Assembly (NCBI RefSeq): GCF_037975245.1
Contig: NC_092581.1
Location: 16,741,303-16,805,302 of the forward strand
Reading direction: 5' to 3'
DNA length: 64,000 bases
Source: Apostichopus japonicus
Taxonomy: Eukaryota; Echinodermata; Holothuroidea; Aspidochirotida; Stichopodidae
This document shows positions 1 through 64,000 of the stretch, piece by piece (position 1 is the first letter of the stretch; every line of letters starts with the position of its first letter). Position numbers and translations under genes: made by a program. A model generated the notes under the pieces. The model saw only the letters and a list, made by a program, of their open reading frames with translations, searched no databases and was not told the origin of the DNA.

Positions 1-2200
1 CTTTGTAAAGAAAAATCGAGAGAGAACGGAGAAACTTGAGGTGCTGTAGGTGCTAGAGTATTCAGATGCAAGAAGGGTTGACAGAAGGGGGACATGGCAC
101 ATCTCGAGCAGTCAGAAGGGATGGTTATAGCATCGGTCTATAATGTCAAGGCCAAACATGATACACTAAGGACAACCTTTACAAAGAATAGTCCAGATTT
201 TTTTTTTTTTACTTTTTCTTTTTCATACTCATCATAAATAACCAAATATGCAAATCTACACTTCATTAAAGCATACATGAATATGAAGAAGAGGTTACAT
301 GACAGTGGAAAAATAACCTCAACACCCGAAAGTTTTATACAGTAAGAACATGTTCGTTGTGCTGTCATGGATTCAATTGCTATCATATAGCCAACCTAGA
401 TCTATGGACTACACACATCTCCATAAACCACTGTATAGATGACTATTGGCCAAAACATTTAGGTTTTGATATAAGAATTCAAAACACCCCCAACCAAACA
501 AATTTTGTTCATCTAGATTCCTGACACTAATTAAAAAGTGTATTGTTTCCATCCACTCATTTATGATTATGATTATTCACAGATAATTAGAAGTAAATAA
601 CTTGAAATAATGTTGAGTGAGCCTCTCCATCATCTTATTGATTAATACTTACTGGCTTTTAGCTCCAGGTTTTCATGTCGTTAATTATACATTGATGGAC
701 TCTAATGCTCTGTTACATTTCACATTACTATGTAGTAATTGACACTACATTTATGTACAGGTAAATGGCCTAAAATATCATTTCAAAGGTTTTTTTTGTT
801 TTGGAAACAGGACCTAGCAGTAGAGGCTCTAGACATTTGGACAGTCTCCAGTGAATATGTGAGGTCACAGCAATGTTCGTACTGTTTTAAAGTTTGCTGG
901 GAGGGGGAGGGGGATGGGGGGATTGTGGTAAGTGTCAAATGCTTTGGTGAAGTGATGTTTTGCAGTTTTGGATTAATCTATGATTAATATGAAAATCCTC
1001 TAAACCATTTCAGTTCTTTTCATTTAGGTTCTCAACCTTTTTCCATCCACAGGTCCTTAGGGACAAAACAAAATGTTCATACATCACCCCCCCCCCCTTC
1101 CCCCAGACAGAGGGAGTATCACCAATGACCTCAGGCTCAAGTTTGTTTGGGCTTTCTTTGCCCTAAAACTGCACTCTAAGGCTGTGAAGCATATATAGAA
1201 ATCAGTAAAATATTGATGGACCCCTTTAGCTCTGACTACTTCAGTTTTATCTGTGGATCCCTAAGGATCCCTCTGCCCTCACAGACTCCCAATAATCCCT
1301 TAAATGGCTCATTTGGGGATGAAAATTTTTCTTAATATTTGATATTAAAATGCTGACACATTGTATCTGAAGGTTTCATGTTGCTTTTGCTCAGATTACT
1401 GGGTCGAGGTTGTTGTTGACGACACCAACATTTAACATTTTGTACCTCTCATCTGTTTACTTCAGAAATGATACCAAGATTCCTGCTAAAGTAGGCCAAG
1501 TGAATATGGAAAACATCACAATTTCACCAAAGATACTACATAGATAAAGGTCAGTAGTAGAGTTCAAACAATGGTATCCCATAAGGGGACTGCACACAGG
1601 GAGGTTATGATGGTAAAAGCTAAGACTTCTCCTTTTCACATCTACTGACAAATGAACACGTAAGGTAGTAGTAAACCCTCCCATGTATTAGACAAAGACG
1701 CTAAAAAACATTTGTGCGACTAATTCGTCTTGCAACGCAAATTCCATCTCCCTTGAAAATTTGTCGTTTTTCTCTGGAGGCAAGCAGAACAAGCAATGAT
1801 TAGGTGATGAGAAATACAATTATATAGATTAAAAACACCTACGTATGTAAAACAATATGGATAAAGGGAAACTGGGAAACTGGGACAATGAGAGTTGTGG
1901 AGAGGGCTTTTCTCCCAAATGATTCTAATGTCAAACTGATTAGATCAAAGGTCTTATCTATTGCCTATGTTACAATTGCAAGGTTAGAATTGTGTCCTAC
2001 ATGACAAACAAAGAACTAAAACATAAGAAAAACACAATTTTTTTTATTTATAATATTGAACAAAATACTGCATTGTCTGTCATTATTGCTTAATATTGGA
2101 GGACTTTTTGAAATTCAAAACGGTGTTGTTTCACACTGCATAGCAATTGGATTACACTATTGACAATAAAGGCCAACTATTTGATCAGGTTGTCGTCTAT
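1..2200. other. No gene recognised; AT-rich DNA with C/G homopolymer runs
   Basis: No open frame here resembles a known protein or shows codon structure; the longest are about 80 codons. Poly-T near 198-210, a G-rich run near 900-925 and a C run near 1085-1096 are the only low-complexity features. Confidence 0.6.
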
Positions 2201-2239
2201 CTTCCAAATCATGGATCTCACAAATTCCAAAACAGCTTT

Positions 2240-2500
2240 CAGTTAACTTTGAAACTCCCTCTCACCAGACATACTGTACATTTAAACATGTTTATATGAT
2301 AGGTTATCTCACCTTCCAAACTCTCTCTTAAGTTCCAAACTCCTGATAGCCCTCCTAAACCTCTTTCAACTATGAAACCCTCTATCACAAATTCCAAACC
2401 CCTTCTCACCTTCTAAACCCCACCTCACTTTCCAAACCCCTCTCTCGTCTTCAAAGCGTCTCTCAACCTGCCATCCCTCAAACTTTCCAAACCCCTCCTT
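2240..2500. repeat. Degenerate pyrimidine-rich tandem repeat
   Basis: The motif TTCCAAACCCCTCTC recurs about every 17-25 bases with many substitutions. It reads as a decayed minisatellite. Confidence 0.55.
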
Positions 2501-2744
2501 TATTCAGTTGCATATGCCTAAAAGAGATGCAGAATCGACACAAAAACATGTATGAGAGATGTGTGTGTGTGGGTGGGGGGGGGGGTGGGGGAGATGAAAT
2601 GCTTCAACCTGAAATAAAACATAATTGAGTTTTACAAATTGTATTCTTCCATGACTAGCTTGTCTTTCAAGTCTAGCGTATTTTAGGACAGTGAAACTGA
2701 AAATGCAGATTAGTTTATAGCAGCAGGGCAGGCAATTAAATCTA

Positions 2745-3240
2745 CTGCAATACATGTACAAAACATATACAATACATGTACCATACATATATAATACATG
2801 TATCATACATATACAATACATGTACCATACATATATAATACATTTACCATACATATACAATACATAATACATGTACCATACATATACATTACATGTACAA
2901 TACATATACTATACATGTAACATACATGTATTGATACATACAATACATGTACCATACATATACAATACATGTATCATACTTACAATACATATACCATAGA
3001 TACAATACATGTATCATATATTACATGTACCATACATATACAATACATGTACCATACATATACAATACATGTACCATACATATACAATACATGTACCATA
3101 CATATACAATACATGTACCATACATATACAATACAAGTACCATACATATACAATACATGTACAATACATGTACCATACACAATACATGTACCATATATAT
3201 ACAATACATTAACCATACATATAAAAAAATTCACCAAACA
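2745..3240. repeat. 22-bp AT-rich minisatellite (ACATGTAC/ATGTATAT units)
   Basis: About 22 copies of a 22-base unit containing CATACATATACAATACATG, purest in 3020-3180. ACATGT and GTAC are self-complementary, so both strands look alike and give overlapping repeat-derived open frames (MYHTYTIH and WYMYCICM types). These are not genes. Confidence 0.95.
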
Positions 3241-3244
3241 TAAT

Positions 3245-6200
3245 ACCTGTTCTTAATAGATTTCATCTATCACCTAGCTATCATCAATACCCTGAACCTA
3301 GAGGTAACTGTTGCAGGTAGCATTGGTTTCAAATCAATAATTTCTAAAGAGGTGAAGGCCAAACATCAGTTAAATGTGTGGATATATGGTGTTTTCCAGT
3401 ATTACTATGAACCAAATAGTATGTATGTAAACAGCATCAGTGAGCAAGACTAGTCTTTCCAACAATGACACACAGTTATCTCACTGAAGAAATAAATAAT
3501 TGCTATCTTATAAATTATGTCAGATTAACATCACTAGTTTGATGAAAATGAGAAAAATCTACACACAAAAGCAACTTTCTTTCCGACATATTTGTTTTAA
3601 GCATCTAGGTATGTACTTTCGTTTGTAAGATAATTTCAAAACATGGTAGGTACTGTTGATCACTATGGCCATATATATCTATTATATGTAGGAAAAGACC
3701 TTCCCTTTAGGCAGATGCTGTACAATCAGAGTAGAGGGCATACTTTACATTCAAAACAAGAGACTTCTAATAAGTTGCCAGTGACCTCCTGAGCAATCTC
3801 AACTTCACTGACCTAGCTATATTGCTCAGTTCTCGAGTCTCAACTTAAACTTGTCAATTGAGCTGAAGTTTGAAAGTGTCATGTTGTCACCGAGGTAAAT
3901 TAACATATTACTTTAAGATAAGGGCCTAAACTTCAAGCTTGAATCTTTCCTGTTTGCCAGCACTTGTGTCTAGGACTATATAGTTGGACTGGATTTTAGA
4001 TGAAAGATGATAAATAAAGTAGCAGTTGTATATTTAGATGATATCTGAGGATAAAGACTGCCTGAGACAGGTCTTAGCTGGCTGAAGGTTTCATGGAAGT
4101 GTCAGAGCAGTGTGACAACAGTCATATACTCACTCCGGCAGTTGATGATGAAGAACTTTGATCGAGAGAACAAAAACTAGTGAAGAAGAATCTTGTGGAA
4201 ATCAGGATACTAGCATGGCCTTCAATAGCTAGCAAGTACATGAATATGCATGAGATCAATGAGTACTCATTTGACATAGCTTGACAGCTGAAGGTATAGA
4301 AATTTGTGACAAAATGATATTTTATTCTGGACCACAGGTATTTAGGTACACAGAGTGAATTACATCCAGTTAAGGTATAATGACTGTATATATAGTATGT
4401 GTTGCACCAATTATCGGTATCCGCCGATATCGGTGATCTGGGCTAAGTAAACTTTGCGTCATTTACCAAATAGCTCACAACCAATATCGATTCTTCCAAA
4501 TAAACATGCCCTTCTGTCAGAGTTCATACTACTTTAGCCTAGACAACAAATCCCCCTCTCACAGAACCTACTAATACCGGTGGCACAAAACGTTCTAGCT
4601 GCTGAACAGATTACCACAAACTGCAAGGAATCACCTGATGCACTATTCATCATTTGCAAGTTACACTCCTGTTTATAGGTTTGGACTATGCTGTGAACTT
4701 TATTTGGCCTTTCCAACCCACAAAAAGTGTTTCCTCTGGAAGCAGCCACAGCACCGCCCCCCTATTTCCCCCTCTGCCTAAGGAAATACTGGCAAAAATA
4801 TGTTTTAACCACTTTTAATCACTTGTGTTCAGTATTTACGTAAATGGTTCATCTGCACTTTATATTTGTCTGAATGTTGCAAACAATCACTTGCTCGATT
4901 GTTTAATTTGTTTGGGTACTTTTTTACAAGTTGGATCAAATTCATAATCTCTGTTATGTACAGCATATATACATTTACATATTTTTATATTGAATGGACA
5001 AAATTGTGCAGACCAGTTGTTAACTACTACTCAGTGTAACTTTCATTTTTGGTAACTCTTTTTTTTGCTGGAAAAGAGGAAAAGATTGCCAGGAACTATT
5101 ATTGACTAGATAGTGCAGGGCTTTTATCCTCAGATAACAAAATGACTTTGTTCTGTTCCAGTTTGCTTATAAATTTTTTACGTCCTTTATTGATCATCAT
5201 AAAACATTCTCGTTGTATCTTGTCCGCGGTTCTAGCTGGGTTCAGATGAGGGAGAGATCTCAACCAGTGCTAACATGAAAGGTTCCATAAAATTCTTTAT
5301 ACCAATAAGCAGTTCAAGAACTTGATGACCATGCTGGACAAATTTTCCCAAAATTTCTTCAACTATTGAATAATTTCTGTGTGAATATGTGTCATTCATC
5401 TATTAACTTTCATTAATTAACCTTCCTGTGTAACTTTGTGTCAATCACCCTGCCGTACAATAGAGAACCAACTGGGGCAGTAATTTTTGTATCTACTCAG
5501 TGACCTTGAAACGGTGACAATCTATTCCAAATAAAGAGCAATCTTCAACCAACATGCACACTGTACTCCCTTCGTTGATTCCACCCTTTTACTTTTTTGA
5601 CCACATTTGAGGGCATTAATTACATGGATGATTGTATAGGCACAACATTTAAGTTTGATACACACAATTAAGTAACTGAATGTTATTATGAATTGAATGA
5701 ACAAAAGCAAGCTCAAAGCTTTAGTAGTTATTTGAATAATTTATGTCATATGTAAAGTGTATGCTAGAAGCTACAACAAGAATGGTCACACACATCAGAG
5801 ATGGCATCAAAATGTTTATATTTTTGTGATATTTGGTTATTTTGGATCCATGTTCATATATGATAGCTTTGTCTTCAGAAAATTCAAGTTGAGTATGTTT
5901 ATGAACTAATATGACATCCATAGTCTCATAGTCTCTGTTGTCGACACTTTAGCTAAGAATTTTTATTTTTAATCTGATTTTTCCTGCACGTTTGAGCCAT
6001 TCTCTGTAACGAATTTGAAATATCTAGAATTAACAGATTGGAACAAACAGGAACCATTTTTTTTGTCAAGTTTGAACTAAGTTGATTTAATTCATGACAG
6101 AATCAAGAAAAACTTGGCAATATAACCAGACTCTATAAGAATGTTCCAGAGGCAAGGACGAATTATCCAGAAATTCAGTTTGTGCAATTAATTATTAGCA

Positions 6201-6763
6201 AAATGCCAGCTAACTTTAAAGTATATTAACACCGCCTAATAGTACATATTACAGTCAACATACTAATAGCCAGCTTCCAGCATTTATTGAACACATTTAC
6301 TGGTATAATTAAGGAGTTTCTCATCATGCACGCGATATGGTACTAGACAATCTCATGATTTATTTTGCAGAGGTACAACAACTTCCACCAAGTAGTTTGC
6401 AAAATAACCAACCGGTGCTTGACTTAAACCTGGAAGTGACCGAGTAGGTTATTCACAGTGATCACGAAAAGAGGGAACAAATATCTCATGTGTTCACACA
6501 CCATTAGACCATAATAAGCAAGGACATATATTCAAAGACCAGAAAGTTTTTAAAGCTATACCATCCCAGAGAAATGAGCAAGAACAAAATTTTAACAAGC
6601 TATCCATACTTGTTCCATCAAGTACTACATAATTCTATTTGGTAACTAGTAGGTGAATACTTTGTCTGTTCCAAGTGCCAGTTTAGGTATTATACCAGGT
6701 GTAATTGGTGACAGAGGTGGGGGGTGGCTTGGGTAGAGATTAAAGGGAAGACTGTCATTTCTA
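3245..6763. other. No gene recognised; mostly unique AT-rich DNA
   Basis: All frames are short and unlike known proteins. At 4400-4500 there is a partly palindromic stretch (TATCGGTATCCGCCGATATC) preceded by TTGCACC, resembling a decayed end of a hAT-like short element. Nothing else is evident. Confidence 0.5.
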
Positions 6764-7130
6764 TTAAAGGGTGTGAAGACTCGCGCAAAAGAAACATCTA
6801 ATGCCGGTAATCTGACCTTGTTTCGAATGAGGTGTAACAGAAGTGTAAGACACCACCATCGATCCCAGAAAATACACACACAGCTTGCTACCGTCTGTAA
6901 TTTGACAATAGTGTACAGTCAGTACATACAGCTGCGGTCGATAACCACAGCACAGTGTACAAACGATACAGCGATGGACATCTCAGGTCCAGCTAAAGAT
7001 AACATGGTATCACGTTTCATTGCTGTCTGCATTTTGTGGCGACAAGAGAAAAACTTCACATGCAAGCAATGGAAAGTTAACTTTTTCAGAGCGCGGCAGG
7101 CAGTTTGGGACGAGTCTTCAATACCTGTAA
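6764..7130 (+). mobile_element. TTAA-flanked MITE, copy A
   Basis: This stretch is closely similar to 60684-61052 along its whole length and in the same orientation. The 5' end reads TTAAAGGGTGTGAAGACTCG; the 3' end CGAGTCTTCAATACCTGTAA is an imperfect inverted match. The 3' TTAA has decayed to GTAA. A 130-codon open frame overlapping it is a by-product. TTAA flanks are typical of piggyBac-type target sites, but the terminal bases are not classical piggyBac, so the superfamily is left open. Confidence 0.85.
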
Positions 7131-8210
7131 CTGGAGCATATGGTAACTTCTTTTTACCTCCTTAATTTTTAGCTCATTAATGTAGTATTCCACACAAGTG
7201 GATGACATGTTAATGCTAATTATACAAATAGAGGTACATACATATATCCTACCAAATGAAGTCAATAGTGTCTGCATCCTAAACATACAAGTGTCACATA
7301 TCTATTTTTCTAAAGGGTCATGCATTTTCTTTCACCATGAACTTATCTGTTGAGAGGGAAGTTATCAGAGGTAATGAACCAAAAATATCTGTTGCTTCCG
7401 TTGGGCAAAAATTTCTTCTCCCATTGCCCGCCCCTTGCATAACCAGAATTAGGTCGTTAGATGAAGTTTTGGACAGCGAAAAAAAACGTGACGCCATCCA
7501 TTTCCAACAATTTGATATTTGATGGAGGATGTCAGATATCTGACCTTGAAAATACAAAACTTACAGCTCTGCACTTTTTTCCCACAACTTTATGATATTA
7601 GTTTCTGCTATCTCCTTGCCAAATCAAATCCTCAAGGGATCATCCCCGCTGCTTGTTAATTGTTCAAGGTCATTCAAGCACTCTAGATGTAATATCGGAT
7701 ATGAGCTGTGACTTTCAAATATCTATACACCACTGGACTGGCGAGGAGGAACTCCTCAAGGTTAAAGGTGTAGGGTAAATGATAGGTTATTAACCTACTG
7801 TACCCTCTTGATATTAACAGCAAATCTAAGCTAACAACACAGCTGCTTTGACACTCTCTGTTATTTCACTTTCAGAAATGTGAGCGGTCAGGCTAGTTCA
7901 GTGATAAATATCAAGGTTTTCTACCGTACATAGGCAGGAGTGCATATGTCACTAGTTCAAAGTGTTTACATATATACATAGTAGACATTAATACACAATA
8001 ATGTTGACACACTAATTTACAACATGCATTTCATTGCATGAACAAGCAGTACTGTTATACATAGTAGTGCTATGCTTCCTATAGTTCAAAGATAACAAAC
8101 AATTGAGCCAATTGTCACATTTAGCAAGGTGGATCCTTGCAAATATGCAATTACCGCAATTACAATAAATTACACTCACCACTGTCAGTCGAAATTATAG
8201 ATTAAGAAAC
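7131..8210. other. No gene recognised; unique DNA
   Basis: Short frames only. A 14-base palindrome (GTCAGATATCTGAC) is near 7529-7542. No other structure seen. Confidence 0.5.
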
Positions 8211-8214
8211 AAGT

Positions 8215-8560
8215 CCATTGAACATTTCAAGTAAACTTGTCATATAGTAAGTGTTTCTCAATGCTTGAAGGTCTATGCTAGGGGTATGTGTCGATTTTCT
8301 CACTGCTAAAATAGGTCTTTGCTAGGGGTATATATGTGTTGAGTTTCTCCCTGCTAGAATACTGTAGGTCTATACTAGAGGGATATGTCTGTTTTATTCA
8401 AAGTTAGAATATGTCTATACTAGGGGAATATGATTGTTTACTCACTAGAATAGGTCTTTACTTATGGTATATGTCTGTTTTCTCACAAGAATAGGTCTAT
8501 AAGAGTGATAAAGTCTGTTTTCTCACTAGAATAGGCTTATTTTGTGGGTGGTGCGTGCAT
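8215..8560. repeat. Degenerate ~45-60 bp tandem repeat
   Basis: Units containing AATAGGTCTATACTAGGGG and ATATGTCTGTTTTCTCACT recur about seven times with indels. It is a decayed minisatellite. Confidence 0.75.
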
Positions 8561-8569
8561 TACCACCCT

Positions 8570-9970
8570 GGTAAGTCTTAGTAGACCATGGTTTACAAAA
8601 AGCTTTATTTTGTTTCAATTTAAAGAAAAGAAAATGATTTAAATCTGCAATTTTTTAAAGAAAATCAAGAGATTAAATTTATTATTTAGTATCTGTACAT
8701 TGGTTTAACAAAGCTTTCTTTGTGTCAGTTTGAATACAGAAAAGAACATTCTGCATAAACATTAATGAAATTAATTAAAGCTGCATATCATGCAACCAGC
8801 TATGTATGTCCCCCTTCCCCCTGCCATCATTGACCTGCAACTTACAAACTTTCATTTCTTGACAGTGACAGTCAGCATGTCAAGGAATGCCATAGATCAT
8901 GCAAACATTATGTTGCAGCAAGGAAAAGTATGATGAATTCTGCAGGAAAAACCTGCGGCTAATTATTCGTATGCTGAATAGGAAACAAGAGCAGACATTC
9001 CTTACCCTCCCTCCAGGAATGATATTCATCTTTTTCAGAATTCGAAATTAGAACATCAGAGAATGAGAGAGAATCAAAGAGTAATAAGAGAGAGAGAGGC
9101 TTTCATGAATGGCCATAGCACTTGGTAAAAAGGTGGGTGACTTCAGCCTACTTCCTGAGGATTTACTCTCAAGAAAAATTATCAAGGGAGGTTGTCAACT
9201 TTATGATAACTGATGTCAAAGCAGTAATTCAAAGACAGATTTTAGAGAACCAGAGCTGGGTCACATGTAGATGGGGTGACAAAAAAAAAAATGGGGAAAA
9301 AACAAGGGAATATGGACCAAAATACAATAAAGTACATTCGGCTTGTACTTATAAGACAAAGTTAACAATTTCATGCTACTTTAGTGATCATGCAGTACAC
9401 ACACGTAGTAGTAATATTTGTGTGTTTACCATATTAACAAGCAGTGACGCAGTATTTAAACCGTGGTGAAGACGCTAAAATGGTAGAGTTCACACTGCAT
9501 GTAGGTTGACCTACAACAGACTGGATCAAGCACTCTCAATATTTATTTAAATAGCAACAAAAGAAACAGATTTTTTCTCTTCTTTTGATATACTTTCAAA
9601 CCATCTGCATTTTTCTAAACTCTGCTGATCAAGCTTCGTTATCAAATTTAAAAAAAAAAAAAAAAAAAAATCAATAACATATTCTAATCTGTTGAATTTC
9701 CTTTAGGCATGAATGTCATTAATAATGTGGATCATACAACTCTCACTTTTTCCAATTTCCTTAATTTTAAAAATACCATAACTTATTCACTAATAAGGTC
9801 CATTATCTGGTTGAAAAAACAAAAAGCACTTAGTTACAAGTCACATGTTTTTTTTTGTCTTTGCAAGATTATATATAATGTATTCATATTGAATTATATA
9901 ACTGTTTGTGCCAACTTACAATGGCAACAGAAATAAAAACATTTTGTAAGGTCAGGTTACTGATTGTTTT
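8570..9970. other. No gene recognised; contains a poly-A run
   Basis: A 115-codon plus-strand frame at 9122-9469 has no recognisable domain and no supporting structure. A run of about 21 A lies at 9650-9670, possibly the tail of an old retroposon, but no body is recognisable next to it. Confidence 0.4.
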
Positions 9971-9977
9971 ATTTGTA

Positions 9978-10287
9978 GGTATAGGACAGGGTACATTTAC
10001 TATGTAAAGTGTGGTATACAGGACAGGTACATTGCTATGTAAAGTATGGTACGTAGGACAGGTACATTTGCTATGTAAAGTGTACGTAGGACAGGTACAT
10101 TTGCTATGTAAAGTGTTGTACGTAGGACAGGTACATTTGCTATGTAAAATGTATGTAGGACTGGTACACATGCTATGTAAAGTGTGGTATGTAGGACAGG
10201 TACATTTGCTATGTAAAATGTACGTAGGACAGGTACATTTGCTATGTAAAGTGTGGTATGTAGGACAGGTACATTTGCTATGTAAAA
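9978..10287. repeat. 30/36-bp minisatellite
   Basis: Eight to nine units share GGACAGGTACATTTGCTATG, with a spacer TAAAGTGTGGTATGTA or a 6-base-shorter form. Both unit lengths are multiples of three, which explains open frames on both strands (CKVWYVGQVHLL; HSKCTCPTYHTL). Confidence 0.95.
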
Positions 10288-10289
10288 TT

Positions 10290-11740
10290 TTCCAGACAAG
10301 GCCGGTTGGATAAGAAGTTGATCTTGAGGCCAAATTGAAGTTGAACTCAATCCAAGGGCTGCAAAAGTTTACAATTAAGGATGTACATACCTCCTCATGT
10401 AACAAAATGGAAATATTAATATTGCATGGGAAAATGAAAGATCAGAAAAATTCTTCATGTTCATCTGTTATAACATAACCTATACCCAAGGAACAATTAT
10501 GGTATATATGTAGGCCTTTTCCACTGTATTTCATGTAGAAAAAACACTCATAGAGTTACTGATATCTAGCACACCGAACGGTACTTGCTCGATGATTTCA
10601 CTAGAGTGTCATTGCCCCAACCAGCCAATAAACGAAAGAGATTTGATGCCAATTTATAGGTCTTCTCAAAATTACACCATAAGTTGTTCCATATGCCCTG
10701 CAGAGAGCCACGTTTCCATTCAAATCGTTTTCTTAACAAACATCGAGGCACAAACTGAAAAACAATATTACCAGGGAAGGAAATGAAAAAGGGATTTTTT
10801 AAAGAGGTGTTTATTTACCATTCTATTGTGGAACAGCTTTTTGGCCCCTAGTAAGACTCTATTTTCAAGGAGTCATTTACTTCTATAAACTAAGGTTAAC
10901 ATTATGAAGGTCAAAGCTCTTTTTTAGATCATTGCATTTTTATACAACATTCTTGTCCTAATAACTCAAAATATCAAAGTTGATGGAGTTATTTCAACTT
11001 TCAAGAACAGGATCCAGAGAGCTAACCTACAGAGGTTTCATCGAGATAAATTGAATGACACGCTCGGACATGAAACTTCCCAAACTTTCATCGGAGTGTT
11101 GTAATCTTATTTTGCTTGATTATCCTATTATGTACTCTCTATATCTGCTGCTATTTTTTGAAGGGGGGGTGGGGCAGGGGGTGTTGGAGGTAGAAAGTAG
11201 AGATGTTGTATTTAACAAAATATCTCAATGAAAGAGAATCCACAATTTCTCTGATTGAAATAAATCCTGGCAGTTCAAATTAATTCAATGAAACGTTGCA
11301 AGTTAATCCCTGAAAAGTACAGTTTCAATTAGTAAACACAGTGTCTATCACTCCTAAGGGAAATATTCCCTATTTCAGAGGGTAAAACCATTATTTCTTG
11401 CAATGGATCAATGTTGTTGACTAGCAATGCTTGTCAAAAGACAACCCAAAATGCCTCTGATGGATTGAAAATTCAGAGTGAAAAATTATAACAAACTATA
11501 AGAACTGGTAGTAAAGCTAGCTGCCTTCAATGCAAAGCAAACTATTCCCAAAACTCAAATCAGCAATTATTCCGCAGAGGCAGCCCCAACTAAAGGAAAC
11601 ATTATGGTTTGGGAAATGTTTGTTTACACTGAGATGGAAAAATTTAATTATGTTTGACATGAGATCTGGGAAAGACAAGATATCTTCTCTGCTACACATA
11701 TGTTAAGAATGAGGTGACCGTGTTGCTAGATACATTTCAG
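10290..11740. other. No gene recognised; unique AT-rich DNA
   Basis: Only short frames. A G-rich run (GGGGGGGTGGGGCAGGGGG) is near 11163-11181. Nothing else seen. Confidence 0.5.
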
Positions 11741-11759
11741 ATCAGTGCATAACAGAGAC

Positions 11760-12030
11760 ATTTAAAGGGTCGAGATAGGAGTAAAGATACAACATGGGGA
11801 GAGGGAGGAGGAATGAAAAGAGATGGGTGAGTGAAAGGTGAGGAAGCAAAATTTGAAGGACTAGGATGAGCAGAATGGGGAGTGGAAGGAGGAGGGGTTG
11901 GGGGGGGGGGGGAGAGGGAGGATGTTGGGTGGAACTAGGAGGAGCAGAAATATCGGAAGAGGAATTTGAAGTGGGAAGGACCAAGGGATGGAACAGGAGG
12001 GGAGACAAACACAGTGGGGGGGGGGGGGGG
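11760..12030. repeat. Purine-rich low-complexity tract with long G runs
   Basis: The plus strand is mostly G and A, with uninterrupted G runs near 11900-11911 and 12015-12030. The Pro/Leu-rich minus-strand frame over it is compositional. Confidence 0.85.
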
Positions 12031-12272
12031 TTAACACTACAAACTGTACCAAAAAAGGAAAATTTTAGTATACGAATGTAGTTTAAAAAAAGTGGATATG
12101 ATCGCACCATTTTGCATCCAAGCCCTATGAGAAAAATACAAATTTTCAAAAGGGGAATGGGTGCACCCCCTCCTCCAGGATGGCGATCCACCACTTTGTG
12201 CCTGAAAATGGGGACAGAAATTTGACTTTGCCCCCCCCCACACATCAAAAAACCTGGCTACGCCCCTGTACA
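12031..12272 (-). mobile_element. Interspersed-repeat fragment with a CAGGGGCGTAGCCAGG terminus
   Basis: Read on the minus strand, the segment starts TACAGGGGCGTAGCCAGG and runs to the G/C tract at 12030. This terminus resembles that of short interspersed elements I recall from many invertebrate genomes. The opposite terminus is not visible, so it is probably truncated or interrupted by the G tract. Boundaries are approximate. Confidence 0.5.
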
Positions 12273-12279
12273 TGTAGAT

Positions 12280-15200
12280 GAGTGAGAGAAGGAAATGGAA
12301 AAGGGGAGTATGGGAGGAGAATGAACAGAAAGAGAGGAGAGAGAGACAGAGAGAAGATGAAGAGCAGGAGTGTTATGATCAGTTATGATGAACACTTCTA
12401 TTAATTATTTTATTAACACTTTCTTTTTTTTATAACAAATTGAAAAGCAACTTTTTCAGTCTACTGCACATGTTTCCAATTAACTAAATTTTTTTCCAAC
12501 CACTGATCAAAAACACCTGAAGTATTCCGCTATTTTTTTTTTTGTGGACTGCACATAATACTACCTACATATATTGCTGTGAGGAGTTACATTTTTTGCT
12601 CTTCATGAGAAATATATGAAACAAAAACAAGATTTATATAGACAACTATGTTCAAGTCTCTATAAATTATTCAAATTTATTTCTTTTGCCACCCTAGCAA
12701 ACACAGGGAACTTCAAAGAATATTACAGACAGCTGTTAGAGGCAATTGCTTTTATGACTTTCAAATGTACCACTGCCATCACCATGGCAACAATATATCG
12801 GTCAGGCAATAAAAATCTATCGTGATCCTCTTCAACTAAATGATTTACTTTCTTTGATATTCAATCGAATTATCAATGACATTTATGAAACTGAGTGCTT
12901 TTAGCAATATTCATCATTTATGATATCAATTTCCAATTCACTGTTGCATACTTTAGATGAGACTACATTTAGCTGATAGTAGTCTGAGCCGTAAGTCCTA
13001 TTTGAGATTCTGGTCGTAATGGTTTTACATTATTATAATCTCTATAGAAGTTTATTTCGGTATATTGTTGTAATTGAGATGACCAGTTTCTGTTGTACAC
13101 AGAATGCTAAAAGTTCATTGAAGCATTCCTACAATGAGTAAACAATACAGTTCTGTGCATGATTTTAATTATGATAAGCTTGTATGCATGAGTAAACTCC
13201 TTAAAAGCTATTTGATACTTCATACATTATAGTTCTGCTACTGAACCAGATGTTCATTTGATGGGAAGAGAAAGTTATGTAATCATTAATTTTAGTTAAT
13301 TAAGCACAAAGCAACAAAACTTAGCAAGTTTTAACTCGCTCAATTATGATGCAATATAACAATAGGATATGAAACAGCATTATACTTCAATATCCTATCA
13401 AATAAAGCCTCAGTAAGATTTTCTAATGAATTATAATTTATGAATATTCATAGAGCTATAGATCAGCCTTTTAAATGAGATTAATAATTTTGAGAAATGG
13501 TCACAATCTACCAGAGGGCCAACAGGAGACTTATTTTGCAGTTCATGTATCATTTTTTTTTTTACATAATTTATCCCCTAAGGGTGATAAATATTAACCA
13601 GGGCATAATTGCTAAACCACCTGCTATGGATTGCCATACAGACAAGCCATATCCCTGAAATAGAAGACCATTTCACATCTGTCTTTAGTAGCCTTGCTAT
13701 GAGCTATAAGGAAGACGCAATACTACATTTTAGTGATCATATGTGCCATTTGGTTGTCAAACATATATATTCATAAATAAAGGAAGCCCCTTTCAAAAGT
13801 ATTACCTTGACAAATCTTTATGCTGCTAGCTGATATCATGGGAGGAGGATAGAAGGAAAGGGGGAAAAACAAGGAAGAAAAAAGATTGTGGGTTTTATTG
13901 AAACATAAGAGAGAGGTTCAAAGGCAAAAACTACCTTGGAAAGAATTCACAAGAGGTTGGAAAAATGCAATTTAAAATGATAGAGATATTATAAGGGATG
14001 ACATGGTATGACTGCGAGGGAGGCCGTCCTAGCAGGTGCACAGCATTGAAAGAAAGTACAATGTTACCTCATACATATGGAACAAGAGCCCAAACGGGCA
14101 ATAATGTTCCTTGCTTAGTGGAATATTAAAGTGTTGTATGTCATCATCACCCAATATATATCATAGATGCTCAAATAAATGCACAGTATCAAGTTCACAC
14201 ACATAGGCAGGTTCCATAGCTGTCACTCCATGTAGTTAAGTTATCACTATGTCCAAACTTGAGCCGGCAAAAATGTCGGCTGCAAACTATTCGGTCCCAA
14301 GAAAATTTCCTGACTATTCCATGACTTTCAAGGATAGAACTGTGAAAAAGGGCCCAGTAAAATCCTGCGCCTAAATGGTCCACAAAATATTTGGCCCAAA
14401 CAAACTGGCTGAATTAAATAAATATTTGCCCCCTCCCCACAAAAAAATTTGACCCCATGAATGTGGGCCCAAATGGTCCCAAAAATTATGGGCCCAAAGA
14501 TTGTGTCCCAAAATCCATTTACGGTGAAATAAAATTTTGGCCCACCCCAATAATGGGAAAGGAATTGCTTTGGGCCCAGAGGTCCAAATGTAGCAGCGAT
14601 TTAACCAACAACTGTATACCAAGTTGGCTACAATTTGACAATAAGGTTGCAGAGTTTTATGTTTGACCCCTAATCTCATAAATATTCAGATTGTCAGCAC
14701 CAAAAACAATAGAATGTGCCTTCTAACTACAACCACATCTACACAGCAAGTATGGTAAATATCCATGACTCTGTTGTTGAGTTATCTCGTACCTAAGCAA
14801 GTGTCACAGACGCACACACTCACATACAAACCTGATTGCACTGGTTGCTTTGCTTCCAGCAAGGAACCAAAAAGGCATTGATGCCTTGCAGAAAAATATA
14901 AAATAGATATTAGAAAACCCTGCTGCAGATGATAACATGACCTATGTGATGTACTAAATGAATTATTTGAACATGCCTCCTCATTCCCTCCCTCCCCCCC
15001 CCCCCAACATGCACTACCCCTCTTGTCCCTATAATTCTTTACCATATCTATCTGATACATTTGCATATACTTGCTAGGCCAAAGGATGATCTAAACGAAC
15101 ACCAGGAACGACCTCCCTTGAAGGTACTTTGCGTTTGTCTACTCTGATATGGATATGGAGTCAACAAAGAAGCATCTTTCTTGGTTACTACTTAGTAATC

Positions 15201-15880
15201 TTTCATATACATCAAGAAAAATCCTCTCAAACAGATGTGTTTGTCACGTGTTTGTCACAGGTGTGTTTGTCAAAACCAGCTGAACTTTATTTTGCAACCT
15301 TTTGGCATAAACCAAATGACTTCAATTTGATTTGATTTTTTTTTTAAACCTTTTCCTTCGAGAAAACCTTTTGTTTTGCTCTGTGACCTCTACAGATATG
15401 AAATCTGCTGCTTAAAACTGTTCAAAACCAGAATGTCAATTGAACCTTTCTCCTCTCTAGCGGTAGCGAGAATTGTTTACTATTCCAGGCAAACATATAT
15501 GCTAATATTAATAAAGAGCTATTCCGCCAGCTGGCTTTGTTGACATAAAATTATGACCTTTAAGTACTGCAAAACAAATGCTTAGAATTTTAGTTATTAA
15601 TTAAAGCAGAAAAGCAACAAATATGTATTAAAAAAAAACAGCAAACAGCTGAGTACACAAAGTTTGGCAGCTGAGTGAATGAATCTAAAATATGACATCC
15701 ATAGAAGTAGGTTGGTTGGTTACCTGCTAGGTATCAAAGGTGCATCACCTGACATTATGGAGGCGATGTAGAACAAATGGGGTGCAGGGTCAGACAGGGC
15801 AGGCGGGACAAGGGATATGTACAGGTTTTACCAGAGGGACATGCTCAAGGCATGGCAGGTTCTTTTAAATCTTAATTCTC
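12280..15880. other. No gene recognised; unique DNA with one GGCCCA-rich patch
   Basis: No frame resembles a protein. At 14350-14590 the motifs GGCCCAAA and TGGTCCCAAA recur irregularly on both strands, as in a degenerate repeat. A C run is at 14993-15005. Confidence 0.45.
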
Positions 15881-16039
15881 CAACTGAATGAAGGAGAGAA
15901 AAAAAACAATTGCTGACTTCTTGGCTTTCTCTTGTCATCTGCTTTGTTACTTTGGGATAAATCCATTTACTGTCTTGTTCTCTTTGCTGTTCAGTGTGAT
16001 GGTTCACTTCTTTAATCTTTTATTGTTGATACTCCACTC

Positions 16040-16860
16040 TTTGCTGTTGTCTTACCACATTTCATTTGCCATTTTGTTAAATGTGATATCCCACTTTGTT
16101 GCCATTTGTTAATTGTGATATCCCACTTCGCTGCTGGTTTGTTCACTGTGATACACCACTTCTTTGCTAATTTATTCATTGTGATATCCCACTTCATTGC
16201 CATTTTGTTAATAGTGATATCCCACTATGCTGCTGTATTGTTAATTGTGATATCCCTCTTTGCTGCTGTTTTGATAATTGTGATACACCAATTCTTTGCT
16301 ATTTTATTAAAATTGATACACCACTTCTTTGCTATTTTATTCGTTGCGATACCACACTTCGTTGCCATTATGTTAATTGTGATATCCAACTACTCTGCTG
16401 TATTATTAATGTTGATGTCCTACTTTGCTGCAGTTTTGTTCATTGTGTTACACCACTTCTTTGCTATTTTATTCAAAATGATACACCACTCCTTGCTATT
16501 TTATTCATTGAGATATCCCACTTCAGTGCCATTTTGTTAATTGTGATATCTCACTTCGCTGCTGCTTTGTTCACTGTGATACACCACTTCCTTGCTAATT
16601 TATTCATTGTGATACACCACTTCTTTGCTATTTTATTAAAATTGATACACCACTTCTTTGCTATTTTATTCATTGCGATACCACACTTCGTTGCCATTTT
16701 GTTAATGTTGTTATCCCACTTCTTTGCTATTTTATTCATTGAGATATCCCACTTCTTTGCTATTTTACTCATTGAGATATCACACTTCTTTGCTATTTTA
16801 TTCATTGTGTTATCCCACTTCTTGGCTGTGATGTACATTGTGATGCCCATATCTTTCATC
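16040..16860. repeat. 33-bp minisatellite
   Basis: About 25 units of 33 bases contain TTGTGATATCCCACTTC and TTTGCTATTTTATTCA, with sporadic deletions. Because the unit is 11 codons long, long frames open on both strands (HFFAILFIVISHF; KWDITMNKIAK). These are repeat artefacts. Confidence 0.95.
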
Positions 16861-16869
16861 TTTGTTCAA

Positions 16870-17810
16870 AGTTATCTCCAAGTTCTTTGATGAGTTCAAC
16901 CCGTTTAAGAATAACGGGAACCTAAAATCCTTAAACCTGTCACCTCATCAGAACTTTTATGTTCTCAACAAAGAACAGTTGTTCAGATGATTAAAAACAA
17001 CAAAAAAACTGAACCTTTATCATTTGTTCAATCTTCAATCTGTAAGATAACTTCTGATAGAAATATGCAATATTCATGAAACCCCTGCTTTGGTGTTTTT
17101 TTTCCACGAATAACTTATCCATGTGTTGTTGGGAGGCAAATTTATATTTGATCCAGCTGTGAAATCATAAATTTTACAGCTCTCAGTAGGATGCAGATGT
17201 CATCAAAATTAATTTGTGAAATTTCCATAAAAACACTTGATTAAAACTAATACCATTACCATATATTACAAGTCAAGGACATATGAAATTATGGTGAACA
17301 GTAACAACAAGCCTACAAAATCCAGTAAAAGAATAATTTTGTAAGCTGATCACTGTAGTGAGTTGAAGAGCTCTCACTGTATTAACAAACACCAATTCAT
17401 AACGACCTTTACATATATTGATAACAAATCTATAACACAATGTTACAACCATAGTGATAACACAGTTACGGCACAGCTTATATCAGCTTTCTCTTGAAAG
17501 ATAAGAAGATAAAACAACAAGAGAAAAAAAAGAGAAATTAAATGGTGATTTCAAGATGAAACAGAAAGTATCAGTTTTGGATATATGCTCTAATATTGCA
17601 GAAAGATAAACTTTGTTATTAATTTTGAAAAAACAATTTACTTCATTTTCAAAAATTTTGGCAATTTAAAGAAAAGAGTAGAGTTTGTTGCTTTGTAAGA
17701 AATGTCATCAAGTACTTGAGTGAGTGAAATACCAGCAATTTTTAGTTTGTCTCTGTATAAAATATGTAAACCAGAAGATGATCAGAAGAAGAGCCGCACC
17801 ACACATAGTT
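16870..17810. other. No gene recognised; AT-rich unique DNA
   Basis: No coding or structural signal was noticed. Confidence 0.5.
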
Positions 17811-17814
17811 AGAA

Positions 17815-18740
17815 CTGCATAGTATGAACGGACACATAGTTAGAAGAGCTACACCACACAAGCCATGTTCATATTTGAGAATGCAAGGACCTGATCCCAG
17901 AAGGGTTATCAAAGTTCTGCATAGTATGAACGGACACATAGTTAGAAGAGCTACACCACACAAGCCATGTTCATATTTGAGAATGCAAGGACCTGATCTC
18001 AGATGGGCTTTCAACTGCATAGTATGAACGGACAACACATAGTTAGAAGAGCTACACCACACAAGCCATGTACATATTTGAGAATGCAAGGACCTGATCC
18101 CAGAAGGGTTATCTACTGCATAGTATGAACGGACACATAGTTAGATGAGCTACACCACACAAGCCATGTTCATATTTGAGAATGCAAGGACCTGATCCCA
18201 GAAGGGTTTTCAACTGCATAGTATGAACAGACACATAGTTAGAAGAGCTACACCACACAAGCCATGTTCATATTTGAGAATGCAAGGACCTGATCTCAGA
18301 TGGGCTTTCAACTGCATAGTATGAACGGACAACACATAGTTAGAAGAGCTACACCACACAAGCCATGTACATATTTGAGAATGCAAGGACCTGATCCCAG
18401 AAGGGTTATCTACTGCATAGTATGAACGGACACATAGTTAGATGAGCTACACCACACAAGCCATGTTCATATTTGAGAATGCAAGGACCTGATCCCAGAA
18501 GGGTTTTCAACTGCATAGTATGAACAGACACATAGTTAGAAGAGCTACACCACACAAGCCATGTTCATATTTGAGAATGCAAGGACCTGATCCCAGAAGG
18601 GTTATCTACTGCATAGTATGAACAGACACATAGTTAATAGAAGAGCTACACCACACAAGCCATATTCATATTTGAGAATGCAAGGACCTGATCCCAGAAG
18701 GGTTATCTACTGCATAGTATGAACAGACACATAGTTAGAA
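17815..18740. repeat. ~98-102 bp satellite-like array with a trimeric higher-order unit
   Basis: CTGCATAGTATGAAC begins units at 17815, 17917, 18015, 18116, 18214, 18312, 18413, 18511, 18609 and 18710. Monomers carry ACACAAGCCATGTTCATATT and AAGGACCTGATCCCAGAAG. Variants recur every three units: the insertion form CGGACAACACATAG with GTACATATT appears at 18015 and 18312, 297 bases apart. Confidence 0.95.
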
Positions 18741-18744
18741 ATCA

Positions 18745-19620
18745 GATCCTCCAGTTGAGGATAACTGAACACAAAGCATGCTTGGGAATCACAGTACCAT
18801 TTGACATAACTTAGTCTCTTGTTGGATCACAAATAAGCCTACATCTGTGGTCACTTGAAGGGAAACAGAATTATGTTCAGTCCTTTAAAGGTTTGTATCA
18901 CACAATGCCAAAACAACAAATATACAAACTAAATTGGTTAGACCAACAAATCTTGCTAATTGAAGAGTCTAAACAGATAATCTTGTTTGTCCATGGGACA
19001 GCTATCCGTACAATATCTCAGAGATCCTGTAAGTCAACAATTCATTTACTTTTGTTGACATCTTTACAAACTTGCAAACGATGCAACTTCCTCAGGCTTC
19101 CTGCATCTCAGCAAGAAACAGACAAAAATATCTATTGCATTTGTTGGCAGATAAATTTTCATGACACAGAACAACATAACCCTGTTGTTATTAACAGCAA
19201 ATTAAGCAATCACCTCCAATCTGTTGAAGTACTTCTCATTTCTCACTTCTTAATTCAATTTATGGAACAGCATTTCTATGTGTTAATATGCAGGATTTCT
19301 TAGTTCATAACAAATGACTTCAGACCATCAACGTTAATAAAAATCAAGGAAACCTAAAACAGCGAGTGGTAGTCCATGCGTGCTGTAATTAACACTTCAT
19401 CTGTGTGACAAATCCCAAAGGAATGCCATGAACTTTATGAAAAAACGTAATGTAATGTTTATAACCTTCCTATGTGGTGTCACTTTATGTAACGCTGATT
19501 TAAAATCACAGGATAACATTTGATTAGCTTGTCAAGAAGCATCTCCAAGTTCAGGGACAAACAAATTTGTAGTTTCAATTTCACAGCTTCCTTCAATGGA
19601 TTTTGAAAAATTCTAAAGTG
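18745..19620. other. No gene recognised
   Basis: A 136-codon plus-strand frame (18893-19303) has no recognisable domain or splice context. Treated as chance. Confidence 0.4.
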
Positions 19621-19875
19621 AATTGGAGTGAATTGGAGTGAATTGGAGTGTTAGCTCAGTGGTTATTGCCAGTGCCTTCCAATCATAAGGTCCCCAGTTC
19701 GAGTCACCCCAAGATTAATGTATGTCGTCCAGTTACAGAGTTGCTGACAATTGACAATTCATAATCATGGACGTTAAATATGAATGTAAGAGACTGACTT
19801 CGATCAGCTTGCAGCTTTGATAAGCCAATGATGTCTTCTTTGCTAGTTCCTGCTTGCAGGAGGATCTAAAATACA
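19621..19875 (+). mobile_element. tRNA-derived SINE
   Basis: A tRNA-like head starts near 19646 with box A-like GTTAGCTCAGTGGTTA and box B-like AGTTCGAGTC (19696-19705), spaced as in a RNA polymerase III promoter. It is followed by an unrelated body of about 165 bases ending near TTGCAGGAGGATCT. Three 10-base GAATTGGAGT units precede the head. The head cannot fold as a functional tRNA with a clear acceptor stem, so this is a SINE rather than a tRNA gene. The 3' boundary is approximate. Confidence 0.75.
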
Positions 19876-20757
19876 ATACAATTGCTTCCTCGAAGTACTA
19901 TGGGTGTAAATGACTCCCTCAAGAATTTTGATGCCAGTATATTGGTCTTGGTATTGTAATTCTGTCGTTCTCAGACACTGGGGGTGGGGGGTGGGGTAAG
20001 AGGTGCGGGTGGGGGAAAGGTGTATGGCTCGCAATAGTTTTCACACTGCGATGGTGTTGCCACGGGCGATTATTTCAGTCCCACTGGATATAGGTCTGAC
20101 TTCTCAACCCTCAAACCAAATCAGTGTCATGGTCCCTGAACCAGATTGTGAAACTGGAACTCTTTCAGAAGTGAAGTACTTCCATTCCATAGCCGAAGGA
20201 ATAATGTCAGATACCACTTACACAAGTAACTGGTGATAAAGCAAGGATGATCACTACACATAGCAGGTGGTGGGCAATGACGTAGGGCAGCTGGATGAGG
20301 AATCATGCATAGCGCAGGTATACTAAAGCTTACATAACTAAATAACAAGTATACTTTGTCAACAGTTTGCCACAGACGATAAAAGATGTTGAAATATGTG
20401 TTGATGTTTCTATTTAGTAGTGGCTTGAGGAGGGAAATGGCGATCAAAATGCCATTCCTATTCTTTGGTACATTTCAACATTTCTATGCAACACTTAAAT
20501 ATTTTAATAAAGCAGTTTAATATCTTTATTATTCAAGTACCTTTTCAAAATCATAGCAAAACTGTTGCATGTATGGCAAAGATTTCCAAGTGCCTATTGC
20601 AATATGCTATGATGAGAAAGTGTCAGGGAGAATAACATTTTGTGGCATTAGCACCCCATTCCTTGGTTTTTTATCAATCTATAATGCTTGGTAATTTGTG
20701 AACACAAGCAGACAGTTGTTGTAAATCACTGTCATGAAGAGATATTACTGCAATGAA
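19876..20757. other. PAAF1 3' flank; last PAAF1 exon not found here
   Basis: All minus-strand frames were read for the missing last WD blade of PAAF1 and no convincing match was seen. A G-rich run (GGGGGTGGGGGGTGGGG) is at 19979-19995. Confidence 0.4.
20525..20530 (-). terminator. Candidate polyadenylation signal for PAAF1
   Basis: AATAAA on the minus strand, about 230 bases past the TGA that ends the read-through form of PAAF1 exon 10. If used, it favours a transcript ending here over splicing to a missing last exon. Weak evidence on its own. Confidence 0.25.
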
Positions 20758-23700
20758 TCATTCAATTAAATGTCTGAAGAAAATGATGGATTTACTGTTA
20801 CTTTTAGAAAGTTCTGTTTCAGGAGGAAGATGTAGCATCCACTGGCTAGAGCCTCTGTGAGTAATATAGCCAATTTCCTTGTCTTGTGCAATGGTCTGTT
20901 TGTAATGTCTGGGCGTAATAAGTGTCATAAACTCACCCGATCCAGCCACGAATCCTTCCCGGAATGGTTGTATGCATAGGACTGGTGAGGCTGACACGTG
21001 GATGACTAGAGCAGCAGAACTGTAGACAAATATCAAAAGGGATGAAAGAATTTAAAAATAAACATGTCAATATATCAATCTAGGCAAGATGTGAATTAAT
21101 CCAGGAAAAAAAAATATAAAATAAGAAAAATCACACAGCCCTATAAAAGAAGGAATGAAAAAAAGAAAAAAAATGCAAATTAGACAGGGCTCTGGAGCGA
21201 AAAAAGTGCCGTAACAATTTACAATCACACTCCAAACACAGTACAGCTAATTTTCAGGAGATATTTGAGTGAAGAAATAAAGTATTGACTGCTCTCCAAA
21301 TTAATTATATCAAAGTTCCAATGCAGAGTGACTTTGACCATGTTCTGATAGCAATTACATTTTGCCTCATTGTAGGTGAGATTCCTGTCAACCCTTTGTT
21401 ATAACTGATACTAATTCCTCATGAGTTTGGCATGTTCACATACTAAGACATTATGGCCAATTTTATCCTAGCTTATAATGTTTATCATGCAATAGACAAT
21501 TTTTGTGTCATTTTTTGGTGTGTCTTTTGATACTGCATCACTATCCCCTAAGTTTGATGTTTGTAAATGTTTAAATAATGCAATCTACAGACATTTTAAT
21601 GTTCATATTTTTATATGTTTTGCCATTTTTCAGGGTCTTTTTTTACACCTACACAAATACTTCATCATAGCTGACATCACACACCTTGGATTCCTTAAAT
21701 CAACCAGACAAATACTGCCATCATATAATCAAGAAATAATTACAAGTCTTTGAGTTGAGAGCAGAATTATTTCCTTAAATCAACAAGATTAATACTGCCA
21801 TCATATAAACAAGAAATATTTACAAGTTCTTAACTTGAGAGCAGAATATTCAAAAGTAAGATTTTTAATGTTCATATCTTTACTCATTTTGTCATTTTTT
21901 TGGGTCATTATTTACACCTACACTGCTACTCCATCATAGCTGCCATCACGTACCTTGGATTCCTTAAATCAACCAGATGAATACTGCCATCCTGGTTACC
22001 TCCTACAACCTTCTGAGATGAAACAAACCCACAGCAGTTAAATGCAGATGATGTCTGAACTCTGAACACCTGCAAAAATAACAAAATCAGTCACAGGTGA
22101 AAGTCTCTTGCATTCAACTGAGAAAGTATGTCTCCCATGGAACATGTTCTCCCACCACCTCCACGCCCATTTGCAACCCCCACCTCAATACTTCAGGCTT
22201 TGTCTGTTGGGATTTATCTGCCTGCACCAGTCAAGAAAACAGCCTACTTTGAACAACTGCAAATTTACTTCGATTTATAATCTGTAAATTTAGTAAACCT
22301 CCATACTCAAAAATCTTCTTACAAATTCAATTTCTTGAAACTTTTCTTTCTAGAATTTTCAGTTCTTGCAGAAAAAAGAACTTGCTAAGATACCCCGAGA
22401 TAGATGCACATGCCAGGTTAATAGACTAGCACAGATTCTACATTTCGTCTGTCACAGGAAAGTTGGTTTGCCTTTATGTGTGCAATAACTCCAAAAAATA
22501 ACTCCAAAAACACCAAAGGCATCCAAATTATATTTTTCTCTCCTCTCCTATCACAGACTTACGGTCACCTTTTCATTTCAACAATCCTAAGAACCTGATA
22601 AACATCAAGGGCTGGAATCAACCTTGACAAGATTAGCACAAAGACAGGAGATTTCAAATAAGCCCATAGGATGCTGTGCTGTCTGTTACTCTGGTCTCAT
22701 GCGTGTGAGGTGAACAGACTGATCCCACTAAACAGCCTATTTCTTACTTTTTCTTTTGCTATTTTTGATGGGAGGTGGAAAGGACCGATAGTTTACCTCT
22801 TTGCGGCTACGTAGTCCCACACCTCTCAATGTTCCATCTTCGACAGCTAACAACAGTAATTTACCCTCTGTTCCAACTTCACGCTCACCTAGCAGCAGAA
22901 CGTAAATAAGATATATTTTATGAGTTGTCTAGATGAGAGCAAGAATTGAAATATTCAAAGTAAGTCTCAAACATTGGATATTGTTACATTCAATATCCCT
23001 GTCTTGCAATGAATGAAGACCAACCCCCATCCCATCCCACCGCTTCCCTCACTTACTTAAAACTACACCTTAGTACTTTTCCCAATTAAGTTGTTTTTAA
23101 GCAAGGAAGAATTTAAAAATGAGTAATGTCCACAAAAATTCCTAGAAGAGAGTGACTTTTCATTTAATTTCTATGAGAAAACATCAACTTTAGAACTGAC
23201 CCAGAATAGGCAACCTCGATTTGGCATGCATTAAACAACCCTGTTAAGTTGGTGGCAGTATGTAAAAACATGTACAAGCAAGAGGAAGCCTGAAACAAAA
23301 GAGCAAACTCAATGCTAAGAGTGTATGAACAACTGAACATTTTCACAGCTGCAATTCCTGCCAAGATGTCTTCAGCAATGACAGAAGCATGGACAATGGA
23401 ATATAACACTGATATAGAAAGTATATTACTGCTTTGTTTTCTTGTCATATACCTGCTGGTTTATCAGGAATGCCCAAGTTCACAGAGTTGTCCGAGACAC
23501 CAACAGAACAGCCATTTATGGGGGCACCGTCTCCTTTAAAGATAATCTCCAAACACTTCCCTTCGCCACAATCCCAGAGCCTTGCAGTGCCATCTCGTGA
23601 GCAGGATACTATGTTGCGCCCTCTGTCGATTACGTCCGTTCCGAGAATCCCTATCAGAAGGATTGAAAAAATGCTGGAAACTAAATAAGCTAATGGTACA

Positions 23701-26700
23701 TCATCAAACAAAAAGGGCAACATTTATCGCTCGCGGCTAGACGAACCCTAGAATCATCCACAAGGCAAGCCAGGTCCAGAGCCATGTAATGGCTGCAAAT
23801 ATACCATTAAAAGGTTGATAATTATTTAGTAGATGTTAGTATCTCACTCCATGGAGAGTTCTATTCAAAGCTGCATATATCTTAACTTTACATCTTGTGG
23901 AATCTTTATAACAGCTTTTCAAGAAGCGGGTAGATATGATTCGGGTTTTCTTGTCAATGAAGTAACCATCCTCCTGCATTACCAGAGGTCAATAGCAGGT
24001 CAAATGTTCTTCAAATTTTTAGCAGAGCATCCCAACTGACAAAGTTTGCAACACAAGGGCCCAGTCTTTAAATTGCTGAAAGTGTCAGTCACCCTCGACC
24101 TTTTGTATCTCCAGATCTGTGTAAGCTATACCAAAAGTGTCTTGTCTCATGTGATGACTGTGCATTTGTAGCTGTTTTGCCATCGGCTGATACGCCCTCT
24201 ATTTTCGGCCGAATCGTCACGAAAATGTTTTTTCCCGGAAGAGAGAAAAATCGTAGAAGAAACGTTTCCTTCATTTTAGTAGATATGTTTCTTTGGATTT
24301 ACTTACACTCGCTGACTTGCTAGCACTGAATTGGGTGAGTTCAATATTTATCTCTTTCGCTTCCTGGAAACATTCATTAAGACGACAAGTTTAACAGTAC
24401 AAACTTTACAGTCTCTTCTTTTAATTTTTTTCTTTCATTTTGTAGCTTTTCAACTACTCAGGTCTTTAGTTACCAATTTTTATCATATACTATTTATTGA
24501 GCTATTGTAATGTTTGACAGCAGCATATAGCTTTTGGTTTCTATAGCCTGACCTTATGGCAAAATTCCTCTTGACAGACTAAAGTAATTTCAGACACAAA
24601 TTCGGAGGCACTTTTACCTAATTTGGTGGATGAAGCACACATCTTCTCTTAAATGTCTCCAAGCATAGCTAGTGGAGAATGTAAAACAAAACGGAGTTGC
24701 CAGTTTCTGTGTGATGCAATCTGCCAAAATGGTAGCCAAACAGGGTAAAATAATGCCAGATATGAATTTTATGACAATTGACCCTGTTAATGTGTAGGAA
24801 TTCATTGCAATTGGGGGGTCCCTTAACTGAACATTAGAGAGTGAAATGTGGTAAAACATTGCCAATGTTTTCACCAACCCATAGCCCTACATGCATGTCT
24901 TGAGACGGATTGAACAGCATGTAATGGTTGAAATCAATGTTTTTGAAATCAAGGATTTTACCAATTCTCAGATAATATTTTCTGAAATTTTGTAGGCCTT
25001 CAACAAAATGCCAGAAAACACCAAAATGCTGTTGGGTTGTACCAGTTCATTTCCCTCCGGCCAAGGAAACTCGAAAAAAAAAATACAAATTTGTCATTGT
25101 TGGCATTATAAATGCCATACTGTCAACCCTGATGTGAAAGAAGAACGTTGCTCATCCAAAGAAATGTTGACTGACAAGTTAATTGCTGAACAAGGAATTA
25201 CTGACACCATTGACTGAGGCAATTTTGTAACAGGCTGTGCTAATGTGCAAGTGATACCCATATATAGCAAGCAGTGGTTGACAGATTCCTTACCAGATAT
25301 TTATAACATGCACTTTTGAACTGAAAATATTGCCAGTGGGTTGGAGAGAACTCTTTAATCACTAACTTCTATTTGTCCTCATTGATCTAGTAGGTAAACC
25401 TTTACATTGCTCAATTTGTCCTTAAAGGTAGTCAGTTAAGGCCCCAAACTATAGAACTCTATAATTGCTAGAAGTTTTCAAAAAGTATTTTTCCTGGAGG
25501 TCTTTACTCTCCAAATTGTGCTCAGACATTGTTAAGGAACACACAAGATGACTGAATGTCCCAGTGAGGAAAGTTTCCTCAATGGTTGTAATAAAACCAG
25601 TTTAAGAATTTTGACCAAGGTGACCATATTTGAACGTCTAGCATATTTTGGGCCAATACAGCATACCTTTAAGTTATTCTGTCTGGTTTGGTATTGTCGT
25701 TGTAACCAAAAATCTGTACATGAAAGGTTTGTGATAAAAAATGCTTTATATAACTTCCAGCTAAAATACCTTGCAAAATACCTGTTTCAAGTGTTACACT
25801 GTGCATAATAAAAGTACAAGCACAGCCGCAGTTTGAGATTCTGCAGCATTGAAACAGATCTAGCATAAATGATACTAGAGTAACATCATCACATCTTCTC
25901 ATATTTTGCATATTGAATTCAATTCAAACTGTAGTTCTGTTTGATAGAACTTATTTTCACTAAACATGTTTCAGTATTTAAAGGCATTTCTGATATTACA
26001 ATACCTCCTTCATGTCCTCTCATGGTCTGTGGGCAACTTCCATCCTCAACAGACCAGATTTTCAGCTGTGTATCTAACCCACCACTGAGAATCACCACAC
26101 CAGATGGGAAAAACTGGCAAGTATTGACATCACCAGCATGACCTTCCAATTTCCTCTGAAAAGGTAAATCCAAAGAAAAATACAAAGGTATTCAAAATAC
26201 CACATGGATAATAGAAATGATTTAATGTTGGTTTGTCTTGTTTTGTTTTCAAGGTAATATGAGGTTGGTATTGGTGATACTAAGACTTTTGCTACAATTT
26301 CTCCACCAAGTGAAGGTTAGTGAACAAGTAATTAGGAATTTGATTTGATTTTCTGCATTTTATCACCATAGAAATATTTCACCACATTAAAAGTGTAGAT
26401 TTGAAAACAAATCTAAAATTTGAATAATTTTTCCTATAATTTCCTTTCTGTAGTTGAAGAGAAACTTACTTTTCAAGCTAAAGACCTGCCTTTGTCAATT
26501 ATGAAGGCATGTTTGGTTCAAGCAGCATGGAAACATTCAGCAAAGCTACTTTCAGTCAAAGAAGTTCAAATGTTTTGCTGAAAAACAGAGGAGTTTCCTC
26601 ACCGATGTGGCCAAACATTTACCAGCTAAACAACAGCTTCAAACAACAGATGTTCAGAACAGGCGAGCGTATTGTGCAGATAGTCATAATTTATGATCAG

Positions 26701-29700
26701 CTTTCACTTGTTTTAACTAAAGTCTACTTCACATTTTTGCTTTTACAACCATATTTCCTACCATATACTTGAAGTATCTTATAAAACTAATTTTATACAG
26801 GTATAGATTAAGTTGTTGTTTGTTGTTTCGTTTATTTCTGCCATTAAAATCACAATGAAGTACATTTCTTAATACATAGTTATAGCAATGAGACAGTAGG
26901 ACTTTTTGAGTCTGGTCCCTTACAAAGTCAAACCAGAAAAAGAAATTTTATATAGAGAAAAGAAAACAAACACAATAAAACACATAGGAAACATACACAT
27001 AGGGGTTTCAAAGAACTGGGTAATAAAACAGCAGTGCAATGCTCATAACAAGGCAGAACTATACGAAAACTATTCGTTGAGTAGATAATGTTTCAGATGT
27101 CTTTAAGTGAGAACGAAAATTTTGAAGGAGTTGTCAGAATTGTTATAAATATGGGATTTTTAAAAAAAAAAAAAAAAAAATTTTTATAATAAATATGGGA
27201 AAAAATTGATTACTTGTCCTCATGGAGTTATGTTGAGAAAGAAAGATAGAGCTATGAAAATCTATACCCTTTATAGGCAAGACAGTTACAAGAAGACAAT
27301 GGTACTCAGTGTTGTGATATGTGTGCATGGTACTTACCCTGACTGTTCCATTGTTTGTCTGCCAGACTTGAAGAAGACCATCAGAACCAGCAGATACTCC
27401 TAATTCACCTCCAGGTGAAATGCTGAGGCTTTCAATCTAAGGAATTGAAAGGTGTTTAGATTGAAATATATAGCAAGGCCTTCAAATGCGAAATCGATTA
27501 TACTTCAAAACTTACAACCTGTGAAATCAAAAGGTGATCGAATTTAAAATAAGACAATGACAGATACAGAAGACATTCTACTTGTGTATAGTTTGCTGGG
27601 ATAATATATTGTTATAAGCTGTAACGATATACTAACAATGTAACCAATGTTCCTTACACCTGACTAGAGAATAGAGATGACTAGATTTACATATTCATAT
27701 CGATATAGAACAATGGAGACTTTAGCAATTAAGCAGACACCAACTTTGTTGCTTTAATGAAGCTAAAGGGGATATTTAACAACAATGAGTTTAGAAATGT
27801 CTGATATGAACTGGAAGTAACCTCAAACCACAGCACTATAATAAACTTCATACATAAACTCATAAACTTCATACATAAACTTCATAAACTCCATCTCAGC
27901 ATCATTAGGATATTATTACTGTATATTTAATCCTTACGTATATACTGTATTATATATATTTGTACATTTTTCTTTTCTTTTCTCACAGGGAGTTTCCTAC
28001 CTTGTAAAGTCTTTATAAGACTTTATAGGATACTTCCTTTCCCACTGTACACAATTGGCGATAAAACAAATAAATGAATATATAGTTGATGCAAAACAGA
28101 GGATTAGAGATATAATGTGATGAATAACTATTATAGGTAATACATGAATGTTACTAGGAAGTTAAAGCCTCATTATGCATTCCACTAAAACCAAAACCTA
28201 ATCAATCCTAAAACATGGTCCTTTATTGGTACTATTTATAGTAAATAAAACACAATCACAACAATGGAATTGCTTGCCAATATTCTGGCCCATTGCCAGA
28301 GATTGTGAGCATTGAAAAATTCGAACATAAACACTCTGTTCTGTGTTTGTAAACAAAAGTAGCAGTTGAAGCAAGATGCATGAGCAAATGTCATGACCTC
28401 CATAGGTAATATTGATATATATATCCTACACATTGTACATGTATTCAACAACTAGACTGGAGAATATTTGTTAAATGTGTCCTTTCAAACTGCTACTGTA
28501 CCAAACATTAGCTTAGAGAGAGAGAGAGAGACAGACAGCCATTACTTCATGGTGCTAGACATAGCTATTATATAAGATATGTACTTTAATCATAGAATAC
28601 TTCCATGCCGCAGGTATGAATGGGAGGGGTCAAAACATCTACCCAAGGATGTGCCTGATTAATGCTTTGGACTGTTATGTACACAAACACAGAATGTTTA
28701 TGTTTGATGTTGTCATTCACTTGTTCTCTGCAAATGAGACAAAGTTTAGGGGAGAAAAGTACATAAGGATTTTGTGATTATTTCCTACACAATAGTAACA
28801 AAAAGGAATGCTTAGACTGTCAAAGATTGAATCACAAATGAGGCTTTAAATATTGAGAGAACAAATCAAAATGCATATAGCAATCAAAATATTTTTTTAT
28901 TTAATAAATAAACTGTTATTAATATACATTACCAAACAATGTTACTTACACTTTTGCTATGGATGGAGCTAAGCGTAGCTGTTGGAGAAGTAAACTTTGT
29001 TTTCAAATCCTTGTCCTTAAAAGTTAACTCCAAGCTTTTCTGTAACAAAACAAAAAAAATGTCTGAAAGTAGTCTTCATAAATATGAAGTTCTCAAATTG
29101 TTTCCCAAACAGTCATGACCAGTCACAGCTTTCATTGACAATAATAAACTAATGAAAGAGGGTTCTGATATCTAGACAAAGAAGCAAGAATTACCACCAG
29201 AGTGCAACTGTGCATATAGCCTTTTCCTGGTTGGTTACTATGGAGCTACAGTATTCGTGGCTCAAAGGGTACAAATTCAAAGCTGTATTTAACAATCCAG
29301 TCCACTCATTTATTTAATTATGTGTGGAAATTAAGTGTAGGGATGCACCGGATCCAAATTTTTGGATCCGGCCGGAACTGGATTTTGCCGGATAGTACAT
29401 GAAATCCGGCCAGATAAAATCCAGCCGGAACCGGAATTTTTCATTACACAAAAGAAAATCATTAATAAGAAGTAGAAGTATGAAACAAGGAGTATTAGTT
29501 TGGTTGGTTTTTAGAAACAGTGGGTCAGACCATTGAGAAAATTAAATTAAATATGTTAAACCTAATTTTTCCTTACTTTGAATGTTTTTATTAATTTTTG
29601 GAAATAGTTTACTTTGATATAAGTTAATACCAACACCTTTTTAAGGAATAATTCAGGCCAGATTTTGAAAAAGATCCGGCCAGATTTTGAAAAATATCTG

Positions 29701-31920
29701 GCCGGAACCGGATAATTGCTCACTATCCGGCCGGATACTCCGGCCGGACCGGATATCCGGTTCATCCCTAATTAAGTGCACCTAAACTAGGCTTATTTTT
29801 ATTCATCAGAATCCTTAAACTCCTAAACTATTGTGTAAGAGAAAATCTAAGCATGATTTCTAAGCACAAATAAACAATGAAACAAAGTTCTTTATCTACA
29901 CATGGCACAGTTATGGTGTAATGCAAATATTTGTTTAGTAGAAGACAGCATGACTAGCAAACCAACAGGGATAAAGTATACATCAAAGGAGGACATTTGT
30001 TAGTCATCATTGAAACAAAGTACTTGGTAACAGATATTATGAAAAACTGACAGCCTTAACAAGTAAGATATGGACCTAGAGGCAGTTACCATGGTAATTT
30101 TTGCTTCAGCAATTGTAAAGTTATTGACTTGGGTGGATTTATCAAATAAAGACATGACAAGTCTCTGACTTCAACACATATATATTTACAAGGAATAACA
30201 TAAATAAACGAGCACGGAAACACAACTTAGAGACATCAGGTAGGAATGTGGAGTGAAGGCACACGCCTCGTGTACTGTAATATATATCACTTGTTGGAGA
30301 CCTCTGATTGGTCTATTCGAATAACATGTACACTTCACGTTTTCATAATGTTATGTAACACATCACATTACATCCCTCTTTTTCACTATAGGACACTTAT
30401 TAAATACTAAGGGCTTAATAAACAAATTCCACCTTGTAAACGTATTCATAAATCTAATAACTTTCTTGGATTCACTCTACGTCCTGATTGTGTATAATAG
30501 TATTCAGCCCCATCTCCACTTTCAGGGTCTTGAGTACTTGGAGTAGTATCATCTAAAAGTAGAGATCTGGAACCCCTTGATCATCTGATGTATGTCCACT
30601 AACATCAGGTTCTCTGAATGTGACATTTCTCTCCCCTTCTTTAATATTCCGTTTATTTCGGATGGTCCCATAATATATGAAGCTCATCTTTGCAGTAAAA
30701 CCATACCTGAGTTATATCGCTGACAGCAAAGCCTTCTGATGCAGTAAGAATGGGCAAACCTTCATCATTAAGACCATGTGACCTTAGTTCACCACTGATG
30801 GATGTTTCCCCTAAGGAAAACAATTAAGTTATATTACACATGGGTAATCTTTGAAAGGATTTAAAAAAATCTTGACAAACTATTGATGAAATCAGGAAAG
30901 CACTACAGTATAGTCCTACAAATATCAAAAAGAACTGTGTGAAATTTAGATCTGAAAGAAAACATTATCACTATGCTAAATTACCATCATAGGATATTAC
31001 TCACGACTATGCCTAAAGCCCTCAGGCTCGGATTATATTTTTGGTGCTGGAAATAGCCCTCCCCCCCCCACCCCTCTGCTCAAACAACATATACATTGGC
31101 CTTCTTCCATGAATTGTTTTTATTTTATTTAATTAATTTAGCCTACGTAAAATCCTTAGTTTTGGGGAATAGCAATTTTGCCAAGCGAAAACCCTAGCCA
31201 AATTGGAAAAATTGCTACATTATTAACAAATTTAAAGAAAACATTTCAAGCTAATTGATTTCCAATCATTGGACACCATTTGAAATAATGGGCATACATC
31301 AACCTACAGAAGTTAGGTTTAATAAATTTCATACTCATAGCCTCACCTTACATTAGGCCTAACTCTTTTACTTATCCTGGCAAGATGAAACAGGTGCCAG
31401 GAAAGTGAGACAACAGATCGAATTTTCAGGCAGCCACATACTAGGCTAGGCCTAAATATTTTTGACTAGTGTTGGGTCTGACTTTTGGATCGAGTCTCTT
31501 ATTTCTCTGGTTGGATTGTTCCATTTATTTATCATGCACAGGCCTAGGGGAACTTTACAGCAACAAAGTCGTTTGTCATTCTCAAATTATTTTGAGTAAG
31601 TGTAGGCTAGGTAGTAGGTGTGCCAATGATTTTATAGAAATTAGGACTATGCTAGGCCTAACAGTTACTAACAGTAAACGAGTAGTGTAGCTAGAGTAGG
31701 CCTAGGCTAGGCCCTACCGATATTCTTGTAGGATATCCAAGCTCGACCTTCGTTATCCCTAAAGACAAGAGAAAATGACAAAGATTAGAGGATAATAATA
31801 AAATGCATTAAATACAATTATTTAACGACAGTTGTACTCGGATTTTTAGTCTTACTTGAGAATTTTTGACCAATCATTCTGGATAAACAGCTTCCCACGA
31901 TTTACTGCAGCAGAAGACAT
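20758..31920 (-). CDS. PAAF1: Proteasomal ATPase-associated factor 1 (WD40 protein), ten recognised exons, 3' end uncertain
   Basis: PAAF1 binds 19S proteasomal ATPases and restrains 26S assembly (family knowledge). Recognised exons, complement, 5' to 3': 31856-31920, 31718-31758, 30707-30810, 28950-29039, 27338-27436, 26005-26155, 23453-23650, 22797-22888, 21954-22069, and 20937-21019 (or 20758-21019). All junctions read GT/AG and phases stay in frame. The start is the ATG at 31920, giving MSSAAVNRGKLFIQNDWSKI, which resembles the IQSDW N-terminus of the human protein. WD40 signatures include GHAGDVNTCQFFPSG with LKIWSVED (about residues 138-171) and SRDGTARLWDCG (about 201-212); AFNCCGF and DGSIHLVDLR lie in exon 9. 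The last recognised stretch is SPVLCIQPFREGFVAGSG. There the frame meets a good donor (G|GTGAGT at 20936). Without splicing it runs on to a TGA at 20758-20760, giving 405 residues with a non-WD tail. The usual final blade (about 50 residues, CRDG-type) was not found, so the 3' end is unresolved. Human PAAF1 is about 392 residues. Confidence 0.93.
21604..21870 (-). pseudogene. Decayed tandem copies of the PAAF1 exon 9 donor end
   Basis: Exon 9's 3' part plus following intron (21868-21993) recurs at 21604-21723 and, truncated, at 21768-21810. The first copy keeps about 39 exon bases (21685-21723) and a GT after AG (AAG|GTGTGTG), whereas the true donor is AAG|GTACGTG. The second copy breaks within the exon match. 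The copies are downstream of exon 9 in the transcript, in intron 9. Confidence 0.88.
27840..27895. repeat. Short ATAAACTTCAT tandem repeat in a PAAF1 intron
   Basis: The motif CATAAACTTCATA recurs about four times within intron 4. Confidence 0.7.
28515..28534. repeat. (GA)n microsatellite
   Basis: About eight GA dinucleotides followed by GACAGACAG, in PAAF1 intron 4. Confidence 0.8.
29338..29770. mobile_element. hAT-type MITE with intact 8-bp target-site duplication
   Basis: The element starts TAGGGATGCACCGGATCC and ends GGATATCCGGTTCATCCCTA, whose reverse complement is TAGGGATGAACCGGATATCC. It is flanked by perfect 8-base duplications ATTAAGTG at 29330-29337 and 29771-29778. The interior is rich in CCGGCCGGA motifs and has no transposase. 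Eight-base duplications are characteristic of hAT elements. It lies in PAAF1 intron 3. Confidence 0.93.
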
Positions 31921-33180
31921 TTCTAGGGCACAGCGGTGACCAGGGCAGTGAGATATTAGCCAAGGTGCGTTGAATAAATAGAAACAGTTACATTCTTGAA
32001 GACCATGGATGCAGATTTTCTTGCTATAAATAATAGTATGTTAATGAAAAATACTTATTTTATCGATATAAAATAAATTTACAGATAATGGGATCTATAT
32101 AGAGATCAATTTATTTAGATTTTGAATATATGTTTCGACTAAGGAAAATCATCTGGCAATGAAACCATGATCAGCTGTCTAGTCAAAACATTGTTGATGT
32201 ATATTAGACTAGAGAAGGTTAATTCGGAGTCAAAGTCGTCGAAGCTTCGTTCTTAGTACATCACCGAGGAATCGTGGTATCATTTATCTTAACAATTTTC
32301 CTTTAAATTGAAGAAGATGTTATTTTAGTCACAGTAGCATAATTATACGATATAACGTAGATATTAACCACTTTGACGAATAATCTAAATGTAAGGCAAT
32401 ATTCCTGTGTTAGGCCTTCGCACTTGACCTGCACAGTGCACCTTCAAGGATGTACAAGACTACTGTAGACCTATGTTGTAGATTAAACAACAAGTTTATA
32501 AATGTAGTGTACTGTACAAGTTAGGCTATTGTATAACTGTATTCAAGCATCCATCTTAGCAGCGACTGTGATGATGATGATGGCTCACAGCATTTTAACA
32601 GTATTAACAGTTTTATTATGGTACTTATTATTAAATAGCATTGTGGGGTACTTACCAAGCAATTAAGACACTGAAGTGGCAATTTCTACTCATTGTTAAA
32701 TTAATTCATGAAACAACTAGGCCTATATACTCAAGCTCTACATTGTTGCCAGCAGTGCAGTCACTTGAAATGGAAAAGAAGGACACATAACTACATTGTG
32801 TACATGCATAATCACAGCATATCACAGAATTGATTATAGTAATGATTTTAAAAAAACTGTCTAGTATGTGGCTATGCTTGCTGGCTCTGTGGCTGTGATG
32901 CATAAACAATATAAATTCAGTAGGCACCTACAGTGGTTATACTTATAAAAATGACATCCTGTTGAATAAAACATTTGTGTAAGCGGTTTAATATGTAAAG
33001 GATGACTTTTAACAGCATTCTAGACTGGATGCAGTATAGCATAGTCAAAGAGAAAAGAAAACTGAGTGTTAGTAATGTTTCCCACAGTCATTCCCGTTTA
33101 CCAGATATTCAGGTTGTTTTGGTCAAACGGTAAGGACTTGTGATCTAAGGATTGCAGATTCAGGGGCATAGCTGTCGAAT
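31921..33180. promoter_or_regulatory. PAAF1 upstream region in the divergent PAAF1/WDTC1 interval
   Basis: The PAAF1 ATG is at 31920 minus and WDTC1 coding starts at 35674 plus, so promoters of both must lie between, unless 5' exons extend further. No TATA box or CpG-rich block stands out by eye. Role inferred from position only. Confidence 0.4.
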
Positions 33181-33210
33181 ACCCCGCGTTATTGAAACTT
33201 AACCAAAATA

Positions 33211-33440
33211 GGTGCTACGGGCTACGAGGTAAAAGTGGATAAGTGATAGATGGCGCTAACTTATTTAGGTTAGGGATAGGGTTAGGGATAGGGTTAGGGG
33301 TTAGGGATAGGGTGACTTCGTAGCCCGTTGGGTCGTCGCCACTAAATACTTCAATCCCCATTCCACCACTTCTGACTTCGTAGCCCGTTGGGTTTACTTA
33401 AAAACAAAGCTAGACCCAGTAGCCCGTTGGATGTCGCCCC
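33211..33440. repeat. Foldback element with internal TTAGGG-like repeats
   Basis: The left arm GCTACGGGCTACGAGGT (33214-33230) is an imperfect inverted match of ACTTCGTAGCCCGTTGG (33315-33331). The loop side holds AGGTTAGGGATAGGGTTAGG-type telomere-like repeats (33266-33312). The right arm motif GTAGCCCGTTGG recurs at about 33380 and 33419. This reads as a small foldback or MITE-like element. No target-site duplication was found. Confidence 0.75.
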
Positions 33441-34367
33441 AGATCCCCACCTCCAGGGAAAATTTAGATATAGCACACTGTAGTGCCCCAGGAGTGACTG
33501 TATGAATTCTACACACTTGGTTGTCTGGGCGTGACAAGTTGCCAATGACAAGGCGTTAATTGTTGATAAGTCGTGTGAGAAGGCCTTGCCTTGATACAAG
33601 ACGGTTAACCTTGAACTTAAATCTTGCATTTACAGAAATGATGCAGTTTGGTGATCTTTGTTCAGTTCCTTAATATGAACATTGGAATCAACACTCATGA
33701 TTTGTTGGATGAACTTGAAGGGAACTGCCACCATCAGCCTCCGATTAATATATGGGATCCTTCTTAACATTGTAGCTCAGATTATGATAGCATCCCCAAT
33801 GAATTGTATGTAGTTCATGATTGTAATGGCTACTGCTGAAAATTCAAACAAAATAATACTGCCACGCATATATAATAGACCAAGATAAAACCAGTACTTT
33901 ACAAAATATGTTTATCTGGTGTTGGTGCCTTATCATGGATGTACAATATATCAATATTTAAGCTTCTTTTGGTAAAGTTAGCCAAAACAATTGTCGAATA
34001 TATTATATTTTCGATCAGGAACACGCACACACGAATAAAAATGCACAGTAATTTTATAATGCACCATGCCATAAACCTCAGAAGTTTTTCGTCGCAAAAT
34101 CAAATTAATTAGTAACCTTTATTTTGCTGGCGACAAAACATGCTTTGGAACAATTACCAGAATAGCTCCTTGTATTTTGTTGTATTGATAATGGGATTGG
34201 CTTGTTATGGGATACATCATGAAATAGTTTCTGGGGAGTACAATTATTACAGTAGGGAAATCTCATGGGACAATCCTAAGTTATAGTCAAAATTTACAAT
34301 TTGTTTTCCCACTATGCAGGGCTGTCCATCATGTGGAATAGTTAAGACTGGTTTAAAAAACATGAAA

Positions 34368-34735
34368 CTAACATACTTCTACAACTTGGCACCTAAAGTA
34401 ATATACTTAGAAGTTGGCACCTTAACTAATATACTTCTACAAGTTGACACCTAAAGTAATATACTTCTTCAAGTTGGCAGAAAAACTTGGCACCTTAACT
34501 AATATACTTCTATAAATTGGCACCTTAAGTAATATACTTTTACAAGTTGGCACCTTAACTAATATACTTCTACAAGTTGGCACCTTAACTAATATACTTC
34601 TACAAGTTGGCACCTTAACCAATATACTTCTACAAGTTGACACCTTAACTAATATACTTCTACAAGTTGGCACCTTAACTAATATACTTCTAAAAGTTGG
34701 CACCTAATATACTTCTACAAGTTGACATCTTTTAA
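34368..34735. repeat. 30-bp minisatellite
   Basis: About eleven units contain AATATACTTCTACAAGTTGG followed by CACCTTAACT, with a few truncated units at both ends. The minus-strand frame (VPTCRSILVK) is a repeat artefact. It lies about 1 kb upstream of the first WDTC1 coding exon. Confidence 0.95.
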
Positions 34736-35669
34736 TGCAACTTCCTTCAATACTGTATTATCTTACAGCGCATTGATCATTGCAGACGAGGTAGAAGTAA
34801 GGCACCAGTCTTTCCTGCCATAATTTCCTTGTTTAGTGTTTAATATTGATTTTTCAAACAGTGTCAGTCTAATGTTTGTGTAAGGGGAGGGGGAGGGGGT
34901 GATAGGGGAGGAGAGTAATAACATAACCCTACACAACTACTCAACTAAAGCTACCTTGAAAATCTTTTATTTCCATCTATGTACAGTAAGAGTAGGCCGT
35001 AGGGACAGATGTTTATGTGTAACTCCATTGTACAGTGTGTTGTTTCACAATTTTAATGCAAACCGTTATTTAGGCCTCAGTTATTGACTTCACTGGTACA
35101 ACAATTATACTACGTATAATCTAACACGTTCTTATGTGGATAGGGTCTCAAATATAAGCTACTGTAAGGCTTCCTGATCCTTGGGTCTCTAAACTAAACT
35201 AAAGTATAAGTATTGTTTATATTATATACATGTATATACAGTACTACTCTATAGTATACTATATCAGTACAGTACTGTATTTCTAGTATGTTAGCTGTAT
35301 CCTACTGTCTTATTGTCAACATATCAACACCAAGCATCATGGGAAGTCTTCGGAATTACTTTTTCATATTTCAGCACTATTATTACACTTTAAATTCAAA
35401 TATCTCTTATACATTATGCCTGCGTTTGCTGTGTAACAGGAGTAGCGTATCATGACTCATATATGACATATGTATGATGAAGTATTACTTTAGGATTAGT
35501 GTATGATTCCATTCATTAGCTGGTATGTCTGTCTGTTGGTTTTCTCACCACAGGATTTCATTATCCAGAGGAAGGTGCACTACTGCTGTCAATCTTAATT
35601 CAATTTAATTGTCAACACTATCAGGGAGTGAGATCATCTCCCAGTCGGGGTTGTAGCTCTTCTTCACAG

Positions 35670-35673
35670 CCAA
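35670..35673 (+). other. WDTC1: Likely splice acceptor just before the WDTC1 start codon
   Basis: A pyrimidine-rich run ending in TTCTTCACAG stops four bases before the ATG (CCAAATGG, A at -3 and G at +4). This reads as an acceptor and implies that at least one non-coding 5' exon, and the promoter, lie further upstream in the 31.9-35.6 kb interval shared with PAAF1. Inferred from sequence context only. Confidence 0.5.
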
Positions 35674-38600
35674 ATGGAGCTGAGAGGCTCCAATATAACT
35701 TCACACCTTTCTCTTAGAAGTGTAGAGGTAAGGAACTATTTCTCAAAGCATCTTTAAATAGGAGAGTCAATACTTTAGTAGAAAAACCCTATGGAACAGA
35801 TGGGGGAAGAAGCATTGGAACTTGGCAAAATGTCATTGGTTTGGGGCTAATATTTTATTTTGTAGCAATAAACTTTAATGAATCATAGAGTTGTTTAAAT
35901 GTGATACATTTGTGGAACTACAAATATTCGACAGTGCTGGATGAAACCCCATCTTTATTTTTACCAATTCTAGCTTGAAATGTAGTTGTTTTAAAAGATA
36001 ACCCTTTTGCCAGTTGACTTGATGTGAGGTTAATGTTTCATATCCCTCAGGATCCTCGTACAGTACAGTCTGAAGAATATTGTTAGTAATGTGGATAATG
36101 ATTATAAGGGTTTGGTAATGAATGTGTGGTAGCTACTCTTTCCTAAGAAATATTTCTATGATACTTCAGAAAGTCTCAAGAAGGTTTCTTGTAGGAGAAT
36201 GTAGCTAGCTCTCGAGTGTTGACATGATACAAGGGTTGTATAGTGAATATTCAGTGTCCCGCAGCAATGTTTGTATAATATTTCAGAAAGTTTCAAGATA
36301 CTGCAATGATTCCTTTGGCCTTTCTATAATGGTTTAGGTTGCTTTCAGCAATGTTTGTTAAGATTTACCCAAAAAATAACATCAGTATGTTTTGTTTCCC
36401 CATTTTAAACTTTCAGTACAGGAAACTCAGGAAGAAATTCCATAGAATAAATCATGTAAATGAGTCAATGATACATCGACTTGGTCTGGAGAAGGAATTA
36501 GAGGTACTGCTTGATTTCAAATCTGCTTTTACCATCATTTAAATATGAGAACAGAAAAAAAAATGTTTTGATTAAAAATGTTCAGGTTCAAATGAAAAGA
36601 TGTGCCATGTTGGCTGAGTAACATTACATTCTTTCAGAAGTCCAGGAGCAATTCTTAGTTTGATTCCTTCCCAAGGGTATTTAGTGTAATTCCTCTATGG
36701 TAAAGATATCCCAAAATTGACGATTGAATAAAGGTGAACAAATTGCTTATCTACAGCGAAAAGCCTGTGTATGCATCCTAAAGTTGAAGAAGATCCTGCT
36801 TGGATCAAAAACAGCAGGACATCTAATTAAGCAGAGAAATCAGCTGGCACTTAGCCAAGTCACACATTGTTATTGACATCTTCTTCAACTACTGCTATTA
36901 CTAATATTGCTGTGACAGTAATATTTTTATGCTCAGATAGTTAGCAGTGTAGGAACTGCAGGCTTTACACATTACAAAAAACACCATGAAAACATTGCAC
37001 AAGCCTTCCAAAAGCATTTGCAGCTAGGCAGGGCTTTGCTATTTGGTTGCTACAGTATAGTTGGCCAACTTTATAGTGTACTGAGCATTTGTCAACATTT
37101 TGAGAACTGTGAGAACCTAAAAATGTTGTTAAATTTGTCAGTGCTCTTAATTTTAATCTCCAACCCAGATACATGTGTCAATAAAATCCTCCTATTTTTC
37201 AGACTTATGGTTTGTATGCCACCTGTTAATAGTGCATCAGATATGATTATTAGTTGTAATTTCTAAATATTTTAATGTCAATTTTCTGTATCACTGTTTA
37301 TTTTCTGCATGTGGTATTTCAGACCCTTTCTATAGTACGATCTCACATATTTGAACAACTATGTTTCTACAAGTATGTTTCTACAAGTACGTTTCTACAA
37401 CTATGTTTCTACAACTATGTTTCTACAACTACGTTTCTACAACTACGTTTCTACAACTACGTTTCTACAACTACATTTCTACAACTACGTTTCTACAACT
37501 ATGTTTCTACTTTCACAGGGTCATCGCGGCTGTGTGAATTGTCTAGAATGGAATCATGATGGATCGTAAGTTTACCTCCATCTGTTGTAGATGGTAGATG
37601 AAGATATCATCCATTTTGCATTTTAGTTTCTGTTTTCTCATCACCCTAATTAATTTGTGCATACTTATGTTAGCCATAGCAAGCAATAGCAAATGTCTAA
37701 AACGACTTCAATATGGTTTATCGTTTTGCTCTGCTTTCACTGACAGTACACAAGTTTGTACAATGATTCCGTTCCATATGTTGTACTACCGCCTATGATT
37801 GAAATGAATCCGAGGAGATTAAGCCTAGGTCAAACCAGAATTGCTTTCATAAGAACAGAAGGTGGTAAAATTATATATATTTTTTGGTGAAATACAAGTT
37901 TGCCTTGAATTTTTTCAACCACAAGGTTTTGAGGCCAATATGCAACTTGTTGCTTTTTGCTATATACAAGAGGCTTGAGAATTCACAGATTGGGGTAATT
38001 ATACATCACTTGTCAATTCTAAAATACCACTCAAAGATGGCCTCTATCTAGCACCTCAAAGGTTACACTTTCACGTGTTTTACTTCTCAAACAGTCTGCT
38101 CGCCAGTGGATCTGATGACTTGCATGCAATCATATGGGACCCACAGAGACAGAAGCAGAAATGCACACTTCGAACCGGTCACCATGGCAACCTCTTTTCT
38201 GTCAAAGTGAGTATCATTTCTTTAATTCCATGTGTGTGGTGTCTGATTCGAGCTGGATCCAGTCGTAACTGTGTGAGACTTGAGGTGATAGTCTGTGGTC
38301 ATTCAAGGATAACCATATTGCGATAAAACTAATAATAAAGCATTTCGATTCTGCCTCATGAATTATTCAACGGTAATCCGATGCTTGCTAGCTTCTTACA
38401 TCTCGTAGTCTTTCATAATTTCTATCCTTGAGTTGTGTGACTTCCCAGTACAGTGTGTAAATGATAAGTAATGAGTTGGTTATACTCTTACCAGTATTAA
38501 CATCAATCATATGCTGCACTGATGTATTATTATGATACTTATCAATAGACTGTAGGAATCATGGCTTTATCAAACTGCCATCTTATGAATGTGTTCAATC

Positions 38601-41600
38601 ATTCAATTGTACAGTAGTATGATGTAAGAAAGTGTTTCTGCTGAAGAAAGAGGTATAGTCTAGGGAGGATGGTTTTACGATTTTACGGTCCTTGTATATA
38701 AATTAACAACAACGTCAAGAGAACGGTGCAAATTGTATATGAATCGTTCTCAGTTAAGTACATATTGTTTTCAATATTGCATTGTGATTATTTGAATAAA
38801 AATAAAACAAAACTGTTAACAAACTGCTTATCCACTAAAAAGCCTGTGAAAGAGAATGTGTAAAATGTTTCGATCCTTGCAGGATCTTCTTGAGAGGCTG
38901 AATGACAAGTAACAGAAACTACAAGGGACAAAATACAAGCACAGAATACAGATAGGTTAATGAGCAGGGTGAACAGGGTGTTATTATTTGTTAGGGAGTT
39001 GTACATAACCTTGCAATAGGATACTATGCATTCATCCCAGTGTGATTTAAAGGTGATATTGTGTACAGATATATGTTTAATAAATAGTTGGCACTGAAAG
39101 CAACAGGGAGTCAGGTTTTTAAGTGGGCTCTTGGAAAGATTTTTAAAGACTGCATTCCATAAATTGATTGCTAAGTTTTTATGCATGACAGCAAATCATT
39201 GGTGAAAATTAAAAAAGGAAGAAAACAGAGTGTGGATCGTTATGAGTGGGTTGGATTTGATAAACTGTTCAACAAAATAAGAAGATGATTTTGAGCTGAA
39301 TTTCATTTTTGAAGACATTCTCTTTGGTATCTAGTGTATTCACTACGTTCTTTCCTCAAGCTCTCGGTGATAACTAAAACTCTGTGAATAATTAAGCTTT
39401 TAACCTGTTTATTGTCATTTTGCTTTTCTTCTTTGTTAATCGCAGTTTTTACCAAATGCTAACGATACCTCGATTGTCACAGCAGCTGGGGATTGTAAAG
39501 TCCATGTTCATAATATCCCCAAACTAGAAACATCTGAGGTCTATAGCTGTCACGTGGGACGGGTCAAGAGGCTAGCCACTGCTCCCAACGTCCCTTACAT
39601 GTTCTGGTCAGCTGGAGAAGATGGAACTGTCAGGTAAGAGTATAGATCTACACAGTTGTCTGATATCAGGGTGGGGGTGGGGGGAGGGGGCAGGGGAGGG
39701 GGTACATATTCTGGTCAGCTGGAGAAGATGGAACAGTCAGGTAAGAGTATAGATCCACACAGTTGTCTGATATCAGGATGGAGGTGGGGGAGGGGGAAAG
39801 GGAGGGGGTACATATTCTGGTCAGCTGGAGAAGATGGAACAGTCAGGTAAGAGTATAGATCTACACAGTTGTATGTTATCAGAACGGAGGTGGGGGGGAG
39901 GGGGCAGGGGAGGGGGTATGTTCTGATCTGCTGGAGAAGATGGAACAGTCAGTTAAGAGTGTAGATCTACACAGTTGTCTGATATCAGGACGGAGGTGGG
40001 GGAGGGGGGCAGCGGAGGGGGGGGCAGGGGAGGGGGTATATGTTCTGGTCTGCTGGAGAAGACAGAACAGTCAGGTCAGAGTGTAGATCTACACAGTTGT
40101 CTGATATTAGGTCGGAGGTGGAGGGAGGGGGGCAGGGGAGGGGGTACATGTTCTGGTCTGCTGGAGAAGATGGAACAGTCAGGTTAGAGAGTAGATCTAC
40201 ACAGTTATCTGATATCAGGACGGAGGGGGGAACGGGGGGGGGTAAAGTAGAGATACCAAAGAGGTGAGAGAGAGGAGAGCAGCAACTGCGTTTATCAGCA
40301 GAAAACTAAATTGTGAAACAAACTACTTCTAAAAGGGAAATGAAGAAAAAGAATCTAAATGTTTTGTTACTTCACTATTCAGATCACCTTGATTGAAATA
40401 TTTCTACATCATTTATTGAGCTTGTGGAACTTTATTTGTTAAACTCAGATTGCCAGCATTCAAGGATGAGAAACACAGTCTGCCTTAAAGCATGATATAA
40501 TGGAAATGTCTCTACCGTTGTAATATTGCACATTTCCACGTTATTTCTACCATTGTAATGTATTCATCCTTTTTTTACCAGGCAATTTGACCTCAGGACT
40601 CCTCACAACTGTAACGATAAATGTAACAATGTAATTGTGAACCTGAATGCTTACATCGGGAGACATGCAGAGTGTAAATGTCTAGCAGTTAACCAATGCA
40701 GACCTGAACAATTGGCAGGTAAGAAACAGACTCAACTCTTTTTGTCTTTTAATTATGATTGTAATTACTTTGATTCTTTTTATTTACTTCGTTCCTTGCT
40801 TACCTGTCTCCCCACAACCTTAGCACCTCCTTCTACTGTGCCTAGAATGAACTGGTAGCCTTTTAACACTGTGCGCCCTCCATGACTTCTATATGCACAT
40901 TCCATTCTGCAGTGTGAGCCAGTGATCCTGTGAATTTAGTTTCATTTCTCTAAGTTTCAAATGATTGCACCATTTCATAAATGTATATATCATATTTTGT
41001 ATATATTTTGTATATTTGTATATATTTTGTATATTTATATTTTGTATATATTTATATTTGTATATATTTATATTTTGTATATATTTTGTATATATCATAC
41101 ATTTCATGTATCTATCATATTTTGTAAATATCACTTTTCAGTCGGTGCCAGTGATCCTTATGTCAGACTCTACGACCTGAGGATGTTGTCTCCGCATGAC
41201 GTTAGTTTTTCTCACCTTGAATGGCTGGGACATTCGTGGCACAGTCCCACGGCTGAACCAGACAGTTTGGGCAAGGTGCCCAGTAATTGTGTGCAATACT
41301 TTATAGCAGGTTAGTCTTTGTCTGTACTTGTAAGCTTCAGTGCTTGTAAATTATTGATAAATTACAGTTTAATGGTGCTTTTGCACTAGATATAGGAAAG
41401 GGGATCAGATCCCGATCTGATCAAACTTCAGTGCTTGTAAAGTATTGATAAATTACAGTTTATGGGTGCTTTCACACTAGATCTTGGACAGGGATTCTGA
41501 TCCCAATCTGATCAAATTTCAGTGCTTGTAAATTATTGATAAATTACAGTTTATGGGTGCTTTCACACTAGGTCTTGGACATGGGATTTGATTTGGATCT

Positions 41601-44600
41601 GATCCTCCTAGTGTGAAAGCTCTCACACTCAATATCTGATCCCAAGACCTCAATCCTCCTCTCGGAGATCCAGAGCTTAAGATCAGGATAACAAGTGTCA
41701 AAGCTCGATGGCTCACGCTGACTCAAGATCTCTGTGACCTTTGACTTCCTTTCCTGTTTATTGCCCAAGAATAGACAAAAGTTGACACCAAGGGTACATG
41801 CAACTATAACATGTGGAAACGCTGATGTGATTTGCTGTGTTCTTTGTAACTTCATGTTTACTGATCGCCTGCTCGCACTCTGACCTTCAGAGGATCCAGT
41901 GTGATTGTAATAAGAAAGTCAAGTGGCACGAAATATTTGTCATTTTGGACACTATATAAAGAGTGAAGGATCTAGCATATAATGCACACTATATGGTTGG
42001 GAGGGTTTTATTCTGTGTATCTCTCCATTCGTAAGCTAATCAGTTCCTTAGATAAGTTCAAAAGTTCAAACTCTCTTGAGAAAGACTTCAAATCATGCAG
42101 CAGTAAATTCAAATATTATACAATTAGTTAATACTATTAGAAGTGAATGTTCCACCCTTCCTGGTTACGAGGGCGAGGCCTGTTATGTCCCTTTTCGTCA
42201 ACCTTGCAGAAAGCAATAGTGGTCACTTTTCAGTCTGGGAAGTCCATTTTAGACCTAGTGACAATATGCTAAATGATTACCTGGGGGAAAAAAACCCAAA
42301 AGTATTGCGTTAACTTGGTAAAGGAGGTAAATCTTTCTTCTTTTTATCTTCTTTTTTTTCTCTACCCAGGCCATCTACCAGCTACAGAAACGAGTCGAAG
42401 AGGTTACAGAACGTTGGCTATTACTTATCTTACCTTTGGGCCTAAAGGGGATGAACTTTTAGTAAATATAGGCGGAGAACAAGTTTATTTATTTGATGTT
42501 AATAAAGCCAGACGTCCTAAGTTATACACACTTGGAGACTATGCATTACAACCGGGAACCAACGGTGTTCACAAGAAGGGTACGTATCCTAGCCTATAGT
42601 CTCGGTGTAGTCTCGTGTCTGATCAATATCCGGACAGCTTGAAGAATCACAGACTAGTGAATACTTGTAAACGATCATTGCATGCTATGCTTGTTACTGT
42701 TTAACAATTTCATATTGAATGAATTTCTTGAGAGCTCCCAATAAATTGCTTCCACTTCTTCCGTAAGAGATGGAAGAAAAAAGTGAACCTTTTGCCCCTC
42801 TGTGCCTGATTTTATTTTGACCGTTTTTCTTTGTTTTCAAACCTTCATTCATTTAGTATAAAGCATTATTAAAGCTAGTCTACAAACAACATTGTCAAAT
42901 GGTATTAAGCAATTCTTGACTTTCTTTGGATATCGTCAAATATTTTAATGTCTTAATTTCTCAACAGATGTCTCAGAACAAGTGGCTGGTGTACTCAGCT
43001 CAAATGGGACGACTAATGGAGTCAATCAACTCCATCTCCCTCACTCAAACGGGTTCCATAAAATGCCTTCCAGCGACCTGCCCGCCCCACCTATACCTAA
43101 ATCCGCACCAGTTAATAGGTATGTGCAACTTTTACCAAAACTAAGAATTACTTGGTATCATGTATGAAAAATAAGTGCAATTGTAACTTTTCATGTAGGT
43201 AATTAATGAATTAATATCGATGAATATTTATTACAACCTGGTTTTGAAATCTACATATCAGAGCTTTGAAAATTGTCTATAGTGTGTTTTTATTTTAATT
43301 AAGTGCAGCCTACAAGATCTGTTGTCTGTGTGCTGCTTCTACAAACATCATAGGGGCTGTATTATTATTTTGAAAGAATTCAGTAAATCACACAGGTCTG
43401 TGTACAGCTCTACAAGCATCATGCAGTCTGCTGCGAATGTGATTCATTTGTATTGGTCTGTTATGATGATGTCCATAAGTCTTCCAATATTCAAATGACT
43501 TAATTAGAGCTCTTCTTGTTCTACAATGGTGAATTTCTGATATCCAAGAATGTAGAGCCTCAGAATAATTTGAATAATTTAAGTTTCTGATCTCTGTTGA
43601 AAAGAATCTTTGTTTTTGTTTTGAAGTAATACCATTGTGTTGTTTGTAAGACAAACCAAGACGACGAGAAAAATTTGATGCATAAATTGTATACCATAGT
43701 CTGTAACTGTCTAATCTGTATTTAATAATCACCCCCACTCCTTTTGATCCTGACCCCCTCCCTGTCCCTTCTCGATGCCAACATGCAAGAATTCTTTGTG
43801 TCAAGTCTAGGTGGGTTTATTTGGTGTTTCGTTGCTTTTATTATGTTTTCATAACCCTCCTTTATATGTCTTTCATTCTGTCTTTCACCATCTTTGTCTT
43901 ATAATAAAATATTCCCCTAAAATCTCCTTGAATTATTGATTGAAGGAAAAAACATTGCTCTTTGCAGAAATAAACCTCTCCCTCTCAGAGCGGAATTCTT
44001 GAAACTCGAGGCCAACAAATTCTACTGCGATAGGAAAGATTTTACAGCAGCTATCCGCCTGTACAACCAAGCTATCTCGATAAGTCCACAGAGTGCGGTG
44101 TTGTATGGTAACCGAGCAGCGGCGTACATGAAGCGAAGATGGTATGTATTGTACAGAACTTCAATGGTCTGGCCGACAATGAGCAGTGTTACATAGGTCT
44201 TGCCTACAATGAGCAGTGTTACATAGGTCTGGCCTACAATGAGCAGTGTAACATAGGTCTTGCCTACAATGAGCAGTGTTACATAGGTCTGGCCTACAAT
44301 GAGCAGTGTAACATAGGTCTTGCCTACAATGAGCAGTGTTACATAGGTCTTGCCTACAATTAGCAGCGTTACATAGGTCTTGCCTACAATTAGCAATGTT
44401 ACATAGATCTTGCCTACAATTAGCAGTGTTACATAGGTCTTTTGCCTACAATGAGCACTGTTACATAGGTCTTGCCTACAATTAGCAGTGTTACATAGGT
44501 CTGGCCTACAATGTGCAGTGTTACATAGGTCTTGCCTACAATGAGCAGTGTTACATAGGTCTTGCCTACAAGTAGCAGTGTTACATAGGTCTTGCCTACA

Positions 44601-47600
44601 ATGAGCAGTGTTACATACGTCTTGCCTACAATGAGCAGTGTTACATAGGTCTTGCCTACAATGAGCAGTGTTACATAGGTCTGGCCTACAATGAGCAGTG
44701 TTACATAGGTCTTGCCTACACTTAGCAGTGTTACATAGGTCTTTTGCCTACAATGAGCATTGTTACATAGGTCTTGCCTACAATGAGCAGTGTTACATAG
44801 GTCTTGCCTACAATGAGCAGTGTTACATAGGTCTTGCCTACAATGAGCAGTGTTACGTAGGTCTTGCCTACAATGAGCAGTGTTACGTAGGTCTTGCCTA
44901 CCATGAGCAGTGTTACGTAGGTCTTGCCTACCATGAGCAGTGTTACGTAGGTCTTGCCTACAATGAGCAGTGTTACATAGGTCTCTTGCCTACAATGAGC
45001 AGTGTTACATAGGTCTCTTGCCTACAATGAGCAGTGTTACATAGGTCTTGCCTATAATGAGCAGTTTTACATAGGCCTCTTGCCTACAGTGAGCAGTGTT
45101 ACATAGGTCTTGCCTACAATGAGCAGTGTTACATAGGTCTCTTGCCTACAATTAGCAGTGTTACATAGGTCTTGCCTACAATGAGCAGTTTTACATAGGT
45201 CTCTTGCCTACAATGAGCAGTGTTACATAGGTCTTGCCTACAATGAGCAGTGTTACATAGGTCTTGCCTACAATGAGCAGTGTTACATAGGTCTGGCCTA
45301 CAATGAGCAGTGTTACATAAGTCTTGCCTACAATTAGCAGTGTTACATAGGTCTGGCCTACAAGGAGCAGTGTTACATAGGTCTTGCCTACAATTAGCAG
45401 TGTTACATAGGTCTGGCCTACAATGAGCAGTGTTACATAAGTCTTGCCTACAATGAGCAGTGTTACATAGGTCTGGCCTACAATGAGCAGTGTTACATAG
45501 GTCTTGCCTACAGTTAGCAGTGTGACATCGGTCTTGCCTACAATTAGCAGTGTGACATAGGTCTTTCCTACAATTAGCAGTGTGACATAGGTCTTGCCTA
45601 CAATTAGCAGTGTGACATAGGTCTTGCCTGCAATTAGCAGTGTTACATAGTTCTTGCCTACAATGAGCAGTGTTACATCGGTCCTGCCTACAATTAGCAG
45701 TGTGACATAGGTCTTGCCTACAATTAGCAGTGTTACATAGTTGATGCTTCTTCTGTTAAAGCTTAAAGGGGTTGTCTTTCAGACAGTTACTATTTTTTAA
45801 ATTCATAATATTTAATTTACTCTCACCTTTTCTATCCCTCTCCTTTCTTTTTGACTCCATTTACTAGTTACCTCCATTAGTAATTACCTCCATTCACTAA
45901 TTACCTCCCATTGTTTACAGCCCTCAGAGTTTATCTCCACAACCCTTCATCCTCTCATCACTCATCCCTTTCATCTTACCCATCCTTTGTTGTTTCTATT
46001 TATTACTCTGTCCGTTGCTCCAGTTTAACTGTCTGTCTATCTGTGTCTATTAAGGTGTTTTTAATTTCTTTTTGTTTCAGTAAGCCTTGGAATATAGACA
46101 TATATGTCATACTGTCATTAAGATTATTGTAGCCCCCAATATGGCAGCCATACAACTAAAACAAATACTGCACCTCAAATGTGATCTCCCCCTTTACTCC
46201 TGTAATAGTAGTTAGTAAGTTAGCAGTAGTAGTATTTATAGTTATATATATATAATAGTAGTTGTATAAGCGTAGTTGTATATAGTAGTTAATAGTAGTT
46301 AGTAAGTTAGCAGTAGTAGTATTTATAGTTATATATCCCAACTTTAGGTCATCAATCCATTAGGGATGTTGACTTCTATTGATTCATCAGCAACTGCCAT
46401 TAGTGTTTGCTTTGGCCCACTTTCAAGACTCCAGAAATAATATTTCCATGCCAACATGTCTAGCAAAGTTGACCTTTCCTCGTCCACCGTGACTTTGTAT
46501 TTCATCAGGACTAATTTCTTTAATCCCTCAGGGATGGTGACCTCTATGCATCCATAAGAGACTGCCATAGTGCACTTCAGCTAGATCCAGCCCACCGTAA
46601 GGCCCACTTCAGGTTGGCTCGGGGTCTCCTGGAGCTTGCCTGGATCAACGAAGCAAAGGTCTGCTTGAATCATTTTAAAGAGAAGTTTCCCGAGTATTCA
46701 GAGTACAGAGAATGCCGTATGTTAGACGGAGACATCAGAAGAGCTGTGTTCACAATGAAAGAATCTGGTAGGATATTTGAGAATTCTCCCTTCCATTTTC
46801 CCTTCTTGAGAATATTTTAAGATTCATCATTCCACCAGGAATAAATAAGCATCCAATAATATTTACATATTGAGCTGATTTCTTGAATTCTATTAAAGAA
46901 GATGTACTAAAATCAACCAATTAATCATAAAAAGAATTCCCACTTCGGAATTTGCAACCCCTCTAACCATCTCTCCCTCCCCTCCCCTCCCCTCTCTTTA
47001 TTCATCCCTATCCCCTTCCCCTCCCCTTCCCCCTGCCCTTCCCCCTGCCCTTTCCCCTGCCCTTCCCCTGCCCTTCCCCTCCCCTGCCCTTCCATTTCCC
47101 CTTCCCCCATGCCAACAACATCATGTATATGTCAGTGAACTCAGAGATTGTCTATGACTGATCAGATGCGTCATCAAAGTGACATCAAGATGCCTTTCGA
47201 AGTGAAATTCAGAATTAGCTGCAGACATTTATGGTTGTTATACCTTGAAATATGTTACACTTATTCAGAATTCATTAACCAAGTGGAGCTATGTTTTGTC
47301 ATTACTGTTATTTTTGTAATGTTGTATTAATTGTTTTGAGAACAATTAGTCAATTTGTAGGCTGACTTACTATTTTTTTTCTTTTTAATATTTATTTATA
47401 GCAATAAAATAACAAATTCTCTTATGATTCTTGTGCACACTGCAAGGTAGGTCTAGAATCACATTAAATGTCAGAGTATTTGTAGGCCAAAGCTAGACCG
47501 TTCTAATGTTTTAACATTTCACGTGGCATCACAACACAAGCTCGTCACACCTTTTGTTCTCTATGGTATTATTTAAATAGTTTCAGAAGACAAAATATTG

Positions 47601-49080
47601 TAAACAACTATGAACTGGTTGCAATTCCACCCTGTTCAGTTTACATTTAAAGTTTCTGTAAATGGTTTTTCTCAATTTGTTCCTATTCAGAGTCGTCATC
47701 GGAGATGGAGGCTGAGAGGCCCTCCTCATCCGCATCATCTCCATCTCCATCTCTTGGTTGCTCCTCCCCCATCAGAGATGTCCATGTATCGGAACATGAG
47801 AGATTTTTCAGGTCAAAGGCATTTGACTATCAAGAGAGATTCTGTGGTCATTGTAACACAACAACGGATATCAAAGAAGCTAACTTCTTTGGAAGGTATT
47901 TTCATTTTGTATAAACTTACTATTTCATTTTTATTTTTCTGAAAAAAGCAGTAAGCACTCATTTATTCCAAGGATTAAGCTCATTCATGGGAAAGCCGTA
48001 TGTGGACATTTGATTCCATGTCTTGCAAATATAAAGTATGCCATACCCATGCTAATCTGTTTTGTCTCTATGAAGAAGATACCATACTAAAACTGTGAGG
48101 ACAGGGTGAACAGGGAGGTGAAGTCTCAATGTTTAGTCCTCTTCCCCAAATTAAGTTACAAAATAAATAGTTTTGGTTGAAACCGACAACAGTAACTTAT
48201 GTCCAGGTGATTGATGTTATGACCTTTCTGATGGTCGAGGAGGAGTTGAGATGACCGATGACATGTTCACAACTCTTTCCCTTTATGTCTCCTATTTCCT
48301 TAGTGATGGTCAGTATATAATGGCAGGCTCGGATGATGGGTCATTTTTTATCTGGGATCGTAAAACCACTAATATCATACGGGTTCTACGAGGCGATGAT
48401 TCCATAGTTAACTGTCTTCAACCACATCCTACTAGTTGTTTACTAGCTAGTAGCGGTATTGACCCAGTGGTCAGATTGTGGAGTCCACGTCCAGAGGTTA
48501 GTCTCTCACCATCTTATTCTCTTTAATTCCTTTTTGTTGCGTGGTTGGTATATCGATGGCGTGGTTGGTATATCGATGGCGTGGTTGGCATATCGATGAC
48601 GTGGTTGGTACATCGATGGCATGGTTGGTACGTCAATGGCGTGGTTGGTATACAGATGGCGGGTTTGGTCATACTGATGGCGTGGTTGGTATACCGATGG
48701 CGTGGTTGGTATATCCATGGCGTGGTTGGTATATCCATGGCATGGTTGGTATATCCATGGCGCGATTGGTATATTGCAGCAAACTACAATTGCATGTTTC
48801 TTTATACTTCAGAGATCTGCTTTATGAGAAAGTTAGGAAATAAGCTCGCAGGTTTTATTATTGGTTACGTTGAAACATGCATTTTATCTTCCAGGATGGA
48901 TCGATGGAGGAGAGATGCATTAAGGAGGCAGACTCCGCTGCCACTGCCAACCAGCGTAGGATGAAAGCCGACCCTTTTGAAGTAATGTTACTGAACATGG
49001 GATTATCAACCACTGGTGTCCCTGGTGAAACCTCTGATGAAGATGGTGCAGAACGTTCTGTACAATGTCATCAAAGTTAG
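35674..49080 (+). CDS. WDTC1: WD and tetratricopeptide repeats protein 1 (DCAF9), complete 14-exon CDS
   Basis: WDTC1 (Drosophila adipose) is a CUL4-DDB1 substrate receptor that represses adipogenic transcription (family knowledge). Exons: 35674-35727, 36417-36503, 37519-37565, 38095-38206, 39446-39633, 40582-40718, 41142-41309, 42370-42579, 42968-43118, 43968-44141, 46532-46767, 47691-47895, 48304-48496, 48895-49080. They total 2148 nt (715 aa plus TAG; human 677), every junction is GT/AG and all phases match. An N-terminal WD40 domain (about 48-335) contains GCVNCLEW, SGSDDLHAIIWD, FWSAGEDGTVRQFDLR and VNIGGEQVYLFD. TPRs follow (about 394-490; NRAAAYMKRRWDGD and AHFRLARG). A Ser/Glu-rich linker then leads to the family hallmark CNTTTDIKEANFFG and C-terminal WD blades (SDDGSFFIWD about 599-608, GIDPVVRLW). 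The tail NQRRMKADPFEVMLLNMG matches the vertebrate C-terminus. The first coding exon (MELRGSNITSHL, like human VNITRDL) is the least certain. Several introns carry minisatellites and exon fragments. Confidence 0.97.
37355..37512 (+). repeat. 14-bp minisatellite forming the pyrimidine tract of WDTC1 intron 2
   Basis: About eleven copies of ACGTTTCTACAACT (ATG and ACG variants) end directly at the exon 3 acceptor (TTTCTACTTTCACAG, exon from 37519). The array therefore supplies the sequence where the polypyrimidine tract and branch site should sit. Confidence 0.93.
39595..40245 (+). repeat. ~106-bp minisatellite duplicating the 3' end and donor of WDTC1 exon 5
   Basis: The last ~39 exon bases (…TTCTGGTCAGCTGGAGAAG…, ending 39633) plus donor and G-rich intron recur five times, with exon-like ends at 39740, 39846, 39952, 40074 and 40182. 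Copies 1 and 2 keep the full donor CAG|GTAAGAG; copy 3 reads CAGTTAAGAG (lost); copies 4 and 5 read CAG|GTCAGAG and CAG|GTTAGAG. Each unit also contains GATCTACACAGTTGTCTGAT or a variant, and a G-rich stretch. Confidence 0.95.
40980..41112. repeat. TATATTTTGTA-type AT repeat before WDTC1 exon 7
   Basis: The motif TATATTTTGTATATTTGTA repeats irregularly and ends about 30 bases before the acceptor (CACTTTTCAG, exon from 41142). Confidence 0.9.
41335..41640. repeat. ~90-bp triplication with an inverted repeat, WDTC1 intron 7
   Basis: CAGTGCTTGTAAATTATTGA (one copy has AAGT) starts units near 41338, 41430 and 41519. Each unit contains GATCTGATC-rich inner palindromes. The last is followed by an inverted repeat, GCTTTCACACTAGG (near 41559) against CCTAGTGTGAAAGC (near 41608). 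Probably a MITE-like foldback fragment that was then tandemly duplicated. Confidence 0.8.
44162..45745. repeat. 30-bp minisatellite filling most of WDTC1 intron 10's 5' part
   Basis: About 50 units carry AATGAGCAGTGTTACATAGG followed by TCTTGCCTAC. They start some 20 bases after the donor at 44142. Occasional 2-base insertions (TCTCTTGCC, TCTTTTGCC) shift frame, so plus and minus open frames (YNEQCYIGLA; IVGKTYVTLL) come and go. Not coding. Confidence 0.97.
46185..46336. repeat. Tandem duplication of a TAGTAGTTAGTAAGTTAG segment
   Basis: A segment of about 50 bases (AGTAAGTTAGCAGTAGTAGT…TTATAGTTATATAT) occurs twice, separated by a TAGTAGTTGTATA-rich spacer, in WDTC1 intron 10. Confidence 0.85.
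46350..46420 (+). pseudogene. Decayed copy of the WDTC1 exon 11 acceptor end
   Basis: CATTAGGGATGTTGACTTCT… through GGCCCAC (exon-like part 46364-46420) matches the true acceptor and exon start CCTCAGGGATGGTGACCTCT… through GCCCAC (exon from 46532) with about a quarter of bases changed plus indels. The copy keeps AG before GGATG. In the exon 11 frame it hits TGA after WDVDFY, so use of this acceptor would truncate the protein. Confidence 0.82.
46970..47108. repeat. CCCCTTCCCCTGCCC pyrimidine-rich repeat
   Basis: About 140 bases of C-rich low-complexity DNA on the plus strand in WDTC1 intron 11. Gly/Glu-rich frames on the other strand are compositional. Confidence 0.9.
48538..48770. repeat. 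20-bp minisatellite in WDTC1 intron 13
   Basis: About 12 copies of GCGTGGTTGGTATATCGATG with single-base changes. Located 40 bases after the exon 13 donor. Confidence 0.96.
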
Positions 49081-49089
49081 ACTGTTCTG

Positions 49090-50217
49090 CAGGATCGAGT
49101 GGGCTATATTGCTGTAGTATGTTACATGATCATAGCCTATATAGTATCGAGTGGGCTTTATTGCTGTAGTATGTTACATGATCATAGCCTATATAGTATC
49201 GAGTGGGCTTTATTGCTGTAGTATGTTACATGATCATAGCCTATATAGTATCGAGTGGGCTTTATTGCTGTAGTATGTTACATGATCATAGCCTATATAG
49301 TATCGAGTGGGCTTTATTGCTGTAGTATGTTACATGATCATAGCATATATAGTATCGAGAGGGCTTTACTGCTTTAGTATGTCACATGATCATAGCATAT
49401 ATAGTATGCTGTAGTATGTCACATGATCATAGCATATATAGTATCGAGTGGGCTTTAATGCTGTAGTATGTTACATGATCATAGCATATATAGTATGGAG
49501 TGGGCTTTATTGCTGTAGTATGTTACATGATCATAGCATATGTAGTATCGAGTGGGCTTTAATGCTATAGTATGTTACATGATCATAGCATATGTAGTAT
49601 CGAGTGGGCTTTAATGCTATAGTATGTTACATGATCATAGCATATATAGTATCGAGTGGGCTTTATTGCTGTAGTATGTTACATGATCATAGCATATATA
49701 GTATCGAGTGGGCTTTATTACTGTAATATGTTACATGATCATAGCATATATAGTATCGAGTGGGCTTTATTGCTGTAGCATGTTACATGATCATAGCATA
49801 TATAGTATCGAGTGGGCTTTATTGCTGTAGCATGTTACATGATAATAGCATATATAGTATCGAGTGGGCTTTATTGCTGTAGCATGTTACATGATAATAG
49901 CATATATAGTATCGAGTGGGCTTTATTGCTGTAGTATGTTACATGATCATAGCATATGTAGTATCGAGTGGGCTTTAATGCTATAGTATGTTACATGATC
50001 ATAGCATATTTAGTATCGAGTGGGCTTTATTGCTGTAGTATGTTACATGATCATAGCATATATAGTATCGAGTGGGCTTTATTACTGTAATATGTTACAT
50101 GATCATAGCATATATAGTATCGAGTGGGCTTTATTGCTGTAGCATGTTACATGATAATAGCATATATAGTATCGAGTGGGCTTTATTGCTGTAGTGTGTT
50201 ACATGATCATAGCATAT
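49090..50217 (+). repeat. 52-bp minisatellite in the presumed WDTC1 3' UTR
   Basis: About 21 units contain TATCGAGTGGGCTTTATTGC, TGTAGTATGTTACATGATCA and TAGCATATATAG; the array begins about ten bases past the WDTC1 TAG. ATGATCAT within each unit is self-complementary. Early units read AGCCTATATAG and later ones AGCATATATAG, with a block of ATGATAATAG variants appearing twice. One unit near 49360-49410 is shortened. Confidence 0.96.
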
Positions 50218-50256
50218 GTATATATATATATATGTATATATACATATATATAGTAC
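50216..50256. repeat. (TA)n microsatellite
   Basis: Alternating TATATA and TGTATA immediately after the 52-bp array, probably expanded from its ATATATAG end. Confidence 0.9.
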
Positions 50257-50518
50257 TGGAATAGTCAAGCAATGGAAGTGGTTTATCATTCATCTTAGAA
50301 TATTAGGCAGTTTCCAAAAGTGCTGGAACAAAGACAAAAACATAGTTCATTTTTACTTGTTTATAGAAACTTTAGAAATATCCAGTGTGATAAACATATC
50401 ACACGCTTGTTGTTTTATTATAACCATGTTAGCCTTAATGTCTTACCGGAAAAGAAATATATCAACCGTGAGCTACATACCCATTGATTACATTGCGTTC
50501 CTGCTAACCCTGTTGATA

Positions 50519-50845
50519 GTGATCTGCAAATGATGTTATATCACATGAATATTCATACAATCAATGACATCACAGTGTTGTCCCTGTTGGAATTATGCTA
50601 TATTTGTTACAGTTCTTTGTAATTCTACAAGTCATACTTGCACTAGAATATCATACATATTCATACCATTCATACAACCAGTGATCTGCAAACGATGTAA
50701 TATGACATGAATATGCATACCATTAATGACATCATAGTGTTGTCCCTGTTGGAATTATTCTATATTTGTTAGACTTCTTTGTAACTCTTCAAGTAATACT
50801 TGTACTAGAATATCATACATATTCATACCATTCATACCACCATTG
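50519..50845. repeat. ~163-bp direct tandem duplication
   Basis: Two adjacent copies start GTGATCTGCAAA (50519 and 50682) and share GTTGTCCCTGTTGGAATTAT and TAGAATATCATACATATTCA. Divergence is modest. Confidence 0.9.
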
Positions 50846-53150
50846 TAAAACATTGGTCGACAGTTATAAAAACAGATGTGACTTCAGCAAGACAGAATAA
50901 CAATATGGTGGTTCAGCTAGCTCATGAATATTTAGCATGTATTTTGTGTGTGACTCAATTGCATGTGGTAAGGTATTGTGTGCAAATACTATTATGTTAC
51001 AGAACAGGTATGTAAGCCCAGTCTGTCAATAGGCTGTGACACTTTGGTGACAGATTTGCTAGGCTAGGCTAGGCAGCCTTTCACAGTCTAATATTGATAG
51101 TCCTTCCTGTCATAACCTTCTAAGTGTGATTCATCTGAATGAGAGTAGGTGAATATCAGTCGATAATCAACACTTGGCTGTATCAGGATTGTGATATACT
51201 GACAGTAGTATGTGTACCTTTTAACATGTTTGTGTACATACATCACTGTATAGAGTGTAGAATCAGGTTAAATGTCTATGAACCAAAGTTTTGTACTGTT
51301 ACCGATATGACCTGTTGACCTATTGCTCAATACACCTCCATGGTGTAACTCCAAACTAGCTTATTATAGATGATGATATTATCATATGTTGGTAGATCAG
51401 GAATTGTAACCCATTGAAGGGAAAGTTGAGCTAGTTATACACTGTTTCCTTCATGAACTTCAAATTTGAAGAAAGCTATAACTCCTGCAACAATTATTTT
51501 CTGGGTTTCGGAAAGACATGAAATGCTCTAAAACTGCCCCATTTAACTACGAATGAAGCGTGGTCATGTCGCAATGATGTCATTTTTTACACCGCATAAG
51601 TACTCCGTGCTGACTTTATTATTTATGCTTTATTTATTTTACTGTGAGACAATTCTCAGATTACTGAGACCAAAGCTCTGTTCAAGATTTCTTTAATTTC
51701 AATCATTCAGAAATAGAAAAAAAAAACTTACAAAATATTCATTATTTACCATTAGAGGTATCAGATTGTGTAGATAAAGTGTAGGAGGGATATACAGATA
51801 AGATAAAGGAGCAGTAGCAAACATAATTAACACATGAAAAAAGGTAACTAACAGAAATTAATTAAACGTGTACACAACTAACAAGAAAATAATTTGTGTT
51901 CAGAGCTAGTCATTATAAGCTGGTCTTCTTTAATTATATGTACATTGCAGAACAACTCATTTCTATCAACCAAGTCCAGAGCACTTATTTTCTCCCCCTT
52001 TTTTTTGGGGGGGGGGGGGGGAGAAGAAGCCTGGGTCAAAATGTTATACTCTGGTCGAGCCTGTTAGATGTAAGGAAACTATTAATGATATTAATTAAGG
52101 ATTGAATTTCCATTAAGCGGGTACTGGATGTCTACATTATGAGGCATCATGTATCGAAGAAATGTAGCTTAATGAATAGTGTTCACACCATGTCTAGGCC
52201 TACCTCTAGTTTATGTTTTTGTTGTTGTTGCATGTACACCTAGGCTGATTGTTCAATTCTTCTGTATTTCCAGATTGCTGTATATGATTGCTTGTAGTTA
52301 CAGAATGGGTGTTGTCATTTCAATCAAACTAAATTATACTCTTACTGTCAAATTTCAGTTTTGTTAGTTTTGGCAGTGAAATGAAAACTAGCAAGCATAG
52401 CTATTGCACGCTTAGGCCAAACTAAACCAAGTGAGTTCTTGCCTTGATCTTTAAATATTTGCTCAGAATGGTTATCTGCAACAAACTCTTTTTAATAGCC
52501 AGGTAGCAAAATTAAGTTTCTTTCTCTTGATTGCTTGTGAAATTCGCTACTGATCGTTACGAGTCTTCTATTAATTATGGATTGTTTTACATTTCGGTCT
52601 TGGATAATTTTGTTTTTTTTTAACTTCATTTCTTTTTACATCTTTACAATGGTTCTGTAACAAGCAAGTGATCAAAGCCTTCCTTCCTTGTGATTATGTT
52701 GTATTTAAATATCTTTCAGTTTGCTAGAACAGAAAACTAACAGGAAACAGGAAAAAAATATAGACATATATGAAATTTGAAGGTAATTGAATTTTATCGA
52801 AAGAATAAAAAGGAAAATACTTTTAAACAAAGTTATGAGCTAAAATTGACTGTTTTAATTAGCTTGAAAAGTTGATGAATATTCAGCTGTTGTTGTTGAC
52901 ATGTGACTTTGTTGTGGAATAATTAGTTTGATCTTTGGCTTTGCAAGTATTCATTCCTTCGATGGATCGATTGACCTTTGACATGACCAGGTTTCAAATG
53001 TTCATGATATGACCATCTGTGTCCTTCATGTTAGCTTATTCAATAACAATCTATAATTAACCAATAATAAATTGTAAAATTGCATCGGATAAACTTTTAT
53101 TTAGGACAGTCTTACTAGGTCACTGAGATCATCCACCTGCTATGTGCCTA
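50846..53150. other. No gene recognised; WDTC1 3' flank
   Basis: AT-rich DNA with short frames only. A G run (about 19 bases) lies at 52005-52023. Confidence 0.5.
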
Positions 53151-53920
53151 ATGAAGGACTTATCACTGAGGTGACTCATGTTTGATCCCAGTACCATTTT
53201 AATATTGTCACAGATGGATCACTGAGATGAATCATTTGATCCCAGTACCATTTTGATATTGTCATAGATGGATCACTGAGATTAATCATTTGATCCCAGT
53301 ATCATTTTGATATTGTCATAGATAAATCACTGAGATGACTCATTTGATCCCAGTACCATTTTGATATTGTCATAGATGGATCACTGAGTTGAATCATTTG
53401 ATCCCAGTACCAGTTTGATATTGGCATAGATGGACCACTGACATGACTCATTTGATCCCAGTACCATTTTGATATTGTCACAGATGGATCACTGACATGA
53501 CTCATTTGATCACAGTTCCATTTTGATTTTGTCATAGATGGATCACTGAGATGATTCATTTTATCCCAGTACCATTTTGATATTGTCATAGATGGATCAC
53601 TAAGATGACTCATATGATCCCAGTTCCATTTTGATATTGTCATAGATGGATCACTGAGATGAATCATTTGATCCCAGTACCATTTTGATATTGTCACAGA
53701 TGGATCACTGAGATGAATCATTTGATCCCAGTACCATTTTGATATTGTCACAGATGGATCGCTGAGATGACTCATTTGATCACAGTACCATTTTTATATT
53801 GTCATAGATGGATCACTGAGATGCATCATTTGATCCCAGTACCATTTTGATGTCATCATAGATAAATCACTGAGATGACTCATTTGATCCCAGCTTCAGT
53901 TTGAAATTGTCATAGATAGT
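53150..53920. repeat. 54-bp minisatellite with an 18-codon open frame
   Basis: About 13 units contain GATGGATCACTGAGATGACT and TTTGATCCCAGTACCATTTT. On the minus strand, 157 codons stay open as repeats of SHLSDPSMTISKWYWDQM. The unit length is a multiple of three, which explains the frame. No splice or domain evidence supports coding. Confidence 0.95.
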
Positions 53921-53929
53921 TGTAGTTGG

Positions 53930-56900
53930 TAGTATAGTCGTGCTTGGTAATTACTTGCTCAGAAGTTGGTAAACTGGCGTCTCTTCAAATTACCTGAGAC
54001 CTGTTTCAGTGTCATTTTGTAAGCAGTGCAAGCAGAAATATTAGTAATGAATAATACTAACTAAATAATGTTTGGTGTGACCATTAACTGCCCTCTCCCT
54101 CACCCCTGTCTATAGCATTTCCGTCATCCCTCTCACAACTGAGTTTACCGTTAGTCTCCACGAACTGAGGAAGCAAAAAAAAACAATTGTAATTGTCATT
54201 GACAAGAACATCACTTGATATGGAAATTATGTGATCCCGTCAGGGGTCATTGTTCACCCAGGAAAAGAAGCCGTTATATTAATTGCGTTAATTAAATTAG
54301 GAATATTCATAAACATTTTAGTAGCCTCTTAAAGTTTGCCTGTCTCCTCCTCAAAGTGGAATGTCACAATTCCATTCAAACTATCCTCAGCAGTCTGAGA
54401 AGTAACTTTCTTCATATTTGTAGCTTTGGGAGTTGTTTTGAATGTTGCGAGCACTAATGGTATGAGCCTCAAATCCACCTTCAATGTCAACGACATAGAA
54501 ATAATGTGTTGACTTTGGGGCATCTGTTTAACTTCTATAGAAAATCTGGTTTACACTTGTAAATAAAATATCGAAACCGAAGAGAACATTAGTTTCTTGC
54601 TGTTTGTTTCTTTTAGTGTATTTTATTTCTCAAAACCTATGGGACATTACCCACAAAGTGATGTTGGATTCAATATTGTGCAATTGTGAAACTCGAGTCT
54701 GAAAGGATAATTTAAGACCAGTATAGATACGTTAAATACTTAAATTTATACACTTTAAACTCACAGAGACAGGTTAAGAATGGAAAATGATATAAGCACG
54801 CAGCTTCTTAAGATATAGAAATCATCCTTATAACCTCCAAACATTGTTAAATGCATATATTGAAAAATGCTTGGAGCAGTGGGTGGCTGCTCTTCAATGA
54901 TTATTAATAACACATGAGCGACATAGAAAACATGTGAAAAGTTTATTCGTGGCCCTTCCAAAAAGGGTTACAAACCACAACAAATTGGGACATGGGGAGG
55001 GGGGGGGGCGGTTGGACAAAGTGGGTTTGTGTCCCTATTTAAATAATGTGTGTGTGGGGGGGGGGACACAACCCCCATTACTCCACCCCACTAAATCATG
55101 GTTGGATCTAAACGCTTGCGTTAGTGACATAGTTATCCGGTCAGTCGAAACATAACGTACATTACCTTCGAGATTAGACAAGAATAAACTGTTTGTTGCA
55201 AATCCTAAGGCCTGGAGTTTTCAGCAGAACTATGTTTGACGTTATAGGTGTATTTAAAGCAGTAGCTAAATGTGACCACAGGAACAGGTATAACTTGATG
55301 TTTACTGTGCCACTTCTACATAACCGAAACGGTCAAATCCATCAAAAATTTAAAAAAGAAAAACGTATACGTTTTGCCCACATTCTGCTGTTTCTGTGTG
55401 CTAATATCTTTGTCTTTCTCGACGTTTTGTTTTCCCATTATGAAGCCAGTACTTGGACCATGCATTGAAGGCATGTTTATAAGATACAAAACTATAAACC
55501 GAGAGTGAAATTCACTTGTTTTTTACTAAATTTTAAATAATTTATCTTAATTTTAAGAGTTTCTTTGAAAGTATGAATTTTACATTAGGAAACCATTACT
55601 TCTAATGTTTCTTGACATACTCTTACATTACTTGGAGGCCTTGCTAGAAAATACCCGCAGTGATTCGTGCTTGCTAAAGGGTTTTCCTCTTAACTGTCGG
55701 TATACAGTCAGGTATCTGTCTTATATCATCAAGGTGTTAAAATTCTATTCATTGAACATTTTTTAAGAGAGTTTTGTAACACGACTTCTCTACCCGTTGT
55801 TTGCTGGGTTTATTATTTCTGAATTGTCACGGATTCTTATCAGCTCTTTGCGCAGTGGATCACTTTGGCGTATGGCAAGTCATGTCTCTCACTGAACGGC
55901 ACGTATGAATTTAGACGAAAACACGAACTTATCCACGTCCTTAGTGGCCAAACGTGCGCTTCCTGCGATTTTTACCAATCGTGTTGTCAAAGTGTGATGT
56001 GAATTGTTATTTGGGCTTCATCCGGCCCTGAAAAAAACGTGATTTTCGGCCACCTTCATCCCACTTTTTTTTTGCTTTTTTTTTCAAAACTTCTTACACT
56101 GCCTGAAGATTAAAAGGACAAAACAAGAGTCCTGTAAAATATATAGCGCATGAGAGCCAAATCATATTCGGGATCGGTTTATATAAAAGAAAAAAAGAGT
56201 TTGTTACTGAGCTTCATTCGTTAGTCAGAACTCCTCGATTGAAGTTGCAACCTCTTAATGACTCAATACGAAAATTTGTTGGACAATCCAACTGACATTT
56301 AAATTGTTTCTCTTGTGGTAGCTATTTTCTGATCGAGCAAATATTTTCTGTGGATTCCAGCGGGAACTTATATTTGATTGGGGAAGTTTTCAAACTCCCT
56401 CCATCGAGTTTTCGGACTTTTCTGTCGGACAAAATCCCTCTGTCAGTCACCACATGATAACACTATTGATATTTTTAATTGAAAAAATGGATTCCAAATT
56501 CTGTTCCACAAATTAGATTTTATCAACAGTCATTCATAAAATCAGTAACTTTTCATTTGGACAGGAATCCGGAAAAAAAACTGGGCTATTACGGAAACTC
56601 TTAAGTGTCATCATGGGATTATTTGAACAGCAAGTTATAGAATATATCGACTTTTGGAAAGGGTCGTTTTATCGATTAATCGTGACCTTAAGTTAAGGTT
56701 GGAGTTATTACACTGTAGTTGTCTGATTCTAATTTTCACTGCTTCCATCTTATTCAAGGATTGGATTAGTCTAACGTTTGCTGAATAAGTTTTCATCCGA
56801 GAGACTCCATACTGCAACTGGTAAGCCTGTATGGTACATATTGTACCCCGTATTATTATTGTTGTCAAATGCCTTTTATTATGCGTACATCATAGGCGTT

Positions 56901-59900
56901 CTTTTTCAGTACTTTTTAATCTCCCTCCCTCCTTTCGGTTTAATAGTTTTTGCTGAATTAATTGTCAATAACTATATTATATAGAAATGAGCTGATAACT
57001 TAACGGATTAAGTTGTTAATCTGTTTGATTTCAAATCGAAACAATAGTGATGATCTTTACTTACATCCACGTACATATCAACATATCACGTGACTTTCCT
57101 GAATACTTGTTCCAGATCCATTCCTATGTGAGGGTGTTAGATTAGCTAAAGTATTTTAATACTGTGTGGGATTCCAGGGCGTGTGTAACTCATTATGTTT
57201 TATTATTCAATGCTAAGAGCTAGTGTGAAGTTCTACTTGTAATGCATTTGGTACAGTGTTTATATCGCTAAATGCAGACATGCATGTTCTTATATATAGT
57301 GTGGGATCGCTTAAGCTTATATGTGATTCCGAAATCTTTTTTCCCCCGATATTCGGTCACCCACCGATCTGTATTAATGAATGTTCTGTAATTATAGTTG
57401 ACACATTTATATACAGTTAATGACCAACATGGTGGTATTTTTATTGCGCATTGTATTGATAGGTGGCTCAAGTATAGGTATTAACTTACCACAAATGTGG
57501 ATATATTCCAATATAAGCAGAAACGACCCCCTCCCCTGGCTAGCTTATTTCTGGTCTTCACCAAACCAATGCCAAAATATTTATATAGAATATTCATACT
57601 TAGGTTGTGAATATGTATAGATTAATGCACGGTTTTATACTCCTGTATTTTTTAATAGATTATCGTTGACTTTTTATATGGTCTCGGTTTCTACCTCGCA
57701 CTGAATGTGATACACCCCTTCAACACCCCCCCCCCCCGCTCTCCTTCTCCTCCCAAATATAGGTCTACTATAAAAGTACGCATATTATTCAGGCTTATAT
57801 TTTCCAACTACAACTCTCGTCTCGTGGTCAGTATCCTAGACTTCAACCGGAATGTCTGAAAAAATAAATTAATTGATCGTAATCCGGATATGACCTTTGA
57901 ACTTCGTATAACAACTGTCCGTGCGTCAGGTGATCGCATGTTTAATTAATATCGTTATTAATTAAGATATATAGTCAATATTAGAACATTTTTAAAGTCA
58001 TCAGTCAAGAAGTCTATGAAGGAAAGCCTGAAATATGATATTTCCAAAAGAAGATATTCTGCAAAAATTCTACCCTGTTATCACGAGACACGAGGGAATA
58101 GAATCTATATGATATGGGTTAAAAGGTTAGTACGCGATCCACTGTGTACTGGTTTACAGGTTTAATTTGTGATCAAAGAGATCATTCTGTCAGGTAAACT
58201 TCCGGTAATTTACAAAGTTTCATCATAAATTTGAATATATGGCGGATACAATCCCTTCTACGTTTTCGTTGATTGGTTGCATTAAAATAGAGCAAAATTC
58301 TTTCAAGCAGTGATGACACGACAGCGTCATTATGACGTCAGCAAGAGAGATATATGAAGAAAGAGTAGTAAAAAAGAAGTAGAGAAATTAACATTCAAGC
58401 AATACTTTGTTCAATGAAATTTATTCTACTCAAATAATGCGAATTCCTACTTTTGTTTGTGAAATAAGCATGGACATAAAATTTATTTACAACGCATATT
58501 AATTTACATTAGCATATAGATTGCACTTCGAAGTGTTTAATTTAAATATATGCAAAGATGAACGTAACAATTAACATTACAATATGCACCATGTATTAGG
58601 ATCCCCCATGTTCTGTACCTAGTTGAATATGCATTAACATATATTGTGAGGTTTTATGAATATTCAGTAGTACGAATTCTCGTTTAATTTCGTAATAGAT
58701 GGGTGCGTTTAGGCGATCATTGAAAGGATTAATTGTAATGTAAATAAAAACCATTTCCTTTTTGAAAGTATGATTTTTTTCTATTCTGGGTGATATTAAT
58801 TTATAATGGAATATTTGAATAAAATATTGAATTTGAATTTGAAAAGCCTTACTACTTAGCAAAAATGAGCCTCCGCAAAATATCATAATATGTGTGGGAA
58901 AAGTTCTATAAATATTCATAATTTTCTCAAAATGGCGATAAATAAGTTAATTTCAAAATATCGATATAATGTTCAGAATAACAGAGATATTATCTCATGT
59001 TATCCCTGCAGTGATTCTAAATTGCTGAAAAGTTTAAGTAACTGGTTAGAACTAATCTAAACATTAATTAAAAATATAGCTTGATTTCCCGCACCCAATT
59101 CCCCCCCCCCCCCGGCCCATCGCCTCCGCCCATCCGACAAAAAAAACAGCAGCATTTGTCTCATTGATTAGGTAAATGAGATCAAGTCGTGAACAAAATT
59201 ATGTTCCTCGCATAACGTTACACCTTCGGGCAAGATATACAAGGCTTGAAATTTAATTTTAAGAATTCTAACTAAGACGCATTGCCCTAAATACTAGAGT
59301 AAGCCCGAGGCATTGTCAAACTCGAATATGCCCATGCATCGTTAACTACCGTACACGAAAACTCATAAAAATTGATCAATTTCTGTTTAAAAAATGTTTA
59401 ATATAAATGCGTGCTGGGACAACCACGCACATACCCCTCTATCTATCTTCAAGTTCCAAAAACAAGACGTTTGCATTTGATGAAAATGTTTTCTTGCAAA
59501 ATGATGACACCGCAACTTTCTTGAAAGGCAGAAAGGGGAGTTGTTGGGGGGGGGGGGTTTGTAGGGGAAAGGAAGGAAGCAAGGAAGGGAGGAGAGGGTA
59601 GGAGATAGGGGAGGGTGTTAGGGAGAGGGGATGGGAAGGAGAAAATAATTGGAGGGATCGAGTGGTCTGCAGAAAGGTGTTCTCTTCCATTACTGTCTTC
59701 TCAGTAACATGAGTTGCACTCATCCCCTTTGTAACTATATTTATCTCGTCTGAGTTGACGTTAGCTATTGCATTAGTGTGTTCTGTTATATATATTAACT
59801 ATTAACCGGAGTGTATATGTATCTTATATAGGTTAACATTCTATGGAATATAGAGAGAGCATTATTACAATAAGTGATAATTGTAATAATACTGCGCGTC

Positions 59901-60680
59901 AATCTTTTTCACTAAAGCATATAGTTGCCAGGTATAATTACTGATCATTAAACACGAGTGGAATAACAAAGGTAAAATAATAGGCCTGTTGTGTTCCGCT
60001 TATGTAACCTATTGTATTATTTTACTACCAACAGTGCATCGTTAGTATACCCTTTCAATAAACAAAATAATATTCTAGCCCTACCTGATACTTTTAAATG
60101 ATGCATTTTATCGTATACGTAAAATTCTTCCTTTTCATTGGCTGTAAGCTTTTCACCACCCATATACAATACTCGGCTGCTATACATTAATGACTACGAT
60201 ATGTAAACATTATGAGAGCGCATAAGATAAACTAAAATAAGTGTTTTTCATAATAATGTGAACAGATTCAGCAGATGCATTCATTCTATCGAGATATTTT
60301 TGAATCTTGGAGAATATTTAAAAGGGAAAGAACTCCATGGGTGAACCGTAGTTTCATTGGTTAATTTAAACTTTGCAGGTGGTTTCAGAAATAGTTTGAA
60401 TACAACTTGTTCCGGGACAGACATCCACCCCAGACAAACTAACTCTTTCTGCTCTTTGTTTACAGGAGACGGATCTTGGTTGTGTAAATCTCAAACAATG
60501 CATTTATTATTTCAATATGTAATTCCTCACTATGGTGACGAATATAACACTCTCACTCCTACCCCCCCCCCCACTTTCCCACTCCCAACCAACTTTCCCC
60601 TTCCCGCAGCTGGGGCAGTCTGAGAATGAACTCAATATATGGATAGGAGCCAGTAATGCAGTTATAAGATATTGTTTGTA
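53930..60680. other. No gene recognised; WDTC1-SIM convergent intergenic region
   Basis: Unique AT-rich DNA, with C/G runs at about 54998-55010, 55060, 57727-57740 and 59101-59114, and a purine-rich tract at 59530-59645. No exon of a known gene was recognised on either strand. Confidence 0.5.
59530..59645. repeat. Purine-rich low-complexity tract
   Basis: Mostly GGAAGGAAGG- and GGGGAGAGG-type sequence, including an uninterrupted run of about 11 G. Confidence 0.85.
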
Positions 60681-60683
60681 TGC

Positions 60684-61052
60684 TTAAAGGGTGTGAAGAC
60701 TCACGCACGAAGAAACGTCTCATGCCGGTAATCTGACCTAGTTTCGAATGAGGTGTAACAGAAGTGTTAGACACCACCATCGATCCCAGAAAATACACAC
60801 ACACAGCTTGCTACCGTCTGTAATTAGACACTAGTGTACAGTCAATACATACAGCTACGGTCAACACCCACAACACAGTGTACATAGCAGCGTGGACATC
60901 TCAGGTCTAGATAAAAGATAACAATGTATCACGTTTCATTACTGTCTGCATTTTGTAGTGACAAGAAAAAAATGTCATTTGCAAGCAACGGAAAGTTAAC
61001 CTTTTTTTCAGAGCGCGGCACGCGGTTTGGGGCGAGTCTTCAATGCCTTTAA
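60684..61052 (+). mobile_element. TTAA-flanked MITE, copy B
   Basis: This is the better preserved copy of the element at 6764-7130, 369 bases with TTAA at both ends. It starts TTAAAGGGTGTGAAGACTCA and ends GCGAGTCTTCAATGCCTTTAA less its first base; the inner arms TGAAGACTC and GAGTCTTCA are exact inverted repeats. It has no transposase frame. It lies about 450 bases past the SIM stop codon. Confidence 0.92.
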
Positions 61053-61197
61053 GGAAACGATTATCTTTGTCCATATTTTGGCCGTGGTCTTTAGCTAAAG
61101 GGACATATATTATTACACCGGCAGCGCAACATGACAGAATGTATAAGAGAATCCCTGAACTTCAAATCGCTGAAACGTGAACCGATTATATTTATAT

Positions 61198-61203
61198 TTT
61201 ATT
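61198..61203 (-). terminator. Candidate polyadenylation signal for SIM
   Basis: AATAAA on the minus strand, about 300 bases after the SIM TAA. Plausible position, but the hexamer is common in AT-rich DNA. Confidence 0.3.
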
Positions 61204-61505
61204 ACCAAGGAAACCATCTCTCAGATGGGATATGCAGGTTAGCTGATTAGCAGTATATAATTATTCTAGAACAATTTACGTGCCGATATAACATCCTCTA
61301 TAAATAAAGTACGGAAACTTGGAACGATGTGGGCTTTGTAGGTAATGGTCCTTATGGTGAATAGGTTGTTGCAAAGGTAATGTATGGAAAACTTAAACTC
61401 GTTGATTTTTTTATATATTAGTAAGAATCATCATCGACATGTCGAGATGTCTTATCCGTTTTTATCTGACTTATTTTCCTGCTTAACATTTTCCCATTGA
61501 GATTG

Positions 61506-63388
61506 TTACAGTGCGTACCCAACTTGCTGATAACTCCTGAGGGGTGGCGCACTGACATATGATGCATTGCCACGTGATCTGTCTAACAGGGAACTGTTTT
61601 CCTCCGAAAAGAAAGTCAAGTCTTTTTGGCTCGTACACGATCCTGTTACAGATAAAACGTTCGACAAACCGTTTTTCCAAAATGTTGATGCAGACACGGT
61701 ATTTTTACTCAAATCTGTAAAATGTCTCGTATCGCTAGACTCTTCAATAGTCGTTTTTTCATTGCTTGTTTCTTTCCTTAAAGGAGATGTCCTTGTACTC
61801 GACTTGACCTGTGTATCTTTGACGTGTCGATATGCAGACGCTGGTGATGACGTCACCAAGCTTCCATGGGAACCATTCGATAGTTGCGCTTGCTGAGTTG
61901 TCTTTAAGGAATTGACACTCCTGGATTCTAATGCACAAGATTTGCGGACGGGAATGCTCTCATGATCTGTCGGCGCTGAAGGTGTAATTGAAGTTTCGCG
62001 CCGTCTGACAGAAGAATCCAGCGCATGCGTGGTAGACGATGTTCCAAGTGGATCGAGATAGGAGTAGTGCTGATGTTGAAGAGAGTCGATGGAATACCCT
62101 GGATGAAAAGACGACGATTCTCCTGCCTTATCACATGCTCTCGGCACGTAGGAAAGATAATCACCGGTAGCGTATAGTTTCTCATTTGCATAATGCCTAC
62201 CATACGCAAGACTCTCATTCACGTAGTGGCCGTTATACGCTAACGCATTACCGTACGAATAGGCACTGTTAGTATAGGCTCCGTTAGGATACATGCTGTG
62301 CTGCCGATCGTGTCCGTAGCTTATAGAACACATAGCATTGTATCGATCTAGCGCCTCTTGATATGAGGCCGCGGGTAGGGCAACCTCATATGGGGAATAA
62401 TGACTGAAAGTTGTGCGTGACTGGTCATATTCTGCCGCGTAAGAATCGCTATACAACATGGCGTCACTCGGTACTGAGTAAGGAGTATACTTGCTCTTTT
62501 TAGATTTACTTTTGCTCTTCATAGGACGTGATTTTTCTTGCATACTAGCGTAGGCTGACTCCGTCTTAGCCTGAAGCTGATCGATCTGAAGGAGCATGTC
62601 TTTCTCTTCAATTTTGCTGCAAAGAGGGACAAAAAATGCGAAAGGAAAAAAGTTCGTTAGTAATCAGGAAAAGCTTAAATTAAGCACGTACACAATTCTT
62701 TCATATTACCGTATTTGATATCCTTCAATAGTTGATGGCAAATCTTCATATTGATATGCCTTAATGCGTAGATGAGCTATGAGGCAATATAGAAAATCAG
62801 GCACAATAACATAAAACAGAGTTATACTAAACGATATTTGTCGAAATCTGTTTCCCCGTCTGGTTTTGTCTTCAGTTTTGTGTTTAACGTAATTATTTGT
62901 GAATAAAACGAACGCAGGAGACTCAAGTAATTAAAACGACATCTATGAATACTACATGAGTGTTGAATGTGGTTTTCATTTTTCAAGCCAAATGTAAGTA
63001 TAGAACTGAAATATGATAATTGACATTTGTGAAAACACATGGAGGGCGTTAGTCATTTACATTTGGCAATTACTTGTGTTGTACATGACAATATTAATGC
63101 CATCATTTAAAAGTTGACTAAGGCAAGCGACACACTTATATTAGATTTACATTTCATGTTTATGAATAAAGCAACAATTGAGTGACAACGTCTACATTAA
63201 CAAATCTGAAGTTGTTACCATATGTAGTCAAAGAACATACCTCAGTACTGTATTAACACTAACGATGCAATGAGGGCGCGATGATCGACTATTGTGGACA
63301 ATTGTTGCTGCGCTCTGCATCCAGATCCAGCCGCCATGTTTAGACAAAAACCGATAGTATCTTGTGGTAACCTGGCCTTTCATTAACA
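61506..63388 (-). CDS. SIM: Single-minded bHLH-PAS transcription factor, 3' part of the gene (two exons)
   Basis: SIM proteins are bHLH-PAS transcription factors that dimerise with ARNT and act in midline and neuroendocrine development (family knowledge). Exon complement(63241-63388) has acceptor TTTACAG and donor AG|GTATGT. It encodes the end of [25 protein letters not shown], then [19 protein letters not shown], a stretch distinctive of SIM1/SIM2 and unlike NPAS1/3 or trachealess. It joins in phase (AG|C) to exon complement(61506-62616), giving [16 protein letters not shown], comparable to human VLTDTEYKGLQLSLDQ. The last exon carries a basic Ser/Lys nuclear-localisation-like run ([15 protein letters not shown]), a Tyr/His/Asn-rich middle, a Ser/Thr-rich region and the ending QQVGYAL then TAA. 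A possible donor (GG|GTACGC) lies within the last codons, so a further exon is not excluded. The bHLH and PAS-A exons lie beyond 64000. SIM1 versus SIM2 cannot be assigned; invertebrates usually have one gene. Confidence 0.92.
62617..63240 (-). other. SIM intron between the PAS-B/PAC exon and the last recognised exon
   Basis: Donor AG|GTATGT after 63241 and acceptor TTTGCAG before 62616. AT-rich, no repeats noticed. Confidence 0.85.
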
Positions 63389-64000
63389 CTGTAAATAGAG
63401 CAAGAGGCATCATAGAGTTATATATGTATATACGATTATGCCGATGAAAAAGTAAATAGCGTAGATTGCTAGAGGAACCGATCCTCTACCCTCACCCCCC
63501 CCCCACCCCTCCACCCATCTTCCTCACATGAGATGGAAATGACAAGACGAAAAGGCATTCATCTAATTGACCTCCATGACAAGCATAACCTATCCTCCGC
63601 ATCAAACAAAGAATTCATTCAATTTAACGCCTACTATAGTCACTCTTGTGTTGAGCAGAGGTAGTTCCCCATAAAAAACATTTAAAATTAACTTATTTTT
63701 TTTCTTTATCTTCTAGGTCCAACTATACTCTTTGGCCTCTTCACCTGCTGATATCAGTATGTCTCTATTCCTCACTTACCCCACCATTCTTGAAATTTAA
63801 TGGAGTGGAATTAATCTGACGCGCGCTGTATTTTATGGTTCATCGAATCCGAAAAGTGTCCATAGCCAAGTCCAAATATAACCTAAGGTAAAGTACCAAT
63901 AAGCGCTTCTTATTCCTGTATGTCGTCGCCGAACGTTAGCTTATACTTTTCTCTCAAACCATATAACCAACGCTTAGCCACTCGCAATTGTTATTTTAAT
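63389..64000 (-). other. SIM intron continuing past the window edge
   Basis: No further SIM exon was recognised between the acceptor at 63389-63390 and the end of the window. A C-rich run is near 63490-63515. Confidence 0.6.

Follow-up and report, generated by a model that had tools for sequence, protein, structure and literature searches.

How is a single splice donor chosen when the end of the exon, the donor and the beginning of the intron are repeated several times in a row, and when some of the copies are identical to the authentic site? This question is raised by a locus in the window, that is, the whole stretch of 64,000 nt of Apostichopus japonicus DNA that was analyzed here. At this locus, the initial annotation had described six tandem copies of an exon end of about 39 bases together with its donor and a G-rich part of the intron, and both TRF and the splitting of the array into units at a shared motif agree with this description.

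The affected gene is located on the + strand. Its 13 placed coding exons have GT-AG borders and form a single open frame, running from 36417 up to a stop codon at 49080. The exon with the start codon was not found, so that the number 5 given to the intron in the initial annotation is not confirmed. The protein has Pfam matches to WD40 and TPR, its best relative with a solved structure is DCAF8, and we take the gene to be WDTC1, a name that reflects our reading of the WD40 plus TPR layout. The intron that harbors the array is 948 nt long (39634-40581), and the array fills its first 607 nt. A single donor (39633) joined to the acceptor of 40582 suffices for the conserved reading frame, and no second intron is required. 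The units, their donors and the flanking exons are listed in Table 1. Elsewhere in the window, WD40-repeat exons of a neighboring gene, presumably PAAF1, are found on the minus strand at 23448-27436 (Pfam WD40 in two of the three ORFs tested), and a 385-residue open frame with no Pfam match is present near the window end, also on the minus strand (61509-62663).

Table 1. Positions in the window of the repeated units and of the two exons joined across them (a slash in a splice-site motif marks the exon-intron border).
Feature	Position	Strand	Basis
Fourth placed coding exon of WDTC1 (of 13), length 188 nt, donor in phase 2	39446..39633	+	spliced frame, GT-AG borders, WD40 matches
Unit 1: end of the authentic exon (39 nt) with donor CAG/GTAAGAGT following 39633, then intron start with G-rich tail	39595..39701	+	
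Unit 2: exact copy of the authentic donor as decoy, following 39740	39702..39807	+	
Unit 3: exact copy of the authentic donor as decoy, following 39846	39808..39913	+	
Unit 4: donor lost, CAG/TTAAGA at 39952	39914..40035	+	
Unit 5: weakened donor, CAG/GTCAGA at 40074	40036..40143	+	
Unit 6, truncated: weakened donor, CAG/GTTAGA at 40182	40144..40240	+	
Five strict G-quadruplex motifs, one per spacer of units 1-5	39669..40144; starts 39669, 39786, 39892, 39998, 40123	+	pattern, RNA fold
Next WDTC1 exon, acceptor cag/GCAAT, partner of the authentic donor	40582..40718	+	spliced reading frame

Several further tandem repeats lie along the same gene. A 14-bp minisatellite (unit ACAACTACGTTTCT, about 11 copies, 37355-37510) stops 8 nt upstream of a WDTC1 exon and thus sits in the region of the polypyrimidine tract of that acceptor. 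An AT-rich array (40982-41131) stops 10 nt short of the exon at 41142, and a second array begins at 41335, 25 nt past the donor of that exon. Fifty-two copies of a 30-bp unit (44166-45740) begin 24 nt after a WDTC1 donor and occupy most of the intron, and a 52-bp minisatellite array (49094-50217) starts 13 nt past the WDTC1 stop codon, likely in the 3' UTR. At 46349-46420, 168 nt upstream of the WDTC1 exon at 46532, there is a degenerate copy of the acceptor and the start of that exon. This copy, a match to the acceptor at 46531 that lies outside the 190 introns surveyed below, has 4 mismatches in the junction 20-mer and has kept the AG; judging from the sequence, it is possibly an old acceptor duplication.

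The array at the donor has a TRF period of 106 with 5.9 copies and 82% matches (39596-40238, score 801), and the lengths of units 1 to 6 are 107, 106, 106, 122, 108 and about 97 nt. In each unit, the final 39 nt of the exon (39595-39633 in unit 1) are followed by the donor and roughly 68 nt of intron. Five further occurrences of the 20-base donor junction, each with 1-4 mismatches, are present within the same intron. Within a 74-nt core, units 1-3 show 3-5 pairwise differences, and units 4-6 each have 7-10 differences from every other unit. Because units 1-3 differ least, the exon-proximal end of the array looks the youngest or the most homogenized. All five decoy units have ACA where the exon reads ACT, a silent difference. 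The GT is kept in four of the five decoys and two match the authentic site exactly, in line with the previous assignment of decoys 1 and 2 as intact, 3 as lost, and 4 and 5 as weakened (units 2-6). The "up to five decoy donors" of that annotation break down into two identical sites, two weaker ones and one dead one.

A single locus of the assembly (671.6 Mb, 35 contigs) was found to contain the array; the window belongs to contig C21. Two other contigs of this assembly carry mitochondrial genes. Contig C29 contains a nearly full COX1 over four ordered matches (about 14.7-16.1 kb) and a second partial copy at about 30.8-31.2 kb, which represent either nuclear mitochondrial DNA or a remnant of the mitochondrial assembly. 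On the mitochondrial contig C35, which has 16,099 bases and starts at COX1, the order read by eye is COX1, ND4L, COX2, ATP6, COX3, ND3, ND4, ND5, then ND6 on the other strand, CYTB, and finally ND1 and ND2 on the COX1 strand. Sea urchins and sea cucumbers have this order, sea stars do not, and the mitochondrial genes of flatworms all lie on one strand. Translation with table 9, the code of echinoderms and flatworms, gave the usual COX1 residues, such as the asparagine of STNHKDIG, which becomes lysine with tables 5, 13 and 24. Code and gene order thus indicate an echinoderm and speak against amphioxus as the host.

What could distinguish the authentic donor from its copies? Its strength does not. 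The U1 duplex value was -11.0 at 39633, 39740 and 39846, compared with -4.3, -7.1 and -7.1 at 39952, 40074 and 40182, respectively. A weight matrix derived from 196 donors of this genome gave 11.6 for all three identical donors, which puts the authentic site at the 93rd percentile. Since U1 pairing is equal at three sites, position must decide the choice of the donor. Further fair GT sites in this intron are GAG/GTGAGAGA at 40263 (U1 -9.7) and three G-rich GAG/GTGGGG sites (-9.4). When the exon frame is extended past the authentic donor, the first in-frame stop is reached at intron +2 (AGG/TAA), exactly as the initial annotation had pointed out, and use of a downstream donor would indeed result in a premature stop in WDTC1. 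With decoys of equal strength and a stop downstream, the locus is also, as had been proposed, a natural test of the choice among identical donors.

In amphioxus, tandem duplications of exon-intron boundaries have been termed mirages (PMC3087553, excerpts). We consider it likely, with a probability of roughly 0.8, that the WDTC1 array is a near-neutral boundary duplication of this type, in which the exon-adjacent donor is used and the decoys are passive. A segment reaching from 39 nt inside the exon to the G-rich stretch of the intron would have undergone a head-to-tail duplication followed by amplification; the resulting six units are seen directly, while the course of the duplication events is our reconstruction. 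The G runs at the unit borders may have helped the duplication of the DNA. The extra copies would be wholly intronic, the first donor at 39633 would be spliced to 40582, and the decoys would leave with the intron. Use of the first donor is suggested by coding continuity, because any downstream donor would include the stop at intron +2. Two decoys still being identical and three being mutated, the decoys would be mostly passive and drifting. The simplest reason for the preference would be exon definition, in which the upstream acceptor is paired, over the length of the 188-nt exon, with the donor closest to it; a co-transcriptional first-come choice, or enhancers in the full exon, may act instead.

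Several other origins and functions were considered and rejected. A whole-exon duplication is not indicated, as by eye there is no polypyrimidine tract with an acceptor ahead of the exon-like part of a unit. The array is also not a dispersed repeat: in a search of the assembly that skips simple repeats, the only matches to 286 array bases were the array itself and, on contig C20, 33 nt of the G-rich tail. Recursive splicing at CAG/GTAAG was discarded because the bases ahead of each CAG are, by eye, purine-rich and do not form an acceptor. That three of the five decoys are mutated (two weakened, one lost) could also be explained by selection to kill them, but the expected excess of donor mutations was absent: the donor hexamers of the decoys carried no significant excess (3 of 30 positions versus 21 of 340 elsewhere, p 0.31).

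The frequency of such arrays was assessed in 17 other genes that had been picked before their introns were seen, namely, VCP, CLTC, EEF2, eight CCT subunits (including TCP1), SERCA, HSP90, ATP5B, RACK1, GRP94 and ATP1A, with 190 introns in total. The sample is small, consists of highly conserved genes only, and the guide proteins were written out by hand. The exon models were made with a small spliced aligner, which recovered 24 of 24 inner WDTC1 borders when given WDTC1's own translation; in the survey, they are predictions from the genomic sequence. Some genes were covered in part (e.g., SERCA, whose coverage began near residue 262), and additional loci of the CCT family and of EF2-like type were left out. 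Doubtful or short terminal exons were dropped before counting (CCT3 179-247 and 14153-14173; CCT2 2-107 and 11324-11333), and a minimum exon length of 20 nt removed two SERCA exons (7 and 8 nt). A junction was counted as copied when its 20 bases (12 + 8) recurred with at most 4 mismatches within its own intron.

By this rule, donor junctions were copied in 5 of 172 introns of 16 genes and in none of the 18 introns of ATP1A, that is, in 5 of 190: CLTC intron 14, CCT8 introns 10 and 11, SERCA intron 9 and HSP90 intron 9. The WDTC1 array is thus not unique. Acceptor junctions were copied in 4 of 190 introns: CLTC intron 11, ATP1A introns 14 and 15, and VCP intron 7. On sequence grounds, the first three look real and the VCP match is probably due to chance, since it has 4 mismatches, is 739 nt away and lacks the AG. 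In two controls, in which junctions were compared with unrelated introns, 0 of 368 and 1 of 606 pairs matched. Against the latter value, the five own-intron recurrences in WDTC1 confirm that the exon-like parts of its array exceed chance similarity. Altogether, five donors and three acceptors were judged to have real copies, which corresponds to 8 of 190 introns or about 1 in 25.

Decoys in these introns were counted in a looser search allowing 7 mismatches. Intron 10 of CCT8 has 7 decoys, all AAG/GTATCA like its weak authentic site, and intron 11 has ten GAG/GTATGT decoys plus an eleventh, GAT/GTATGT. These two adjacent introns each open with an array of their own exon end and donor (region 8064-9069 and 9384-9925). 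CLTC intron 14 has 11 CAG/GTTAGA decoys in an array that includes just 8 nt of the exon, and SERCA intron 9 has two decoys that share the authentic nine donor bases. The single HSP90 decoy in intron 9, CAG/GTGAGT, is predicted to be stronger than the authentic CAG/GTTAGT (weight matrix 11.6 versus 10.0; U1 -13.6 versus -9.6). In five of the six introns, including that of WDTC1, the exon frame stops between intron +2 and +40, ahead of the first decoy. The exception is CLTC intron 14 with its stop at +242. Three earlier decoys shift the frame there, but the one at +117 would extend the open frame by 39 codons and bring in no stop. Because this decoy stays in frame, the coding argument is weaker for CLTC.

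At acceptors, ATP1A intron 15 has six decoys upstream of the real site, all with the AG (reverse complement, about 21490-22110), CLTC intron 11 has two, and ATP1A intron 14 has a single decoy that has lost its AG. Use of any of the nine would shift the frame. Coding continuity thus favors the exon-adjacent copy, i.e., the first donor and the last acceptor. As far as the coding need can tell, this is the prediction of exon definition and the opposite of a choice of the shortest intron. The recurrence at other introns, at donors as well as acceptors, suggests that arrays of this kind arise freely in the genome and cost little.

The cost can also be judged from the placement of the arrays. TRF arrays straddled 6 donors and 2 acceptors of the 190 introns, whereas about 5.1 straddlers per edge type (4.8 with periods of at least 20) would be expected if arrays were uniformly distributed and tolerated, an expectation that is crude and a tolerance argument that is based on 8 straddling arrays. 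Three of the six donor straddlers overlap the exon by only 8 nt (CLTC) or 9 and 2 nt (both TCP1). The two TCP1 straddlers are missed by the junction rule, and SERCA passes that rule without being a TRF straddler. Donor-straddling arrays are thus not visibly depleted (6 versus about 5.1), which argues for a small cost; for acceptors (2 versus 5.1), the numbers are small and there may be room for some selection. Considering all arrays in the 17 genes, 20 of 73 lay within 45 bp of an exon edge, compared with 12.2 expected (p 0.009), and this enrichment is due to the 8 straddlers.

Two alternatives assign the array an active role in splicing. The decoys might be functional, in that partial use of the downstream sites would lead, via the premature stop, to nonsense-mediated decay and lowered WDTC1, with the array length as a dial. 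The stop at +2, which any downstream donor would include, and the two intact decoys are compatible with such a role. Moreover, VNTR alleles of human CBS are linked with CBS activity. The excerpts of PMC2630376 provide a precedent in kind, with CBS alleles of 16-21 exon/donor units. However, three WDTC1 units have degraded decoys, the arrays in CCT8, CLTC and HSP90 belong to housekeeping genes, for which a shared regulatory use is unlikely, and amphioxus mirages reportedly yield normal mRNA, as far as excerpts of PMC3087553 and PMC3902484 go. We regard functional decoys as quite improbable. The other alternative starts from the G-rich spacers, which, as hnRNP H/F sites or RNA G-quadruplexes, might be what lets the first donor prevail or what hides the decoys. 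It fits with the G-quadruplex motifs in units 1-5, with the large drop in the predicted RNA fold energy of the array (from -168.6 to -357.9 kcal/mol when a G-quadruplex term is included), and with spacers in SERCA and HSP90 that are G-rich as well. Yet the spacers are AT-rich in CCT8 introns 10 and 11, which have 7 and 10 intact decoys, and C-rich in CLTC intron 14, which has 11. Hence, G-rich spacers, which the initial annotation had considered as a possible help, cannot in general account for the success of the first donor. Furthermore, the decoys are followed by G runs just like the first copy, which is therefore not singled out, and we consider a decisive role of the spacers unlikely.

The remaining alternatives concern the origin and the reality of the array. 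A mechanism such as transcription-linked breaks might draw arrays to exon edges beyond what tolerance explains. Indeed, of the 9 intronic arrays in WDTC1, 6 are no more than 45 bp away from an exon edge, compared with 1.7 expected (p about 0.0008), a test that is post hoc and covers a single gene. For the wholly intronic arrays in the 17 other genes, no such pull was detected (12 of 65 within 45 bp versus 9.8 expected, p 0.25). We thus doubt that edge attraction is at work, and the near-edge cluster in WDTC1, noticed post hoc, is a local curiosity. Finally, tandem repeats are a usual place of misassembly, and the array could be an assembly artefact. Nevertheless, no two units are alike (they differ at 3-10 positions of the 74-nt core) and several independent loci have the same architecture, and this explanation is very nearly negligible. 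The near-neutral boundary duplication with use of the exon-adjacent donor is thus the reading that we prefer for WDTC1.

How far this reading can be extended is less certain. As a tentative generalization, to which we give somewhat less than even odds, arrays at splice boundaries are common and nearly neutral in this genome, affecting about 1 in 25 introns with up to about 11 intact decoys, and the exon-adjacent copy is nearly always used, at donors as well as at acceptors. If this is true, natural introns would show on a genome-wide scale that exon definition prevails over splice sites of equal or better strength, and the arrays would be a large standing reserve from which new exons and introns could arise. 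The choice among identical splice sites is usually studied with engineered minigenes. Here, nature itself offers introns with between 1 and 11 intact decoy donors, including the HSP90 decoy that is predicted to be stronger than the real site. Should RNA reveal clean exon-proximal use, position across the exon would be the deciding cue. In addition, the mirage phenomenon is carried from amphioxus to an echinoderm, and its rough frequency bears on the evolution of introns and exons.

The WDTC1 array shares with mirages a boundary-spanning unit, tandem copies and a splice signal in many copies. Its 106-nt unit is slightly above the usual 100-bp limit of minisatellites. In the excerpts of PMC3087553 and PMC3902484, amphioxus mirages are reported for Adh3, troponin C, the globins BflGb6 and BflGb9, and PGBD5; the latter was added in PMC3902484, which cites Adh and troponin C. 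As described there, they involve donors or acceptors, have units of tens to about 160 bp, and keep the AG/GT in many copies. Thus, they resemble the WDTC1 array in being minisatellite-like boundary duplications in which the splice signal has been retained in many of the copies, though not in every one. They differ in phylum and gene. In WDTC1, normal mRNA is suggested by the reading frame; for amphioxus, the Adh3 data and RT-PCR suggested that regular splicing is undisturbed by mirages (PMC3087553, excerpts).

The WDTC1 unit, an exon end with its donor, is built in the same way as that of the 31-bp VNTR of human CBS, c.1444_1467+7(16_21), in which the exon end and the first intron bases are repeated in tandem (PMC2630376, excerpts). 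There, too, every unit carries the exon/intron border, but the unit is shorter (31 bp), it is present in 16-21 copies, and it is a known polymorphism. A second CBS variant, 844ins68, is a 68-bp duplication of an intron/exon junction with two like splice sites, of which the distal one is strongly favored. In contrast to WDTC1, it affects the intron 7/exon 8 junction and consists of one duplicate only. Its sites are termed donors in the excerpts of PMC2630376, whereas the title of the cited study (Romano 2002) refers to 3' splice site selection.

According to excerpts of PMC3087553, mirages were proposed to be linked to intron gain, and their proposed fate follows the tandem-duplication model of Rogers (1989), in which an AG/GT segment is duplicated. 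No intron gain by AG/GT duplication was found in WDTC1, where the frame uses one donor and one acceptor; the copies are inside an existing intron and no new intron has arisen. Echinoderm mirages were not found in the open-licence literature searched. Taken together, the WDTC1 array is of a known kind, the mirage, and what is new are its echinoderm members and a rough estimate of their frequency.
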